Assembly (NCBI RefSeq): GCF_029223585.1
Contig: NZ_CP119423.1
Location: forward strand, 2,542,001 to 2,606,000
Reading direction: 5' to 3'
Origin: Photobacterium sp. DA100
GTDB taxonomy: Bacteria > Pseudomonadota > Gammaproteobacteria > Enterobacterales > Vibrionaceae
DNA: 64,000 nt
Below the pieces are notes generated by a model, which worked only from the letters and a program-made list of their open reading frames with translations, was not told where the DNA came from and ran no database searches. The position numbers and the translations under genes were made by a program. Shown here in pieces: positions 1 through 64,000 of this stretch. Positions within the stretch are counted from its first letter, which is position 1; each line of letters begins with the position of its first letter.

Positions 1-141
1 CAATGGTGTCGGCTGGTAGCCTTCCACAGCTTGGTGGAAAGCGCGGGCTTTTTCCGCCTCGGCGGCGGTAAATAGTGGAGAAAGCTGACCGTTATAGTGG
101 CGGTTATCGGCGATCTCCATTTTAAGAGTGAACGTAGACAC
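1..141 (-). CDS. ygeX: Diaminopropionate ammonia-lyase, N-terminal part only
   Basis: Only the first 47 codons are in the window; the gene runs off the left edge. The family is PLP-dependent and splits 2,3-diaminopropionate to pyruvate and ammonia in the cytoplasm. The visible residues include IADNRHYNG, SPLF and GYQPTPL, which match the start of E. coli YgeX. I chose a GTG start at 141 because it gives an N-terminus (V/M-STFTLKMEIADN) of the same length as E. coli YgeX and has GAGGT just upstream; an ATG at 120 is the alternative. It lies downstream of ygeW on the same strand, the gene order of the E. coli ygeWX cluster. The lysine and PLP-binding regions are outside the window. Confidence 0.85.
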   Translation of the reverse strand, partial: MSTFTLKMEIADNRHYNGQLSPLFTAAEAEKARAFHQAVEGYQPTPL

Positions 142-167
142 GACCAGACCTCGTAAAATTAGAGAAA

Positions 168-209
168 GAAAAAAGCGGGGGCTTTAATTACTCAAGGGTA
201 TTCCCCCGC
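168..209 (-). terminator. Terminator-like hairpin between ygeW and ygeX
   Basis: Read on the minus strand, GCGGGGG (209-203) pairs with CCCCCGC (181-175) around a 21-base loop and is followed directly by TTTTTTC. It lies in the 183-bp gap after ygeW and before ygeX, so it would end or thin out transcription inside the presumed operon. The long loop makes it weaker than a standard terminator. A shorter inverted repeat TGGGC/GCCCA lies just upstream at 214-230. Confidence 0.55.
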
Positions 210-324
210 GAATGGGCTAGCATGGCCCAAGCATAAAGATACAGATAGATCGACTAGGTTTTCCCTGCCCTGTCACACCATGGCCAGCGAGCCAAGGCAG
301 GAGAAGCATCGATGCTCCACGCGG

Positions 325-1512
325 TTATTTAACGCGCTTCTTCGCATCATCCAGTAGCTCTTGCAGAATGTGGCCAGGCTCCTGGTATTTACGGTTAAGG
401 ATCATTGCGGCAATGATGTATGGCTTCCAGCTCGCTTCCTTGTAGGTCGCGATGCGGTATTTCTCGAATACCGATTCTTCCACTTCACCTTCTTCGCAAG
501 ATACGCCAGTGATGTCTGCTGGTAGGCAGTGCATGTATAATGCTTCGCCACCTTTGGTCAGCTTCATCATCTCTTCGGTGCAATGCCAGTCTTTGTGGTT
601 GGCATTTTGTGCAAGACATTCTTTTTCCAATGCCTTCAGACCATCATGGTCGTTAGCGCGTAGCAATTCTGTACGGCGGCCCATGACTTGATATGGCGCC
701 CAAGACTTCGGATATACGATGTCCGCGTCTTTGAACGCTTCTTCCATGCTGGCAACCTGAGTGAAGCTACCACCAGAGGCTTCTGCGTTCTTACGTGCTT
801 CTTCAACCACTTCAGGGATCAGGTCATAGCCTTCTGGGTGTGCCAGGGTGACATCCATACCGAAGCGGGTCATCAAACCGATGATGCCCTGAGGCACAGA
901 CAGTGGCTTGCCGTAACTTGGCGAGTAAGCCCATGTCATCGCAATTTTCTTGCCTTTCAGCTTGTCCAAGCCACCGAAGTGCTCTTCCAACCATGCCAAG
1001 TCAGCCATAGACTGGGTTGGGTGGTCGATATCACACTGCAGGTTCACCAGTGCCGGACGGTGAGGAAGCACACCTTCTTTCACGCCGTCATCCAAGGCTT
1101 CACCCACTTCACGCATGTAAGCGTTACCCGCCCCTAGGTACATGTCGTCGCGGATACCGATGGCATCGGCACAGAATGAAATCATGTTAGCCGTTTCACG
1201 GACCGTTTCACCGTGGGCAATTTGGGATTTGCCTTCATCCAGATCCTGCTGAGCAAGACCTAGCATGTTGATAGCCGAAGCATAAGAGAAACGAGTACGG
1301 GTTGAGTTATCGCGGAACAGGGAGATTCCGAGACCGTTGTTAAACACGTTGGTAGCAATGTTTTCCTGGCGCATTGATTTAAGGGCTTGGGCTGTTTTCA
1401 ATACACGCTCAAGCTCTTCCGGGGTTTGCTCCCAGGTCAACAGAAAGTCTTTGTCGTGCAGTTCAGATTTAAGCTCATTAATTTCCTTGATCAGTTCGTT
1501 GATGCTCTTCAT
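325..1512 (-). CDS. ygeW: Knotted carbamoyltransferase YgeW
   Basis: 395 aa, the same size as E. coli YgeW. It belongs to the aspartate/ornithine carbamoyltransferase superfamily with a C-terminal knot. The carbamoyl-phosphate loop is visible as FRDNSTRTRFSYA near residue 65 and the second active-site motif as MHCLPADITG near residue 330. In E. coli the gene sits in a purine or allantoin-like catabolic cluster, but to my knowledge its true substrate is not established, so only the transferase fold is firm. The gene precedes ygeX on the minus strand and diverges from the sigma-54 activator ygeV, with a 543-bp gap that holds a sigma-54 promoter candidate. Regulation by YgeV is an inference from this layout. 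Confidence 0.93.
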   Translation of the reverse strand: MKSINELIKEINELKSELHDKDFLLTWEQTPEELERVLKTAQALKSMRQENIATNVFNNGLGISLFRDNSTRTRFSYASAINMLGLAQQDLDEGKSQIAHGETVRETANMISFCADAIGIRDDMYLGAGNAYMREVGEALDDGVKEGVLPHRPALVNLQCDIDHPTQSMADLAWLEEHFGGLDKLKGKKIAMTWAYSPSYGKPLSVPQGIIGLMTRFGMDVTLAHPEGYDLIPEVVEEARKNAEASGGSFTQVASMEEAFKDADIVYPKSWAPYQVMGRRTELLRANDHDGLKALEKECLAQNANHKDWHCTEEMMKLTKGGEALYMHCLPADITGVSCEEGEVEESVFEKYRIATYKEASWKPYIIAAMILNRKYQEPGHILQELLDDAKKRVK

Positions 1513-1720
1513 GTTTTTCTTCCCGGTTTCAATTGTTATACGTCCCTGGCAGCGCTTTTCTTCACGGGCCAGTCGCTTAATGGGTAATGACAGCCTTCAG
1601 CATTGCTCAATCAGCGATCATTCATTTGGTTTTTGATTTAAGGCACTGAGATTGCTTATAAATTTCAGGCTTAAACTAAGGGTTAACAAAGGTAATTATT
1701 TCGGAACTTAATTCAGTACA

Positions 1721-1737
1721 ATCAACAACTGTGCCAA
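1721..1737 (-). promoter_or_regulatory. Candidate sigma-54 promoter for ygeW
   Basis: On the minus strand the sequence reads TTGGCACAGTTGTTGAT. The -24 element TTGGCAC is exact and the spacing to TTGAT fits the -12 element, which has GA where GC is usual. It would start a leader of about 200 bases before ygeW. A sigma-54 activator gene lies directly opposite, which fits. The rest of the 1513-2055 gap is AT-rich, and apart from the inverted repeat at 1948 I see nothing else in it. Confidence 0.55.
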
Positions 1738-1947
1738 CATTGAATTTAGAAAATATTATTTATTGTTACTCGTTGAAAGCCCGCATGAATACTGGGATGA
1801 AGGATTTAAGAGTATCGATCTTTCATAAAGAATAGAGAGGCAATAGAAATACCAGCTATCACAGAGGTATCAACTCGCTAGACCAAAATGATAGTGATAA
1901 AAAAGGGGAATTATCATATTGATATGCCCGTGTGACATTGGTAGCAA

Positions 1948-1968
1948 AATATTTCATTTTGAAATATT
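1948..1968. promoter_or_regulatory. Inverted repeat upstream of ygeV, possible activator site
   Basis: Perfect 9-bp arms AATATTTCA and TGAAATATT are separated by TTT. The site is 88 bp before the ygeV start and about 210 bp upstream of the ygeW sigma-54 promoter candidate, a usual distance for an enhancer-type binding site of a sigma-54 activator. The binding protein is inferred, not shown. Confidence 0.4.
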
Positions 1969-2055
1969 CAATCTAAAAACCCTGACACATATCAAACAGC
2001 ATAACTGGGTTTTTCTTTATGTTAATTCGGTCATTAAAGGAATAAGCCAGTCAAT

Positions 2056-3813
2056 ATGCTGAATACACCAAGACCCTCAGAATTAATGCAGTTGCAACCG
2101 ACTATCCTCCGCTTCACCCAAATGCTGTCGGCGGTGTTGAAAATCGACGCCGAAGTCGTCGATGCCGATTTGGTCAGAATTGCAGGTACTGGTCCCTATA
2201 GTAAGTTTTTTGGAAAAAAGCTAAATACCAGCTCAAGGATTTTCAGGTATATACTTGAAACACATGAAGAAAAAGTTGTCGTCAAATCAAGGACCGATCC
2301 TTTGTGCGAGGGCTGCACCAACAAGAACGGCTGTCGTGAAATGGCCTTCCTCGGTGTGCCGATCATGATTGAGGATCGCTGCCTCGGGGTGATCAGCCTC
2401 GTTGCGTTCAGTGAAGAATCACGCGAGAGGATCAAAGACAATGTCCAGCTTTTCTCTGACTACATCAAACATATTGCCCAAATAGTGGTATCTAAAGTTG
2501 TCGAGAAAAACAGTAATAGTGACAGTCTCGACGAGGTGTTTACCAATCTTATTGAAAACATGGACCAGGGCGTATTAGTACTCGATGAAAACAACCGGGT
2601 AAAATACGGCAACCAGCCCGCCCTCAACAACCTGAATATAACGCAGGAGGCGCTGCACAGCCTTGAAATTAATATTCAGCCACTGTCTCTGCACAACAAT
2701 GAGATGAAGGGCCACCAACAACATATTATTTCACTCGGTGGCCGGCAGGAATTATTAGTCGGGCAGTTTTATAACGCCCACGGCCATCAACTTTTCCTGA
2801 TGGCCTTTCATCAACCTAATAGCGCATTGATGATCCCGGATCATGAGCCACAGTTCGCCACCGTTATCGGCGAATGCAGCAAGATGCGCCAGTTGAAGAA
2901 GCTCATCACCCGCATTGCCAGCAGCCCATCGAGCGTCCTGATCAACGGCGAGAGCGGTACCGGCAAGGAAGTGATCGCCAATGCGGTCCATAACCTGAGC
3001 GATCGCAGCCAGTACCCTTTCATTGCGATCAACTGTGCGGCTATCCCTGATCAGCTATTGGAAAGCGAGTTGTTCGGCTATGTCAAAGGCGCCTTTACCG
3101 GCGCATCTACCAAAGGCAAAACCGGTTTGATCCAGGCCGCCAACAAGGGCACGCTGTTCCTCGATGAAATCGGTGATATGTCGATGACCCTGCAGGCCAA
3201 GCTGTTACGCGTGCTGGAAGAGCGGGAAGTGATGCCGATTGGCTCCAACAAAGCGGTTCCGGTAGATATCCGCATTATTTCGGCCACCAACCGTAATTTC
3301 CAGGAGATGATCGCCACCAACAAATTCCGCGAGGATTTGTATTACCGCCTCAACGTGATCCCTATCCACCTGCCGCCGCTCAAGGAGCGTGAAGGGGATA
3401 TCGCGCTACTGATCAACTATTTCCTCGAGCACCACACCCAGAAAATCGGGGTGACGTACCCGGGGATCAGTGAAGAAGCCATGCGCCGTCTCAATGCCTA
3501 CCACTGGCCGGGCAACGTACGAGAGCTAAGCAACTTAGTGGAATACCTCGTCAATGTTGTCCCTGAAGGTGACCAAATCGACGTCGATTTGCTTCCGCCT
3601 TATTTTGAGCAAACCCCTGAAGCCACAAGTCCGCAGGAGATCTTGAATGACGACTGCTCGATGAGCTTGGAAGAGATGGAAAAAATCCGTATAGAAGAGG
3701 CAATTTCGCGCCTCGGCAACCGCAAGATGGTGGCCGAAGAGCTGGGGATCGGCATTGCGACCTTGTACCGCAAAATCAAGAAATACGGGCTTAGCAACCA
3801 TCGCGCGGCTTAG
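2056..3813 (+). CDS. ygeV: Sigma-54-dependent transcriptional activator, YgeV type
   Basis: 585 aa in the usual order for this class. An N-terminal GAF-like sensor (about 1-155) contains a cysteine cluster, CEGCTNKNGC, near residue 79 that could bind a metal or Fe-S ligand. A PAS-like domain follows (about 170-265). The AAA+ domain (about 275-510) has Walker A GESGTGKE, the sigma-54 contact loop GAFTGA and Walker B TLFLDEIGDM. A Fis-type HTH at the C-terminus reads NRKMVAEELGIGIATLYRKIKKYGL. It diverges from ygeW and ygeX and very probably activates them through the sigma-54 promoter candidate at 1721-1737. Its transcription originally ended at a hairpin now split by an insertion sequence. 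Confidence 0.9.
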   Translation: MLNTPRPSELMQLQPTILRFTQMLSAVLKIDAEVVDADLVRIAGTGPYSKFFGKKLNTSSRIFRYILETHEEKVVVKSRTDPLCEGCTNKNGCREMAFLGVPIMIEDRCLGVISLVAFSEESRERIKDNVQLFSDYIKHIAQIVVSKVVEKNSNSDSLDEVFTNLIENMDQGVLVLDENNRVKYGNQPALNNLNITQEALHSLEINIQPLSLHNNEMKGHQQHIISLGGRQELLVGQFYNAHGHQLFLMAFHQPNSALMIPDHEPQFATVIGECSKMRQLKKLITRIASSPSSVLINGESGTGKEVIANAVHNLSDRSQYPFIAINCAAIPDQLLESELFGYVKGAFTGASTKGKTGLIQAANKGTLFLDEIGDMSMTLQAKLLRVLEEREVMPIGSNKAVPVDIRIISATNRNFQEMIATNKFREDLYYRLNVIPIHLPPLKEREGDIALLINYFLEHHTQKIGVTYPGISEEAMRRLNAYHWPGNVRELSNLVEYLVNVVPEGDQIDVDLLPPYFEQTPEATSPQEILNDDCSMSLEEMEKIRIEEAISRLGNRKMVAEELGIGIATLYRKIKKYGLSNHRAA

Positions 3814-3850
3814 CGCTTGTGTTTCTGCTGGCACAAGCACATCCCCAACA

Positions 3851-3868
3851 AAAAGGCCGCGAATACGC
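3851..3868 (+). terminator. Left half of a terminator split by an insertion sequence
   Basis: AAAGGCCGCG here and CGCGGCCTTT on the far side of the insertion (about 5381-5390) would form a 10-bp stem with an AATA loop if the insertion and one target copy were removed. It lies 37 bp after ygeV and faces the S4-domain gene on the other strand, so the intact hairpin probably served both genes. Confidence 0.7.
3859..3868. repeat. Left 10-bp target-site duplication
   Basis: GCGAATACGC directly abuts the left inverted repeat of the insertion sequence. The identical ten bases follow the right end at 5374-5383. This exact duplication fixes the insertion limits. Confidence 0.9.
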
Positions 3869-3879
3869 CTGTCTCTTGA

Positions 3880-5277
3880 TCACAAGTTTTGATGGTCAAG
3901 AGACATTGCTAGCTCATAGCCTTCAAGGATGGTTTGTAACTTGAACCATCCTTCCCATAGGGCTTTCACTGATGCCTTTCCTGTTCGTTTGGTATCTTTC
4001 CATCCCCCCATTCTTGCAAGGTTTTCATAAGCCCAAGATATATTGGGTGGCGACTCGGGAATGGTTTTCTTCTCCATTTTCAACCACAACAACTTCCAAG
4101 CTTGTGTGCTCAATACCTTTTCACAGTTATGATCAGCCTGAGAACACGTTTTTCTCATAAAGCGTAACTGTAATAAACGTGTGGCTATAAATGCTAAAAT
4201 GACGCTTATCCGCTCTAAATTATCTCGACTTTGCATTCTGAGCTCTTCAACTCCTGTCCCCTCACTTTTCCAGACCTTATGGTAGTCCTCAATTAACCAG
4301 CGGTGTTCGTAATAGCTGACAATGCGTTCCGCATCTTCTGCTTTTGTGACCCTTTCAGATGTCAGTAAGTGCCAAGCGAGCTTGTCTTTTCTATCGCCTT
4401 GTTCAACACAACTGACATAATACATAGCGGTATCGGGCTGAGATGATTTATTGGCTGGTGCTTTCAGTGTGACTTTTGCGTACTTGATATCAAGGACGAC
4501 ATCTCTCGCTTTACGTCCCCCTTTTTGAGGTATATGCAAGACTTTAGGCGTCGCATTTTGTAATTGCTCAGCATAGTCATAGAGTTTGTTGTCATGCTCT
4601 TTGATACATCGGCTCTGCATTGAACGCACAACAAATCGTTGATTATTTTGCGCTTTGTACGCCAGATATTCGTAGATATCAGCCTCACGGTCACATACTG
4701 AAATCACTTTATCTATATTAGTGCCTAATCGTTCAACCATGTTCTGAGAGGCCTTTTCCCACTTATAGCTCTCTTTTTCTTTGTAAGGCCGCGAAGCATG
4801 TTGATGTCGCTGGCCTCGTTTCAATATGTCACGGGTCCACATTTGCTGCTCAATTAAGCCAACAATATCGTGGTTTTGTGGAGCAAAAAGCAAAATCGAA
4901 TGTGCCAAGATGGCTCGATTATTATCTCCCTGATTAATATGCCCTAGTTCACCTTTAACCGATTGATGCCTAAAGACTAAAGCGGTTGTATCCTCAAGGG
5001 CGAGTAAAATGGGATGGGTTGCGGCTCTTTGAGCAGTTACTTGAAACCCCGCCTCAGCGATATCTTTTGGTTCGATATGGTCATTACGAATAAACCGGTA
5101 TGCCCCTTCCATATCAGCAGGTGAGAGGGATAATTTTGACACAGCAACTCCTGGCTGTTGAGCAAGTGAAGCCGCTAAAGAGACTAAACGCTGAGTTCGT
5201 CTAGGGTCGTTGAGGTTAGCTTGCCCAAATTGCATATCTGCCCATTGTTCATGAGTATTTTTATCCATCTTAATCAT
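3880..5277 (-). CDS. IS4-family transposase (IS50/Tn5-like)
   Basis: 465 aa, close to the 476 aa of Tn5 transposase, and uninterrupted. The N-terminus carries the Tn5-like DNA-binding region (WADMQFGQANLNDPRRTQRL). The DDE catalytic residues are recognisable in LALEDTTAL, in VCDREADIYEYL and in the YREK-type signature YEHRWLIEDYHKVWKSEGTG. The C-terminal part corresponds to the dimerisation domain. The start could be the ATG at 5277 or the in-frame ATG three codons later, which has GGATGATTAAG before it. A 20-bp palindrome ends two bases upstream of the first ATG and may hide the ribosome binding site. By eye the codon use is more A/T-rich than in the neighbouring genes, which suggests transfer. 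Confidence 0.93.
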   Translation of the reverse strand: MIKMDKNTHEQWADMQFGQANLNDPRRTQRLVSLAASLAQQPGVAVSKLSLSPADMEGAYRFIRNDHIEPKDIAEAGFQVTAQRAATHPILLALEDTTALVFRHQSVKGELGHINQGDNNRAILAHSILLFAPQNHDIVGLIEQQMWTRDILKRGQRHQHASRPYKEKESYKWEKASQNMVERLGTNIDKVISVCDREADIYEYLAYKAQNNQRFVVRSMQSRCIKEHDNKLYDYAEQLQNATPKVLHIPQKGGRKARDVVLDIKYAKVTLKAPANKSSQPDTAMYYVSCVEQGDRKDKLAWHLLTSERVTKAEDAERIVSYYEHRWLIEDYHKVWKSEGTGVEELRMQSRDNLERISVILAFIATRLLQLRFMRKTCSQADHNCEKVLSTQAWKLLWLKMEKKTIPESPPNISWAYENLARMGGWKDTKRTGKASVKALWEGWFKLQTILEGYELAMSLDHQNL

Positions 5278-5278
5278 C

Positions 5279-5298
5279 CATTTAATAGCTATTAAATG
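5279..5298. repeat. 20-bp perfect palindrome before the transposase start
   Basis: CATTTAATAGCTATTAAATG is fully self-complementary and ends two bases before the transposase ATG. In mRNA it would fold over the initiation region. In IS10 and IS50 comparable structures block translation of read-through transcripts. Confidence 0.6.
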
Positions 5299-5332
5299 AT
5301 CAGATCACAACTTCGAAAGTGAGTTCAAAAAA

Positions 5333-5358
5333 AAATCCCCGAGCATGCTCGGGGATTT
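5333..5358. terminator. 26-bp palindrome inside the IS right end
   Basis: The arms AAATCCCCGAGCA and TGCTCGGGGATTT are perfectly complementary with no spacer and overlap the right inverted repeat. Read on the minus strand it is followed by a run of T (about nine, 5335-5327). It would therefore stop outside transcription before it reaches the transposase gene. Confidence 0.65.
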
Positions 5359-5373
5359 GTGCATAAGAGACAG

Positions 5374-5383
5374 GCGAATACGC
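5374..5383. repeat. Right 10-bp target-site duplication
   Basis: GCGAATACGC, identical to 3859-3868, directly follows the right end CTG/CAG boundary of the insertion sequence. It continues into GGCCTTT, the other half of the split terminator. Confidence 0.9.
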
Positions 5384-5433
5384 GGCCTTTCCTATCCAAT
5401 GTTGTCAAAAAAACTGACTTGTCACAGATTCGC

Positions 5434-5910
5434 TTAGAAACTAATTGGCTTTCTGCCCGTCGCTTTGTCCGCAGGACCTTTGGCCGGCGCTTTGCCCGAG
5501 CGGCCTTTATTGGCTTTATTTCCTTGAGAGCGGTTAGCTTGTGAGCCTGATTTCGGTTTGGCACCCTGCCCTTTGCCTTTTGCCAGTTTTGAGCTCGACT
5601 TTGTGCGTGGTGCGGGTTTTGGCTCGGCGGCTTTCTTTGGCTTGTCAGCAACTTCTGTCACGGGCTGATCACAAAGCACCAAATAGAACTCGTTGTTGAA
5701 CTCAATCACATCGCCGTCGTAAACCTTGCGGCGCTTGCGCTGCTCCAACTCACCATTTACCGCCACATACCCTTCGGCAATCGCAAACTTCGCTTCACCG
5801 CCACCACTTACGGCATTGGCAATTTTCAATACCTTGTAAAGCTCTATTGGCTGGGCACTCACCTCAACGCCAAGGGCCTCAACTTCATACTCTTCGTGTT
5901 CTTCAGACAT
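5434..5910 (-). CDS. S4-domain RNA-binding protein with a basic low-complexity tail
   Basis: 158 aa. Residues about 15-85 form a small S4 domain of the YbcJ type: VSAQPIELYKVLKIANAVSGGGEAKFAIAEGYVAVNGE and RKRRKVYDGDVI. The core is about the size of E. coli YbcJ (70 aa). The remaining 70 residues are a lysine, alanine, proline and glycine-rich tail that should be unstructured and could add nonspecific RNA or ribosome binding. The role is RNA binding in the cytoplasm; the exact target is unknown. The gene is convergent with ygeV, and the insertion sequence now sits 50 bp past its stop in what was its terminator. Confidence 0.8.
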   Translation of the reverse strand: MSEEHEEYEVEALGVEVSAQPIELYKVLKIANAVSGGGEAKFAIAEGYVAVNGELEQRKRRKVYDGDVIEFNNEFYLVLCDQPVTEVADKPKKAAEPKPAPRTKSSSKLAKGKGQGAKPKSGSQANRSQGNKANKGRSGKAPAKGPADKATGRKPISF

Positions 5911-6108
5911 TTTTCTAAACCAGTGGTGACTTCAATAAATACACAGGCGCTATACAGCCAAGTAACTTCAAGGGGCTTTATTCAGCGCAAAAGACTTGGG
6001 TATAACGCTTACTGAATTTTAACCCAATCACGCTTGGCATTCACGGGTTTACTAAGTTATTCTCGCGACTTGTTTCTTCTTTTCATTTTCGACTATCAAG
6101 AGTGCCCT

Positions 6109-6600
6109 ATGTTCTGCCCATCTTGCGGACAAGCCACACTATCACGCGCCGAGGCCAAAGCGTTTCGCTGTGACCACTGTCAGTTTACCTATTTCCACAA
6201 TACCGCTTCGGCAGTGCTGGCGGTTATCTGCTGCGGTGATGATATCTTGGTGGCAGAGCGAGGGCGGCAACCGGGTAAAGGCATGCTCGATTTCCCGGGA
6301 GGGTTTGTCGATTACGATGAATCTTTAGAACAAGCGCTCTGCCGCGAACTCGAAGAAGAACTTGGCTTTCAGCCTGCCGGCATGCGCTATATCGGCTCGG
6401 CACCCAATACTTATAAATACCGAGGTACGACGTACAAAACCTGTGATGCCTTCTATCAGATAACACTTGATAGCAAGCCAAAAATGCAGGCAAATGATGA
6501 TGTTGCGGCTATCAAATGGATCAATCGCCATGAGATTGCCCCCTCTGAGTTTGCGTTTGACTCAGCCCGACTCGCACTAGAGCTGCTCGGTATAGATTGA
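6109..6600 (+). CDS. NUDIX hydrolase with N-terminal zinc ribbon
   Basis: 163 aa from the ATG at 6109. The open frame extends upstream to 6034, but the shorter start places the zinc ribbon at the very N-terminus (MFCPSCG, then CDHC) as in related proteins. The Nudix box is visible as GGFVDYDESLEQALCRELEEELGF around residues 63-86, with the REXXEE core intact. Such proteins hydrolyse nucleoside diphosphates linked to another moiety, and zinc-ribbon members include NADH-pyrophosphatase-like enzymes, but the substrate here cannot be read from sequence. It is divergent from the S4 gene. Confidence 0.88.
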   Translation: MFCPSCGQATLSRAEAKAFRCDHCQFTYFHNTASAVLAVICCGDDILVAERGRQPGKGMLDFPGGFVDYDESLEQALCRELEEELGFQPAGMRYIGSAPNTYKYRGTTYKTCDAFYQITLDSKPKMQANDDVAAIKWINRHEIAPSEFAFDSARLALELLGID

Positions 6601-6757
6601 CGAGCCTTTGGTCGCTCTACGCCTACGTAGGCAAAGAAAGTGTGAACTACGCCTCTTTCCTCCTCCTTAAAATAATTAGTCAGGGATGATGGTTTTTTAA
6701 CCAAATCAAGACAGGATGTGATCCGTAAACAACATGATGACTTGAGGGTAAAACGTC

Positions 6758-6913
6758 ATGCTGATTTTTAATAAAGATTTTGTTTTTTCAAACACTGCAG
6801 AAACCAGCTTCGAAGAAGCCAACACCGTCCATTGCCAGCAAGAAGCCGATAAAGAGCTCAAGCGCAGGTCGATGCTGGCTACCATTCAGAAAGAAGGTGG
6901 TTTCGAAGACTAG
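6758..6913 (+). CDS. Small hypothetical protein, 51 aa
   Basis: The frame begins ATGCTGATTTTTAATAAAG and ends at TAG 6911-6913. It is preceded by GAGGG at a usable distance. The product is acidic to mixed in charge (51 aa, with TSFEEANTV and QQEADKELKRRS), has one cysteine and no membrane segment. I do not recognise the family. Codon use looks similar to neighbouring genes, and the position in a 490-bp gap between two genes of the same strand makes it plausible, but the call is tentative. A perfect palindrome GCCTACGTAGGC lies upstream at 6621-6632. Confidence 0.45.
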   Translation: MLIFNKDFVFSNTAETSFEEANTVHCQQEADKELKRRSMLATIQKEGGFED

Positions 6914-7111
6914 CAATCCTATTTCGACGTCTCTCCAGCGCTGGTGGTAACCAAGGTTTTGGCCGCCAACCAATCTCTTCCTGTGCCTCGTTGTTAGTAA
7001 GCAATCAACATACTCAGGCCATCAGCGCTTTTCTTTCCCCTGCGATTTCCAATCGAACGACCGTTCCTTTAGACTGATCTTTGAGGTATTTTTTTGCTCA
7101 AGGAAGTCTCT

Positions 7112-7957
7112 ATGCTATTTCGTCATCTGATCCTACTCGTTGCCTTCGCCTTTTCGGCCCTTGCCAGTGCCGAGACACCGCCAGCAGAAGATAAAATACT
7201 GGAGCGCCCCTTGATGGAAAGGTACGTACTTGACGAACTCAAGGCGCTGCGTATCGACCAGCAGGATCTCGAACGCCGGTTGGTGATCGAAATCACCGAC
7301 CGGGAACTGGCTGTTGCTGATAAGTCGATGAACTACGCCAATGTCACTGTCACCTATTTCTTCTACCTCATTGCTGGTGCCGCGTCCCTGTTTGCCCTGA
7401 TCGGCTGGCAGTCGCTGCGTGAGCTGCGCGACAACACCAAGAAAGCCGCCGATCAACAACTCCAGTCTATTGCTGAACAATATGAAAAGAAGTTCCAACG
7501 CCTCGAACAAGATCTCAAGCGCAAAACCCGTATCATTGCCCAGAACAACAAAGAGATTGAAACCATCAACGAAATCCACAACCTGTGGTTACGTTCGCAG
7601 GGCCTGCAGACGCCGGAACAAAAAATCGAGGTCTATGACGACATTTTGAAAATCCGCCCCGGTGACTTGGAAGCCCTGACCTACAAAGCCGATGCGGTGA
7701 TGGAAATCAGGGAGTTTCACTGGGCGTTAAGCTTGTGTAACCGGGTATTAGAACTCGATCCCAGAAATGCCCATGCGCTCTATCAACGTGCCTGTGCCTA
7801 TGCCTGCCTCGGCTCCGAAGAAATGGCTATCAATGACTTGGAACAAGCGGTCCGTGACAGTGCCTCCTTGCGCGAGCTAGCCGCCGAAGAGCAGGACTTC
7901 GAATCCCTGCGCGGCAATGAGCGGTTTGAGACACTTATCGCAAGCGGTGAAAGCTGA
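7112..7957 (+). CDS. Membrane-bound TPR protein with signal sequence
   Basis: 281 aa. The ATG at 7112 follows AAGGAAG and gives a clean signal peptide (MLFRHLILLVAFAFSALASAE). A second hydrophobic stretch (VTVTYFFYLIAGAASLFALIGW, about 81-102) is a membrane anchor. Next comes a charged coiled-coil region (KKAADQQLQSIAEQYEKKFQRLEQDLKRK). Tetratricopeptide-type repeats (about 170-255) read TPEQKIEVYDDILKIRPGDLEALTYKADAVM and HWALSLCNRVLELDPRNAHALYQRACAYACLG. The protein probably has a periplasmic N-terminus and a cytoplasmic TPR domain for protein contacts. The partner is unknown, and its neighbours suggest no pathway. Confidence 0.8.
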   Translation: MLFRHLILLVAFAFSALASAETPPAEDKILERPLMERYVLDELKALRIDQQDLERRLVIEITDRELAVADKSMNYANVTVTYFFYLIAGAASLFALIGWQSLRELRDNTKKAADQQLQSIAEQYEKKFQRLEQDLKRKTRIIAQNNKEIETINEIHNLWLRSQGLQTPEQKIEVYDDILKIRPGDLEALTYKADAVMEIREFHWALSLCNRVLELDPRNAHALYQRACAYACLGSEEMAINDLEQAVRDSASLRELAAEEQDFESLRGNERFETLIASGES

Positions 7958-8084
7958 TCCACAATCACTGGCCGACCGATAGAATAATCTGAAAGATTAG
8001 GACTTTTCCCGATCCTGCTGTAAGCTAGCCCGCTTGCTGCCTGTGTGAGGCAGATCATACTTTTCATCCAACTGAGAATTATCT

Positions 8085-9599
<1,515 letters not shown>

Positions 9600-9633
9600 A
9601 CCGAAAGAACATTACTTATATCAATAAAGTAGC

Positions 9634-9667
9634 GAGCCAGCATAATATAATGCTGGCTCTGTTTTTT
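9634..9667 (+). terminator. Rho-independent terminator after the helicase gene
   Basis: GAGCCAGCAT and ATGCTGGCTC form a 10-bp stem around AATATA and are followed by TGTTTTTT. It separates the helicase gene from the rhodanese gene, whose start codon is only 17 bases beyond the T run. Confidence 0.85.
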
Positions 9668-9683
9668 ATGCTAGGTAACTCCA

Positions 9684-10994
9684 ATGAAACTAACAAAATG
9701 GGCACTGCTCTCTTCTGCAGCCGTAATGAGTCCCCAACTTATGGCGGCAACTTTTGATCAGTTAGCCGCCGAAAATAACCAAGACTTTCAAATCATCGAT
9801 TGTCGGTCGAGTAATCACTACAACGGCTGGCCCGAAGCCAACCAGACACGTGGTGGCCACTTTCCTGGTGCTATTAATTTCGATGCCGACTGGCTATCGA
9901 CGCTTCGCCCCCAGGTTGTCCGAGCCGAGCTCGAAAACCGCGGTATCGACCTGACCAAGCCGACTTATCTCTATTGCCAGCCTGAAAAAGCGGACATTTT
10001 ACAATCCCAGCTTAAGAGCCTTGGCAATAACAATATTCAGCTTATTAGCCAGGCGGTTACTGACTTTTCAGGTCCGCTTACTGCGCTTGAAAACTACCAG
10101 CAGCTTGTACCTGCACAGTGGCTCAATCAGCTGATCAACGGCAAAGATGTCCTTCACCCACCGGCAAAAGGCTACAAAGTGGTCGAGGTCGCCTGGGGAC
10201 CACCGACAAAATACCTTGCCGCCCATATACCTTCTGCACTCTACCTCAATACCAACAATATTGAATCAGAGCCTTGGTGGAACCGAGTTGACGACAGCAA
10301 GCTAGCGGCGACCATCAAAGAATTGGGGATCGCCCACGATACAACGGTGATCCTGTACGGCCGTGACAATACCGCCGCAGCCCGCGCCGCCAGCCTACTT
10401 ATGTATGCCGGTGTTGATGATGTACGCCTGCTCAACGGCGGCTGGCAATCCTGGGTCAATGCAGGTTATTCAACCCAGCCACTGCGTAACCACGCCAAGC
10501 CTGTCGAGTTTGGCCGCACTATTCCAGCCAATCCGCACTACGTTATTGATGTTCCAGGAGCACGTGAAATCCTGGCAGATCCTGAACATCAGTCATTGGT
10601 CAGTATCCGCAGCTGGGCCGAATATGTTGGTGAGACGAGTGGTTACCGCTACATCGAGCCCAAAGGCCGCATCAAGGGTTCAAAATGGGGCCACGCGGGA
10701 TCGGATGCCTACCATCTGGAAGACTTCCGCAACCCAGATGACACCATGATCAGTCCTAATATCATGACTGACTTCTGGAAAGATTGGGGCATTAACGCAT
10801 CGCAGACGGTTTCGTTCTATTGCGGTACCGGCTGGCGAGCATCCGAGGCCTTCTTCTACGCCCATGTGATGGGCTGGCAAGACATCAGCGTCTATGACGG
10901 TGGCTGGTTTGAATGGAGCGGGGATCCTAGCAACCCGACCGAAACCGGTGACATTCCCAACGCGCCGAAGTCTGCATTTTATAAAGAGAAATAA
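9684..10994 (+). CDS. Exported triple-domain rhodanese (sulfurtransferase)
   Basis: 436 aa with a signal peptide (MKLTKWALLSSAAVMSPQLMAA), so probably periplasmic. Three rhodanese folds follow. Domain 1 (about 23-130) has a cysteine at 98 in YCQPEKA. Domain 2 (about 150-275) has YGRDNTAAARAA with glycine (226) where the catalytic cysteine should be, so it is inactive. Domain 3 (about 300-430) has the standard loop CGTGWRAS with Cys380. Rhodaneses move sulfane sulfur from donors such as thiosulfate to acceptors. Most activity here should come from domain 3. The gene is single and ends in a two-way terminator shared with torS. Confidence 0.85.
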   Translation: MKLTKWALLSSAAVMSPQLMAATFDQLAAENNQDFQIIDCRSSNHYNGWPEANQTRGGHFPGAINFDADWLSTLRPQVVRAELENRGIDLTKPTYLYCQPEKADILQSQLKSLGNNNIQLISQAVTDFSGPLTALENYQQLVPAQWLNQLINGKDVLHPPAKGYKVVEVAWGPPTKYLAAHIPSALYLNTNNIESEPWWNRVDDSKLAATIKELGIAHDTTVILYGRDNTAAARAASLLMYAGVDDVRLLNGGWQSWVNAGYSTQPLRNHAKPVEFGRTIPANPHYVIDVPGAREILADPEHQSLVSIRSWAEYVGETSGYRYIEPKGRIKGSKWGHAGSDAYHLEDFRNPDDTMISPNIMTDFWKDWGINASQTVSFYCGTGWRASEAFFYAHVMGWQDISVYDGGWFEWSGDPSNPTETGDIPNAPKSAFYKEK

Positions 10995-10999
10995 AGAAA

Positions 11000-11019
11000 A
11001 CCACTGACTTTTCAGTGGT
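11000..11019. terminator. Bidirectional terminator between the rhodanese gene and torS
   Basis: ACCACTGA and TCAGTGGT pair around CTTT. Read on the minus strand the stem is followed by TTTTCTTTATTTC, which makes it a good terminator for torS. On the plus strand the following bases (CCTTGC) are poorer. Confidence 0.7.
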
Positions 11020-11083
11020 CCTTGCTGTGGCAGGATGGAAGTTACCTCCTGCTACACTCATCTATTTTACCAGTAGCCTTTTC

Positions 11084-14047
11084 TTATTTGTCACCGTTAG
11101 AAAAAGCATCTGCTAACGCCTTGAGCGATTGCTGATACACTGCCTCGAGCTCATTGGCTGCCCCCTCTTCCACCTTGCCTTCCTTTGCCGATTTCTCGAT
11201 TTCCAAGCAAACCTGATGCAGCTGGCGCAACCCCATGGTACCTGCCGCCCCCTTGAGGTTATGTGACAGGCCAGATACCGATGCACTATCGCCACTCTGC
11301 ATGGCCGGCAGCAATTTGGCCATGGTCGCTTGCGATGACTCGGCAAACAGAGAGATCATCTTCTCGACCATCGCCTGGCCCAGCACTTGGAGATCACCAC
11401 CCAACACAGATTCATCCAACAGCGGTATTTGCTCGGTCATGATTGCACTTACCTCGACATCTTCTTCATTGTCACTACGGCTATTACTCGCCGCTTCTTC
11501 CTGCACAAAATGGGCTTGCTCTAAAGCACCGACATGCTCATTACCACCTAAAATCGCATTCATGACATCCAGCAGTTGGTGCTCGACCAGCGGTTTAGGT
11601 AGGAAACCGGCAAACCCGGCGGCCAAATATTGCTCGACCTCTTCATTGAACACATGGGCAGAAAAAGCGATAAATGGTGTCGTATCGGAAACTTGCCCCG
11701 TACCTTTGAGTCGTTTGAGCTCACCAAGCAAGGTTACCCCATCGGTATCCGGCAGATTAATATCCAGCAGGACAATATCAAAGTCATGCCCGGCATAGAC
11801 TTCCCTCGCCTGCTGGCCATCTTCGGCCACCACAGTATGATGACCCAAGCGGCGCAGGAAGCCCTCGGCGACCAGGCTGTTGACCGGATTATCTTCCACC
11901 AGCAGCACCTTGGCCGCAGGAAGGCTCGATACCATTTCAAGGCTTGAAACCTCGCTCTGCTCGCCAGGCTCTAGCGTCAGGGTAAACCAGAAGCAGCTCC
12001 CTTCGCCAGGCGATGAGACCAGGCCAATTTCCCCGCCCATGGCCTCGACGATACGTTTGCTGATAGCCAGTCCCAATCCTGTTCCCCCCACCGCCTGACG
12101 GCCCTCGCTTGACTGCTGGAAGGCATCGAACATTACCTCTTGCTCATGGTGGGGGATACCAACACCAGTATCCTCCACTTCAAAATGCAGGCGAGAAGGG
12201 TCATGCGCCGATGCGGTCACATACACCGACACCTGGCCGTTTTCAGTAAACTTGACGGCATTGCCGACCAAATTAGCCAACACTTGGCGGATACGTGTCG
12301 CATCCCCGACCCAGTATTCCGTGACATTGTCATCAATCTCGGTCAGCAAACGGATATGTTTACCCTGTGCCCGTCCGGCAAATAGGCTGTAGACATCCTT
12401 GACCAAAGTATGGAGCGAGAAATTAGCAGGTCTGATGTCCAGGTGGCCGGCTTCGATCTTCGAATAATCCAGCACATCGTTGAGAATATCGAGCAGGGTT
12501 TCGCCGCTGCGATTGATCACCTTCAAATATTCCGCCTGCTTGTCGGTGAGTCCGGTATCGGCAAGCAAGGATGCCGTACCGAGCACCCCGTTCATCGGAG
12601 TGCGGATTTCATGACTCATGGTCGCCAGGAATGCCGATTTCGCCCGGTTGGCCTGCTCAGCTTCATCCCGCGCCTTAGCATGGTTCTGCACTTCCTGGTT
12701 GAGCTTCTCGTTAGCCTTTTCCAACTGGCTGGTTCTCTCTGCCACCAATTGTTCCAGGCTATTTTTATGCTGCTGCAACTCAGAACGGATCTTCGATTCA
12801 ACTTGCGCCAGCCTGTGCCGTTCGTAGGCGGTATCACGGGCTACCATAATCGCCCGCCCCATCTGCGCGAGCTCATCATCACCCTGGGTGGTTAAGCGGA
12901 TCGCCAAATCGCCCCGAGCCAGTGCCATCAGGGCTTTGCTGTAATCATTGATCCGGCGGATCACCCGGGCATAAACATAGCGCCACATAATGAGCACCAA
13001 GGCCACCATCCCAAGGGCAGAAATCGCAATCAGGCTATTTCGCGCGACTGTGAGGGTTTCATCGACCTGGGTAACTGCCTGCTGGGTACCGGTATTCGCC
13101 GCCTGTATAATATCGTCGACGGTTTGGTTCAACTGCTGGAACAGCACCAAGTTCTGCTGCTCCATCCGTTCGACATCCTGATGGGAATAGATCAACGCTT
13201 CCATGTTGGCGAAGAACTCGCCGTCGTTATTGAGTGCTTTGACCTGCTCAAGCAGTTGCTCTGAGCGGCTCGGATCCTCTACCGATTTCACCCGCTGCTG
13301 AATGACACCAACCGCGTACTCGAAACGCTCCCTGAGTTTGCCCAACTCACCGATTGTTTTCACTTGCTCGCTGTCATCGAGCATATTAATCACTTGCAGG
13401 GAAAGGAAACGAAGCTCGAACAGGCGCTCGCTGAGATCCATGTCGACCTCGACCAAGCTGTCGAGGGCATTGAATACCGCCTCCTTGTCATCTTTCTTCA
13501 CCAGATCATAAATGCGAGACACGTTTGCCACTGCAATGGTATTGGCATTGGAAACCTGAGACTGTGACAGTTCGTCGATTTGCTTGGTGGCTGCCGTCAT
13601 GGTGTTATTCAGCGCCTTGACCTGCTCGCTAAGTTCAAGCTTCCTGCCCACCAGCATCCCCAGCATGGCAAGGTTATTGACGATGTTCTCGACATCGGTT
13701 TCCAGCTGAGCCATCAGCTCAGGCTCGAACGCATACTGATCAAGAGATTTCAGGCTGTTGTTCAGGGCACGGATGTGAAGTGTCAGCGACTTGCCCTGCT
13801 GCTCCCGTTCGTTTTCATCTTTTGACTTTGCCAGCACCTGGGCGTTGAAGATAATCCGGGTACTGAGATCCGACAGCTGACGAGCCTCGACCAAAGCTGG
13901 GACGGCAGCATTGATCACCGTCCGCTCGGTTTTGGCCACCAGGGAAAAACCGGCCACACCAATCACTACGGCGATGATCATCAGGCCGGCCATCATTGAA
14001 AAAGCAATCAGCAGTTTCTGGCCAATGCTACTGGGAGTAAAGGTCAT
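11084..14047 (-). CDS. torS: Hybrid sensor histidine kinase TorS
   Basis: 987 aa from the ATG at 14047; the open frame continues upstream but lacks a usable start signal. Order of domains: a membrane segment near the N-terminus ([23 protein letters not shown]), a long helical periplasmic sensor, a second membrane segment ([23 protein letters not shown]), HAMP, a coiled coil, HisKA with His479 ([11 protein letters not shown]), HATPase ([25 protein letters not shown]), a receiver domain with Asp762 ([11 protein letters not shown]) and an Hpt domain with His929 ([12 protein letters not shown]). This three-step phosphorelay is that of TorS, which senses TMAO through TorT. It diverges from torT with a 216-bp gap. 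The response regulator torR and the reductase genes are not in the window. Confidence 0.9.
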
Positions 14048-14263
14048 ATAATAAACCGTGGCAGAGAAGAAGATGCACCCTCTTTCAGTTTGCTTAACAC
14101 AATACAGAAAGCAGGAAGATTCGCCGAGCACATCTCACAGAAAACAGTAAAAATGCTATTATACCCAAGCTAGTTAATGATAAACCACAACATTGCTCTA
14201 CTCTTATTGGCTGGAATATACTCGCCAGCCGAAACAACAGACCTACTTCCAGACGGTTGCAAC

Positions 14264-15334
14264 ATGATAAACAAAATTGCGATGGCACTGCTGGCAATCG
14301 CCGGCTTCAGCCACACAGCAAATGCGGTCGAGGTTATCGCCTACAGCCCTCCTTTCGAGGCCAACAAACAAGCCACGAAAATCCATTACCAACCGCTCGA
14401 TACCGCCAGCAAACCGTGGAAGCTCTGTGCCGTTTACCCGCACCTTAAAGACTCCTATTGGTTGTCTGTCAATTACGGCATGGTAGAACATGCGAAAAAG
14501 CTCGGCGTCGAGCTCAAAGTACTGGAAGCCGGTGGCTACCCGAACCTCGATAAACAGCAGAGCCAACTTGTTGACTGCCGGAAATGGCAAGCCGACGCCA
14601 TTATCCTTGGTACCGTCGACAGCCTAGCCTACGAGAATATGCTGACCCAGCTGACCGAGGATATTCCGGTCTTTGCCACCATCAACTACCTCGATACCAC
14701 CGACCAAGATAGCCACGACAATGTCATCGCCAGAGTCGGGATTGACTGGTACGAGATGGGGCACCTTACCGGCCAGTTTCTGGCAAAACGCCACCCCAAA
14801 GGCAGTGGTATGGTCAATGTGGCCTTGCTGCCCGGGCCGCAAAAACGTGGCGGCACCAAGCCGGTAGTACAGGGCTTTTATGATGCGACCAAAGACAGCG
14901 ATATTAAGATTGTCACAACGTTATGGGCCGATCACAGCAAGGAACTACAGCGTAACCTGATCCAGCAGCTGCTGGCGAGCGAGCAGCACTTTGACTACAT
15001 TGTCGGTGGGGCGGTAGCGGCAGAAGTTGCGATCAGTGAACTGAGAACCAAGCACTTGAGCGGTGAGACCCAGATCTTGTCGACCTACCTCAGTCATGGG
15101 GTATATCGCGGTTTGCTGCGCGGCAAAATCCTCTTTGCTCCAACGGATAAGATGGCCCAGCAGGCAATGTTGTCAGTCGATCAGGCGGTCAGGTATCTGG
15201 AAGGCAAGCCTTTGAACAAAGATCTCGCCCCGATCCTTGCCCTGCTGACACCGGCTAGCCTCGACAGCGATGCCATTGCCGAGTCGCTCTCTCCTGCGGA
15301 ATTTCGCCCCGTCTTCCATGTGGAAGCGCCGTAA
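14264..15334 (+). CDS. torT: TMAO-sensing periplasmic protein TorT
   Basis: 356 aa from the ATG at 14264, which gives a signal peptide (MINKIAMALLAIAGFSHTANA); the longer frame from 14177 would bury it. It is a periplasmic-binding-protein fold of the sugar-binding type. The stretches LCAVYPHLKDSYWLSVNYGM, LKVLEAGGYPNL, GGAVAAEVAISE and SLSPAEFRPV match E. coli TorT closely. In E. coli TorT binds TMAO and presents it to TorS, which lies divergently next to it here. TorR and the TorCAD respiratory enzymes would have to be elsewhere. Upstream there is only a weak ribosome binding site (AGACGG). Confidence 0.9.
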   Translation: MINKIAMALLAIAGFSHTANAVEVIAYSPPFEANKQATKIHYQPLDTASKPWKLCAVYPHLKDSYWLSVNYGMVEHAKKLGVELKVLEAGGYPNLDKQQSQLVDCRKWQADAIILGTVDSLAYENMLTQLTEDIPVFATINYLDTTDQDSHDNVIARVGIDWYEMGHLTGQFLAKRHPKGSGMVNVALLPGPQKRGGTKPVVQGFYDATKDSDIKIVTTLWADHSKELQRNLIQQLLASEQHFDYIVGGAVAAEVAISELRTKHLSGETQILSTYLSHGVYRGLLRGKILFAPTDKMAQQAMLSVDQAVRYLEGKPLNKDLAPILALLTPASLDSDAIAESLSPAEFRPVFHVEAP

Positions 15335-15625
15335 TACCGACACCTACCCTGTTGTATTTCCATCCAAGGACCGGCCACGGCTGGTCCCGCATGACAGAAT
15401 TCTGTTACCTAGCCAATGATTTGAAAAGAATTCTTTGTACTTCCATGGTCAGCTCTGGTACTTATACCTGATGCCTCGAATTGCGTTGCACATGCTATTC
15501 CCTTGCCAAGTGCAATCCATTACATATGGCGTTATAAAAATACAGATAACACCACACAGCTGTCATACTCGAGCCGTAAACTCTGTGCGACAGCTGTTGT
15601 CAATTTTGTCTCTGTGGAGTAATAG

Positions 15626-16084
15626 ATGCACGTAACAACCCGCACAATGGAAGAAACCAAACACATCGCGCTTGTCGCTCATGATAATTGTAAAGCTCAC
15701 CTGCTTCGCTGGGTCAATGAGCACAAGGACAAGTTAAAAGACCATGTTCTGTACGCCACAGGTACAACAGGCCATATGATTGAACGCGAGTCGGGTCTTG
15801 AGATCAACTGCTTGCTCAGTGGACCTATGGGGGGTGACCAACAGCTCGGTGCACTGATCTGCGAAGGCAAGATTGACATGATGATTTTCTTCTGGGATCC
15901 ACTCAATGCGGTACCCCATGATCCTGATGTGAAAGCCCTCCTGCGTATCTCAGCAGTTTGGAACATTCCGGTAGCAACCAACCGTGCCAGCGCGAACTTC
16001 ATGATTTCTTCGCCAAAACTGGCGGAAAAGGTCGAGATCGAAATCCCCGATTACGACGCGTACCTAACCGAACGCCTAGGCTAA
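15626..16084 (+). CDS. mgsA: Methylglyoxal synthase
   Basis: 152 aa, the same length as E. coli MgsA. It converts dihydroxyacetone phosphate to methylglyoxal and phosphate in the cytoplasm, an overflow route that relieves sugar-phosphate stress. The phosphate loop TGTTG, the catalytic [10 protein letters not shown] (Asp71), [20 protein letters not shown] (His98, Asp101) and WNIPVATN are all present. GTGGAG lies upstream of the ATG. The 291-bp gap before it holds no gene I can support. The gene is single and ends at a strong terminator. Confidence 0.95.
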
Positions 16085-16122
16085 GAACACTCCAGCCAGG
16101 CCGTCGCCTAGAGTCCAGCAAG

Positions 16123-16148
16123 CGCCTCTTCGCCAAGAGGCGTTTTTT
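16123..16148 (+). terminator. Rho-independent terminator after mgsA
   Basis: CGCCTCTT and AAGAGGCG pair around CGCC and are followed by TTTTTT. Confidence 0.9.
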
Positions 16149-16302
16149 ATTGGCGGGTTTTACCCTAATCAGCAACCGCCTCCTCGCCTGTAGCCTCTTC
16201 CGCCCCGTCGCTGCGCCCAAACCACCCAAAAGTGAAAATTTGGTTTATTGTTATAAGAGACAATAAACACATGACATACAACAAGAATCGCAGTGGTGGC
16301 CA

Positions 16303-17283
16303 ATGAAAGCATGGAAATTGAACCAGCCGGAGGGTATCGATCAATTGGTACTGGCTACGGCGCCCCAACCCGTCCCTTCCGCTGAAGATATCTGTATCAA
16401 GGTAGAAGCTGTCGGCCTCAACCCTATCGACTATAAACTTGCGCATTGGGGCTATGCTACCTGGCACTACCCCCAAATTATCGGGCTGGATATTGCCGGT
16501 ACGGTCACCGACGTCGGTAAGGACGTCCACCATTTCCAGCCCGGCGATCGGGTCATGGCATTTATTGATCCCCGGGACGGCGGGGGCTTCGCCCAATACA
16601 GCAAGGCCAAAGCCTATGCGGTCAGTCGATTACCCGACAATGTCAGCTTCACCCAGGCTGCAGCCCTTCCCTGCGCAGGCTACTCGGCGTGGATCGCCAT
16701 TCATGACAAACTCCGGCTCGAGGCCGGGCAAAGCATCGCCGTTACCGGTGCCGGAGGCGGTGTGGGCGGTTTCGCCGTCCAACTGGCAAAATTGGCTGGC
16801 GCCACTGTCTATGCCATTGCCGACAGCCAGCACCACCAACGGCTTCTGTCCTACGGTGTGGATGAAGTTATTGATCCGCAGACGGAAAACATCGCCATGC
16901 GGCTTATCGAATACACCGAAGACAAATTAGTACACGGGGTGGTTGACTGTGTGTCGGCCAAGTCGGGCAGCACCATGAGCGCCTTGGTCCGCTACAACGG
17001 CCATATTGTCATGATTGCCGATCAGTTCAACCAGATACCACTGCTGGCGACAACCAAAGCGCTCAGCTTGCATGAGGTCGCCCTGCACGGCACCTACTCC
17101 CACGGCCATATCGAGCATATCCAGCATCTCGCTGATATTGGTAACCAGTTGGCCTGCCTCGTCAGCGAGGGCAAGCTCGATCCTATGGTGGATCACGTCT
17201 ATGCCTTCGGCCAGCTTCCCGAAGCACTCAAACACCTTAAAGAGCAGCAACATAGCGGTAAGCTGGTAATGACCGTTAGCTAA
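16303..17283 (+). CDS. Medium-chain dehydrogenase/reductase, quinone oxidoreductase-like
   Basis: 326 aa with an N-terminal GroES-like domain (about 1-120) and a Rossmann NAD(P)H domain (about 125-270). Visible motifs are VGLNPIDYKL, GLDIAGTVTDVG, FQPGDRVM and the nucleotide loop VTGAGGGVGGFAVQLAKLAGATVYA. The cysteine and histidine ligands of zinc alcohol dehydrogenases are lacking, so this is probably a zinc-free quinone or enone reductase. Its substrate cannot be told. It stands alone between the mgsA terminator and a recombinase gene. Confidence 0.85.
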   Translation: MKAWKLNQPEGIDQLVLATAPQPVPSAEDICIKVEAVGLNPIDYKLAHWGYATWHYPQIIGLDIAGTVTDVGKDVHHFQPGDRVMAFIDPRDGGGFAQYSKAKAYAVSRLPDNVSFTQAAALPCAGYSAWIAIHDKLRLEAGQSIAVTGAGGGVGGFAVQLAKLAGATVYAIADSQHHQRLLSYGVDEVIDPQTENIAMRLIEYTEDKLVHGVVDCVSAKSGSTMSALVRYNGHIVMIADQFNQIPLLATTKALSLHEVALHGTYSHGHIEHIQHLADIGNQLACLVSEGKLDPMVDHVYAFGQLPEALKHLKEQQHSGKLVMTVS

Positions 17284-17396
17284 AATGGCCTGAATATCCG
17301 CCACAACACCACCAAGTCAGGTTCTGTTCATTGTGTTTAAAGGTTGACCACGGTATATTTATGAACCATTACATCAAGTGAGCCAAATTTTGCTTT

Positions 17397-18041
17397 ATGG
17401 CAAAATATATCTATTCACGATTCTCTCCCAGGAATACCGACTACCAGCAGCAAATTGATGCCTTGCTTGCCGCCGAACCGGGGGCAGAGCAAGTCCAAGA
17501 TCGCGTACGTGGTGATATCGACCCGATGGCACGCCGAGCGTTTCGCCAAATGTTCGACAGCCTCAAAGACGGCGACGCAATATGGGTTTGGTGGTTGACG
17601 GCACTGGGGCATGACTTCAACCAGGTCCAGGCAACGGTATCGGCACTGCTCGACAAGGGCGTCACACTTTACACCCTGTCCGAGCCGCTGACGTTTGCGC
17701 CACAGGCGGAGGCGAGCCGGGTGCTGCTTTCTCTTCTCAGCGGCTATGGCAATGTCCAGACCCGTCGCAGGTTGCTGGCTGCCGAGCATAGCCGCAAAGC
17801 AATAAAGGAAGATCCCGAGCTGTGGCAGCAAAAATTCCGCGGCCGGCCTGCCGATCGCGAGAAACACCGGGAAATCGCGGCCATGTTGCTCGAAGGCCAC
17901 AAACTACAACACGTCGCGGATAGCTGTAATGTCAGCATTTCCACCGTCAAGCGTGTAAAAAGTAAATTAAGCCAGTTCGATGATGAAGGCGCATTGCGTA
18001 CCCGGCACACCTGCAAACGCCACAAGGATAACAACCTGTAA
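17397..18041 (+). CDS. Degenerate serine recombinase (resolvase family)
   Basis: 214 aa. The resolvase N-terminal domain covers about 1-125 and a C-terminal HTH about 145-195 (GRPADREKHREIAAMLLEGHKLQHVADSCNVSISTVKRVKSKL). Arg8 and the nucleophile Ser10 are kept (YIYSRFSPRN). The usual DRLGR catalytic motif reads TALGH at 68-72, so the arginines equal to R68 and R71 of gamma-delta resolvase are Ala and His. The EFER segment is also lost (GYGNV). Strand exchange is therefore unlikely, and a DNA-binding or regulatory role is more likely. The stop codon overlaps the start of an MFS drug transporter (TAATG), which suggests control of, or at least co-expression with, the pump. Confidence 0.75.
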   Translation: MAKYIYSRFSPRNTDYQQQIDALLAAEPGAEQVQDRVRGDIDPMARRAFRQMFDSLKDGDAIWVWWLTALGHDFNQVQATVSALLDKGVTLYTLSEPLTFAPQAEASRVLLSLLSGYGNVQTRRRLLAAEHSRKAIKEDPELWQQKFRGRPADREKHREIAAMLLEGHKLQHVADSCNVSISTVKRVKSKLSQFDDEGALRTRHTCKRHKDNNL

Positions 18042-19228
18042 TGACAGATCGTAATTTCTGGAAAGCCTTGGGACTGGTTTGCCTGATCATTAGTGTCGGG
18101 CAGCTAAGTATGGGATTGGTCTTCCCTTCCCTGCCATGGATTGCCAAAGACTTTGACATAACGCTCGATCAGGCACAGCTACTGGTCAGTATCTATTTGC
18201 TCGGCTTTGGCCCGTCACAGTTTCTCTACGGCCCCATTTCGGACGCGTTGGGCCGTAAGAAAGTACTGATGACAGGGTTGCTGATCGCCCTATCCGGCCT
18301 GGTGGTGATCATCACGTTCAGCCATTCTTTTACCGGTATGGTTTTGGGCCGTTTTCTTCAGGGACTCGGTACCGGTTGCTGCGCCGTGCTAGCGCGGGCA
18401 TCCACCCGTGACCAATTTAGCGGTGCAGAATTACCCTTGGCCATGTCTTACATTGCAATGGCTGCGTCGCTGACCCCTTTGATGGCACCTGTGATTGGAG
18501 GGTTTATTAACTTCCATTTCGGCTGGACCATGGTGTTCACGTCCCTGCTGGGCTACGTCAGCCTGATTTGGATTGTGATTGCGCTGCGTTTCAAAGAGAC
18601 CATGAAAAATAGGTCGAAAGTGCCTTCGGCAAAAAACATCGCCCAGCAGTACTGGCAGCTGCTTACCTCACGCTATTTCATGAGCTTTGCCAGTATCGGC
18701 TGGCTCAACTTCAGCCTAATGATCACCACTGTCTCAGTCATGCCTTTCATCATGCAAAACCAAATCGGCATGACCTCCGACGAATATGCGATGTGGGCGT
18801 TGATCCCGGCTCTTGGCATGCTGGCAGGCACCACCCTGACCAACCGGGTCCGGCCGAAAATCGGCACCCAGAAAATGTTGTTTTTCACCCCGGTACTGCA
18901 TGCTTGTGCGGCACTGTGGCTGTTCTTCTGCCCGGTTGAGCCGCTATACCTGATGCTGGGCCAGTTTCTGATGATATTGGGAAATGGTATTGCCCTGCCT
19001 TGTTCGCAGGCAATGGTAATGCAACCGTACAAGAAGCAAGCCGGCGCTGCCGCGGCCATGTCGGGAGGCGGACAGATGATTGCCTCATCGATTGTCAGCA
19101 TGAGCTTGGTGAAGCTGGGCCTCAGCCAGCCTTGGCACTTATCGATTGTCATCGCGGTATTCGCTCTGATCACCCTGAGTAATATCTTCCGTGGCTTCAA
19201 TGAGAGCCCTCAAGAGCAGGTCGCCTAA
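18041..19228 (+). CDS. MFS multidrug efflux transporter, Bcr/EmrD-like
   Basis: 395 aa with 12 predicted membrane helices. The loop between helices 2 and 3 carries GPISDALGRKKVL, the major facilitator signature, and RFLQGLGTGCCAVLARASTRD is typical of the Bcr/CflA drug:proton antiporter group. It probably exports toxic compounds across the inner membrane using the proton gradient. Translation is coupled to the degenerate recombinase gene by a one-base overlap. A MATE pump gene follows 157 bp downstream on the same strand. The drugs exported cannot be predicted from sequence. Confidence 0.85.
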   Translation: MTDRNFWKALGLVCLIISVGQLSMGLVFPSLPWIAKDFDITLDQAQLLVSIYLLGFGPSQFLYGPISDALGRKKVLMTGLLIALSGLVVIITFSHSFTGMVLGRFLQGLGTGCCAVLARASTRDQFSGAELPLAMSYIAMAASLTPLMAPVIGGFINFHFGWTMVFTSLLGYVSLIWIVIALRFKETMKNRSKVPSAKNIAQQYWQLLTSRYFMSFASIGWLNFSLMITTVSVMPFIMQNQIGMTSDEYAMWALIPALGMLAGTTLTNRVRPKIGTQKMLFFTPVLHACAALWLFFCPVEPLYLMLGQFLMILGNGIALPCSQAMVMQPYKKQAGAAAAMSGGGQMIASSIVSMSLVKLGLSQPWHLSIVIAVFALITLSNIFRGFNESPQEQVA

Positions 19229-19385
19229 GCCAATACAAAAGCTCTTCCACACCTACTTACATATCCGGTCTTGCACTTTGCGCACAGGCTGGATATATTC
19301 CCCCCGCCTCGAAAGGCACACCCTAAAATGCACACCCGCCATCCTGCTTCCACTGGTGCATTTATATTGGTGTTATCAATACTCC

Positions 19386-20789
19386 ATGCAAAATCAATCA
19401 CAGAAAAGCTCAACGCTTTTTTCTCGCTTTACCCGTGAGTCGGGTTCACTCATGAACCTATCGATTCCAATCATTCTGACCCAGCTTGCCACCCAGGCGA
19501 TGGGATTTGTCGATACCACCATGGCCGGCCAAGTCAGCGCTGCCGATCTGGCTGCGATTGCCTTGGGTACCAGCCTTTGGTTGCCGGTCTCCCTGTTGCT
19601 TCGTGGCATCATCATGGCACTCACGCCGGTGGTTGCTTTTCACCGCGGTGCCAATGAACTCGATAAAGTACGTACCGAGTTCATCCAGATGCTCTGGGTC
19701 GCTGGCTCGGTCAGCAGCCTGCTGATTATCTACCTGACGCAAGGCGGCAATATACTCAGCACCATCGGTGTCGCCCCTGAAATCATCCCGATTGCCGGCG
19801 ACTACGTGTTGGCACTGGCTTTCGGTGTGCCGGGAATTGCCCTGTTCTATACCCTTAACGGTTTCTGTGAGGGGATGAACAACACCCGAGCCCCGATGCT
19901 GGTTTCGGTTATCGGTCTGCTGCTAAACATCCCGATCAACTACGTGCTGATTTACGGAAAGTTTGGCTTCCCGGCCCTTGGCGCAGTAGGCTGTGGCTGG
20001 GCAACCAGTGTCGTCTATTGGGTGATGTCCGGCTTGCTCTACTCTTACATCAAAGGGCATCACCATTATAAAAAGATCATTCACTTTGCGGATATCAAGC
20101 CGAGAGTCCTAGATGGCTTGCGCCTGCTCAAGCTGGGCGTGCCTATCGGAATGAACATCGCGGTGTGCGGCAGTATATTTGCCGTAATCGCCCTGCTGAT
20201 TGGCCGTATCGGTGCCGAAAATGTCGCAGCGGCACAAATTGCCCTGAACATTTCGAGCATGACCTATATGATCCCGATGAGTCTCTCTTTTGGTATCACT
20301 ATCCGTGTTGGCCATGCCCTGGGAGCCAAGAACGAACAGGGGGCCAAGGAGCGCAGCCTGTTCGGTATTGCCGTCGCCGGCCTGCTCTCTCTGATTTCCG
20401 TGGGCTTTTTCCTGCTGTTCCCTGATTGGATCATCCGCCTGTACACCACGGACCCGGCGGTCAGTGCAACCGCCGCTACGCTGCTGATTTATACCGCGGT
20501 ATACCAGTTTAGCGATGCACTGCAAACCTCCACCAATGGCGCCCTGCGGGGTTACAAAGATACCAAAGTGCCGATGATCCTGGCGATCACCGCCTACTGG
20601 GGCTTGGCGCTGCCTCTGGGCATGGTAATGGGGCTGACTGACAAGGTGGTACCGGCCATGGGCGAAACCGGCTTCTGGGTGGGAATTGTCACCGGCCTGA
20701 GCGTTGCGGCACTGTTTATGCTGCTGCGCCTGCGCTACGTGATCCGCCGCCGACCGGCTCTAGCTGTATCTCAATTGCAATCAGCATAA
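19386..20789 (+). CDS. MATE-family multidrug efflux pump, NorM-like
   Basis: 467 aa from the ATG at 19386; the frame is open back to 19191 but that part overlaps the MFS gene. There are twelve membrane helices. The N-terminal motif IILTQLATQAMGFVDTTMAGQVSAADLAAIALGTSLWLP matches the Vibrio NorM helix 1-2 region, and the repeat in the second half (LGVPIGMNIAVCGSIFAVIALLIGRIGAENVAAAQIALNIS) is the usual internal symmetry. NorM pumps export cationic drugs and fluoroquinolones with sodium or proton antiport. No strong ribosome binding site precedes the chosen ATG, and ATG 19452 is an alternative. Confidence 0.87.
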   Translation: MQNQSQKSSTLFSRFTRESGSLMNLSIPIILTQLATQAMGFVDTTMAGQVSAADLAAIALGTSLWLPVSLLLRGIIMALTPVVAFHRGANELDKVRTEFIQMLWVAGSVSSLLIIYLTQGGNILSTIGVAPEIIPIAGDYVLALAFGVPGIALFYTLNGFCEGMNNTRAPMLVSVIGLLLNIPINYVLIYGKFGFPALGAVGCGWATSVVYWVMSGLLYSYIKGHHHYKKIIHFADIKPRVLDGLRLLKLGVPIGMNIAVCGSIFAVIALLIGRIGAENVAAAQIALNISSMTYMIPMSLSFGITIRVGHALGAKNEQGAKERSLFGIAVAGLLSLISVGFFLLFPDWIIRLYTTDPAVSATAATLLIYTAVYQFSDALQTSTNGALRGYKDTKVPMILAITAYWGLALPLGMVMGLTDKVVPAMGETGFWVGIVTGLSVAALFMLLRLRYVIRRRPALAVSQLQSA

Positions 20790-20795
20790 TCCCCC

Positions 20796-20831
20796 CTCCC
20801 CGGCTCAGGCCATGCTTGCTGAGCCGGGGAG
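20796..20831 (+). terminator. GC-rich hairpin after the MATE gene
   Basis: CTCCCCGGCTCAG and CTGAGCCGGGGAG form a perfect 13-bp stem around a 10-base loop, six bases after the MATE stop. It is followed by GCGCGCCCC instead of a T run, so it may protect the 3' end or need Rho. Confidence 0.5.
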
Positions 20832-20907
20832 GCGCGCCCCCTGCGAAAAAGCACGATTTACACTCCTTTACTTCAATTGGCGTTCTATTACATTCTGCGC
20901 GTTAGAG

Positions 20908-20930
20908 TATAAGCTCAACGGGAGCTTATA
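20908..20930 (+). promoter_or_regulatory. Hairpin overlapping the ferric-reductase-like gene's ribosome binding site
   Basis: TATAAGCTC and GAGCTTATA pair perfectly around AACGG. The ribosome binding sequence GGGAG (20920-20924) lies partly in the loop and partly in the right arm, and the start codon is two bases beyond the stem. In mRNA the fold would limit access of ribosomes; as DNA it could instead be an operator. Confidence 0.5.
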
Positions 20931-20932
20931 TT

Positions 20933-22273
20933 ATGAAAAATCTCTATTTAACCTCGGTAGGTATTATCTTCCTATGTATCCTGATCTGGCTGCAAGCTGA
21001 GCCAGATTTGCTTAATAACTCCACGTTGATGCAATGGCGCAGCCCGCTGATCCAGATCACTGGGATTATCTCGACCCTACTCTTAACGCTGGTCATGATA
21101 CTCGCCTTGCGCCTGCCACAAATAGAGCGACTGACCGCAGGTCTTGATAAATCGTACCGCTTACATAAGTGGCTGGGTATTTACGCCGTCGTATTTGGAG
21201 CCATCCACTGGCTGCTTGCTATCGTTCCAAAGCAGTTGGTTCGCTATGGTGTGATGGAACGAGGAGCAAAACCAAACCTGACTATTGATCCTGATTCTTT
21301 CTACGCCACCATTCACAGCCTCCGCGGAGGGGCCGAATCCCTTGGTGAGTGGACGCTTTACCTGTTCATCGCCCTGATCTTGATTGCGCTATTTGCCCCA
21401 ATTAAATATCAGCGATTCAAGTTTATCCATAAACTGATGGCTATCACCTTTCTGTTTATTGCCTATCACTCGCTGGTATTACTGAAGCATGCCTACTGGG
21501 ATGACATAATCACCCCTATTGTTATTGGTACCGTCGTGATAGGTGTCTTCAGCGCGCTATTCAGCCTCTTCGGGCTGATTGGCAAACGTCAGCAATATCA
21601 AGGCACCGTAACAAGTATTCAATACGACGAGCAGAATAAAACCACGCTTATCGATATCGATGCCCCCAAGTGGCCCGGCCACACCTCAGGGCAGTTTGCT
21701 TTTTTAACCCTGGCCGGAGAAGAGCCGCACCCATTTACAATTACTGCAGCAGGCGGCAGCAAAGGCAATACTCAAAGAAATAGAACAAGTGTCCAATTCT
21801 TGGTGAAGGCCTTGGGTGATTTCACCTCAACAATTCACCAACGATTGGAAATAGGCAAGAAGGTAACTGTGGAAGGCCCCTATGGGCATTTTAATTTCAA
21901 TGACAACAAGCCACAAATCTGGGTTGCCGGAGGTATTGGTTGCGCGGCGTTCAAAGCAAGATTAGCGGAGTTGAAACAGCTCGACCGCCCTGAGCCGATA
22001 CTTTTCTATTACTGTACCGAGAATCCATCGCCACAGCTTATCCGGGATTTGGAATCGGCAACCTACGGGACCAATGTGGAGTTTCATGTTGTAGACAACC
22101 GCCTGCATGACTTCCTGACCATCGGTGATATCAAACGGCACAACGGGGACATATTGCATTCAAGTGTCTGGTTTTGCGGACCGACGACATTTAGCACGGC
22201 TATCCAGCAGCAGCTGAGAGATGAACACTTTGACATGCAGCACTTCCATACCGAACTATTTGATTTCCGCTAA
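20933..22273 (+). CDS. Ferric-reductase-like transmembrane flavoprotein
   Basis: 446 aa. The first half has about six membrane helices with histidines that could hold heme (HKWLGIYAVVFGAIHWLL, FKFIHKLMAITFLFIAYHSLVLLKHAYWD), the pattern of ferric-reductase or NADPH-oxidase-like domains. The second half is a ferredoxin-reductase-type module with FAD contact HPFTITAAGG, then GPYGHFNF and the NAD(P) site WVAGGIGCAAFKARL. It should pass electrons from NAD(P)H through FAD and heme across the inner membrane. The acceptor is unknown: iron, a quinone or a periplasmic partner are possible. The hairpin at its ribosome binding site suggests post-transcriptional control. Confidence 0.82.
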   Translation: MKNLYLTSVGIIFLCILIWLQAEPDLLNNSTLMQWRSPLIQITGIISTLLLTLVMILALRLPQIERLTAGLDKSYRLHKWLGIYAVVFGAIHWLLAIVPKQLVRYGVMERGAKPNLTIDPDSFYATIHSLRGGAESLGEWTLYLFIALILIALFAPIKYQRFKFIHKLMAITFLFIAYHSLVLLKHAYWDDIITPIVIGTVVIGVFSALFSLFGLIGKRQQYQGTVTSIQYDEQNKTTLIDIDAPKWPGHTSGQFAFLTLAGEEPHPFTITAAGGSKGNTQRNRTSVQFLVKALGDFTSTIHQRLEIGKKVTVEGPYGHFNFNDNKPQIWVAGGIGCAAFKARLAELKQLDRPEPILFYYCTENPSPQLIRDLESATYGTNVEFHVVDNRLHDFLTIGDIKRHNGDILHSSVWFCGPTTFSTAIQQQLRDEHFDMQHFHTELFDFR

Positions 22274-22295
22274 CTCGAATGGATTGCTCCCCCTG

Positions 22296-22754
22296 TTAAA
22301 TGAGGTATTTTTGCCAGTGCAGCAATCCTTTTTGCGCCCGTTGGTAATCATCGTAGCCGCATGACTTGTAGAGTCGTGTGGCTGCTATATTGTCACTGTC
22401 CACTTCCAGGGTGATCTTTAGGTACCCCTTACTCGCACAGTATTGTTCGACGCCCTGCAGCAGAGCGTGGCCAATACCCTTACCACGAAACGCCTTGGAA
22501 ACCATGAAGTCATGAATATTGAGTACTTTTTGCGCCCGGTAGGTAGAGTAAGACTCGAAGCAGACGGCAAAGCCGGCAGGTTCATTATCAACAAAGCAAA
22601 TGAATCCATGGAAATAAGGCAGTCGAAATAACTGTTTTACAACATGCGGCTTAATTTCTACTGAATTGGCCTTCGCATATTCAGCAAACAGTGCTTCAAA
22701 CTGTATACCTTGCTCACGGTTATCAACATCAATGTTTACTGTTACAGTGTTCAT
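22296..22754 (-). CDS. GNAT-family N-acetyltransferase
   Basis: 152 aa from the ATG at 22754, which follows GGAGAAAAGGAT; the upstream extension has no such site. The acetyl-CoA motif A is VSKAFRGKGIGHALLQGVEQYCASKG (about 87-112), followed by motif B ITLEVDSDNIAATRLYKSCGYDDYQ. The substrate is not evident. It is convergent with the ferric-reductase-like gene, with 22 bases between the stops. Confidence 0.85.
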   Translation of the reverse strand: MNTVTVNIDVDNREQGIQFEALFAEYAKANSVEIKPHVVKQLFRLPYFHGFICFVDNEPAGFAVCFESYSTYRAQKVLNIHDFMVSKAFRGKGIGHALLQGVEQYCASKGYLKITLEVDSDNIAATRLYKSCGYDDYQRAQKGLLHWQKYLI

Positions 22755-23055
22755 ATCCTTTTCTCCATAATTGCAAGGAAGCATACTATTCGGAAATATT
22801 TATTATCGTATCTTAACGCCGTTTGAAGTACCTTTTCCATTCAATAGTCATCATGAAAATCTAAGAGCCAACTTTTATTAATTGAACAGTTAATAAACTG
22901 AAAGCCAATCTATTCCACCATTTCTCGGCAAGCATTAAATTAGTGTAATAGCCTGTAATTTAATTCATTCGTTTAACACTCTAATCTTTAGCATGTCACA
23001 GAGAGCAACATATTAAATACTTTATCAAGTACAATCATTAGATTAAGGACAAGTC
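22755..23055. other. AT-rich divergent intergenic region
   Basis: 301 bp between the divergent acetyltransferase and the hypothetical gene at 23056. It is strongly AT-rich and should hold both promoters. I see no convincing operator, RNA or small gene. Confidence 0.5.
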
Positions 23056-23427
23056 ATGATTAAATTACCGAGTGAAACACTAGAGGTTCTTCAGGGCGTG
23101 GCAAGCCTAAAAGCAATTTACAATGACAAGGCTCAGCCTGGTACCGAGGTGTTTATGTACGATGGAACGCCTGAGCAGTGGACCAATACATATTCTGAAA
23201 TACAGGTTATTTACGCTGACAGGCTAGTATCAGTTACTGAAAAGAGCAATAAGCCCGGCCGGGGGCTTTTTACTATTGGCAAACATAGAAACTGGTATTA
23301 CAGCCATTCTTTATTTGCTACCCCTGAAGAGCTAGAAAATAAAATTTATGAACTACTTCGTTTTAGCCTCACCGGCAAAACAAGCCTAACCCAAAAAAGA
23401 AAGCAGGAAGATACAACGTCCGCTTAA
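23056..23427 (+). CDS. Hypothetical protein, 123 aa
   Basis: I do not recognise the family. The product is soluble with no signal peptide or membrane segment. It has a mixed alpha/beta look, with an aromatic stretch (KHRNWYYSHSLFATPEELENKIYELLRFSL) and a basic polar tail (TQKRKQEDTTSA). AAGGA precedes the ATG. It has its own strong terminator and is convergent with helD, so it is probably a single gene. Confidence 0.6.
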   Translation: MIKLPSETLEVLQGVASLKAIYNDKAQPGTEVFMYDGTPEQWTNTYSEIQVIYADRLVSVTEKSNKPGRGLFTIGKHRNWYYSHSLFATPEELENKIYELLRFSLTGKTSLTQKRKQEDTTSA

Positions 23428-23434
23428 ATAAAAA

Positions 23435-23477
23435 AGCAAGCTCGCTATTGAATAGCGAGCTTGCTGATATTTTTTTG
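23435..23477. terminator. Bidirectional terminator between the 123-aa gene and helD
   Basis: AGCAAGCTCGCTATT and AATAGCGAGCTTGCT form a 15-bp perfect stem with a one-base centre. A run of A precedes it and ATATTTTTTTGG follows, so it can work in both directions. Confidence 0.9.
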
Positions 23478-23494
23478 GGGGGCTGTATACGAAA

Positions 23495-25582
23495 TTACTT
23501 CTGCTTCGCTTTCACCCGCTTGATCTTGTTCATCACCGGGTAGCCGTCGTCAATCAGCTCATTGACGAATGTCGATGGCTTCTGCGGCTCGGCGCAGACC
23601 CAAACGTGCTTCTTGGCACGGGTCAGTGCGACGTAGAACAACCTGCGCTCTTCGGCATCGGTGAAACTTTCCCCGCGGGCCTGGAGGCAAGCGGCGAGGC
23701 CAGTATCGCGGTCTGGAGCCGGAAATACGCCTCGGTTCACATCTAAGATGAAGACAAAATCGGCTTCACGCCCCTTGCTGGCGTGGCAGGTCATGAAGTT
23801 AATGCCAAGGTGCGGCCACTTTTCCTGCCACTGCTTGAGCTTCTCCGGGCGCTGGTTGTTGTTGCGTCCCAGTAGCAAGGTGGTCACTTCGCCTTTTTGC
23901 TGCGAGGCCAGTTGGGCCAGCTCCTGGTCGATCAAGTCCTGGCACAGCAACGTTACGGCTTTGCGCTTTTGTTTCTTGAAGCTGGTGAGATCTTTTTTCA
24001 GCTGGTTCGGGTTCTGCTGGATAAACGCATTGGCCACTTCACCGATCATGCTATTGAAACGGTAGGTGGTATCCAGCTCGGTAATATGGCTGGCGCCAAA
24101 GCGCTGTTCAAAGCCAGTAGTCAGGTTCACATCGGCTCCGGCAAAGCGGTAGATAGCCTGCCAGTCATCCCCAACTGCAAACAAAGTTGGTCTTTGGTCC
24201 TTGTCACCCGCATGGCAGAGCGCTTCGATCAGGGCCAAACGGTGCGGCGAGATATCTTGGTACTCATCAACCATGACAAACGTCCACGGCGGGGTGAACT
24301 TGCCCTCTTTGACGTATTCGGTCGCCCTTTGGATCATGGTGTTGAAATCAATCTGCTTGTTGGCCTTCAGGTGCTGCTCGTAGGCGCGGTAGCATGGCCA
24401 CAGCAGCGCCAGCTCACTCTTCATCCGCGCCCGAGCAGATTCATTGTCATGCTTTTCGATACTCTCAACCAGCTGAGACTTGTTGGCTCCGCGCTGGCCA
24501 ATCAACTCGATATGACGCCATACCCAAGCTGCCAGTTGTTCACTCTTGGCCTGCTTTTCCATCGAATTGTCCGCTTTGAAGCCCGGAATGCGCCATTGGG
24601 TCAGGTGCTTCTGCCAGCGCTTGGCCGAAGCAGCGGTTTCCCATTGCTCGGTCAGCACTTGGGCAATCCACTTGGCGCGCTCTTTGTCGTCCAAAGTGAT
24701 CGGTGAGACACTTGGCATCTCGCTCTCGACCGCCTTGATGATTTGGGTGCCCAAACTATGGAAGGTCGCCACCTTGATGCGATCGCTGACTTTGGCCGCC
24801 AGTCGCTCGCTCATCTCCTCGGCGGCTTTGCGGCCAAACGCCAGCATCAGGATCTCTTCGGGCTGGCTCTGCTGGTTGGCAATCAGGTAGGCGGCGCGGG
24901 CAACCAATACGCTGGTTTTCCCCGTACCGGCGCCTGCAAGCACCAAGTTATGATCCTGATTAATCAACACGGCTTCGCGCTGGGAGGGGTTTAACGGCGA
25001 CGATTCAAACTTATCGAACCACGACGACCACTTATCAGTTTCTTTTTCCAGCCATTGGTTGTTGGCTTCTTCCACCCACTCTTCATTGCCCTCCAGCCAA
25101 GGTTCAACCTTCTCGAACGCCAGCGGGCGGAACGATGCCGCCAGCTCGCGGGTTAGACCGGTCGAGGCCAATGAGTTGTCAAGATAACGGTATAACTGAC
25201 GGTGGGAGGATTCACGAAGGTAGCCGTCGGCTTGGGCATAGCGATCAATACGTTCAAGCATCACTGGCAGCAGGTTATCGAGCTTTTCGACCCGGCCTTG
25301 CGCCCAGTTGCGGTAGGCTTCGAGCAACATATTGGCAAAGGCCTTACACTGCTGCCATGGCAGGCCATGTACCGTCCAGCAATACTCCTGATCCGCTGAG
25401 GTCAATTCAAAGCTGCCCCATAACACGCCGCGGTGAACGTCTATGGCCCCATCCCACTCATCAAAGGGAATTTCTTCTGTCTCTGTCTGGCTATCAAGCA
25501 CCAAACAATTATCACCAAGAGCAATACTGCAATAATCACCTTGGGCGAGCCATTGGGCCAACCACCCTGCTGTCAAACGCAT
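23495..25582 (-). CDS. helD: DNA helicase IV
   Basis: 695 aa from the internal ATG at 25582 (E. coli HelD is 684 aa). The N-terminal 190 residues are the HelD-specific domain. The UvrD/Rep-type core follows: SSPLNPSQREAVLINQDHNLVLAGAGTGKTSVLVARA (Q motif and Walker A), LAFGRKAAEEM (Ia), VMVDEYQDISP (Walker B), VGDDWQAIYRFAGAD (III), LDTTYRFNSMIGEVA (IV), FMTCHASKGREADFV (V) and EERRLFYVALTRAKKHVWV (VI). It unwinds DNA 3' to 5' with a minor role in recombination and repair. The gene stands alone. Confidence 0.93.
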   Translation of the reverse strand: MRLTAGWLAQWLAQGDYCSIALGDNCLVLDSQTETEEIPFDEWDGAIDVHRGVLWGSFELTSADQEYCWTVHGLPWQQCKAFANMLLEAYRNWAQGRVEKLDNLLPVMLERIDRYAQADGYLRESSHRQLYRYLDNSLASTGLTRELAASFRPLAFEKVEPWLEGNEEWVEEANNQWLEKETDKWSSWFDKFESSPLNPSQREAVLINQDHNLVLAGAGTGKTSVLVARAAYLIANQQSQPEEILMLAFGRKAAEEMSERLAAKVSDRIKVATFHSLGTQIIKAVESEMPSVSPITLDDKERAKWIAQVLTEQWETAASAKRWQKHLTQWRIPGFKADNSMEKQAKSEQLAAWVWRHIELIGQRGANKSQLVESIEKHDNESARARMKSELALLWPCYRAYEQHLKANKQIDFNTMIQRATEYVKEGKFTPPWTFVMVDEYQDISPHRLALIEALCHAGDKDQRPTLFAVGDDWQAIYRFAGADVNLTTGFEQRFGASHITELDTTYRFNSMIGEVANAFIQQNPNQLKKDLTSFKKQKRKAVTLLCQDLIDQELAQLASQQKGEVTTLLLGRNNNQRPEKLKQWQEKWPHLGINFMTCHASKGREADFVFILDVNRGVFPAPDRDTGLAACLQARGESFTDAEERRLFYVALTRAKKHVWVCAEPQKPSTFVNELIDDGYPVMNKIKRVKAKQK

Positions 25583-26047
25583 TCTGTCACCAACACTCAA
25601 CTTACTTCTGCTACGCTAGCTTTCGCGCTCGATATTGGCTCCTAACCCAAATGTTCTGGATAGATATCAACCAATAACGAGGAAACACTCTGTTCTTAGA
25701 GTATCAAGTTATATAGATATACCCTAGCGTCCAAAAAATCTTTTGCGTAAATTTTTTGCTAAATGATTAGGGAGAACCGGGCCATCCCGCTGGCATTTCC
25801 GGCAATGCGGGTAAAAATCACCCAGCGCAAGCTTTGGATATGTCGTTGTTATACATGAAAACCTGTTTTCCCTTGTAGGCATAGCCGGCAAACGCTCCGT
25901 CGGATCCGGCCCGGGGTCACGCCCGCGCAAAAAATAGCCTCGTAAGGTCAACACCCCCGGTAAAACTGCATTTTTTATAGGGATATATAACGCTTGCTAA
26001 CTGAAGTTTGCTATCTTTAGCGCTTCAATAGGAAGACCATAAAAACA
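25583..26047. other. Intergenic region between helD and yccS
   Basis: 465 bp between divergent genes. It contains an open frame on the minus strand (25954-25724, 76 aa, GTG start, one CXXC pair) that I could not match to anything and do not call as a gene. No clear operator or RNA is seen. Confidence 0.4.
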
Positions 26048-28246
26048 ATGACAACTAGCCGCTTACAATTAACTCTGCGTCGTTACTGGGCAAATGACCG
26101 GATAAACTACAGCATTCGTGTACTTATTGCCCTGGTTGGGGTTGCTCTGCCCTGCTGGTATCTGCAAGCAACCTCTGAAGTGACCCCGTTAGTCCTGGGC
26201 ATCATTGCCTCGGCGCTAGCCGAAACCGATGACAACCTGACCGGGCGGATCAAAGCACTGATCACCACCCTGCTTTGTTTCGTGCTTGCCGCCTTCTCGA
26301 TCGAACTCTTGTTTCCCTACCCTCCGCTGTTTGCGATCGGGCTTTTTACTTCAACCTTTGGCTTTATCATGCTGGGGGCGATGGGTGCCCGCTATGCCAG
26401 TATCGCCTTTGCTTCACTGCTACTGGCGGTCTATACCATGCTCGGGGCGGCACAAAGCCCGAACCTGTGGTACCAACCTATGCTGCTGCTCGGGGGCGCA
26501 ACCTGGTACGGACTACTGTCGCTAAGCTGGCAGGTACTTTGGCCAAACCAGCCGGTTCAGCAGAGCCTGTCGAAAGTCTTTACCGAACTGGCCTGCTACC
26601 TCGATAGCAAGAGCCAGCTGTTCGAGCCGGTAGCCGATTTAGTGCCCCAGCCACTGCGACTGCAAGCGGCCACCAAGAATGCCAAGGTGGTCAGCGCGCT
26701 AAACGATGCCAAGGCAACCTTGCTTCACCGCGCCCGGCGCGGACACCCGAATGAAACCGGAGATAAGTTCCTCAAGATCTATTTCTTGGTGCAGGATATC
26801 CATGAGCGGGCCAGCTCTTCCCACTACCGCTACCAGGATCTCGCCGCTGAATTCCAGCGCAGTGATGTGCTGTTTCGCTTCCAGCGGCTGCTGACCCGGC
26901 AGGCCAGTGCATGCCGGGAGATTGCCCATGCCCTAGCGATGGGAAAACCATACAGCCATGGGATTGAAAGCGTAAAAGCCCTGGATGAGCTGCAAGAGTC
27001 CCTGCTTTACCTGAAAAGCCAGAACGATCCCAAGCGCCGGGTGTATATCAATCAGCTCGAATACCTGTTCAACAACCTCGCCACGGTTGAACGCCAGTTG
27101 TCGAACGTCAGCAACCCTGATGTTTCGACCACCGACAATGCCCGTGACAACGAGTTGTCGGATACCGAGGCACGCAGCATGAAAGAGCGCTGGCAGCGGA
27201 TCCGCGCCCAGCTCGATCCTAGCTCGATGCTGTTCCGCCACGCGCTGCGCATGGCCATTGCCCTAACTGTAGGCTACGGGATTATTCTCGGGCTCGATTT
27301 GGAGCGAGGCTACTGGATTTTGCTGACCACTCTGTTTGTCTGTCAGCCTAACTACAGTGCGACCCGCCAGAGGCTGAAACAAAGGGTGATTGGCACCTTA
27401 GCCGGTTTGCTCATTGGGATGCCATTGTTGTATCTGTTCCCGGGACAAGAAGGGCAGCTGGTACTGATGGTCTTTACCGGCGTGATGTTCTTTGCCTTCC
27501 GTACCGCCAATTATGGCGTGGCGACCATGTTCATCACCTTGTTGGTGCTGTTCTGCTTCAACCAGCTTGGTGAAGGCTTTGCGGTCATTCTGCCTCGTCT
27601 GGGTGATACCCTGCTGGGCTGTTTGCTGGCGGTATTGGCGGTAAGCTTCATCTTGCCGGATTGGCAAGCCCGCCGTCTGCATAAAGTCATGGCATCAGCA
27701 ATCGAAACCAACCGAGACTATCTGGCGCAAATTATTGGCCAGTATCGAATTGGGAAGAAGGACAGCTTGAATTACCGCATTGCACGCCGGGATGCCCACA
27801 ATACCGATGCCCAGCTCAGTACGGCGATTAGTAACATGCTACTGGAACCCGGCCGCTACCGAATGGCAACGGATGAGAGCTTCCGCTTCCTGACACTCAA
27901 CCATGCCATGCTGAGCTATATTTCCGCTCTCGGTGCGCACCGTACCCAGCTAGAAGATGAAAGTACTCACCACTTGGTCTCGCAGGCCCACCGGCAGATC
28001 CACCAGCACTTAGATTGTCTGGCTGCGCAACTGGCAGGTAACCACTGCGCCCAGGCACCAGAGTCCGACAGCGAACTGGATCAGCGCCTATCACTGTGGC
28101 GGGATGAGGATTCGACATCGGCCCGCATGGTGCTGCAGCAATTGCACCTTATCCAGCGCATGCTGCCTGAGCTTCACTCGCTCGCCAACAAGTTGGCGGC
28201 ACGGACCAACGAGACAGCTCAGGTAAAAAATGAACAAGCCGCTTAA
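26048..28246 (+). CDS. yccS: YccS-type inner-membrane protein (FUSC family)
   Basis: 732 aa, close to E. coli YccS. Two clusters of six helices (about 20-165 and 395-545) flank a large cytoplasmic middle part, and a second cytoplasmic domain follows at the C-terminus. The family signatures WYLQATSEVTPLVLGIIASALAETDDNLTGR and RGYWILLTTLFVCQPNYSATRQRLKQRVIGTLAGLLIGMP are clear. The family is related to fusaric-acid resistance and aromatic acid efflux proteins, but no transported compound is established for YccS itself. It is a single gene with a strong terminator. Confidence 0.9.
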   Translation: MTTSRLQLTLRRYWANDRINYSIRVLIALVGVALPCWYLQATSEVTPLVLGIIASALAETDDNLTGRIKALITTLLCFVLAAFSIELLFPYPPLFAIGLFTSTFGFIMLGAMGARYASIAFASLLLAVYTMLGAAQSPNLWYQPMLLLGGATWYGLLSLSWQVLWPNQPVQQSLSKVFTELACYLDSKSQLFEPVADLVPQPLRLQAATKNAKVVSALNDAKATLLHRARRGHPNETGDKFLKIYFLVQDIHERASSSHYRYQDLAAEFQRSDVLFRFQRLLTRQASACREIAHALAMGKPYSHGIESVKALDELQESLLYLKSQNDPKRRVYINQLEYLFNNLATVERQLSNVSNPDVSTTDNARDNELSDTEARSMKERWQRIRAQLDPSSMLFRHALRMAIALTVGYGIILGLDLERGYWILLTTLFVCQPNYSATRQRLKQRVIGTLAGLLIGMPLLYLFPGQEGQLVLMVFTGVMFFAFRTANYGVATMFITLLVLFCFNQLGEGFAVILPRLGDTLLGCLLAVLAVSFILPDWQARRLHKVMASAIETNRDYLAQIIGQYRIGKKDSLNYRIARRDAHNTDAQLSTAISNMLLEPGRYRMATDESFRFLTLNHAMLSYISALGAHRTQLEDESTHHLVSQAHRQIHQHLDCLAAQLAGNHCAQAPESDSELDQRLSLWRDEDSTSARMVLQQLHLIQRMLPELHSLANKLAARTNETAQVKNEQAA

Positions 28247-28273
28247 CTGATATTGGTAGGTAACTATCAATAG

Positions 28274-28310
28274 CGCCATTACAAGCCGCTAGCGCTTGTA
28301 ATGGCGTTTT
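28274..28310 (+). terminator. Rho-independent terminator after yccS
   Basis: CGCCATTACAAGC and GCTTGTAATGGCG form a 13-bp stem around GCTAGCG-type loop bases and are followed by TTTTCGTT. Confidence 0.85.
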
Positions 28311-28346
28311 CGTTGGAGAAGTAAGGAGTCGCAATGCTTTAACAGC

Positions 28347-28739
28347 CTATTCTTTGTCAAAGCTATCGACGACGATAGCCCCCATCGAAGCCGGCATGGC
28401 GATAACGATTATGCGCTTGAACGAAGTCAGCGGATCGGAGAGCAAGGGTAATTTATCCAACGCCAGTAGGATAAGAGAAACAACCACCGCCGTGATCAGA
28501 TAGGCAATGACAATACGAAAAACAAAGCCGGCAAGCCGGTGCTGGATATTTTTCTGAAACACACTTTCGTAGGTGAAGACACCCAGGAAAAAAACCGCGA
28601 GGCAGAACAGCATAACCAAGTTAGGGAGAGGTAAGGTTTCCCCTAGCCGCCAAGCTTCCTCGGAAAACGAGATAGGGACAGCAAGGGCAAATGCGCCAAC
28701 ACACACTTGACTTGCGTCCTCCATATTAAAATTCAACAT
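28347..28739 (-). CDS. DUF2391-type integral membrane protein
   Basis: 130 aa from the ATG at 28739 (a TTG at 28754 would add five residues). Four membrane helices are visible, with the conserved opening MEDASQVCVGAFALAVPISFSEEAWRLGETLPLPNL and the closing PASMGAIVVDSFDKE. It belongs to a small family of inner-membrane proteins known only as DUF2391 (TIGR02587). Function is unknown. It is convergent with yccS and followed upstream by the RidA gene on the same strand. Confidence 0.75.
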   Translation of the reverse strand: MLNFNMEDASQVCVGAFALAVPISFSEEAWRLGETLPLPNLVMLFCLAVFFLGVFTYESVFQKNIQHRLAGFVFRIVIAYLITAVVVSLILLALDKLPLLSDPLTSFKRIIVIAMPASMGAIVVDSFDKE

Positions 28740-28827
28740 GATGTTATCCAGCAAAAATACCGTACAACACCATCATGGCCCATTACATAACAAAAAGATA
28801 AATTTGTTTTAGGACCATGCCATAGAA

Positions 28828-29178
28828 TTATCCAGCCGCGGCAACAAATGCCATTTCCACCAACAAGTCAGGATCAGCGAGTTCGACTTTGACACAAGCG
28901 CGGCTTGGAGCACAACCTTCCGGCAGCCACGCTTCCCAAGCGATATTCAACGCATCGAAGTTGGCAAAATCGGTGACGTAGATAGTCACTGACAACAAGC
29001 GGGATTTATCACTGCCCACACTGGCCAGCATCGCCTCGGCCTGGGCAAAAATCTGGTTGACCTGACCGGCCATATCGGCGCTGGTGTCCTGCTCGGCCAC
29101 TTCAACAAAATGCGCAATACCATTGAAGACCGTCACATCAGACCATCGCTTGGTCGGGTTAATACGCTGAATATCCAT
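28828..29178 (-). CDS. RidA/YjgF-family protein
   Basis: 116 aa, a typical length. The fold is that of enamine/imine deaminases. The usual motifs appear as MAGQVNQIFAQAEAMLASVGSDKSRLLSVTIYVTDFANFDALNIAWEAWLP and the substrate arginine in CAPSRACVKVELADPDLLVEMAFVA. Such trimers remove reactive 2-aminoacrylate-like intermediates, though divergent members such as this may act on other imines. AAGGAAAG precedes the ATG. Confidence 0.85.
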   Translation of the reverse strand: MDIQRINPTKRWSDVTVFNGIAHFVEVAEQDTSADMAGQVNQIFAQAEAMLASVGSDKSRLLSVTIYVTDFANFDALNIAWEAWLPEGCAPSRACVKVELADPDLLVEMAFVAAAG

Positions 29179-29298
29179 TTGACTTTCCTTTGCAAACCAA
29201 GCGGGTTAACACTTGGGGTTATGATTTGTTAAAGCGACATAATAGCGAAGTTTCGTTGCTGCCATACTCTCTATATACATTTGAAACGTAACTATTTA

Positions 29299-30165
29299 TT
29301 AATTCTGGTTCTCCGCTTTAGGCTCTCGGAGCGCGTATTTGGCCTCGACCAACGGCTTACCCTCACTATTGAGCAGCCTGAGTTCGCCCTCCCGGGCCTG
29401 CAACTGTACAGTTGAAGGCAAGAAGGCCGGACGGCGGAACACAAACTCAGCATGACAAACCGGGGACTCGAGTACCGCATACATGCGGGCGGCCGAGTAC
29501 ATACCGTGGATAATCGGTGCCCTGAAACCAAACGGCTTGGCGGTTAGCCAATGCAGGTGAATAGGATTGTAATCGCCCGAGACAGCCGCATAGCCTCGCG
29601 CTATCCGGGGCGTCAGCATCAATGTCTCCAGCGTCTCCCATGCCGGTGATTGTGCCTCGGCATCGCTTGAAGGGACATTGCGTTTTTTCCGGCTGTCCGA
29701 CACTGGCTGCTTGCTTCGCAACAGGCAACGGCTGCGATAGCCTGCCTGATACACGCCATCGAGATGAAAGCGCCCCTCCAGCTCAAACTCCATGCCCTTT
29801 TCGCTTTGGATACACTCTGCCACGCCAAGCGTGAAATCATAGGCTTTGCCGATTAGCAGTGGCGTTTGTTGCTGAAAACTGACATGGGTGTGGATCATGC
29901 CCAGCAATTTCAACGAGACGTTAGGATGGGTAAGCAAGAGCAATTGGGCGGGTTGGGTGGCCACAAACAAGTAAGGGAGCGGTAGTCTGTCTTGTGGCAA
30001 GCCACAGCAAGTGTTGTAACGGTTGACGCTATCCCTTTCAAAAACAAAGCCATTAATAGCAACTGCTATCTCTGGCAAAGGCTCTCTCCCCTTTTTCAGC
30101 AAAGCCTTTGCCAGCAACGACACCGATGACGGTAATTGGCTTTGCTCAATGGTAATGGTGGTCAC
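29299..30165 (-). CDS. MaoC-like hydratase/dehydratase
   Basis: 288 aa with a GTG start at 30165 preceded by AGGA. The C-terminal half (about 185-285) is a hot-dog hydratase domain with the R-hydratase motif YAAVSGDYNPIHLHWLTAKPFGFRAPIIHGMYSAARM, including the Asp-His catalytic pair. The N-terminal half looks like a second, degenerate hot-dog fold. Enzymes of this type hydrate trans-2-enoyl thioesters in fatty acid or polyester metabolism. No other fatty acid gene adjoins it except, 1.2 kb away, cfa on the other strand. Confidence 0.8.
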   Translation of the reverse strand: MTTITIEQSQLPSSVSLLAKALLKKGREPLPEIAVAINGFVFERDSVNRYNTCCGLPQDRLPLPYLFVATQPAQLLLLTHPNVSLKLLGMIHTHVSFQQQTPLLIGKAYDFTLGVAECIQSEKGMEFELEGRFHLDGVYQAGYRSRCLLRSKQPVSDSRKKRNVPSSDAEAQSPAWETLETLMLTPRIARGYAAVSGDYNPIHLHWLTAKPFGFRAPIIHGMYSAARMYAVLESPVCHAEFVFRRPAFLPSTVQLQAREGELRLLNSEGKPLVEAKYALREPKAENQN

Positions 30166-30362
30166 TGCGATGTCCTAGTGGTTGTTTGAAAGACACTGAG
30201 TTCACTCAGCGACGAACAATAATCTTATGCCTTCCTCAGAACAATTAACAAACAAAATACTCACATGGCAAATAAACAAACCAAAAAATACAATCTTTGC
30301 GTTTAAATCAACCACAAAAAGAACTAGAATCCAGCACCTTGTAATTCCAACACCGAATAGCC

Positions 30363-31001
30363 ATGATTGATCTATCCATTTTACCCGTTTACTTGACTGC
30401 CGTGATCGCCCTGCTGCTCATCCCTGGCCCCGACATGCTGCTCATCGCCAGCTCCAGCCTGAGCTACGGTAAAAAGGTGGGGGTCTTTGCCAGCCTGGGC
30501 AATGCCACCTCAGGATTGATCCTCACTCTGCTGGCAGCCATGGGCGTCTCAGCATTGATTGCCATGAACCCGATTGCCCTGCAGGTACTTCGTCTACTGG
30601 GCGGTGCCTACCTCCTGAAAATGGGTTGGGACTGTATGCGCACCCAGCCTTCCGATGCGCCAACCCTTGAGCAAAGCAACAGTGTTGCCAAAACCTTGTA
30701 CCGCCGAGCGGTGATAAGTAATTTGCTTAACCCTAAAGCGCTGATTTTCTTTGTTCTGTTCCTGCCGCAGTTTGTATCCACTCAGGTTACGGCGACTTCC
30801 GGTGAACAAATGCTAGTGCTAGGTCTGCTATTGAATGTACTGGGTCTGTTATTCAACCTGTTCTTGGTCACCATGATCGGCAGCCTGGGCCAGCCACTGC
30901 TTAAGAACGAGAAATTCCGTACCAACCAACACAAGTTCATGGGCTTGATCTTCTTCGTATTGGCTATTTGGTTATTGGCCTCACAGGTACCTGCCGTCTA
31001 A
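30363..31001 (+). CDS. LysE/RhtB-family amino acid exporter
   Basis: 212 aa with five to six membrane helices. The family opening PVYLTAVIALLLIPGPDMLLIASSSLSYGKKVGVFASLGNATSG and the central RRAVISNLLNPKALIFFVLFLPQFV are typical. These proteins export amino acids or homoserine lactone-like compounds with proton antiport. The substrate cannot be told. It ends at a strong terminator and is divergent from the MaoC gene. Confidence 0.87.
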   Translation: MIDLSILPVYLTAVIALLLIPGPDMLLIASSSLSYGKKVGVFASLGNATSGLILTLLAAMGVSALIAMNPIALQVLRLLGGAYLLKMGWDCMRTQPSDAPTLEQSNSVAKTLYRRAVISNLLNPKALIFFVLFLPQFVSTQVTATSGEQMLVLGLLLNVLGLLFNLFLVTMIGSLGQPLLKNEKFRTNQHKFMGLIFFVLAIWLLASQVPAV

Positions 31002-31027
31002 AACATCTGGGTAAACCGCTAGTTAAA

Positions 31028-31057
31028 AGAAAGGGCATCTCTCGGGATGCCCTTTTG
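31028..31057 (+). terminator. Rho-independent terminator after the LysE gene
   Basis: AAGGGCATC and GATGCCCTT pair around TCTCGG and are followed by TTGCATTT; A residues precede the stem. Confidence 0.8.
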
Positions 31058-31345
31058 CATTTATTAGCAAATAAATACATAAACAGGTCCTTTATCTACA
31101 AGTTTTATAAAATAGATTATTCAATGCATCGGCCAAATTCTATAATCATTGACGAAAGCCATACCACCCAAAATACAATGTAATTGTTGATATTACATAT
31201 CACACTTAAAAAAGAATTAGCGCATTCAATTAATCCCTTCCTCCCAGCATTTACCCTTCATGCAATCAGCATTGGCCGAGTCCGTGTAATATCCACCGCT
31301 CATGTTAGTTCTACTAAATAGTAGGTTAGAAAAAAATGAACATCA

Positions 31346-31360
31346 TGATTATCAATATCA
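31346..31360. promoter_or_regulatory. Fur-box-like dyad upstream of cfa
   Basis: TGATTATCAATATCA matches the 7-1-7 Fur consensus TGATAATNATTATCA at 12 of 14 positions and lies in a larger dyad CATGAT-N7-ATCATG (31344-31362), 47 bp before the cfa start. The remaining 31058-31408 stretch is AT-rich and shows nothing else I can support. Confidence 0.3.
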
Positions 31361-31408
31361 TGGTACTTTCCAATCTCACACTGTTATATAAAACTCAGCA
31401 GGTAAGTT

Positions 31409-32551
31409 ATGTCTTATTTGAAACTTTTTAATGAGCTGTTAAGCCCGGCCGATATTAAAATAAATGGCACGCGAGATTGGGATATCAGGCTACACGATGA
31501 AGCCGTGCTGGACAGAATCCTCATGGATGGCTCATTGGGTTTAGGTGAAACATACATGGAAGGCTTATGGGACTGCGACAGAATAGACGAGTTAGTCAAT
31601 CGCATTACTCACCACAACCTTGAAGAAAAACTGGGCGTCAAAGCCAAACTCTTGCTCGGAGCGCACCTTGGCAGAAAGAAAGTCGTCAGTTTTTTCAACC
31701 GGCAAAGTGTGGAGCGCTGCAATACAGATGTGCCGTTTCATTATGACATTGGCAACGACTTATTCCAAAATATGCTTGATGAGCGTATGACCTACACCTG
31801 TGGCTACTGGAAAGAATCATTCGATTTAGACAGCGCGCAGACGGCAAAACTGGACTTGATATGCCGCAAGCTCGACTTGCGGCCTGGCATGCGACTCCTG
31901 GACATTGGCTGCGGTTGGGGCAGCTTCATGAATTACGCTGCCGAGCATTATGGCGTGATCTGCCATGGCTTGACCTTATCCAAAGAGCAAACCTCTATGG
32001 GAATGGAAATCGCCCGCCGTAAGCAACTGCCTGTCAGCTTCATCCTCCAGGATTACCGGCAGTATGTCCCTGCCATCACTTATGACCGCGTAGTATCAAT
32101 CGGTATGATTGAGCATGTCGGGCCAAGCAACTACAGCGATTATTTTGCCTGTGCTCACCGATTCCTCAACGACGACGGCTTATTCTTGCTCCATACCATA
32201 GGCAGCCCGCAATCCCAGACGGAAACCGACCCTTGGATCAACAAGTACATCTTCCCCAACGGCGTGATCCCCTCTATTTCCCAGCTGGGAACAGCCATGG
32301 AGCACAAGTTCAACATTGAAGATCTGCACAACATCGGGCCGGACTACGATAAGACACTCATGGCATGGTGCCGGAACTTCGAAGCAAACTGGGGCAACAT
32401 ATCGGATAAATACGATGAAAGATTCTATCGGATGTGGCGCTACTACCTCTTGTCCTGCGCCGGCGCATTCCGCAGCCGCCGATTGAGCGTTTGGCAGCTC
32501 GCCTTGACAAAAGAAGGGGCAAAACTCCCGCAATTCGCCCGTGCAGTTTAA
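31409..32551 (+). CDS. cfa: Cyclopropane-fatty-acyl-phospholipid synthase
   Basis: 380 aa (E. coli 382). It transfers a methylene group from S-adenosylmethionine to double bonds of membrane phospholipids. The N-terminal lipid-binding domain (about 1-95) precedes the methyltransferase domain with PFHYDIGNDLFQNMLDERMTYTCGYW, the AdoMet loop LLDIGCGWGSF, SIGMIEHVG and the end signature YYLLSCAGAFRSRRLSVWQLALTK. It begins a run of four same-strand genes with short gaps. The last three are unknown, and the group may form one transcript ending at 33826. Confidence 0.93.
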   Translation: MSYLKLFNELLSPADIKINGTRDWDIRLHDEAVLDRILMDGSLGLGETYMEGLWDCDRIDELVNRITHHNLEEKLGVKAKLLLGAHLGRKKVVSFFNRQSVERCNTDVPFHYDIGNDLFQNMLDERMTYTCGYWKESFDLDSAQTAKLDLICRKLDLRPGMRLLDIGCGWGSFMNYAAEHYGVICHGLTLSKEQTSMGMEIARRKQLPVSFILQDYRQYVPAITYDRVVSIGMIEHVGPSNYSDYFACAHRFLNDDGLFLLHTIGSPQSQTETDPWINKYIFPNGVIPSISQLGTAMEHKFNIEDLHNIGPDYDKTLMAWCRNFEANWGNISDKYDERFYRMWRYYLLSCAGAFRSRRLSVWQLALTKEGAKLPQFARAV

Positions 32552-32675
32552 TACCGCGAATTTGGACAAGGCCGGCTAACATCAGGCCTGTGAAGAAGCC
32601 GTACTTACCCCCTGCGGCTTCCTCGCTAGATAGCCTCCTGTATCGCGCTTCACATCCCCAAAACGAGAAAAAAGA

Positions 32676-33179
32676 ATGCAGTCAATCGTCATCAAAGTAT
32701 TCGAGTCAAACAATTCTGTACGCTACACCACCAGCATAAATGCCATGCATTACGATCTAGTGACGGATTATTCAACATCACGCATCTCGGCCGTCGAAGA
32801 GCTGCTGGTAAGCCATGATATTGCGGCCAAGGGGCTGGTGGAAATACGAGATATACACGTGCAGCAAGAATCCGGTACCCATACAGAGCTCATTGTTTAT
32901 GCCTGTTATTTCCCGGCTTTAGTTAATGTCTTTATTCGAGCCGTACGCGACCAGTTTGCATATATATTTCAGGTCGACATCGACGCTGGTCATTATCACT
33001 ATTCATCCAGCCACCCGCTCCGGGCCATCGACTTAGCCAGAATGTCCTTGAAGACACACTTTCCCGGGATTATGGATTTCAATATCGCCCTGTCTAATAA
33101 AGACGCCGATAAAATGCCATCTGAAATTGACATTGGCGAATACTCCAATGTCCATATGGTGGCGAGAGCATTTATATGA
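32676..33179 (+). CDS. Hypothetical protein, 167 aa, downstream of cfa
   Basis: I do not recognise it. The product is soluble with no signal peptide. It shows an alternating alpha/beta pattern, with strands IVIKVFESNNSVRYTTSI and THTELIVYACYFPALVNVFIRAVRDQFAYIFQVDI, a tyrosine and histidine-rich stretch (AGHYHYSSSHP) and an acidic end. Its stop codon overlaps the start of the next gene (ATGA), so the two are translationally coupled. The gap from cfa is 124 bp with no terminator. A link to lipid modification or stress is only inferred from position. Confidence 0.6.
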   Translation: MQSIVIKVFESNNSVRYTTSINAMHYDLVTDYSTSRISAVEELLVSHDIAAKGLVEIRDIHVQQESGTHTELIVYACYFPALVNVFIRAVRDQFAYIFQVDIDAGHYHYSSSHPLRAIDLARMSLKTHFPGIMDFNIALSNKDADKMPSEIDIGEYSNVHMVARAFI

Positions 33180-33307
33180 ATATGCCTGATTTCATCACCG
33201 TATTTATTAATATACTAATTGCTATCGCTTTATTGATTATAGCCGCCAGGATCGCGCTGTATTTTGAGAACAAACATAAACGTAATAGCAGAAGCCCACA
33301 TAAGTAA
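33176..33307 (+). CDS. Small single-pass membrane protein, 43 aa
   Basis: The ATG overlaps the previous stop (ATGA). The product has a short polar start (MNMPDF), one membrane helix (about residues 7-30: ITVFINILIAIALLIIAARIALYF) and a basic tail (ENKHKRNSRSPHK). The positive end should stay in the cytoplasm. Start-stop overlap and codon use support a real gene. I do not know a family for it. Small proteins of this shape often steady or regulate a membrane partner. Confidence 0.6.
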   Translation: MNMPDFITVFINILIAIALLIIAARIALYFENKHKRNSRSPHK

Positions 33308-33371
33308 CGTAAATAAAGTTCACCAACTACCTATCTTACTCCAAACAAAAATATAAAGGAGAGGATGTACC

Positions 33372-33782
33372 ATGACGCCGTTGAAATATATTCTGGAAAC
33401 CCGCCATAGCTACAATACCAACACTGATCAGCTAATGACCGTATTATCGCATACTGCCATTGGCGTTTGTATGAATAAACCGCTAGATCGCGGTCGCTGG
33501 ATACAGGAATACCTCATCAAGATCAAACCCACCCTCACTCCTCTGGGATCGGCCTGGAAACTCATTGAAGCCTGTCTCAAAGAATCTACCCCCAACCGTA
33601 TTGCCCGTACCTTTGAAACCTTCTACCTGTTCTATTGGGGCTCCTCGCCCTACGCTGCAGCCCGTCCTTTGCCGGGCCAGGTTGAAAGGGCTAACGCCCG
33701 TATCGAAGCCTATTGCCGGCTAAAAGAATCCGTATTGGCCAACACGACTCCACCTCAAGGCTATATGGCGCTGGCATCATGA
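33372..33782 (+). CDS. Hypothetical protein, 136 aa
   Basis: I do not recognise it. AAGGAGAGG is upstream of the ATG. The protein is helical and basic, without signal or membrane segments. It contains an aromatic stretch (ETFYLFYWGSSPYAAARPLPGQVERANARIEAYCRLKE). It is the last gene before a strong two-way terminator and may be the fourth gene of the cfa transcript. Confidence 0.6.
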   Translation: MTPLKYILETRHSYNTNTDQLMTVLSHTAIGVCMNKPLDRGRWIQEYLIKIKPTLTPLGSAWKLIEACLKESTPNRIARTFETFYLFYWGSSPYAAARPLPGQVERANARIEAYCRLKESVLANTTPPQGYMALAS

Positions 33783-33799
33783 CAGGCCAGCTCATAAAT

Positions 33800-33826
33800 A
33801 AAAAAGCGCCATCGGGCGCTTTTTTT
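33800..33826. terminator. Bidirectional terminator between the cfa cluster and treC
   Basis: AAAGCGCC and GGCGCTTT pair around ATCG, with A residues before and TTTTTTT after, so it suits both the plus-strand cluster and treC on the minus strand. Confidence 0.9.
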
Positions 33827-33849
33827 GGGTTATCTGCCTCAAGCCACGC

Positions 33850-35529
33850 CTATTTGGCGATAAGAATAATGCGAGTTTCGTAGGGCCTGAGGACAAAGCG
33901 ACTTTGCTGAACCACCTGCATAGCGTCGCTATAGTTCGACAGCAAGCACTCGCTGCGGCTAACATCCAGCTCTGGCGGTAACTGGCATTCGACCTCCTCG
34001 CCATAGTAGTTGTTCACACACAGCAAAATCTGGCTGGCTGACTCGCGTTTGTAGCAGAAGATACGATCGTGCTCCGGCATCAGGTCGGCGTAATCTCCGT
34101 CGGTGATAACGGCAACCTCTTTACGCAACTGGATAAGCTGGCGGTAGAAGTGGAACACTGAGTTCTGATCTTCCACCGCGGCTTTGGCATTGATCTGCGT
34201 ATAGTTCCCTGCGACTTGCAGCCAAGGCTCTGCCTTGGAGAAACCGGCATAGTCGCTGTCGTCCCACTGCATCGGGGTACGGGAGTTATCGCGGGATTTT
34301 TGCGCCAGAATGGCCATCATCGCGTCATGACTCACCCCTTGCTGATTCACCATGATGTCGTACATGTTGGTACTTTCCACATCGCGATACTGGTCAATCG
34401 AGGTGTAGCCCGGATTGGTCATACCGATTTCTTCACCTTGGAAGATATACGGGGTGCCCTGCATCATGTGCACCGACGCCCCCAGCATCTTGGCCGATTC
34501 AACCCGGTAGTTAACATCGTCACCCAAGCGGCTAACCACCCGAGGTTGGTCATGGTTACACCAGAACAGTGCGCCCCAACCCTTGCCATTGAGCCCCAGC
34601 TGCCAGTGATTGAAAATCGACTTGAGCTGATGGAAGTCAAACGGGGCCTTGGTCCACTTGTCGCCATTGGGGTAATCGACTTTCAAGTGGTGGAAATTAA
34701 ACACCATCGACAGCTCTTTGCCATCAAGCGATGAGTATTGCTGGCAGTGCTCAAGGGTAGTGGAAGACATTTCGCCCACCGTCACCGAACCGTATTTCTG
34801 GAACACCGCTTCGCTGATTTCCTGCAGGTATTGATGAACACGGGGACCATCGGTGTAGAAACGGCGACCATCGCCAATATCGTCATGAGGGAAATCCTGC
34901 TGCTTGGAGATCAGGTTAATCACATCCAGGCGGAAGCCATCGACCCCTTTTTCGGCCCAGAAGCTGATCACCTCTTTGACTTCTTCCCGGACCTGCGGGT
35001 TTTCCCAGTTCAGATCGGCCTGCTCTTTGGCAAACAGGTGCAGATAATACTGGTCGGTCGCCTCATCCAGCGCCCAAGCATTGCCACCAAACTTCGACTG
35101 CCAGTTATTAGGCTCAGCGCCGTCAACCGGGTCTTTCCAGATATAGTAATCTCGGTACGGACTGCTCTTGTCGCCCAGCGCCGACTGAAACCAGGCATGT
35201 TCGGTTGAAGTATGGTTAACGACAATATCCATAACAATTCTGATACCACGCTGGTGCGCTTGTGCCAGCAACTGGTCAAAATCGGCCATGGTGCCAAAAT
35301 CGGGGTTGATATTGTAGTAGTCGGAAATATCGTAGCCATTATCAACCATTGGCGAGCAATAAACCGGCGTCAGCCAGATCGCATCGACCCCCAAGGCGTT
35401 AAGGTAGTCGAGCTTAGCAATGATCCCTTGAATATCACCGGTTCCCTTGCTGCCGCTATCACAGAAGCTCTTCGGATAAATCTGGTAAATCGTAGCGGTA
35501 CGCCACCATTCAAGTTGCTGTTTCAACAT
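33850..35529 (-). CDS. treC: Trehalose-6-phosphate hydrolase
   Basis: 559 aa from the ATG at 35529 (E. coli TreC 551); the frame is open to 35622 but that part lies in the spacer after treB. It is a GH13 alpha-glucosidase. WWRTATIYQIYPKSFCDS, DAIWLTPVY, MDIVVNHTS (region I), GFRLDVIN (nucleophile Asp), VGEMSS (acid/base Glu) and CNHDQPR (region IV) are in order. It cleaves trehalose 6-phosphate in the cytoplasm to glucose and glucose 6-phosphate, after TreB has imported and phosphorylated trehalose. It is co-transcribed with treB. Confidence 0.93.
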   Translation of the reverse strand: MLKQQLEWWRTATIYQIYPKSFCDSGSKGTGDIQGIIAKLDYLNALGVDAIWLTPVYCSPMVDNGYDISDYYNINPDFGTMADFDQLLAQAHQRGIRIVMDIVVNHTSTEHAWFQSALGDKSSPYRDYYIWKDPVDGAEPNNWQSKFGGNAWALDEATDQYYLHLFAKEQADLNWENPQVREEVKEVISFWAEKGVDGFRLDVINLISKQQDFPHDDIGDGRRFYTDGPRVHQYLQEISEAVFQKYGSVTVGEMSSTTLEHCQQYSSLDGKELSMVFNFHHLKVDYPNGDKWTKAPFDFHQLKSIFNHWQLGLNGKGWGALFWCNHDQPRVVSRLGDDVNYRVESAKMLGASVHMMQGTPYIFQGEEIGMTNPGYTSIDQYRDVESTNMYDIMVNQQGVSHDAMMAILAQKSRDNSRTPMQWDDSDYAGFSKAEPWLQVAGNYTQINAKAAVEDQNSVFHFYRQLIQLRKEVAVITDGDYADLMPEHDRIFCYKRESASQILLCVNNYYGEEVECQLPPELDVSRSECLLSNYSDAMQVVQQSRFVLRPYETRIILIAK

Positions 35530-35621
35530 AATAACCTGCACACTTAACAAATCAGAAAAAGGTAGCTGGCCATTTAAATCGTTCCGGCCAGCTACAAAAT
35601 TACTCAGGAAGGCGGTTGCCA

Positions 35622-37046
35622 CTAAGCCGTTGCTTCACTCAACTCGCCTTTTGCTTCGGCACGCTTGTACATGAACAAGGTCAGTGCCATCGGTACCACT
35701 ACCGCCACCAGCATTGCGATGAAGTACACCAGCCAGTACTGCGGCTGAATCGATAGGATGCCCGGTAGACCGCCAACACCGATCCCGTTCGCCATTACCC
35801 CGGCGCTACCGCAAATTGCCGCCGCCATCGCCGAGCCAATCATCGCGCTCAGCATCGGGAACTTGTACTTCAGATTGATGCCGTACATCGCGGGCTCTGT
35901 TACCCCTAGGTAAGCTGAAATCGCAGCCGGAACCGAAATTTCACGCTCATTGGTTTTCTTGCTGATAATGATGATGCCAACAACCGCTGATGCCTGGGCA
36001 ATGTTAGACAGGGCAATCAAAGGCCAGATCGGTGTCCCCCCCATAGATTGCATCAGCTGCAAGTCCACGGCGTTCGTGGTGTGGTGGATACCGGTAATAA
36101 CCAGCGGGGCATACAGGAAGCCGAAGATCATCGCCCCGAAAATGGCAAAGTCACCGGTCATTGCAGCTTGAGCCGCATAGCCCACACCGTCGCCCAGCAT
36201 ACGGCCGAACGGCCCGATGAATGCATGAGCCAGAATGACCGCAGTAATGATTGACACAAACGGTACAATCACTAGGTATAGGTAAGCGGGGATGATTTTT
36301 TTCAGGTTGGTTTCGATCAGGGCCAAGGCAATACCGGCCAGCATGGCAGGGATCACCTGCGCCTGATAGCCGACCTTTTCAATGGTGAACAGGCCAAAGT
36401 CCCACACTTCCGGCAATTGCTGGCCTATCAGGTAGGCATTCATCAACTGTGGGGATACTAATGTGACACCCAGCACGATCCCCAGAATTGGCGTACCGCC
36501 CAGTTTTTTCACGGTTGACCAACACACACCGACAGGCAGGAAGAAGAAGATCGCTTCGCCAATCAGCCATAGGAAAGAGTGAACCGTCGCCCAAAACTGG
36601 CTGATTTCTGTCAGGGTTTGGCCATCGAACATCTTGATGTCGCCGATGACATTACGGAAACCGAGGATCAAACCACCGGTAATAATCGCCGGAAGCAATG
36701 GGACAAAGATTTCAGCAAGATGGGAGATCCCACGCTCCAGCAGGCTCATATTCTGGCGGGCAGCCACTTTAGCCTCTTCCTTGCTAGCCCCCGATTGGCC
36801 GGTATACTCATTCAACACTTTATATACCTGGTCAACTTCAGTCCCAATCACTACCTGGAACTGGCCAGCATTGGTAAAGCAGCCTTTGACCATGCCCAGC
36901 TTTTCAATTTCCTTTAATTGCGCCTTGTCTGTGTCTGCCAGTACAAAACGCAAACGGGTCAGGCAGTGGCTGACGCTTGCAATGTTGTCCTTACCGCCGA
37001 TTAACTCGACCAAACGCTCTATCTGCTGTTGGTTAATCTTACTCAT
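35622..37046 (-). CDS. treB: PTS trehalose-specific EIIBC component
   Basis: 474 aa (E. coli 473). The EIIB domain (about 1-90) has the phosphorylated cysteine in SVSHCLTRLRFVLAD. The EIIC domain (about 105-465) has ten or so membrane helices and the substrate loop GITGIHHT-type sequence (here VITGIHHTTNAVDLQLMQSMGG). It imports trehalose as trehalose 6-phosphate with a phosphate from EIIA of the glucose PTS. The promoter region upstream carries two TreR operators and a CRP site. Confidence 0.93.
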   Translation of the reverse strand: MSKINQQQIERLVELIGGKDNIASVSHCLTRLRFVLADTDKAQLKEIEKLGMVKGCFTNAGQFQVVIGTEVDQVYKVLNEYTGQSGASKEEAKVAARQNMSLLERGISHLAEIFVPLLPAIITGGLILGFRNVIGDIKMFDGQTLTEISQFWATVHSFLWLIGEAIFFFLPVGVCWSTVKKLGGTPILGIVLGVTLVSPQLMNAYLIGQQLPEVWDFGLFTIEKVGYQAQVIPAMLAGIALALIETNLKKIIPAYLYLVIVPFVSIITAVILAHAFIGPFGRMLGDGVGYAAQAAMTGDFAIFGAMIFGFLYAPLVITGIHHTTNAVDLQLMQSMGGTPIWPLIALSNIAQASAVVGIIIISKKTNEREISVPAAISAYLGVTEPAMYGINLKYKFPMLSAMIGSAMAAAICGSAGVMANGIGVGGLPGILSIQPQYWLVYFIAMLVAVVVPMALTLFMYKRAEAKGELSEATA

Positions 37047-37114
37047 GCCGATTGTCCATCGTTATAAAAATAGGAATGTGTTGGGTTGTCTGTCTTTGTT
37101 CACTTTTAATTAAA

Positions 37115-37128
37115 TGGGAATGTTCCCA
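37115..37128. promoter_or_regulatory. TreR operator 1, promoter-proximal to treB
   Basis: TGGGAATGTTCCCA, an imperfect-centre palindrome of the known TreR type, 69 bp from the treB start. It is the reverse complement of operator 2. Confidence 0.8.
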
Positions 37129-37170
37129 CTTGATATCGCAAATAGTGTCAGATCCGCTGGCTGATGAAAA

Positions 37171-37184
37171 TGGGAACATTCCCA
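37171..37184. promoter_or_regulatory. TreR operator 2
   Basis: TGGGAACATTCCCA, with the symmetry extended by AAA and TTT on the two sides. It is spaced 56 bp from operator 1 (start to start), close to a whole number of helical turns, so two TreR dimers could act together or loop the DNA. Confidence 0.8.
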
Positions 37185-37187
37185 TTT

Positions 37188-37203
37188 CGTGAATCAGTTC
37201 ACA
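37188..37203. promoter_or_regulatory. CRP site upstream of treBC
   Basis: CGTGAATCAGTTCACA matches TGTGA-N6-TCACA with one mismatch and almost touches TreR operator 2. It suggests glucose repression of trehalose uptake. Confidence 0.65.
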
Positions 37204-37271
37204 ACCTACCTTTATAGATTAATAGCAAACCTGTGATTTAGATCCTCCGGTGTCGCCTACCAAGTTCCCGC

Positions 37272-38216
37272 TTAGTAAGACGCTTGCTGGATCAGGTGAG
37301 TAATTTCTTGCTGGCCCGACAGCTGCTTTATCAGCAATTGGGCCGAGGCTTTGCCGGCCTCAAAGTAGCCCGGGTCGATACTGAAGGTATTGGGGAACAG
37401 AAACGACAGCAGATCCGTCGCCCCGACTCCGGAGACCTGAATATCAGTGCGACCCAGTTCCTGCAAGCGCTTGGCGACCCCCATTGCCAAGGTATCACTG
37501 GCACAGACAATCGCTTCAGTACCTTCACGGAGCACCTGGTCGGTAATATGGTAAGCGCTGTCATAGCTCAGCTGTCCGGTCTGGTAACACGGCTCGATCC
37601 CCAGCTTGCGGCAGCTATCAAGGTAGGCGTTAAGGCGAAGTAGACCCGTGGTACGGTCCGATTCATCCACCCCGATATAGCTAATGACTTGCTTGCCGCA
37701 TGAGACCAGCTTGTCCATGGCAAGCGCTATCAAGCCCTGGTGATCATAGTCGACAGAAGAAATGGTGTCGGTATCGGTGGCGATAACCACCGCTTTATGG
37801 CCGAGCTGTTCAATACTGCTGAGATCGCAGCCCGAGAAACCAAACACAATCACCCCGTCGACATTGCGCTTTTGCAACACCGCCAGGTGCTCGTTGGTCT
37901 TTTTGGCACTGAACTGGCTTTCCATGATCACGGCGTCATAGCCAGCTTTGTAGATAACATCCAAAATACCGCTGACCGCCTTATTTTCAGAAGGAGAATC
38001 CAGGCGCGAGAGAATGACCCCAACCACCTTGGCACTCCCTCCGCGCATCGCCTGGGCTGACTTGGACGGCACGTAACCGGACTCACGGATCACCTGCTCG
38101 ACTTTTTCTCTGGTCGCCGGCTTAACTTTAGGGTCATTGGTCAGTACTCGGGAAACGGTAGATTTGCCAACACCTGCCAGCTTGGCAATATCAAGGATTG
38201 TAAGTTTCTGGGTCAT
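37272..38216 (-). CDS. treR: LacI-family trehalose operon repressor
   Basis: 314 aa from the ATG at 38216 (E. coli TreR 315). The N-terminal HTH is LTILDIAKLAGVGKSTVSRVLTNDPKVKPATREKVEQVI. The rest is a sugar-binding fold with VVGVILSRLDSPSENKAVSGIL and a TreR-like ligand region DYDHQGLIALAMDKLVSCGKQVISYIGVD. In E. coli TreR responds to trehalose 6-phosphate. It lies upstream of treB on the same strand, and the palindromes at 37115 and 37171 are its expected operators. Confidence 0.92.
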   Translation of the reverse strand: MTQKLTILDIAKLAGVGKSTVSRVLTNDPKVKPATREKVEQVIRESGYVPSKSAQAMRGGSAKVVGVILSRLDSPSENKAVSGILDVIYKAGYDAVIMESQFSAKKTNEHLAVLQKRNVDGVIVFGFSGCDLSSIEQLGHKAVVIATDTDTISSVDYDHQGLIALAMDKLVSCGKQVISYIGVDESDRTTGLLRLNAYLDSCRKLGIEPCYQTGQLSYDSAYHITDQVLREGTEAIVCASDTLAMGVAKRLQELGRTDIQVSGVGATDLLSFLFPNTFSIDPGYFEAGKASAQLLIKQLSGQQEITHLIQQASY

Positions 38217-38619
38217 AATCATTCTGGTTATTGGTTTCACCACCTATTGTTACTGACACCGCGATAATTTCAATCCTTTTCCTGCAGCAAATCAGCAGGC
38301 TGCTGCCGGCACCACAATTTTCTGCCAAAATTTGCTTGCGAAGTGGAACAAAACTTCATTTATCCTGACAAACACTTACATAGCTCAGACATTTCTTTGA
38401 ATTGATTCAATTAAGTTATTGAATCAGCGCTCACCAAACAGAGCATCAAGCACAAAATAATATGAGCATACGCAACAGTGTGACTTGATTTTAATGAACA
38501 CTGTCCGCATATATAAAGAATGACAAATATAAAGCGTCACTGACTAGTAAGCCCGGGCCGCCCTTTGTACCCCATTATCGATGAGCCGGCACAGTCACAG
38601 ATAACGCTTAAGGATAATT
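38217..38619. promoter_or_regulatory. Divergent region between treR and the CARF gene
   Basis: 403 bp, AT-rich in the middle. A dyad TTGAA-TTGA-TTCAA (38397-38410) resembles but does not match an FNR box. A possible promoter for the CARF gene is TTGATT (38485) with CATATA at 38508, 17 bp apart. Both are weak. No gene or RNA is seen. Confidence 0.3.
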
Positions 38620-39786
38620 ATGATTACACATGTTGGCATTATCGATCAGGATCCCGTGAGACTGATCACCCCACTTCTCGACCACGGCATCCCGGCCAAT
38701 AAAATGATTTTTATCGGCACCGAAGCGCAGCAAGAACAATACGACCGCCTAGCGTCGATTTTGCTTCCCCGCAATATCGACGCCGAGTTTTTCATCATCC
38801 CTGATTCCATCAATATCACCCGCATTCGCGCTCGTATTATCGAGCTGGCAGAAAAACTCAAAGTCGAACAAACCGATGTCTGGTTCAATGCCAGCTGCGG
38901 CCTGCGTCACCGCCTATTATCCGCTTATGAAGTTTTCCGCACTTACCATTGGCCAATTTATGTCATCGAGCCGTACAGTGACGAAATGTGCTGGTTGTAC
39001 CCGGCAGACCGCGAGCAACAGCAAGTGGAAGACCGCATACAACTAACCGACTACCTGACCATTTTCGGTGCCCGCTGTGAATTACCCGAGAGTTTGGTAC
39101 CTGAAGAGCTCAACGAGCAGCTTTGGGAGTTGGGGCAACGCTGGGCAAGCTCGGCCCTTGAGCTCGGCCCCGGCCTTGCCACCCTCAACTACTTGGCCAC
39201 CACTTGTCGCAAAGAGCAAAAGCTCGATGTGGAGCTGAGCGAGAAGCAGCAAGGCTACAAAGAGCTGGGAATGCTCATCAAAGACCTGGAAGAAACCGGC
39301 CTCGCGACCTACCAGGCTGGCACCCTAACCTTCAAGCATGAGGAAGCACGCCGCTTCGCCAACGGCGAGTGGCTAGAGAACCTGGTACACAGCACAGTAC
39401 GGGCTATCCAGAACGATCTACCGACCATCCAAGACCACTCGCTGGGTGTTCAGGTCTACCGCCAGATTGGCGATCGCGAGGTTCGTAATGAGCTTGATGT
39501 TGCCACAGTGGTAAACAACAAGCTCCATATTATCGAATGCAAAACAAAAGGCATGCGTGACGACGGTGACGACACCTTGTACAAGCTAGAATCACTGCGA
39601 GACCTGCTTGGCGGCCTGCAGGCCCGTGCCATGCTGGTGAGCTTTCGACCTCTTCGCCATCACGATGTGGTGCGCGCCCAGGACCTTGGCCTGGCCATTA
39701 TCGGCCCGGAGCAGCTCAGCGAGCTGCAAACCCACCTCTACAACTGGTTCAAAGACGCCGGTGGGCAAAGCCACAATATCGCCTAA
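38620..39786 (+). CDS. Stand-alone CARF-domain nuclease, Card1/Can2-like (VC1899 type, DUF1887)
   Basis: 388 aa, preceded by AAGGA. An N-terminal Rossmann-like CARF domain (about 1-140) is followed by a winged-helix linker (about 150-245) and a C-terminal PD-(D/E)XK nuclease core: Asp293 in RNELDVATVV, then Glu306 and Lys308 in HIIECKTKG. Relatives in type III CRISPR systems (Card1, Can2) bind cyclic tetra-adenylate through CARF and then cut DNA or RNA. Here no CRISPR array or cas gene is present, and the usual TGGTK-type ligand loop reads FNASCGLRHR (89-98). The nuclease residues are kept, so it is probably active with another trigger. The V. cholerae homologue VC1899 has a known structure but, to my knowledge, no settled role. 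Confidence 0.85.
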   Translation: MITHVGIIDQDPVRLITPLLDHGIPANKMIFIGTEAQQEQYDRLASILLPRNIDAEFFIIPDSINITRIRARIIELAEKLKVEQTDVWFNASCGLRHRLLSAYEVFRTYHWPIYVIEPYSDEMCWLYPADREQQQVEDRIQLTDYLTIFGARCELPESLVPEELNEQLWELGQRWASSALELGPGLATLNYLATTCRKEQKLDVELSEKQQGYKELGMLIKDLEETGLATYQAGTLTFKHEEARRFANGEWLENLVHSTVRAIQNDLPTIQDHSLGVQVYRQIGDREVRNELDVATVVNNKLHIIECKTKGMRDDGDDTLYKLESLRDLLGGLQARAMLVSFRPLRHHDVVRAQDLGLAIIGPEQLSELQTHLYNWFKDAGGQSHNIA

Positions 39787-39815
39787 TTGAATTTGGCACT
39801 TATCTCAGTGAATTT

Positions 39816-39846
39816 AGAGGGGGAACATACGTTCTCCCTCTTTTGT
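39816..39846. terminator. Terminator between the CARF gene and the MFS gene
   Basis: AGAGGGGGAAC and GTTCTCCCTCT pair over 11 positions (one G-U) around ATAC and are followed by TTTTGTTG. Confidence 0.85.
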
Positions 39847-39864
39847 TGTGGCGCTGGTATCTCT

Positions 39865-41127
39865 CTACTGCTGGGCAGCAGCACTGTGATTATCAGGGAT
39901 CAGGACGAACCACGCTGAAGATACTACCAGTGCCCCTCCGCAAATCAGCCAGCTCAGTGAAATGCCATAATGCTCAGAGATAAAGCCAAACAACAATGAA
40001 GCAACCACCGCCCCGCAAGTCACTACCAAGGAGCTCACCGACAACATGGTAGACCGATGCTGCGGCTGGGTATTTTCATGGGTCAGCACGCTTTGAGAAC
40101 TATTGCCCAGAGTAAAAAAGAAGAAAAAAGCCAGATAAGACAAAGTAAACGAAAGAGTTTCATCACTATTTGCCATGGCTATCAAAACAAGACCGGCTAA
40201 GATCCGAGTTGCAAGCATCAACGTTTTATGTGAGCCATTACAAAAAGCCAACAAACGGATAGAGAATAAGGAAGATAAAGCAGACATCAAAAAATACAGC
40301 CCTGCTAAAATGCCAAACAGCGTGATGCTACTCTCATTCGGACCGCTGGTGGTCGTTTGTATTATCGCCATCAGATAAGGCTGCCAAAATGTCTCTACGG
40401 CACTTAGCACTGCACCATAAACGATAGTTGTCTGCATCAGCCTCTTGATAACATCATGCGTAAACGCCTCACTTAAAGCCTGGACCGAAACACTTAGGTT
40501 AGTGGCTTTCAAATCAACAGCTTTGTTTTGCTCTTTATTATCGCGGAGCAGCACTGCCGTGACAGCAATCAAAAAGGTATTTGCGACAATCACCACCACA
40601 AGATTAAGATCATAAATGCTGGCCCACTGTGCACCAGTACTCACCACATAGTCCGGCAGCCAGCCGCCAAGCAGCGAGCCCAAAGCCAATCCAATAGTGA
40701 CAGAAATATTCACATAGGATTGTGCCGTATGAAATGTTAGCTTGTGCTGGCGACATTGTTGAAAGGCATCGTAAAACCAAGCATCAAGCGTGCCAGAGTA
40801 AATGGCCCGAGACGCCCCTAGCATAAAGGCTGAGAACAACATCTCTACTAGTTCGGTGACATACAACAGAGCAAAACAACCCAGTATATTGACGATCAAC
40901 GAACCAAGGTAGGTGGCTTTACGGCCATACCTATCCGCAACACCACCAAGGGGCACTTCCAGTACCGCAGTACTGCCCACCCAAACGGCCATCACCAGAC
41001 CAATATCCTGTAAGTTAAACCCTCTGGCCTGAAAAAGCAGTATCAACACCGGAATAGTAATACCGACAATCGTCCAGTGTATAAATTGTTGAATGGCATA
41101 ACGCCATACCAATGCCTCCCGTGTCAT
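39865..41127 (-). CDS. MFS transporter
   Basis: 420 aa from the ATG at 41127, which follows GGAGGAGCAAG. A second in-frame ATG at 41166 (13 codons earlier, MRLFEKQRTWRSK) also has a strong site (GGAGGGTCAAT), so two forms are possible. Twelve membrane helices are present with the signature GGVADRYGRKATYLGSL after helix 2. The region ASRAIYSGTLDAWFYDAF is typical of a drug or metabolite exporter subgroup. The substrate is unknown. The gene diverges from an XRE-type regulator, which probably controls it. Confidence 0.82.
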   Translation of the reverse strand: MTREALVWRYAIQQFIHWTIVGITIPVLILLFQARGFNLQDIGLVMAVWVGSTAVLEVPLGGVADRYGRKATYLGSLIVNILGCFALLYVTELVEMLFSAFMLGASRAIYSGTLDAWFYDAFQQCRQHKLTFHTAQSYVNISVTIGLALGSLLGGWLPDYVVSTGAQWASIYDLNLVVVIVANTFLIAVTAVLLRDNKEQNKAVDLKATNLSVSVQALSEAFTHDVIKRLMQTTIVYGAVLSAVETFWQPYLMAIIQTTTSGPNESSITLFGILAGLYFLMSALSSLFSIRLLAFCNGSHKTLMLATRILAGLVLIAMANSDETLSFTLSYLAFFFFFTLGNSSQSVLTHENTQPQHRSTMLSVSSLVVTCGAVVASLLFGFISEHYGISLSWLICGGALVVSSAWFVLIPDNHSAAAQQ

Positions 41128-41267
41128 CTTGCTCCTCCATGTCCTTTGTTTTTCAAAGAGTCTCATATTGACCCTCCAGAACAACAATGAACAAAAAAGC
41201 ATCGTATAATGACCATTCATGTATCACCTCACGTGCCCGACAACATGGAAAAGGAAAAGTAAACAAT

Positions 41268-42041
41268 ATGGAAGAACAACTGTCCTTCGAGGTATGCCGG
41301 ATAATCAAAAGGGAGCTCAAAAAGCACGGCATTAACTACAGAGCACTTTCGACCCAATTAGGTATTTCTGATGTGAGCATCAAGCGCCTGCTGAACAACC
41401 AGCAGCCTCTTTCCATGCAGAGACTCATTGCTATCTGCCAGCTCATTGATGTACCGCTTTCAAACCTGCTAGTAGAGGCCGAGAAAAACCTGTTTAAAAT
41501 CCCCCTTTTCACCTCTGAGCAAGATCAGGCATTTTGGGATAACCCTGCCCTATTTACGTTCTGGACAAAACTGACCGAGCACCAAAGCGTTGCTGAAATT
41601 ACAGCTAAATATCACCTCAATAACGCTTCCGTTCACCTCTATCTAAGGCAGCTGGAAAAAGTAGGGCTAATCACCCTAGGGCTAGCTCATGAAGTAAAGC
41701 TGTGTGTCCCGACCCACACCTCATTCGAAAAAGGCTCTAAATTTCCCGAGTTTTTTACCCATCAAGTATTAACCAGACTTCAAGAGCGAGTCATCGGTAT
41801 ATCGGCCGACGATGAGGATGCTTTCCTCATTACACTGAAAGCCGATCTCACCAAAGACGAGTTTCAAAAAGTTGTCCATAAGCTAGATGATTGGTTATTT
41901 AACCTGCTACGCGAAAGCCAAGACCACCGTGCCCGCCAAGGGCTACAGGTTGCTCCGTATACATTTGGTTTTATGGCAGCAAAAGGCGCTTTTCATGACG
42001 AGTTACCCGTTATTCCAAACTTGCAGACTCGCAGGCCATAA
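41268..42041 (+). CDS. XRE-family transcriptional regulator
   Basis: 257 aa from the ATG at 41268; the frame is open to 41187 but AAAAGGAAAAG lies closest to this start. The N-terminal HTH (about 5-65) reads CRIIKRELKKHGINYRALSTQLGISDVSIKRLLNNQQPLSMQRLIAICQLIDVPL. A second winged-helix-like region (AEITAKYHLNNASVHLYLRQLEKVGLITLG) and a C-terminal sensor part follow. It faces the MFS gene across about 140 bp, the usual layout of a local regulator and its pump. Confidence 0.8.
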   Translation: MEEQLSFEVCRIIKRELKKHGINYRALSTQLGISDVSIKRLLNNQQPLSMQRLIAICQLIDVPLSNLLVEAEKNLFKIPLFTSEQDQAFWDNPALFTFWTKLTEHQSVAEITAKYHLNNASVHLYLRQLEKVGLITLGLAHEVKLCVPTHTSFEKGSKFPEFFTHQVLTRLQERVIGISADDEDAFLITLKADLTKDEFQKVVHKLDDWLFNLLRESQDHRARQGLQVAPYTFGFMAAKGAFHDELPVIPNLQTRRP

Positions 42042-42196
42042 GCTCAGCTTAGTCATGGTGCATCCATTGCCCCTTTATGGGGCATTGGCAACAATTTCCA
42101 GCCCTATGCCACCTTTTACTACCACTGTATAACCCATTGATTATTGGCATTTAAGTTGCTTGCTTTCATCATTACGCTTTATTCCAAGGAGTGAAC

Positions 42197-42502
42197 ATGA
42201 TTAAAAAGCGCTTTTTTAAAACCAAAGATGAAGTCGAAGTCACTTTCGAATGGCCTCAAGCAGGTAGCATGACCGAAACCGTTGCGGTATCGGGTGACTT
42301 TACCCAGTGGCAAGCCACCCCGATGAAACTAAACAAAAAGAAAATCTTTAGCCTGAAACTTCGCTTGCCCAAAGATGGCCAATATCAATTCCGCTACCTG
42401 ATCAATGGTTCAACGTGGGAAAATGACCCCGGTGCAGATGACTACATCCATAACGGTTTTGGTAGTGACAACGGCCTGCTATCAACCCACAGCGACCATT
42501 AG
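42197..42502 (+). CDS. Stand-alone CBM48 (glycogen-binding) domain protein
   Basis: 101 aa from the ATG at 42197, preceded by AAGGAGTGAAC. The whole protein is one early-set glycogen-binding domain, like the N-terminal module of isoamylase and branching enzyme or the AMPK beta subunit. The marks are TVAVSGDFTQWQATPMKLNKKKIFSLKLRLPKDGQYQFRYLINGSTWENDPGADDY, with the tryptophans that stack on glucan. There is no catalytic domain and no signal peptide, so it may tether something to glycogen in the cytoplasm. No glycogen gene adjoins it. Confidence 0.85.
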   Translation: MIKKRFFKTKDEVEVTFEWPQAGSMTETVAVSGDFTQWQATPMKLNKKKIFSLKLRLPKDGQYQFRYLINGSTWENDPGADDYIHNGFGSDNGLLSTHSDH

Positions 42503-42528
42503 CCTTACAAAACAAACTCAATAAATAC

Positions 42529-42560
42529 AAAGGGCTATATTGCTTTTAGCCCTTTCATTC
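42529..42560 (+). terminator. Hairpin after the CBM48 gene
   Basis: AAAGGGCTA and TAGCCCTTT form a 9-bp stem around a nine-base loop, followed by CATTCC, a poor T tract. It separates this gene from the FNR box of the next operon. Confidence 0.6.
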
Positions 42561-42572
42561 CGAACACATCTA

Positions 42573-42586
42573 TTGATTAAAATCAA
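42573..42586 (+). promoter_or_regulatory. Perfect FNR box upstream of the reductive dehalogenase operon
   Basis: TTGATTAAAATCAA equals the FNR consensus TTGAT-N4-ATCAA without mismatch. If centred at -41.5, transcription would start near 42621 with a 73-base leader before the TPR gene at 42694. It points to activation of the operon without oxygen. Confidence 0.75.
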
Positions 42587-42693
42587 CATTGTCAGCAAAG
42601 GGCATTTTTCTACCCAAAACGGGGAGATTTGTACCTTTTGACCATTTGCCGTATCCACAATACTTGAGCTGATCTTTCTCCAAGGACACCCGA

Positions 42694-43833
42694 ATGATTA
42701 GCAGTAAGTGGATTGAGCTCTACCAATATATCAAGAAACAGATCACGCAGTTCCCTGATCCTGCCGACGTACTCGCACCGCTCAACGAGCGTCTGCTGTT
42801 TTTACAAGTACAGTTTCCCAAGCAACAACAGCGCCAGCAAACAAGCTGGGAGAGCGAAGACACCCAAGGACATAGCCATGCCGACTGGTTAGAACATGAA
42901 GCCTTTACGTTAATCATGAGTGACATCGTGGCTACACACAGGCTTAGCCCAGCCCAGCTGAAATTCCTGTTCGAAACCCTGATGGCCGCCCAGATGTGCC
43001 AGCTTGCCATGGTAACCATCAATAACCATAAGCCCCTGCTCAGCGAAGAAGAATTCAAAACCTGCTGCGGGTTGGTCTACCAGCAGTTGGGCGATTACGA
43101 AATGGCAAAATCGATGTTCGAAGAGTCGATAGCCCTCAATACCCACAATCCCCTGCTGCACTGCCACCTCGGCTTTAGCCATCTGTATCTGGGTCAAAGC
43201 GAGTTGGCCGAAGAGAGCTTCAAGCGCAGTATCACCACCGACCCTGACTTTATCGGCGGCTACCAGAATCTTGCTGGCCTTTATTACCAAGAAGGCAACT
43301 TCGCGTTGGCAGCACAATATGCCGAACAGGCCTACAGCAAAGATCATTCGCTGGTTTCTACCTACATCACCGCCACCAGCAGTTACCTGGCGCTGGGGGA
43401 GAACGTTCAGGCTGATAAATGGATCACCCGCGCCTTCGAAAACCAGGTTTCATCGTTCGAGCTGGTGCGATTGGCTGGCATCTGTGCCCACCAGCAAGGC
43501 AGACTGGAAGAAGCGCTTGAAGCGTTGGACCAATACCTAAGCGTACACCCTAGCAATTTCGATGTACTCAACATCCGTGCCCGCATCAAAGCCGAGCTCA
43601 ATCTTTTTGACCAGCTCGAGCCTGATCTCAAACAGCTACTGACCCTCGAACCGCATGAAGAATGGAGCCTCGAGCAACTTTTCCTTTGCTATTTCCATAG
43701 CGGGCAATGGGCCGAGGCCCAGCACATTATGGTCGAACTCAACAAGCTATCCGGCCATTACAAAGTTACTCACCGAGCGCTCATCAATACCATCAACAAG
43801 AAACTGAGCCTCGATATCGTCGAATTAAACTAA
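42694..43833 (+). CDS. TPR protein, first gene of the rdh operon
   Basis: 379 aa, soluble and without signal peptide. A poorly conserved N-terminal part (about 1-125) is followed by five to six tetratricopeptide repeats: FKTCCGLVYQQLGDYEMAKSMFEESIALNTHNPLLHCHLGFSHLYLGQSELAEESFKRSITTDPDF, GGYQNLAGLYYQEGNFALAAQYAEQAYSKD and QQGRLEEALEALDQYLSVHPSNFD. The gap to rdhA is only 16 bp, so the two are co-transcribed. A cytoplasmic TPR protein here could be a chaperone that holds the dehalogenase while cofactors are inserted before Tat export; this is inference. It is not the usual trigger-factor-like RdhT. Confidence 0.75.
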   Translation: MISSKWIELYQYIKKQITQFPDPADVLAPLNERLLFLQVQFPKQQQRQQTSWESEDTQGHSHADWLEHEAFTLIMSDIVATHRLSPAQLKFLFETLMAAQMCQLAMVTINNHKPLLSEEEFKTCCGLVYQQLGDYEMAKSMFEESIALNTHNPLLHCHLGFSHLYLGQSELAEESFKRSITTDPDFIGGYQNLAGLYYQEGNFALAAQYAEQAYSKDHSLVSTYITATSSYLALGENVQADKWITRAFENQVSSFELVRLAGICAHQQGRLEEALEALDQYLSVHPSNFDVLNIRARIKAELNLFDQLEPDLKQLLTLEPHEEWSLEQLFLCYFHSGQWAEAQHIMVELNKLSGHYKVTHRALINTINKKLSLDIVELN

Positions 43834-43849
43834 TACACAGGGAGCAAAC

Positions 43850-45364
43850 GTGAGAGAAAAAACCGAACAAGGCGTTGCCAGTACATCGCGACGCGACTTC
43901 CTCAAACTTGGTGGTGTTGCGGCAGCCACTGCCACCGTGGGTGCCGCCGCCGGTGCAGGTTTTGTACTGGGCCGTGACCCAGATGCCAACGTCGGCTGGG
44001 GTCGCACCGAAGCGGGCAAAGATATGTATTTCAACCGCGAGCCTTTCCGGGTCGATGTCGCCCCGACAATGGAAGTGGTCAGCGAGCCCGTCCGTCCTGA
44101 ATGGAGCGACTTCCTGTTCCACCGCACCCGTGCACTGGGCAAAGAGATGGGCAACGGCTGGGTACCCACTAAGGATTGGCGTGATATCCCCAATGAGCAG
44201 GTGCGTGAGTACTACTCCCGCCACCCAGAACGCTGGGACGATATGTACCAGTCATTTGAAGAAAAGGCCAAGCACGACCAGAACATCGAACGACACCGTG
44301 ACCGCTTTGCCCTCGCTTGGGCCTATTCTGCGGCTTACTTGAAGGGCAATAGCAGCAACTTCCCTCCGAAGCCCAAAGGCCACCCCGATGAGGTCGATTT
44401 CCAGTGGGTCAAGCGTGAGCCTCAAGCCTTTAAATCGCCTAAACACGCCTCAGAGCTGATCAAGAAAATGGCGTTCAAGTTCGGCATGAGCATTGTCGGC
44501 ATCACCAAGCTGGACCCGAGCTTCGTATTCAAAAACACCATGCGCGGTATGCCCGACTGGGACGAGAGCATTCCGAAACACTGGAAGAATGTCATTATCT
44601 TCGGTACCCCAATGAACTGGGACCCGATGTATGCTTCTATCGGCTACTCTACCTCCTATGACGGCTATTTCCGCGCCAAGAATGCTTCGGGGCTGATGGC
44701 AGCCTTCCTGGGTGAACTGGGTTACGCGGCCCGGCCACAGTGGCCGGGTTCGGACTATGAGATCGTCGTGCCGCCACTGGCAATTCAGGCCGGTATGGGC
44801 GAAGCCGCCCGTAACGGTATCCTGCTGACCCCGGAGCTGGGTCCGAATATCCGCCTTGCCGCCGTGATCACTGATTTGGATATGGAGCCTGACAAGCCGA
44901 TCGATACCAAAGTGAAACACTTCTGCGAAGAGTGCAAAATCTGCGCGGACTCTTGCCCGAGCGGCTCGATCAGCAAAGCTGATAAACCCGATGCCGTCGT
45001 GCGAGGCTATCGCAAGTTCGACTTCAACCAGGACAGTTGCTGGACCATGTGGCGCCAGGGTCCAACGGAGACCGCCATGGGGTGCAGGGTCTGTATCGCG
45101 GTATGCCCATATACCCGCAAGAACAACTGGATCCATGCGCTGGTCAAGGAGACCGACCCGCGAGATCCAACCGGCTTGACCCGCAAAACCTTGTTGGCGA
45201 TGCAGCATAACTTCTTCTATTACCCAGAGGCAGAAGCCTACCACGGCGACTGGAACGGCGGGCGATTTGCAGGCTACCACCAACCGCCGGAGTGGCTACG
45301 CAGCGAGGATTACCTCCAGGTCAAGAAGACCTGGGACTATGACGGCAACTGGGAGGGCTTCTGA
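43850..45364 (+). CDS. rdhA: Reductive dehalogenase catalytic subunit
   Basis: 504 aa. A Tat signal with twin arginines 14-15 (SRRDFLKLGG) sends the folded enzyme across the inner membrane. A corrinoid-binding reductive dehalogenase domain follows. Near the C-terminus are two [4Fe-4S] sites: CEECKICADSCP (Cys359, 362, 365, 369), then Cys397 with CRVCIAVCP (Cys412, 415, 419). The enzyme removes halogen from organic compounds using electrons from the quinone pool and a cobamide. The related QueG is unlikely, since QueG has no Tat signal or membrane partner. The next gene (rdhB) overlaps the stop by one base. The substrate cannot be inferred. Confidence 0.9.
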   Translation: MREKTEQGVASTSRRDFLKLGGVAAATATVGAAAGAGFVLGRDPDANVGWGRTEAGKDMYFNREPFRVDVAPTMEVVSEPVRPEWSDFLFHRTRALGKEMGNGWVPTKDWRDIPNEQVREYYSRHPERWDDMYQSFEEKAKHDQNIERHRDRFALAWAYSAAYLKGNSSNFPPKPKGHPDEVDFQWVKREPQAFKSPKHASELIKKMAFKFGMSIVGITKLDPSFVFKNTMRGMPDWDESIPKHWKNVIIFGTPMNWDPMYASIGYSTSYDGYFRAKNASGLMAAFLGELGYAARPQWPGSDYEIVVPPLAIQAGMGEAARNGILLTPELGPNIRLAAVITDLDMEPDKPIDTKVKHFCEECKICADSCPSGSISKADKPDAVVRGYRKFDFNQDSCWTMWRQGPTETAMGCRVCIAVCPYTRKNNWIHALVKETDPRDPTGLTRKTLLAMQHNFFYYPEAEAYHGDWNGGRFAGYHQPPEWLRSEDYLQVKKTWDYDGNWEGF

Positions 45365-45669
45365 TGTTTCCACAATCAACAATACTGGATCCGTTGTTCT
45401 GGATGGCATTCGGCGCTTTACAGGTACTGGTCTTTGCCGGCGCCAACCAATGGGCCAAGCAATTTAAACTGGGGATGAACTGGTGGAAATGGACACTGGC
45501 CGGTACCTGGTGGGCCTCGATCATTCTCACCATTGCCGGGGCATTTACCCTGTTGGGTGAAAACGAGGGCCTTGCCGGTTGGTACTTCCTCGGGTTTGTC
45601 GGCACCGGCCTCGTTATCGCAGGGGCAGTCCTGCTAAGAGTACTCATCGCCCTGAAGCCGAAGCACTGA
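45364..45669 (+). CDS. rdhB: Reductive dehalogenase membrane anchor
   Basis: 101 aa with three membrane helices (PLFWMAFGALQVLVFAGANQW, WKWTLAGTWWASIILTIAGAF, GWYFLGFVGTGLVIAGAVLLRVLIAL). Its length and shape are those of RdhB proteins, which hold RdhA on the outer face of the inner membrane. ATG overlaps the rdhA stop (TGATG). Sequence conservation in this family is low, so the call leans on topology and on its position directly after rdhA. Confidence 0.85.
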   Translation: MFPQSTILDPLFWMAFGALQVLVFAGANQWAKQFKLGMNWWKWTLAGTWWASIILTIAGAFTLLGENEGLAGWYFLGFVGTGLVIAGAVLLRVLIALKPKH

Positions 45670-45726
45670 GTCGCTAGTTCTGAATACAGCGCTAACCTAT
45701 TTTGATCACAGTATGATAGGAATAAG

Positions 45727-45755
45727 CCATGAGGCATCGGATCGATGCCTCATGG
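45727..45755 (+). promoter_or_regulatory. Strong hairpin between rdhB and rdhC
   Basis: CCATGAGGCATCG and CGATGCCTCATGG form a perfect 13-bp stem around GAT, ending just before the rdhC ribosome binding site GGAG. No T run follows, so it probably stabilises the upstream rdhAB message or tunes rdhC translation rather than ending transcription. Confidence 0.6.
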
Positions 45756-45767
45756 CTTTGGAGATAT

Positions 45768-47048
45768 ATGGAAAGAAAGACCAAACCTCGGCGTAATAGC
45801 CGCTTCGACAAATTTGTGAGTGTTATCTCTATCTTGGCTTTGGCGTTTGCATGGTACCTCGGCGGGCAGCGCACCAACCATTCCCAAACCCAGTTCTTCG
45901 ACAGTATCCTCGCCAGCGGCGAACAGCTTATCGAAGTGGCTCCCCTGCTCTATCAAATCGTACCGAGTGTTGAGAACAACCCTGCGCCAGAAACTACCCA
46001 GGATACGAGCAAGTGGGTCAGCTTCGGCACCGGCGTTGGCTACGGCGGCGAGTTAACCATCGGCGCGGTCTTTTCCCATCAAGGGGAGATAGAAACCATT
46101 GCCTTGCTGGGCTCTAAAGAAACAACCTCTTATTTTGACAAAGTGGCCGAGCAGAAACTGCCCGAATCATTGCTGGCCCAGAATATCAAAACCGCATTGT
46201 CTGTAGATGCGGTATCCGGCGCCACCCTGACTTCGAAGGCCTATACCCAGGCATTGAACCAAGCGGCCGATCCGATCCGGCTGCGGCTATTTGGCTACCA
46301 GTTTACCGAGGCCAAGCCCGCGTGGCATTACCTGAAATGGCTTGATGCTGCGGCCCTGCTATTTTTCGTTGCGGCAGTCTGGGTTAGCCGCACCCGCTCT
46401 GAGCACAAGAGCAAAATGAATGCCGTGCTGCTGGCTGGCTCTACCCTGCTGTTTGGCTTCCACTCCGCGTCACTCTATTCGGCTTCCACCATGGCTGGAT
46501 TAGTCTCCGGCACCTGGCTCAGCGGTGTCGCCAATTACACGCCATTTATTCTGCTGATGCTGAGCATTGGCTGTATCCTCTACTACAACCGGAACGTGTA
46601 TTGCCAGAGCCTCTGCCCATTCGGTGCCGTCCAGCAATGCCTGGCCAAGGTCGGCAAAGCCAAAGCGTCACCGATACGCCGTTCACTGTTTATCTGGTTT
46701 CCCCGCTTCCTGCTGCTGGCCACCCTCTGTCTGGGGGCTTATTTCCGCAACCCTGCCGCCTTTGTCTACGAGCCCTTCGGCATCGCCTTTGGCATGATCG
46801 GCGGTATGTACCTGTTTATCCTAACTGTGATGATCCTCCTAACCTCATTAATCGTCCGCCGTCCTTGGTGCCAAAGTTTGTGTCCGATCAATACCTTAAC
46901 TGACTTTGTCGTTTTCAATAAGCAGTGGATCAAACAGGCTGCCAAGCCTCGCAAGCGGCGACAAGGCATGGCCAAACGAACGGCACCAAAACAAATCGCA
47001 GCGGAAGACGTACCTACTCGCCATGAACATACTGGAGGCCACCGATGA
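45768..47048 (+). CDS. rdhC: FMN- and Fe-S-binding membrane protein, RdhC/NosR type
   Basis: 426 aa from the ATG at 45768 (GGAG nine bases upstream). The first helix is SVISILALAFAWYLGG. A periplasmic FMN-binding domain has the covalent flavin motif SGATLT at 150-155. Four to five helices follow. Two cytoplasmic cysteine motifs, YCQSLCPFGAVQ and WCQSLCPINTL, resemble those of NosR/NirI/RdhC polyferredoxin-like proteins, though each has only two cysteines. The tail is very basic. The protein may pass electrons from the quinone pool to RdhA or help its maturation. It is co-transcribed with rdhAB. Confidence 0.87.
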   Translation: MERKTKPRRNSRFDKFVSVISILALAFAWYLGGQRTNHSQTQFFDSILASGEQLIEVAPLLYQIVPSVENNPAPETTQDTSKWVSFGTGVGYGGELTIGAVFSHQGEIETIALLGSKETTSYFDKVAEQKLPESLLAQNIKTALSVDAVSGATLTSKAYTQALNQAADPIRLRLFGYQFTEAKPAWHYLKWLDAAALLFFVAAVWVSRTRSEHKSKMNAVLLAGSTLLFGFHSASLYSASTMAGLVSGTWLSGVANYTPFILLMLSIGCILYYNRNVYCQSLCPFGAVQQCLAKVGKAKASPIRRSLFIWFPRFLLLATLCLGAYFRNPAAFVYEPFGIAFGMIGGMYLFILTVMILLTSLIVRRPWCQSLCPINTLTDFVVFNKQWIKQAAKPRKRRQGMAKRTAPKQIAAEDVPTRHEHTGGHR

Positions 47049-47269
47049 GACAGCGTATTTCCCTCGTATTTTATTGCCTGGCTTCTGTTGTCATCATGCT
47101 GCAAATCAGTGCCAGCTTCATGGCCCTGAGCAGTGATGCACCTCAGCGCTCGATATTGCACAGTGTGTCACGCCAGACCGAGCCGACGGCCAAGACCACG
47201 GAGCTCAACAGCGCACCAAAAGTCGACTTCCGGCAAATGGCTAACGATTTGACGCAAGAAAAATACTAA
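47045..47269 (+). CDS. Small membrane or exported protein at the end of the rdh operon
   Basis: 74 aa. The start overlaps the rdhC stop (ATGA). One N-terminal hydrophobic segment (ISLVFYCLASVVIMLQISASFMAL) acts as anchor or signal, followed by a polar tail of about 45 residues with no cysteine. I do not recognise the family. Tight coupling to rdhC suggests a part in the same membrane complex. Confidence 0.6.
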   Translation: MRQRISLVFYCLASVVIMLQISASFMALSSDAPQRSILHSVSRQTEPTAKTTELNSAPKVDFRQMANDLTQEKY

Positions 47270-47315
47270 AGCGAGCAGCAAGCACCTCTGCTACGCCGCA
47301 GTTTCCATGGAGTGT

Positions 47316-47345
47316 AAGGGCTTGGCCGAACGCCAAGCGCCTTTT
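47316..47345 (+). terminator. Probable terminator of the rdh operon
   Basis: AAGGGCTTGGC pairs with GCCAAGC-G-CCTT (one bulged G) around CGAAC and is followed by TTTTGTAA. It lies between the small membrane protein and the chosen AraC start, which also argues against an AraC start at 47307. Confidence 0.6.
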
Positions 47346-47357
47346 GTAAAGATAGAT

Positions 47358-48230
47358 ATGACTAGCAAGTGCATCCCTCTCGAGCGCCTGAACAGAGAAG
47401 TGAACCTGATTAATCCCTTTATCAACAGGATTTCAGATCTCTATACCCTAAGGGGTTTAGAGACCGTTTCCAGGCCACACCGGCTTAACTTCAGTGCATT
47501 GATCTATATCACCGAGGGCCAAGGCGTGCATTACGTCGAACACCAACAGCATCGACTGCGTACCGGATCTATGCTGATACTGGGCAAGAACCAGATCCAT
47601 GCCTTTGCCAAACAGCGTGCGGTCGATGGCTACGTGCTTTCGTTCGACTGCAGCTTTCTGTCCAGTGGCAATACCGATCCCTACTTCGATCTCTTGCTCA
47701 CCGCCATGGGCCACATTAATTGCGTCCACCATGTCGATGACGATATCGGGCTACTGTTCAATGCCATGGTCAATGAGTTTGCATCGACCTCTGAATTCAA
47801 AGACGAGATCATTCGCAATCTGATCCGGTCCATCATCCTCAAAGCCGTGGTACCCAGCTACCAGCAACAATTGCAATCCACCCAGCGAATTGGCCACAAC
47901 GACTATTACCGGCTGAAAAAATATATCGACGAGCATTTCCAGCAAAGACCGACAGCAGGGGAAATCGCGCTGGCATTGGGCAAAAGCATCAAGCAGCTGG
48001 ACAAGCTTGCCAAGGATCACGCCTGCCTCAGTGTCAAAGAGCTCGTCGATGAACGGGTCCTGGTTGAGGCCAAGCGCCTGTTGGCCTTCAGCCAGTATTC
48101 GATTTCCGATGTGGCCAACCGGCTCGGTTTCAACGAAGCCACCAATATGACCAAATTCTTCAAGCGCCATACCGATGTCAGTCCCAAGGACTTCAGGCAG
48201 CTGTGCAAGATGGGGCTACACCAGAAGTAA
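47358..48230 (+). CDS. AraC-family transcriptional regulator
   Basis: 290 aa. The ATG at 47358 lies past the hairpin; an ATG at 47307 would add 17 residues but has no ribosome binding site. An N-terminal cupin-like sensor (LNFSALIYITEGQGVHYVEHQQHRLRTGSMLILGKNQIHAF) is followed by the double HTH (about 195-285), with RPTAGEIALALGKSIKQLDKLAKDHACLS and ISDVANRLGFNEATNMTKFFKRHTDVSPKDFR. It follows the rdh genes on the same strand and may sense a halogenated substrate and control that operon; this is inferred from position only. Confidence 0.82.
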   Translation: MTSKCIPLERLNREVNLINPFINRISDLYTLRGLETVSRPHRLNFSALIYITEGQGVHYVEHQQHRLRTGSMLILGKNQIHAFAKQRAVDGYVLSFDCSFLSSGNTDPYFDLLLTAMGHINCVHHVDDDIGLLFNAMVNEFASTSEFKDEIIRNLIRSIILKAVVPSYQQQLQSTQRIGHNDYYRLKKYIDEHFQQRPTAGEIALALGKSIKQLDKLAKDHACLSVKELVDERVLVEAKRLLAFSQYSISDVANRLGFNEATNMTKFFKRHTDVSPKDFRQLCKMGLHQK

Positions 48231-48239
48231 CCGCCGGTT

Positions 48240-49184
48240 TCACTCGCTGCCGTTGAACTGATTGATAATCAGCTCCCTGAGCCATCTATGGCTGGGATCC
48301 GTGTCGAACTGCTTGTTCCACAACAAGAACTGACCGCCGGGGTCTAATTCAATCGGCAGCGGCTTGATCACAATGTCGGCGCTATCAACAAAATCGCGCA
48401 CACACTCATAAGGGTAAGAGGTCAGCAAATCACTCTTCTCACACAGCTTTACCGCACTGGCAATATCCGACATATTTACCGCGTTGTTTATCTTAAGACG
48501 CTTGGAGTCCAGCACTTCATGCAATAACCAGCTGGTGATCCCCCCGGTCAACACCTGGATATGACGGTATTTCAAAAAGGTCTCCAGGCTCCACTCCTCC
48601 TGCAGCGCGGGGTGTCCTCTGCGCATTACACAAGCGGATGAGTCGCGCATTAGCTCAACATAGCTGAGCGTGTCTGGAATAGTCTGGACATGGGTCTTCG
48701 CCCGGCTGTCCCACTCGAAAATCCCGATCCCAAAGTCCACTTCCCGTTTTTGCAGGCGCTGGAGGCTGTTTGCATTCCAGTCGCGGCTGTTTATGGTGAT
48801 ATTCGGCGCTTCGGCTAACGCCGCCGGCAAAAAACGGGGATAAATTGTCGCGTACGCCGTTTCAATCAGATCGATATTGAATGAACGGGTACTGCTCTCC
48901 GGCTCGAAGCGGTCGGGATCACTGAGCTGGTCGACCTGCAGCAAGATCTGCTGTAATTTAGCCTCCAAAGACAGTGCTTTTGGGGTGGGCAACAAGCCTT
49001 TCGACTCGCGCTCGAAAAGCTGGTCATCAAACACTTGGCGCAATTTTGTCAGCTGTTTGCTCACTGCAGACTGCGATAAATACAGCTTGTCTGCTGCCCG
49101 GCTGACACTGCGCTCTTGCAATAGCACATACAGGCAAATCAACAGATTCATATCATTTTTTAGCAGGCGGGATAGATCGATCAT
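48240..49184 (-). CDS. LysR-family transcriptional regulator
   Basis: 314 aa. The HTH at 10-70 reads LLICLYVLLQERSVSRAADKLYLSQSAVSKQLTKLRQVFDDQLFERESKGLLPT. A substrate-binding domain of the NodD/LeuO-like type follows (SFNIDLIETAYATIYPRFLPAALAEAPNITI). It is convergent with the AraC gene and divergent from a sugar O-acetyltransferase gene, which it probably regulates. A dyad in the shared 130-bp gap is a possible operator. Confidence 0.87.
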   Translation of the reverse strand: MIDLSRLLKNDMNLLICLYVLLQERSVSRAADKLYLSQSAVSKQLTKLRQVFDDQLFERESKGLLPTPKALSLEAKLQQILLQVDQLSDPDRFEPESSTRSFNIDLIETAYATIYPRFLPAALAEAPNITINSRDWNANSLQRLQKREVDFGIGIFEWDSRAKTHVQTIPDTLSYVELMRDSSACVMRRGHPALQEEWSLETFLKYRHIQVLTGGITSWLLHEVLDSKRLKINNAVNMSDIASAVKLCEKSDLLTSYPYECVRDFVDSADIVIKPLPIELDPGGQFLLWNKQFDTDPSHRWLRELIINQFNGSE

Positions 49185-49226
49185 GATATTCCTTTGATTC
49201 AGCTGAATAATGAATTTTAATCACTT

Positions 49227-49242
49227 CTCATCATATCATGAG
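49227..49242. promoter_or_regulatory. Dyad in the LysR/acetyltransferase gap
   Basis: CTCATCATATCATGAG is an interrupted palindrome (arms CTCAT/ATGAG) 43 bp before the LysR start on one side and 73 bp before the acetyltransferase on the other. It fits a LysR-type site but is unproven. Confidence 0.3.
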
Positions 49243-49314
49243 GTCGCTATAGTCCTTGCAACAATATACTCAGGGCTGTCTGACCGGCCCAAATAGAGAC
49301 AGATTGGAAAGACA

Positions 49315-49878
49315 ATGACCGAATTCGAGAAAATGCTCGCAGGCAAAGACTTTGACGGCAGCGATCAAGGGATCAACCACATTCGTGACAACGCCGCACA
49401 GGTGTTGATGGCGTTAAACCAAACCATTGATGACACCCAGCGCAGTGTTCTCCTCAGCCAACTGATGGGTGACATACCCGATTCAAGCATCGTCCGCTCT
49501 CCCTTCCACTGCGAATTCGGTAAAACCATTTATATCGGTGAGAAAACCTTCATCAATATGAATGTCACCATGCTGGACGGTGCCAAGATTACCATTGGCA
49601 ACAATGTACTCATTGGCCCAAATACCCAGCTCTACTGCGCCAGCCACCCGCTGAACTACCTCGAGCGCCGCCAATGGGCGACCACCTGCAAGCCCATTAC
49701 CGTCGAAGATGATGTCTGGATTGGTGGTAACGTCGTGATTAACCAAGGTGTCACCATCGGTGCCCGCTCCGTTATCGCCGCCAACTCCGTGGTCAATTCA
49801 GACGTGCCACCTGACAGCCTTTACGGTGGTACCCCCGCCAAGCTGATCCGCCGTATTCATGAAAATGAACAAAACTGA
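49315..49878 (+). CDS. Sugar O-acetyltransferase, maltose/galactoside type
   Basis: 187 aa, a standard length for Maa/LacA proteins. An N-terminal helical cap (EFEKMLAGKDFDGSDQ) is followed by a left-handed beta-helix of hexapeptide repeats: PFHCEFGKTIYIGEKTFINMNVTMLDGAKITIGNNVLIGPNTQLYCASHP with the catalytic histidine, then WIGGNVVINQGVTIGARSVIAANSVV and YGGTPAKLIRRI. It acetylates a sugar hydroxyl with acetyl-CoA. The gap to the next gene is 23 bp. Confidence 0.9.
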   Translation: MTEFEKMLAGKDFDGSDQGINHIRDNAAQVLMALNQTIDDTQRSVLLSQLMGDIPDSSIVRSPFHCEFGKTIYIGEKTFINMNVTMLDGAKITIGNNVLIGPNTQLYCASHPLNYLERRQWATTCKPITVEDDVWIGGNVVINQGVTIGARSVIAANSVVNSDVPPDSLYGGTPAKLIRRIHENEQN

Positions 49879-49901
49879 AAACCAGCACCCGGAAAGCAGA
49901 C

Positions 49902-50456
49902 ATGAGTAGTGAACACTTCAAAGGAAAATATGAAGTCGAGCTGAAGTACCGTGTGGAATCAAAATCTGATTTTTTACAGGTGCTCAGTTCGCTCCACCAT
50001 GAAGTTATGCTAGTCGACAACATAGAGACCGATTGGTACTTCGACACGCCCGAGCATTCACTGGCAAGCCAAAACAAGAGCGTCGCTATCCGCGAAATGG
50101 AACCATCGGGCATCAAGCTCTGGATCGTCAAAGGGCCGGAGGCTGATCGCTGCGAAGCGACCAATATCACTGATGCAAAGGCCGCCAAAAGCATGCTGGC
50201 GACCATGGGCTATGAGCCTTATTTGTTAATGAAGAAAGTGCGTAGCATTTACTTTGTCGGTCCGTACCACATTACCCTGGACTTCCTCGATGGTATTGGC
50301 CACTTTGCAGAATTTGCCATCATGACCAATGATGAATCGCTTCTTGCAAAATATAAAGGTGAGCTTGAACAGCTGGCCAAGCAGTTTGGGCTGACGTCCA
50401 AGGATCTCGAGCATCGCTCGTACCGAACACTTTATCAGTTGCGGTCAACGCTCTAG
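49902..50456 (+). CDS. cyaB: CYTH-domain protein, class IV adenylate cyclase-like
   Basis: 184 aa. The single CYTH tunnel domain begins with the EXEXK motif (Glu11, Glu13, Lys15 in KYEVELKYRV). Further charged tunnel residues are in SVAIREMEPSGIKLWIVKGPE, CEATNI and ITLDFLDGIGHFAEFAI, ending with EHRSYRTLYQL. The length and pattern match the CyaB class IV adenylate cyclase of Aeromonas and Yersinia, but other CYTH enzymes hydrolyse triphosphates, so the reaction is uncertain. It lies close behind the acetyltransferase gene. Confidence 0.78.
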   Translation: MSSEHFKGKYEVELKYRVESKSDFLQVLSSLHHEVMLVDNIETDWYFDTPEHSLASQNKSVAIREMEPSGIKLWIVKGPEADRCEATNITDAKAAKSMLATMGYEPYLLMKKVRSIYFVGPYHITLDFLDGIGHFAEFAIMTNDESLLAKYKGELEQLAKQFGLTSKDLEHRSYRTLYQLRSTL

Positions 50457-50466
50457 CTAATGACGT

Positions 50467-50874
50467 TCATTGGCACTTCAGCTTGAGCTCCACCACATTC
50501 CCTTCAGGATCTTGAATATAGATCGAGCGGCCGAACCCTTCAGCGCCATAGCGCTCGGCGAAGCCCTCGCAGGAAATATTGTATTGGGATAAGTACTCAA
50601 GCAGCGCTTGTTCCGAAACAGGCGCTATCTGCAAACAAAAGTGATCGACGTTGCGGCCATCTTGGCTAGGCGGCTTACCGCCTAACTGGCCAAGCTGGCT
50701 ATCAACGGTTACCAGATCAATCAAGGCACTACCGGCACGCAGTTGTACCAACCCCATCTCCTTGGGCAGTTCGCGCTCCAGCTTTGCACCAAGCACCTGG
50801 CAATAAAAATGGAGCATGTCAGGCAGTTTGGTGGTTCTCAGCACCACATGGTCAATCCCTTCGAGTGTTATCAT
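50467..50874 (-). CDS. VOC-family (glyoxalase-like) protein
   Basis: 135 aa, one vicinal-oxygen-chelate domain with two beta-alpha-beta-beta-beta units. Likely metal ligands are His9 (GIDHVVLRTT), the histidine in NVDHFCLQI and the glutamate in EGNVVELKLKC. Relatives include fosfomycin-resistance-like and glyoxalase enzymes; the reaction is not evident. It is convergent with the CYTH gene. Confidence 0.83.
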   Translation of the reverse strand: MITLEGIDHVVLRTTKLPDMLHFYCQVLGAKLERELPKEMGLVQLRAGSALIDLVTVDSQLGQLGGKPPSQDGRNVDHFCLQIAPVSEQALLEYLSQYNISCEGFAERYGAEGFGRSIYIQDPEGNVVELKLKCQ

Positions 50875-50968
50875 CAGCTATCCCGTTACCCTGTCATTGA
50901 TACCAATAAGCATGCATAATCAGTATTTATCGCTTGCAATACCCCACTATTACCCAGTTTGGACTAAC

Positions 50969-52183
50969 TTAAAAATTCCAGCGAATCTGGGCAAACAGCA
51001 AGGTACTGGCGGTGTCACCAAACAAGCTATTGCCGCTGCCGTCGAAGCGCTGGATAACCCCGAGCAACTGCCAGTCATCCGCCAACGAGTAGCTGTTGCT
51101 GGCACCGACAAAATACGAGCCATCATCATAGTATGATGCTGACAGAGTCAGACGGCTAAGGGGGGTAACATCCAAACTGGCATCCGCATAGGCCGTCCAG
51201 CGGGTAAAGCTCAAGGTCCTCGCGGTTAGCGGCAGGTTCAAAAAGGCGATGGCATTGCGTGGGGTCTGCGGGTTCGAGATATACAGCACCGCCCCCCGCG
51301 CCATCCAGTTGCGCTGGCCGCCAAAGCTGTAATCGGTTTCGAGTGTGGCTACCGCAGAATGCTCGAGCGGCTCACCCTGCCATTCATCCTGATCAGGCTC
51401 GAACCAGCTCAATTCTCCCCTGACACCAGCCCCTTGGAGATCGCCGGCAAAGCCAGCCCCGACAACATGATCCCACAGGGATTTTCCGGCCAATACCTGA
51501 TAGTCCCAGCCATTGTGATTGAACAGATACCGGCCGGCGTAACTGTTCAGGTTGCTATCGGAGTTGGGGTTAACAACCACATCGAAAGAACTGGCAAAAC
51601 CGAGCTTACGGCTGACCATCACCGCATCGCTCCCGGCACGCTCTTCGTAGTCAAAATCATAGATGGAATAGGAATTGAAGATATCGTTCGGGTTCCACAG
51701 CGTGGCCATCGCCCAATTGACCCGGAAACGGCCGCCTCGCACCTGCCAGTCATCGCGCTGCCAATTGACATACAGGCGATCAAGCTGGCTATTCCCCACG
51801 GCGCCTTTTTTGTCCAGCCAATTTTTCGACAAGTCCATATAGCCGGTATCGATCGCAACCAGATCACCGTAACCGGGGATTTCGGCGGCATCACCAAACA
51901 GCAGGCGATTGCGCATCCCGACATTGAACCGCCACTGCCCATTAAACCGATATTCAAAATTGAAGCGCTGATGGATCAGGTGATCAAGGCCATTCGAGCC
52001 GCTGTCCGGCAATGTGCCCGTTGCCATGTACTTCACGTATCCGTTGAGATCCCAATCTTTTTCCGGCTCCAGGCCCGGGATCTGGCCACATGCCAGCGGG
52101 GATAACAGTCCCCCAGCTGTCAGCAAAAGCCAAACCGGCATTGACAGTCGCGGTTTGCCGACGCTATTTCGATACCTGCTCAC
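50969..52183 (-). CDS. Outer-membrane beta-barrel protein of the Lol-like operon
   Basis: 404 aa with a signal peptide (MPVWLLLTAGGLLSPLACG region) and then alternating amphipathic strands rich in aromatic belts (FNFEYRFNGQWRFNVGMRNRLLFG, WQVRGGRFRVNWAM, RLTLSASYYDDGSYFVGASNSYSLADDWQLLGVIQRF). It ends in the outer-membrane signature IRWNF. It is the last gene of a five-gene transport operon, and its start overlaps the ATPase stop by four bases. It probably forms the outer-membrane end of that system, as acceptor or channel. I could not assign a named family; DUF1302-like and porin-like proteins are the closest shapes. Confidence 0.75.
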   Translation of the reverse strand: MSRYRNSVGKPRLSMPVWLLLTAGGLLSPLACGQIPGLEPEKDWDLNGYVKYMATGTLPDSGSNGLDHLIHQRFNFEYRFNGQWRFNVGMRNRLLFGDAAEIPGYGDLVAIDTGYMDLSKNWLDKKGAVGNSQLDRLYVNWQRDDWQVRGGRFRVNWAMATLWNPNDIFNSYSIYDFDYEERAGSDAVMVSRKLGFASSFDVVVNPNSDSNLNSYAGRYLFNHNGWDYQVLAGKSLWDHVVGAGFAGDLQGAGVRGELSWFEPDQDEWQGEPLEHSAVATLETDYSFGGQRNWMARGAVLYISNPQTPRNAIAFLNLPLTARTLSFTRWTAYADASLDVTPLSRLTLSASYYDDGSYFVGASNSYSLADDWQLLGVIQRFDGSGNSLFGDTASTLLFAQIRWNF

Positions 52184-52863
52184 TGGCGGCGATCCTCCTT
52201 CAGCTTGCCGTCCTCAAACACAATCACCCGCTTGGCCCGCGTGATCACCCGAGGGTCGTGGGTTGAGAAAATAAAGGTGGTCCCTTCCTTTTCATTGAGT
52301 TGCTGCATGATATCGAGCAGCTCGGCGGTGCTCTGGGCATCGAGGTTGGCGGTCGGCTCATCGGCCATCACAAAACGGGGGCGAGGCGCCAGCGCCCTCG
52401 CGACGGCGACCCGCTGCTGTTGCCCACCCGAGAGCTTGGCCGGTCGCTTGTGCTGCTGGCTTGCCAACCCCACCTGCGCCAACAGTGCACTGGCCCGCTG
52501 GCGGCAGGTGGCTTCATCGTGCCCTTGCAGCTGCATCACGAACTCGACATTCTCCAGCGCGGTAAGAACCGGCAGCAAGCTGTAGTCCTGGAAAATAAAG
52601 CCGACATGGTCGCGGCGAAAAGCAATCAATGCCTTTTCGTCGAGCTGGCAGATATCGCAGCCATCGATATGCACACTCCCCGAACTTGGACTGTCGATCC
52701 CCCCGATCATATTGAGCAACGTTGTCTTGCCCGAGCCCGATGGCCCCATGATCGCAACAAACTCGCCTTGTTCGACCGTAAGATCGAGATCTTTTACCGC
52801 ATGTACGGGAAAATCACTGTCAGGGTTATAGGTTTTGCATAACTGCTTTATGGTAATGGTCAT
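52180..52863 (-). CDS. ABC transporter ATPase, LolD/MacB type
   Basis: 227 aa. Walker A is GPSGSGKTTLLNMIGGID, the Q loop is FIFQDYSLLPVLTALENVEF, the signature is LSGGQQQRVAVARAL, Walker B is RFVMADEPTANLD and the switch histidine is in STHDPRV. The protein belongs to the lipoprotein and macrolide exporter group that pairs with FtsX-type permeases. It sits between two such permease genes and a beta-barrel gene, with which it overlaps by four bases. It should power removal of a lipid or protein from the inner membrane. Confidence 0.92.
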   Translation of the reverse strand: MTITIKQLCKTYNPDSDFPVHAVKDLDLTVEQGEFVAIMGPSGSGKTTLLNMIGGIDSPSSGSVHIDGCDICQLDEKALIAFRRDHVGFIFQDYSLLPVLTALENVEFVMQLQGHDEATCRQRASALLAQVGLASQQHKRPAKLSGGQQQRVAVARALAPRPRFVMADEPTANLDAQSTAELLDIMQQLNEKEGTTFIFSTHDPRVITRAKRVIVFEDGKLKEDRRQ

Positions 52864-52890
52864 CCGTTTCTCGCTATCAGTGCTTTTTCA

Positions 52891-54147
52891 TCAGTGCATC
52901 TCAGCCATGGCATCAACCGGGCGCTGCCTGAGGATTTGCCGGGCAGGATAAAGTGCGGCGAGAAGGCTGGCCGCAACGACAGTAAAAAAGATCATTTGGT
53001 ATTCGGCAAAGGACACATGCGGGTACAGCAAGGTGTCGACCCCAAACGCCCCCAGTCCTTCGGCCATCGCCCCGAGCGGTATCCCGGTGTACTGCAGCAA
53101 GCCAATCAAGGAGAAACTGGCAAGCAAGCCAAGACCGGCCCCGGTTACCCCCAGCCACGTAGTCTCCAGCATGATCAGCAAAAACACCCGGTGTTTCTGC
53201 ATGCCAACAGCCATCAGCACCCCGAACTCACGGGTACGCTCGAAAACCGACATCAGCATGACATTGACGATACCAAAGCCCATTGCCACCACGAAGATAC
53301 CCAGCATGATGGCATTGCTCAGCCCTTGCTGGTTGATGATCGAAGCCAGCATAGGCTGGACCTGCTGCCAGTCTCGAACCCGGTTGCCCCTCGCCATCGC
53401 GGCACTGTCGTCCGTTGCCGCCAGCGCTTTACCCAATCGCCTTGCCTGCACCATGGCCGCCTCATCGCTATCGAGCAAAATGGCGATTTCATGGGCGCCC
53501 CCAATACCAGCCAGCGCGGTTAGGTCAGTCCGGCGAACAAATACATTGCCATCATCAAAACTGGTAGAGGGTGTCTTGAACATCCCCCGCACCCGAAAGG
53601 CGGCCCCGCTGACATCGCCGTTGGCATCCGTGAAGGTCAGTACGACCTTGGAGCCAATTCGAAGCTTGAGGCGCGAGGCGGTTTTTTCCGACACCAATAC
53701 CGGGTTCCGTCCTTCTTCACTCAGCCATTGCCCCTGGGTGATATTATCTACCAGCGGCGTAACCTTTGACTCCGCGTCGAGATCCACGCCATTGATACGG
53801 ACACCGCGGTTACTGCGCGCTGACGCCACCATACCATCGGCAACAAACCGGGCTGACCACCCTTTGAGCCCGGGTAGCGCCGCCACGGCTTGCTCGACAT
53901 CGGCCAGTTCAACAATTGTGTGCTTGATGTCGGGATCATCCAGATAGAGCCGGTTGTGAATTTGAATATGGCTGGTTTGCCAAGCAATGGCGTTGTGGAT
54001 CATGCTGCCGTACATACCAGACAGGAACCCCATCATGGCAACGACCCCCATCAGGCCAAACACCATGGCACCCAGCATGATCGCCGTGCGAAGTTTATTG
54101 CGCCAAAGATTACGCCACGCCAGCTTGAACAGCATGTCAGTTCGCAT
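52891..54147 (-). CDS. FtsX-type ABC permease 1 (LolC/E, MacB-like)
   Basis: 418 aa: one N-terminal helix (RNLWRNKLRTAIMLGAMVFGLMGVVAMMGF), a large periplasmic domain (about 45-270) and three C-terminal helices (ALSNAIMLGIFVVAMGFGIVNVMLMSVFERTREFGVLMAVGMQKHRVFLLIMLET and beyond). This is the type VII ABC fold used by LolCE and MacB for mechanotransmission without a channel through the membrane. It overlaps permease 2 by 11 bp and should form a heterodimer with it. Confidence 0.88.
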   Translation of the reverse strand: MRTDMLFKLAWRNLWRNKLRTAIMLGAMVFGLMGVVAMMGFLSGMYGSMIHNAIAWQTSHIQIHNRLYLDDPDIKHTIVELADVEQAVAALPGLKGWSARFVADGMVASARSNRGVRINGVDLDAESKVTPLVDNITQGQWLSEEGRNPVLVSEKTASRLKLRIGSKVVLTFTDANGDVSGAAFRVRGMFKTPSTSFDDGNVFVRRTDLTALAGIGGAHEIAILLDSDEAAMVQARRLGKALAATDDSAAMARGNRVRDWQQVQPMLASIINQQGLSNAIMLGIFVVAMGFGIVNVMLMSVFERTREFGVLMAVGMQKHRVFLLIMLETTWLGVTGAGLGLLASFSLIGLLQYTGIPLGAMAEGLGAFGVDTLLYPHVSFAEYQMIFFTVVAASLLAALYPARQILRQRPVDAMAEMH

Positions 54148-55366
54148 GACCGCCTCCTTTTAGCGCCCTGGCCACATCGATGCGGCGGATCCGCCACATC
54201 GGATAAATCAGGCAAATGGCCAGCAGCCCCAATACAATCACCATTTGGTTGAGCATCAACACCGGGTCCAGCGACATGGGCAAGATAGGCTCCCAGCCCA
54301 TCTCCAGCACCAGCTCCGCGGTTTCACCGGTTAGCTCAATCGGGTTGAAGTAGAACCAAATTAGCACCGGCAGCGTAATTGCCATACCCATGGCAATCCC
54401 CAACCAGCCGATCATCAGTGATTCCAAGCCTAATAAGGCAATTATCTTGCGCTTGAGCATCCCGGTTGCCAGCATAACCCCGAATTCACGTTGCCGCTCC
54501 AGCGTCATCATCAACAGAGTCGCAAACAGGCCAAACCCCACAACGCCATAGAGCAGGTACATAATGAAAATCCCCCCGGCTTTATCCATCAGGATCTGCT
54601 GGGCCATTTCCGGCGCCAGATCCTGCCAATCCCGGACATTTACCTCGCTGCGGTACGCCTCGCCCAGCAGGTCGACCGTCGGTTGCAGCTGGGCAAGCGG
54701 CTTGACATCCATCACCCAGGCCGTCACTTGTTCCCCGGTGCTGTAGAGAGTTTGAGCGAGTGCTATCGGCATGTACACCAGTTGGTTATCCAGTTGGGCA
54801 ACCGGAAAATCGAGGATACCTTTTATCCGGTACAAACCCGCGGCCGTCTGCCCGCGATACCCCTGTCCATAGAGGATCAGTTCGTCACCGACATCCAAGC
54901 CAAAATACCGGGCCAGCCCCTCACCAACCAGGACTTGCTGATCGTCAGGCACCAGAAACGCTCCCCGGATCAGGCGGTTTGAAATGCCGGAATAACTATC
55001 TTCCGCGACCGTATCGACCCCGAGCACCATCACCCCTTTAGACTTATCCGCGGAGGCCGCCAGGGCAAACGACTCTATCCGCGGCAGGACACGGTTAATA
55101 TGCACGTTCGCCAATACCGGCTGGAGAAAAGATTCATCCATGACGAGCAAATCATCGATGCTGTGACTTTCGGCAAACTCAGGATGCTGGAGCTGGATCA
55201 GCCCGGTATAGAATCGCGCCGCATTTTCAATATTATTGGCATAGGTACCCTCTTGCAGGCTGCGCATAAATAATGAGAGTGCCAATGCCAGCGCCAACGC
55301 CGATGCCGTCAGGAGAGTCCGCCTTTTCTGCCGCCAGATGTTGCGCCAAGCTAGTTTCAGTAACAT
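54137..55366 (-). CDS. FtsX-type ABC permease 2 (LolC/E, MacB-like)
   Basis: 409 aa, the same layout as its neighbour: helix 1 WRNIWRQKRRTLLTASALALALALSLFM, a periplasmic domain, and helices 2-4 with GVVGFGLFATLLMMTLERQREFGVMLATGMLKRKIIALLGLESLMIGWLGIAMGM. The two permeases are only distantly alike, as in the LolC/LolE pair. It lies 23 bp after the LolA-like gene. Confidence 0.88.
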   Translation of the reverse strand: MLLKLAWRNIWRQKRRTLLTASALALALALSLFMRSLQEGTYANNIENAARFYTGLIQLQHPEFAESHSIDDLLVMDESFLQPVLANVHINRVLPRIESFALAASADKSKGVMVLGVDTVAEDSYSGISNRLIRGAFLVPDDQQVLVGEGLARYFGLDVGDELILYGQGYRGQTAAGLYRIKGILDFPVAQLDNQLVYMPIALAQTLYSTGEQVTAWVMDVKPLAQLQPTVDLLGEAYRSEVNVRDWQDLAPEMAQQILMDKAGGIFIMYLLYGVVGFGLFATLLMMTLERQREFGVMLATGMLKRKIIALLGLESLMIGWLGIAMGMAITLPVLIWFYFNPIELTGETAELVLEMGWEPILPMSLDPVLMLNQMVIVLGLLAICLIYPMWRIRRIDVARALKGGGHAN

Positions 55367-55389
55367 GGTCCTTCCTTGTTAACTGCCCA

Positions 55390-56139
55390 TCAGTCGCGCA
55401 GGGCTTTCATCTGGCTTTGGGAGAAAAAGCTCTCTTTGATCGGAAAATTAAACTGGGCCTGATGGGTGATGATCTCGGTTTTGTTGCCCGGCTTATCGGC
55501 CGGGAGCATTTCCATTCGCGTCGCAACCTGGCGCCCGCCCATCCACTTCACCTCGTAAGTATTGAGGGTGTTGATCAACTCGTCGAACTCATCGTAAAAC
55601 TCCACCTTGCGTTGCAGGTAGGTCTGTTGCGAGATCCACAGCCTCACCTTGCTCCAGACAACCGGCGCATTGGGCTTGGCTATCGCATCAATTACCCAGG
55701 TCGGGTCATTATCGAAGACGTCTTTGCCAACCATCGCATGGGTATAGTCAACGACAATCGACGACTGGTTGATCAGATCATCATTGGTGAAATCCGACCC
55801 CATCCACGACTGGCCTAGCATGGAAGGGGCAATTTTGACCACCCGCTCAATGCTAGGTAGCCAGTTCCACATTTCGCGGTAGCGTTTAAGAGAAGCCGTA
55901 CCTTTGTCTTTGGCGGGAGCCGTCACCAGCACCAATGACAAATCCAAACCCTTGGTCCAGCTTTTCATGCTCATGGTTCGGGTCCAGTCTGGCCGGACAA
56001 TGCGCATCGTCGCCTCGCTGTAGCTGGAATCCCCCCGCATCTGCTGATCAGACTTTTTTACAATCGATGTCGCTGACTCCGCCATGGCCCAAGCCGGAAA
56101 ACAGACCAACATTACAAACAGCACCTTCACAAATCGCAT
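55390..56139 (-). CDS. LolA-like outer-membrane lipoprotein-sorting family protein
   Basis: 249 aa from the ATG at 56139, which gives a signal peptide (MRFVKVLFVMLVCFPAWAMAESA). The mature part is the half-barrel fold of the LolA-like family (PF17131): SIVKKSDQQMRGDSSYSEATMRIVRPDWTRTMSMKSWTKGLDLSLVLVTAPAKDKGTASLKRYREMWNWLPSIERVVKI. It should carry a hydrophobic cargo across the periplasm. It starts three bases past the TetR stop and precedes two permease genes, so it is part of the same operon. Confidence 0.85.
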   Translation of the reverse strand: MRFVKVLFVMLVCFPAWAMAESATSIVKKSDQQMRGDSSYSEATMRIVRPDWTRTMSMKSWTKGLDLSLVLVTAPAKDKGTASLKRYREMWNWLPSIERVVKIAPSMLGQSWMGSDFTNDDLINQSSIVVDYTHAMVGKDVFDNDPTWVIDAIAKPNAPVVWSKVRLWISQQTYLQRKVEFYDEFDELINTLNTYEVKWMGGRQVATRMEMLPADKPGNKTEIITHQAQFNFPIKESFFSQSQMKALRD

Positions 56140-56141
56140 CT

Positions 56142-56825
56142 CTATTCCCCTGTGAACCAAGCCCGCAGCAACTCGTCATCAATCAAAGGCATGCTGCCAG
56201 CCTTTGCCGCGACCATCCTTTCCAGTATTTGCTGGGTGGCTTTCACTTCATCCACGACACCGTCAAACAGATCTTGGATATGCTCGGCTTGCAGCATTTT
56301 TCGGGTGAGGGCTTCAGAAAAACCGTTGAGCACAGTCACCATCAATCTGGCCGTCACCGCCGGAAAAGGCACATCGAACACCTGCTCTTGAGATCCCTGG
56401 CGCAAGATAGCTTCGTAGTAACCGGCGAGCAACGCACTGACCTTTTGCATGAAGTTATGTTTTAGCTGTAGGTTTTCATCCATATTGATGATTTTGACAA
56501 AGCCCAGCATGATTGCCTTCTGGCCGATTTCCCATTGGTTGGTACGACGCAGCAAGAGTGCCCACTTGGTCAGGGCACTGAGGTTAGGATCATCCACCAG
56601 TCCACCGATCACCTGGCGATATTGCGCCAGCATGTCATCGCTCCACGCTTCCAGCACCGCTTGCTTGGAATCGAAATGGTGATAGAACGCCCCTTTGGAC
56701 ACCCCCACATGCTGGATGAGATCGTTGACCGAGGTATTGGCATACCCCTTGGAAAAAAACAGCTCATTGGCCGCGGCGATGAACTCTGCCCGCCGCTCCT
56801 GCGGCGACTTGACGACTCTCGACAT
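56142..56825 (-). CDS. TetR-family repressor of the Lol-like operon
   Basis: 227 aa from the ATG at 56825 with GAGG in front (a GTG four codons earlier is possible). The HTH is ERRAEFIAAANELFFSKGYANTSVNDLIQHVGVSKGAFYHHFDSKQAVLEAW, followed by a helical ligand domain. It is the first gene of the operon, and a perfect palindrome of TetR type lies 17 bp upstream, so it probably represses its own operon and is released by the cargo or a related compound. Confidence 0.88.
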   Translation of the reverse strand: MSRVVKSPQERRAEFIAAANELFFSKGYANTSVNDLIQHVGVSKGAFYHHFDSKQAVLEAWSDDMLAQYRQVIGGLVDDPNLSALTKWALLLRRTNQWEIGQKAIMLGFVKIINMDENLQLKHNFMQKVSALLAGYYEAILRQGSQEQVFDVPFPAVTARLMVTVLNGFSEALTRKMLQAEHIQDLFDGVVDEVKATQQILERMVAAKAGSMPLIDDELLRAWFTGE

Positions 56826-56841
56826 ACCCTGCCTCACACTG

Positions 56842-56858
56842 ACCGACCGACGGTCGGT
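56842..56858. promoter_or_regulatory. TetR-type operator
   Basis: ACCGACCGACGGTCGGT has perfect 8-bp arms around a central A. Similar ACCGACCGNCGGTCGGT sites are typical of TetR regulators. It lies directly upstream of the tetR-like start, as expected for autoregulation. Confidence 0.8.
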
Positions 56859-57190
56859 ATGTATTAACTATATGCCCGGTTATCATCGAGCTCAAATAGC
56901 AAGTTCAAAAATCCATCACTCCTTCTGTTACAAAATTTGTCCCTGAACCCAATTGACCCACAACGGCATTGCTCACGATGCGTTTGGCACGGGGTAATCA
57001 CAGTGATTGCAAGAGCAGCGGGTTTCTTTCTGGAGTGGGTGACCTTATCTATACTGATCTCTAGCAGCTATCTACCGACGCGATTGGCTATTCCATCGAA
57101 ACCAGACATCACCTTCTTTTGCTTGCCAGTGTGATCAATGATGAAGGTGGCAATACAACAATGTCAGGGTAAGTTGTCTGAGAGGTTTAC
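56859..57190. other. Intergenic region with nothing recognised
   Basis: 332 bp between the divergent TetR operon and the small secreted-protein gene. It should hold both promoters. A short plus-strand open frame (56937-57134) has no ribosome binding site or family likeness and is not called. Confidence 0.4.
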
Positions 57191-57502
57191 ATGACATTCA
57201 AACAAGCAAGTATCGCAGCGCTGATGCTATCTGCTAGCTCACTCGCTTTTGCTGATATCCGAATTATCGACACCCAAGTAGGTAGCTGGGTGAAAGTCAC
57301 TGAAAATGGCAAACCGGCTGTCAATGCCAGAGTAAGCGTCAGTAATCCAGCTAACCGCGGGAGAGTATACAAAACCAATGAACACGGTGAAGTCTATATT
57401 CCTTTGTATACGCGCACCTCGAGTACTCTCACCTATTCAATACTAACCGAAGAGTGGAATGAATATACTCGGCGAAGCCTGCATACCAAGAGCTTCGACT
57501 AA
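57191..57502 (+). CDS. Small secreted protein, 103 aa
   Basis: A signal peptide (MTFKQASIAALMLSASSLAFA) is followed by about 80 residues of beta-rich sequence (VGSWVKVTENGKPAVNARVSVSNPANRGRVYKTNEHGEVYIPLYTRTS). This looks like a transthyretin or carboxypeptidase-regulatory-like fold. GAGAGG precedes the ATG. It should be periplasmic or outside the cell. Its function is unknown. It is single and ends at a two-way terminator. Confidence 0.7.
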   Translation: MTFKQASIAALMLSASSLAFADIRIIDTQVGSWVKVTENGKPAVNARVSVSNPANRGRVYKTNEHGEVYIPLYTRTSSTLTYSILTEEWNEYTRRSLHTKSFD

Positions 57503-57535
57503 ACAAGCGTTTGTACAACGTATTGCTGCAAACAA

Positions 57536-57572
57536 AAAGCCAGCTCGCAGGAGCTGGCTTTCATTTTATCTG
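57536..57572. terminator. Bidirectional terminator
   Basis: AAAGCCAGCTC and GAGCTGGCTTT pair around GCAG, with A residues before and CATTTTAT after. It separates the small secreted-protein gene from the convergent GH63 gene. Confidence 0.85.
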
Positions 57573-57588
57573 CTGTCAGGCAGGGCGA

Positions 57589-60763
<3,175 letters not shown>

Positions 60764-60771
<8 letters not shown>

Positions 60772-60795
60772 AAGCCAGCTCAATTGAGCTGGCTT
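60764..60795 (-). terminator. Terminator of udp
   Basis: The 24-bp palindrome with arms AAGCCAGCTCAA and TTGAGCTGGCTT (60772-60795) is followed on the minus strand by a run of eight T. The arms share AAGCCAGCTC with the terminator at 57536. Confidence 0.9.
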
Positions 60796-60827
60796 CTCTA
60801 CTCGGTATCCGGCTGGGTAATAACCGA

Positions 60828-61595
60828 TTACTCAGCAAGCATACGGCGGGCTGCTTCAACCACAACCTTGATAGAGCGCGCTTCTGTTTCTTTCAACGTT
60901 GCGTGATCCGGAATTTCTTTCTGAGTGCGGTTGATAATAACACCAGCAACACAGCCGGCACGAAGGCCTGAGCTTGCACACATGGTTAGCAGCGTTGCTG
61001 ATTCCATTTCGAAGTTAAGCACGCCCATTTCCTGCCACTCTTTCATCGAGCCTTGGAAACGACGGACAATACGACCAGAGAATGTGTCGTAACGCTCCTG
61101 ACCTGGGTAGAACGTATCACTTGATGCGGTTACGCCTGTGTGAACGGTCGCACCATCGGCATCACATGCCGCTTTCATTGCTGTAGCCACATCGAAATCA
61201 GCTACCGCAGGGAACTCCATTGGGGCGAAGTGCAAGCTTGCGCCATCTAGACGGACAGAACCCGTCGTTACGATCATATCGCCTACGTTGATGTGCGGCT
61301 GGATAGCACCGGTTGTACCGACACGAAGGAACGTACGCACACCCAGCTGTGCCAACTCTTCAACAGCAATTGACGTAGACGGGCCGCCAATACCGGTAGA
61401 ACAAACAACAACAGACTTACCATCCAACTTAGCGCGGTACACCGTGTATTCACGAGAGCTTGCTAGAAACTCAGGGTTATCCATTAGGTTTGCGATTTTT
61501 TCAACTCGTGCCGGGTCACCAGGAATAATGGCTAGCTCTGCACCGTTAAGATCTGCTTTGTTCACACCCAAATGGAATACTGCGTTGTCAGACAT
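60828..61595 (-). CDS. udp: Uridine phosphorylase
   Basis: 255 aa from the ATG at 61595 with AAAGGA upstream (E. coli Udp 253). It splits uridine with phosphate to uracil and ribose 1-phosphate in the cytoplasm. The phosphate site is in [13 protein letters not shown] and [12 protein letters not shown], the family signature is [33 protein letters not shown], and the ribose/uracil site is in [12 protein letters not shown]. The promoter region carries two CRP sites with the spacing of the E. coli CytR-regulated udp promoter. Confidence 0.95.
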
Positions 61596-61795
61596 AATCA
61601 TATCCTTTCTATTGTTGCCGCCTGGTAGGGAAATTGAGGCCAGCGGCTGATTAGTTTTGTTTATACCCAAATGGCTTCAACATGAAGATCCCAGCGCTGA
61701 GTCAGCTATCTGGTAATCACTTGGGTATAAACCGTTTATTCATAATAAGAGTTCGTAAACACTTAATTACGATAGCTGATAAAAATTAGCATTTG

Positions 61796-61811
61796 AGTGA
61801 TCGCAGTCACA
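61796..61811. promoter_or_regulatory. Proximal CRP site of udp
   Basis: AGTGATCGCAGTCACA matches TGTGA-N6-TCACA with one mismatch. If it is centred at -41.5, transcription starts near 61762, with TATCGT (61774-61769) as the -10 element. Confidence 0.75.
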
Positions 61812-61831
61812 GTAAGCGAAATTACATTAAT

Positions 61832-61846
61832 TTCATGTTTCATGAT
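61832..61846. promoter_or_regulatory. Candidate CytR site between the two CRP sites
   Basis: A tandem TTTCATG repeat (TTTCATGTTTCATG) lies between the CRP sites, where CytR binds in E. coli. The repeat unit is only loosely like the known CytR octamer, so this is tentative. Exact edges are approximate. Confidence 0.35.
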
Positions 61847-61848
61847 AA

Positions 61849-61864
61849 AGTGACACAGATCACC
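61849..61864. promoter_or_regulatory. Distal CRP site of udp
   Basis: AGTGACACAGATCACC keeps GTGA-N6-TCAC. Its centre is 53 bp from the proximal site, the distance needed for CytR to bridge two CRP dimers. It could also serve the divergent LysE gene. Confidence 0.7.
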
Positions 61865-61982
61865 AAAAAACGTTTGCCCGTGCGGCTTATCACACTATTT
61901 TTTGTTATTGAGTTAACTGATAATATTTTTTCAATTATTCTCGTTGCCCCGTCAGTATAGTTAACCGCAAGGATGTTAATTG

Positions 61983-62606
61983 ATGATCGACTTCGCCATT
62001 TTGGCTGTTTTTATTCCTACTTTCTTTTTCGTCTCGGTTACGCCTGGAATGTGCATGACGCTATCGATGACGCTGGGTATGACGATTGGGGTTCGCAGAA
62101 GCCTGCCGATGATGTGGGGGGAGCTGATCGGGGTCGCATTGGTTTCCATCGCTTCTGTGGTAGGTGTGGCAGCCATTATGCTCAACTACCCTGCAATGTT
62201 CCTGCTACTAAAATATCTCGGTGGCGGCTATTTGTTCTGGCTGGGGATCCAGATGTGGCGCTCTAGGGGCAAGCTCGCAATTCCGGATAATATCGATGAG
62301 GAAGTGGATACCTCTGCGGTCGGATTGGCCATACAGGGGTTTGTTACGGCCATTGCCAATCCAAAGGGATGGGCATTTATGATTTCGCTGCTGCCCCCGT
62401 TCATCAATACCGGCAACGCCCTGTTACCACAGCTGTCGGTGCTGATCAGCATTATCCTAATCACCGAATTCAGCTGCCTGCTGCTGTATGCAAGCGGGGG
62501 GCGTACACTGCGCCGTTTTCTGCAACAGCGTGGCAACGTACAGATGCTAAACCGGATTGCCGGTTCGCTGATGATGGGCGTCGGCATCTGGCTGGCCGCC
62601 GGATAA
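61983..62606 (+). CDS. LysE-family translocator
   Basis: 207 aa from the ATG at 61983, nine bases after AAGGA. Six membrane helices are predicted, with the family opening FIPTFFFVSVTPGMCMTLSMTLGMTIGVRRSLPMMWGELIGV and the central FVTAIANPKGWAFMISLLPPFI. It probably exports an amino acid or a related compound. It is divergent from udp and may share its CRP region. The second LysE-type gene of the window (30363) is only distantly alike. Confidence 0.85.
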   Translation: MIDFAILAVFIPTFFFVSVTPGMCMTLSMTLGMTIGVRRSLPMMWGELIGVALVSIASVVGVAAIMLNYPAMFLLLKYLGGGYLFWLGIQMWRSRGKLAIPDNIDEEVDTSAVGLAIQGFVTAIANPKGWAFMISLLPPFINTGNALLPQLSVLISIILITEFSCLLLYASGGRTLRRFLQQRGNVQMLNRIAGSLMMGVGIWLAAG

Positions 62607-62622
62607 CTCGGCATAACAAACA

Positions 62623-62643
62623 GGCATCCTGCAAAAGGATGCC
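62623..62643. terminator. Hairpin between the LysE and GNAT genes
   Basis: GGCATCCT and AGGATGCC pair around GCAAA in the 48-bp gap between two convergent genes. No T run follows on either strand, so termination is uncertain. Confidence 0.4.
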
Positions 62644-62654
62644 CCATCCAATCT

Positions 62655-63431
62655 CTATGGCTGCTTGCCCGGCTCAAAGATATAGGGCGTGGTTGTTGAG
62701 ACAAAGACAAAGCCATGCTTTGCAACAATGGGGCGACTCATCTCAGAAGCATCAATAATTAAATATTGTTTGCCCCTCTTTTTCGCTTCGTTGATTCGCT
62801 TGTTGAGCAATAACGAGTAATGTCCCCTTCCCCGGTATTCAGCGATAGTACTACCTCCCCAGATCCCCGCAAACGGACTCTCATCGTTATAAACTATCCA
62901 GGCCGAGGTTACCGGTTTGCCGTCGTCATACACAACGTAGATAGCGATATTATCCGGGGTTTGGGTCTTCATATTGAGCAGATGGGTATATTGCCAATCG
63001 AAATTTCCGCCCCAGACCTGCTCCTGCACGCAGACAGCATCTCTGATCCCTTTGGCATCAAACACTTCAACTATCCGGCTGTCATCAACCTCACGCCCAG
63101 AGACGGTTGACAGTTCTAACGCCATAAAGGATTCTGACTCTTGTTGCTCAAAGCCATTGCTCAGTAACAGCTCACCAATATTCTGCGGTAAGTCTGTGCA
63201 ATAAGTCTTCCATTCAAATGCTTTACCCAATTGAGAAAAGTAAGCCACTTCCCGTTCAATAGCAGCCTTGGCGGATTGCTCGTTGAGACCGTAAAAAGAG
63301 ATGTAACTCCCTTCGGGGTTATCAGAAACAAATTTAATCACACCATCCGTATCAATCACCTTTCCATCGAGATCATTGATAACCTTTCTTTCATGCTTGT
63401 TGTAAGCATGCATAACATCCGTTGTGTTCAT
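62655..63431 (-). CDS. GNAT-family acetyltransferase, 258 aa
   Basis: The ATG at 63431 follows AAGGAG; the upstream extension of 32 codons overlaps the next gene and is rejected. A variable N-terminal half (about 1-130) is followed by a GNAT domain with motif A STIAEYRGRGHYSLLLNKRINEAKKRG and motif B YLIIDASEMSRPIVAKHGFVFVSTTTPY. The larger size suggests two GNAT-like folds, of which the first is degenerate. The substrate is unknown. Confidence 0.8.
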   Translation of the reverse strand: MNTTDVMHAYNKHERKVINDLDGKVIDTDGVIKFVSDNPEGSYISFYGLNEQSAKAAIEREVAYFSQLGKAFEWKTYCTDLPQNIGELLLSNGFEQQESESFMALELSTVSGREVDDSRIVEVFDAKGIRDAVCVQEQVWGGNFDWQYTHLLNMKTQTPDNIAIYVVYDDGKPVTSAWIVYNDESPFAGIWGGSTIAEYRGRGHYSLLLNKRINEAKKRGKQYLIIDASEMSRPIVAKHGFVFVSTTTPYIFEPGKQP

Positions 63432-63483
63432 GACTCCTTCTCTCTCTATTACTGCACCTGTTAAACGATTCAGCATCCTCCTA

Positions 63484-63927
63484 TCATACCAGCCAGCCAA
63501 CCCGGAAAGAGACACCAACCAAAACAAACAGCACAGAAATCACCGTAACCGGGATAATATGCCACGCCATATCCCACAGATTCGCCTGAGACAATTTCGG
63601 TATCACTCTAAATCTTGCGTCCAGCGCAAATAGTACGGTTAGTGCCAGCAGCAAAAGTTTAGCCATGATCCCATGAGCTAAAGGAATGCTGGTATCAAAC
63701 CATAGGGTGATATCCGGTAGCATTCTGTATGCCAGCATGAGTCCTGTAACAACCTGGATGATCAACGCTGGCATACCGATTTTTTCGTATACCTGCTCAA
63801 AATCCAGCAACTGCTGTGGATTGCGATTTTTTAACACCGACGGCAAGACTACCAGCGACAATACAATATGCCCGCCAGTCCAAATAGTTGCGGCAATAAT
63901 ATGCAATGCTAGTAACAACCCAAACAT
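63484..63927 (-). CDS. CopD-like integral membrane protein
   Basis: 147 aa from the ATG at 63927, which follows GGAGGGAAGA; longer starts at 63939 and 63948 lack such a site. Four membrane helices are present. LLLALHIIAATIWTGGHIVLSLVVLPSVL, with His and Trp near the membrane face, resembles the CopD/YcnJ copper-resistance domain, and other histidines (LAHGIMAKLLLLAL, WHIIPVTVI) could bind copper or heme. The role in metal uptake or redox is inferred from the family. The last 73 bases of the window hold nothing I recognise. Confidence 0.72.
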   Translation of the reverse strand: MFGLLLALHIIAATIWTGGHIVLSLVVLPSVLKNRNPQQLLDFEQVYEKIGMPALIIQVVTGLMLAYRMLPDITLWFDTSIPLAHGIMAKLLLLALTVLFALDARFRVIPKLSQANLWDMAWHIIPVTVISVLFVLVGVSFRVGWLV

Positions 63928-64000
63928 TCTTCCCTCCATCTTAATCATTGACAGTCATCTTGGGTAAACTATAACATATATAAAAAATACAACTTATAAG

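What the first reader, a model, noticed from the sequence alone, without database searches (positions are those of the whole stretch)
42573..47269. Reductive dehalogenase operon with a perfect FNR box in a Vibrionaceae-like genome
The sequence shows TTGATTAAAATCAA, then TPR-rdhA-rdhB-rdhC-small membrane protein with gaps of 16 bp or less or overlaps, apart from the hairpin-bearing gap before rdhC. RdhA has the Tat signal and both Fe-S motifs. Family knowledge says such enzymes are quinone-linked and cobamide-dependent. The full set plus anaerobic control predicts true organohalide respiration, or at least anaerobic dehalogenation, in a facultative marine heterotroph. This is unusual, since most respiratory RdhA systems are from obligate anaerobes.
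Basis: partly seen in the sequence, partly recalled or inferred. Interest (0 to 1): 0.88.

Follow-up and report, generated by a model that had tools for sequence, protein, structure and literature searches.

The report
Oxygen-gated marine dehalogenase operon
This marine Photobacterium-type genome carries an operon for a reductive dehalogenase, predicted to be membrane-anchored, whose promoter has an FNR box followed by a tandem repeat that is conserved in related marine bacteria; the layout is predicted to switch the operon on only when oxygen is absent and a halogenated (likely brominated) aromatic is present, which would make dehalogenation a regulated side-respiration of ordinary facultative sea bacteria.

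Summary
RdhA passes the curated reductive dehalogenase model, keeps the catalytic Tyr/Arg, and resembles PceA/NpRdhA more than QueG. It groups with RdhAs of bromophenol-respiring marine Deltaproteobacteria (46-48% identity), so bromophenols are the likely substrate. New here: 13 bp after the FNR box lies a 21-bp-period direct repeat (GGG-N8-TACC twice) next to a TTGACC -35. This composite promoter occurs in 27 of 329 Vibrionaceae genomes (reversed control 0 of 329): 20 before the rdhA operon, 5 before a separate rdhC–PFOR–flavodoxin operon, 2 before operon remnants. It suggests araBAD-like AND control (FNR plus AraC) and, in relatives, coupling of RdhC to pyruvate-derived low-potential electrons. 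Cobamide would come by uptake and salvage (BtuB under a B12 riboswitch, CobS, BtuR; no CbiC found). That Vibrio, Photobacterium and Ferrimonas carry rdhC was already in print (PMC5928378), so the novelty is the control logic and the RdhC partners, not the presence of the genes. Activity, regulator binding and respiration are untested.

The parts
42573..42586 (+). FNR box TTGATTAAAATCAA, centre about -93 from the predicted start site
   Evidence: Exact match; at most 1 mismatch in 19 of 26 upstream regions, against at most 2 of 26 for 19 permuted palindromes
42600..42614 (+). First half of the tandem operator, GGG-N8-TACC
   Evidence: the full two-half core matches exactly once in the 6.0-Mb genome
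42621..42635 (+). Second half of the tandem operator, 21 bp after the first; predicted AraC-type site
42638..42643 (+). Predicted -35 TTGACC; weak -10 candidate TACTTG at 42661-42666 (17-bp spacer)
   Evidence: ACCTTTTGACC is conserved in many relatives, with variants in others; the generic promoter scan does not report it
42694..43833 (+). TPR protein, 379 aa, proposed cytoplasmic RdhA-specific helper
   Evidence: Pfam TPR; AF2 pLDDT 92.0 superhelix; a TPR match beside rdhA in all 29 loci with enough sequence, 25 of them at 34% identity or more
43850..45364 (+). rdhA, catalytic subunit: Tat signal, two [4Fe-4S] motifs, Y273/R335
   Evidence: TIGR02486 168 bits, cut-off 160.35
45364..45669 (+). 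rdhB, membrane anchor with the GENEG (EXE) loop
   Evidence: Invariant in 12 of 12 aligned RdhB
45724..45758 (+). Intercistronic hairpin between rdhB and rdhC, no clear T-run
   Evidence: Fold -38.0 kcal/mol for the 106-nt gap; covariation in 12 sequences
45768..47048 (+). rdhC, membrane flavoprotein: FMN motif SGATLT and two CX3CP motifs
47045..47269 (+). Small membrane protein, 74 aa, function unknown
   Evidence: Found in 17 of 31 related loci
47307..48230 (+). AraC-family regulator, cupin plus HTH; best NCBIfam hit HpaA, below its cut-off

Best explanation
The locus encodes a reductive dehalogenase system (TPR–rdhA–rdhB–rdhC–small membrane protein–araC) whose promoter carries an FNR box and a 21-bp-period direct repeat, and it is predicted to be transcribed only when FNR (no oxygen) and the linked AraC-type regulator (likely sensing a halogenated phenol) bind together. 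By homology (inferred), Tat exports RdhA loaded with cobamide and two [4Fe-4S] clusters, RdhB anchors it on the outer face of the membrane, and electrons from menaquinol and/or RdhC reduce the cobamide, which removes the halogen, most likely bromine from bromophenols. The TPR protein is proposed as an RdhA-specific maturation helper; no PceT-like second trigger factor was found. The hairpin before rdhC would keep rdhC expression below rdhAB. Cobamide would be imported and remodelled, not made de novo. Shown: genes, motifs, promoter conservation, phylogeny, hairpin covariation. Inferred: binding by FNR and AraC, the AND logic, substrate, electron route, energy gain.
Against: No expression or activity data. 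TIGR02486 is passed by less than 8 bits, and the Pfam scan gave only Fe-S and Tat hits. The -10 is poor and the generic scan does not report the promoter. The FNR box is missing at 8 of 31 operator sites (3 Shewanella, 2 Ferrimonas, 3 Photobacterium). Five of the 30 Vibrionaceae genomes with a close RdhA (G017, G025, G085, G088, G289) have no composite-promoter match. Operator scores of L042, L049 and L044 lie within a Markov control, and L043 has no hit. BtuB scores below both of its curated cut-offs. The clade with the Deltaproteobacteria has support 88, and some Photobacterium/Vibrio RdhAs with the same gene block branch outside it with low support (56, 30).
Confidence: 0.68

Rival explanations
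1. The enzyme dehalogenates, but as detoxification or an electron sink during fermentation, with no net energy gain (not true organohalide respiration).
For: The host is likely a facultative heterotroph with other ways to gain energy; in 7 fetched relatives rdhC is followed by PFOR, in 5 of them with a flavodoxin gene visible, which suits disposal of fermentative electrons; the remnants in G021 and G079 suggest the operon is dispensable.
Against: RdhA/RdhB with quinone-pocket residue H429 and RdhB EXE conserved, MenA present; relatives in the clade grow with 2,6-dibromophenol as sole acceptor (PMC6299228).
Confidence: 0.35
2. The TTGAT-N4-ATCAA box is read by another CRP/FNR-family protein (CprK-like or CRP), or the tandem repeat by another regulator, so oxygen and halophenol are not the signals.
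For: CRP/FNR-type RdhK regulators control rdh genes in Desulfitobacterium and Dehalobacter (PMC6299228 passage). The three Shewanella loci have a CRP-like half-site (TGTGA) at one shared distance instead of an FNR box.
Against: The genome has two PF00325 proteins; one is canonical FNR and the other was not examined. The box is the FNR consensus. AraC is the regulator conserved with the operon; a LysR gene lies directly downstream only in L022 and L029. A 21-bp direct repeat is typical of AraC-family sites (recalled). Proteins matching only the other Crp HTH model (PF13545, recalled) were not searched for.
Confidence: 0.15
3. A cobamide/Fe-S reductase of the RdhA family acting on a non-halogenated substrate.
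For: Source names for close relatives are often only 4Fe-4S dicluster protein, or epoxyqueuosine reductase.
Against: QueG is a separate gene in this genome; catalytic Tyr/Arg as in PceA; bacteria carrying clade relatives debrominate bromophenols and induce RdhA genes with them.
Confidence: 0.08

Closest known systems
Clade 5 reductive dehalogenase clusters of marine Deltaproteobacteria (PMC6299228; sections 6, 7, 9, 10 read, other passages seen)
   Same: RdhA 46-48% identical to proteins named D. spongiiphila, D. kysingii and H. marinisediminis; Tat signal; a TPR-protein gene in the cluster
   Different: Those clusters carry a sigma54-dependent activator; here an AraC-type gene, FNR box, tandem operator and a TTGACC -35. 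Whether the two TPR proteins are homologous was not tested.
pceABCT of Desulfitobacterium/Dehalobacter (PMC10624902, passages; PMC5928378, one section and passages)
   Same: RdhA, three-helix RdhB with EXE, RdhC with FMN and CX3CP motifs; pceC expressed well below pceAB there, which the hairpin here would predict for rdhC
   Different: No PceT-type trigger factor beside it; TPR protein instead; different RdhA clade; transposon-borne constitutive promoter in D. hafniense
PceA-type second RdhA family of Vibrio/Photobacterium/Shewanella/Ferrimonas
   Same: Same superfamily, overlapping genera, in five fetched loci beside the present operon
   Different: 29-30% identity to the window RdhA; separate tree clade; behind a LysR gene in L037
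E. coli araBAD promoter (recalled, no call)
   Same: CRP-family site near -93, AraC tandem half-sites 21 bp apart, second half next to the -35
   Different: FNR box instead of a CRP site; different half-site sequence; different kind of genes controlled

Membership tests
Respiratory reductive dehalogenase RdhA (TIGR02486) | Curated family score | tested here: met
   168 bits, cut-off 160.35; QueG model 55.2, cut-off 200
Respiratory reductive dehalogenase RdhA (TIGR02486) | Tat signal and two Fe-S motifs | tested here: met
   PF10518, Fer4 hits; C359, C362, C365, C369, C397, C412, C415, C419 invariant
Respiratory reductive dehalogenase RdhA (TIGR02486) | Catalytic Tyr and Arg/Lys | tested here: met
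   Y273 with PceA Y246, R335 with PceA R305 and NpRdhA K488 (alignments; residue numbers counted by me)
Respiratory reductive dehalogenase RdhA (TIGR02486) | Cobamide bound; halide release | not testable with these tools
   Needs purified protein
RdhB membrane anchor | Small membrane protein beside rdhA with EXE loop | tested here: met
   GENEG invariant in 12 of 12
RdhC as defined in PMC5928378 | [ST]G[AS]TX[ST] and two CX3CP | tested here: met
   SGATLT, CQSLCP twice; also 27 of 27 RdhC of the related loci with at least 85% query coverage
QueG epoxyqueuosine reductase | Curated family score (TIGR00276) | tested here: not met
   55.2 bits, cut-off 200; the genome's own QueG is elsewhere, 254 bits
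FNR regulon | FNR gene, and consensus site at a fixed place before the operon in relatives | tested here: met
   19 of 31 sites at most 1 mismatch, 4 with 2, 8 without
FNR regulon | FNR-dependent expression | not testable with these tools
   Needs an fnr mutant
AraC-controlled operon | Tandem half-sites about 21 bp apart next to the -35, linked araC gene | tested here: met
   sequence features only
AraC-controlled operon | AraC protein binds the site | not testable with these tools
   Needs a binding assay
PceT-type chaperone dependence | Second trigger-factor gene | tested here: not met
   One Trigger_N match in the genome, at C1:2837521, not in this operon

The most novel reading that the evidence does not exclude
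RdhC, whose function is unknown, is the membrane conduit that carries low-potential electrons from flavodoxin (charged by pyruvate:flavodoxin oxidoreductase) across the membrane to RdhA, so that these facultative bacteria dehalogenate with pyruvate electrons that can reach the low potential of the cobamide, all under one FNR/AraC AND-gate. In relatives, rdhC–PFOR–flavodoxin forms an operon with the same composite promoter, or lies directly behind rdhAB.
Probability: 0.33. Interest if true: 0.85.

Novelty: new variant of a known kind. Interest (0 to 1): 0.66.

Why it matters
If right, anaerobic dehalogenation in the sea is also a regulated option of ordinary facultative bacteria, some of them animal-associated (Endozoicomonas, Enterovibrio; recalled), and probably aimed at natural bromophenols. 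The composite promoter gives a marker that can be searched for, and a two-signal control scheme unlike the RdhK/CprK, MarR, sigma54 and two-component schemes named in the papers seen. The rdhC–PFOR–flavodoxin operons make a long-open question testable in fast-growing hosts: what RdhC does, and where the low-potential electrons for cobamide reduction come from.

Tried and rejected
QueG or other non-dehalogenase identity: rejected. The tree is rooted on QueG, so it cannot itself exclude QueG; that rests on scores, structure and R335.

NarL/NarP site: I first read the repeat as a 7-2-7 NarL site. Some relatives look like one, the window does not, and the constant feature is the 21-bp direct repeat.

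Several operator sites in the genome: the core pattern matches exactly only once; at up to 3 mismatches it is no commoner than its reversed control (424 against 747).

Background operator hits: sites near 11090 in L032, L033 and L048 scored 13.1, 22.7 and 17.5 on the first matrix but lie inside a 355-aa reading frame; treated as background. L048 was left out of the second matrix and its test as a near-duplicate of L033.

L043: the matrix gave no promoter hit. A degenerate repeat followed by TGTTGACCA is visible by eye; not counted.

Identity of Shewanella sediminis PceA relative to this clade: not resolved. Its paper is not held, one search failed, and the 120 listed hits show no protein named for that species. 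Two proteins named PceA (Vibrio sp. RC586, P. aphoticum) fall in the other clade.

Literature: the listings show no paper on AraC/FNR control of rdh genes in marine Gammaproteobacteria or on an rdhC–PFOR operon; I read none of those papers whole, and the library is open-access only. PMC8865925 lists an AraC-family regulator among genes found only in organohalide-respiring Sulfurospirillum (passage).
Full report
WHAT IS THERE. The window lies in a 6.01-Mb, two-contig genome. It is a Photobacterium by inference: genome G024 is scored as same genus, and its contig of 317,395 bases has the length of the P. lutimaris record NZ_PYMH01000006.1. The described block is present: FNR box 42573-42586, TPR 42694-43833, rdhA 43850-45364, rdhB 45364-45669, rdhC from about 45768 to 47048, small membrane protein 47045-47269. 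An AraC-family gene follows at 47307-48230; its best NCBIfam hit is HpaA, 94 bits, below the cut-off of 274.65.

RELATIVES. A genome scan gave 31 loci labelled Photobacterium, Vibrio, Aliivibrio, Enterovibrio, Shewanella, Psychromonas, Ferrimonas and Endozoicomonas. A TPR match is beside rdhA in all 29 loci that hold enough sequence (L038 and L052 start in rdhA), at 34% identity or more in 25; an AraC-type match is found in 30 of 31; the small membrane protein in 17 of 31. AraC and TPR are large families, so the weaker matches are soft evidence. In Vibrionaceae, 34 of 329 genomes have an RdhA at E 1e-20 or better: 30 with a close relative (best segment 58% identity or more) and 4 with only a distant one (36% or less). 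In the core-domain tree (36 sequences, LG+G4) the window groups with RdhAs named H. marinisediminis, D. kysingii and D. spongiiphila (UFBoot 88), inside a 23-member clade (99) apart from the PceA-like family. Four divergent Photobacterium/Vibrio RdhAs (P0017, P0018, P0020, P0023) branch outside the 88-support group with low support.

SUBSTRATE. PMC6299228 (sections 6, 7, 9, 10 read) reports that these three species debrominate bromophenols and not 2,6-dichlorophenol; that H. marinisediminis, D. kysingii and D. bizertensis grow with 2,6-dibromophenol as sole acceptor; that H. marinisediminis has one RdhA gene, induced up to 400-fold; and that clade 5 clusters hold a sigma54 activator and a TPR gene. 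P0034, named H. marinisediminis, is 48% identical to the window RdhA; that P0034 is that one RdhA is inferred. D. kysingii has two RdhA genes, one of them not induced, and D. spongiiphila three; which of them P0056 and P0043 are was not established.

THE PROMOTER. With the FNR box starting at position 0, the window shows GGG at 27, TACC at 38, a second GGG at 48 and TACC at 59, then TTTTGACC; the 18 relatives aligned on the box keep this plan with single-base variants. The halves are 21 bp apart. FNR-box conservation: at most 1 mismatch in 19 of 26 regions; 19 permuted palindromes reach at most 2 of 26, mean 0.53. Over 31 operator sites (window plus 28 loci, three sites in L041), 19 have the box at most 1 mismatch away and starting 27 bp before the first half (26 in L047); 4 Endozoicomonas sites have it with 2 mismatches at 27 bp; 8 have none there.

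A matrix trained on the window and 14 Vibrionaceae loci was run on 14 held-out loci: the promoter site is the top hit in 11, second in 2 (L034, L044) and absent in 1 (L043). L042 and L049 (9.4, 8.9) and L044 (10.0) lie inside the range of 54 Markov controls made from nine of the loci (median 5.6, maximum 11.7); the promoter sites of the other ten loci exceed it. In L034 the top hit (15.6) lies on the other strand at 4539. Similar sites in L037 (4524, about 90 bp before the LysR gene of the divergent second rdhA unit) and L046 score within noise on this matrix.

The composite pattern (FNR box plus both halves plus ACCTTT, up to 1 mismatch) is in 27 of 329 Vibrionaceae genomes; the reversed control is in none. 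By position, 20 start 1.25-1.30 kb before the rdhA match, where the named loci have the TPR gene in between. Five lie before an rdhC gene. Two are in genomes without RdhA at E 1e-20: G021 keeps TPR and araC pieces around what look (by eye) like transposase genes, and G079 keeps the start of TPR (by eye) with no further match to the operon genes. So 25 of the 27 genomes carry RdhA, and 5 of the 30 with a close RdhA lack the pattern.

REGULON CLUE. In the five rdhC cases (G027, G043, G107, G259, G288) the next gene is a pyruvate:flavodoxin oxidoreductase. It was HMM-confirmed in G259 only (TIGR02176, 1519.5 bits, cut-off 911) and judged by matching N-termini in the rest. Flavodoxin follows in four (HMM-confirmed in G259; over the cut-off of TIGR01752); the G043 contig ends within PFOR. 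In G107 PFOR appears as two reading frames, and there the divergent TPR–rdhA–rdhB operon has, by eye, its own FNR box and repeat. In L040 and L041 (Endozoicomonas) PFOR (56% identity to that of G259) follows rdhC; flavodoxin (49%) is visible in L040, while L041 ends within PFOR. In G259 an ABC transporter with a BtuC-like permease lies just upstream; its ATPase and binding protein score better on heme-transport models, and all three are below curated cut-offs. G288 has the same arrangement. The window has no PFOR or flavodoxin match; the rest of the genome was not searched.

COBAMIDE, QUINONE, EXPORT. BtuB (537.7 bits, below its cut-off of 599.7 but full length) stands behind the only cobalamin riboswitch found in the genome (150 of 243 candidates scored). 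CobS and BtuR are adjacent and over their cut-offs. CbiC is not found in this genome. In the genus, 10 of 52 genomes have a CbiC match at E 0.001, 8 of them strong (E below 1e-70); 3 of these 8 are among the 14 genomes with RdhA. Uptake and salvage is therefore the predicted route; D. kysingii also needs supplied cobamide (PMC6299228). There is one trigger factor, and MenA and TatC are present. FNR is canonical.

HAIRPIN. All 19 rdhB-rdhC gaps folded (window and 18 loci; no shuffle control) contain a hairpin. In 12 alignable ones, 92.4% of cells pair (shuffles 82.7), 6 of 11 pairs change on both sides, 18 cells against a shuffled mean of 5.6 (0 of 500), and slid controls reach at most 59.8% paired; the count of further pair types is not clearly above shuffles (80 of 500). 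The 12 were chosen as alignable; L028-L030, L032 and L048 have hairpins of other sequence. I read it as an mRNA 3' stabiliser or partial terminator giving less rdhC than rdhAB, by analogy with pceABCT (PMC10624902).

MECHANISM. Predicted start site near 42673, FNR box centre near -93, tandem half-sites next to the -35, and a poor -10 (so activator-dependent; the generic scan does not report it). This is the araBAD layout (recalled) with FNR in the CRP place. The remaining steps are in Best explanation, marked shown or inferred.

WHAT IS NEW. rdhC in Vibrio, Photobacterium and Ferrimonas was already in print. I found no report of the FNR plus AraC promoter or of rdhC–PFOR–flavodoxin (listings; open-access library only).

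Noticed in passing
L109:2443-10703, L110, L106, L107, L108: rdhC–PFOR–flavodoxin operons behind the same FNR plus tandem-repeat promoter; in L109/L110 a B12- or heme-type ABC transporter lies just upstream.
   Followed up: partly
L104:5176-5241 and L105:9051-9116: Composite promoters kept in two genomes without RdhA: one with only the start of TPR left, one with TPR and araC pieces around transposase-like genes. They look like operon losses.
   Followed up: yes
L034, L037, L046 (Shewanella) and L042, L049 (Ferrimonas): A second, divergent rdhA of the PceA-like family lies on the other strand; in L037 behind a LysR gene. L034 has an operator-like site on that strand; those of L037 and L046 are within noise.
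   Followed up: partly
L041:3742, 5779, 8085: Endozoicomonas ascidiicola has two rdhAB pairs and a TPR–rdhC–PFOR unit, each with its own operator and an FNR-like box (2 mismatches) 27 bp upstream.
   Followed up: yes
L034, L037, L046, about 56 bp before the operator: The Shewanella loci lack the FNR box but share a CRP-like TGTGA half-site at one fixed distance, possibly CRP taking the FNR role.
   Followed up: no
window 37272-52183 and L022: Genes on both sides of the operon (LacI to DUF1302) are in the same order in P. lutimaris, whereas the other loci mostly have different flanks, so the operon sits at different places.
   Followed up: partly
window 47045-47269: 74-aa small membrane protein between rdhC and araC, in 17 of 31 loci, without a family match; possible extra membrane subunit.
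   Followed up: no
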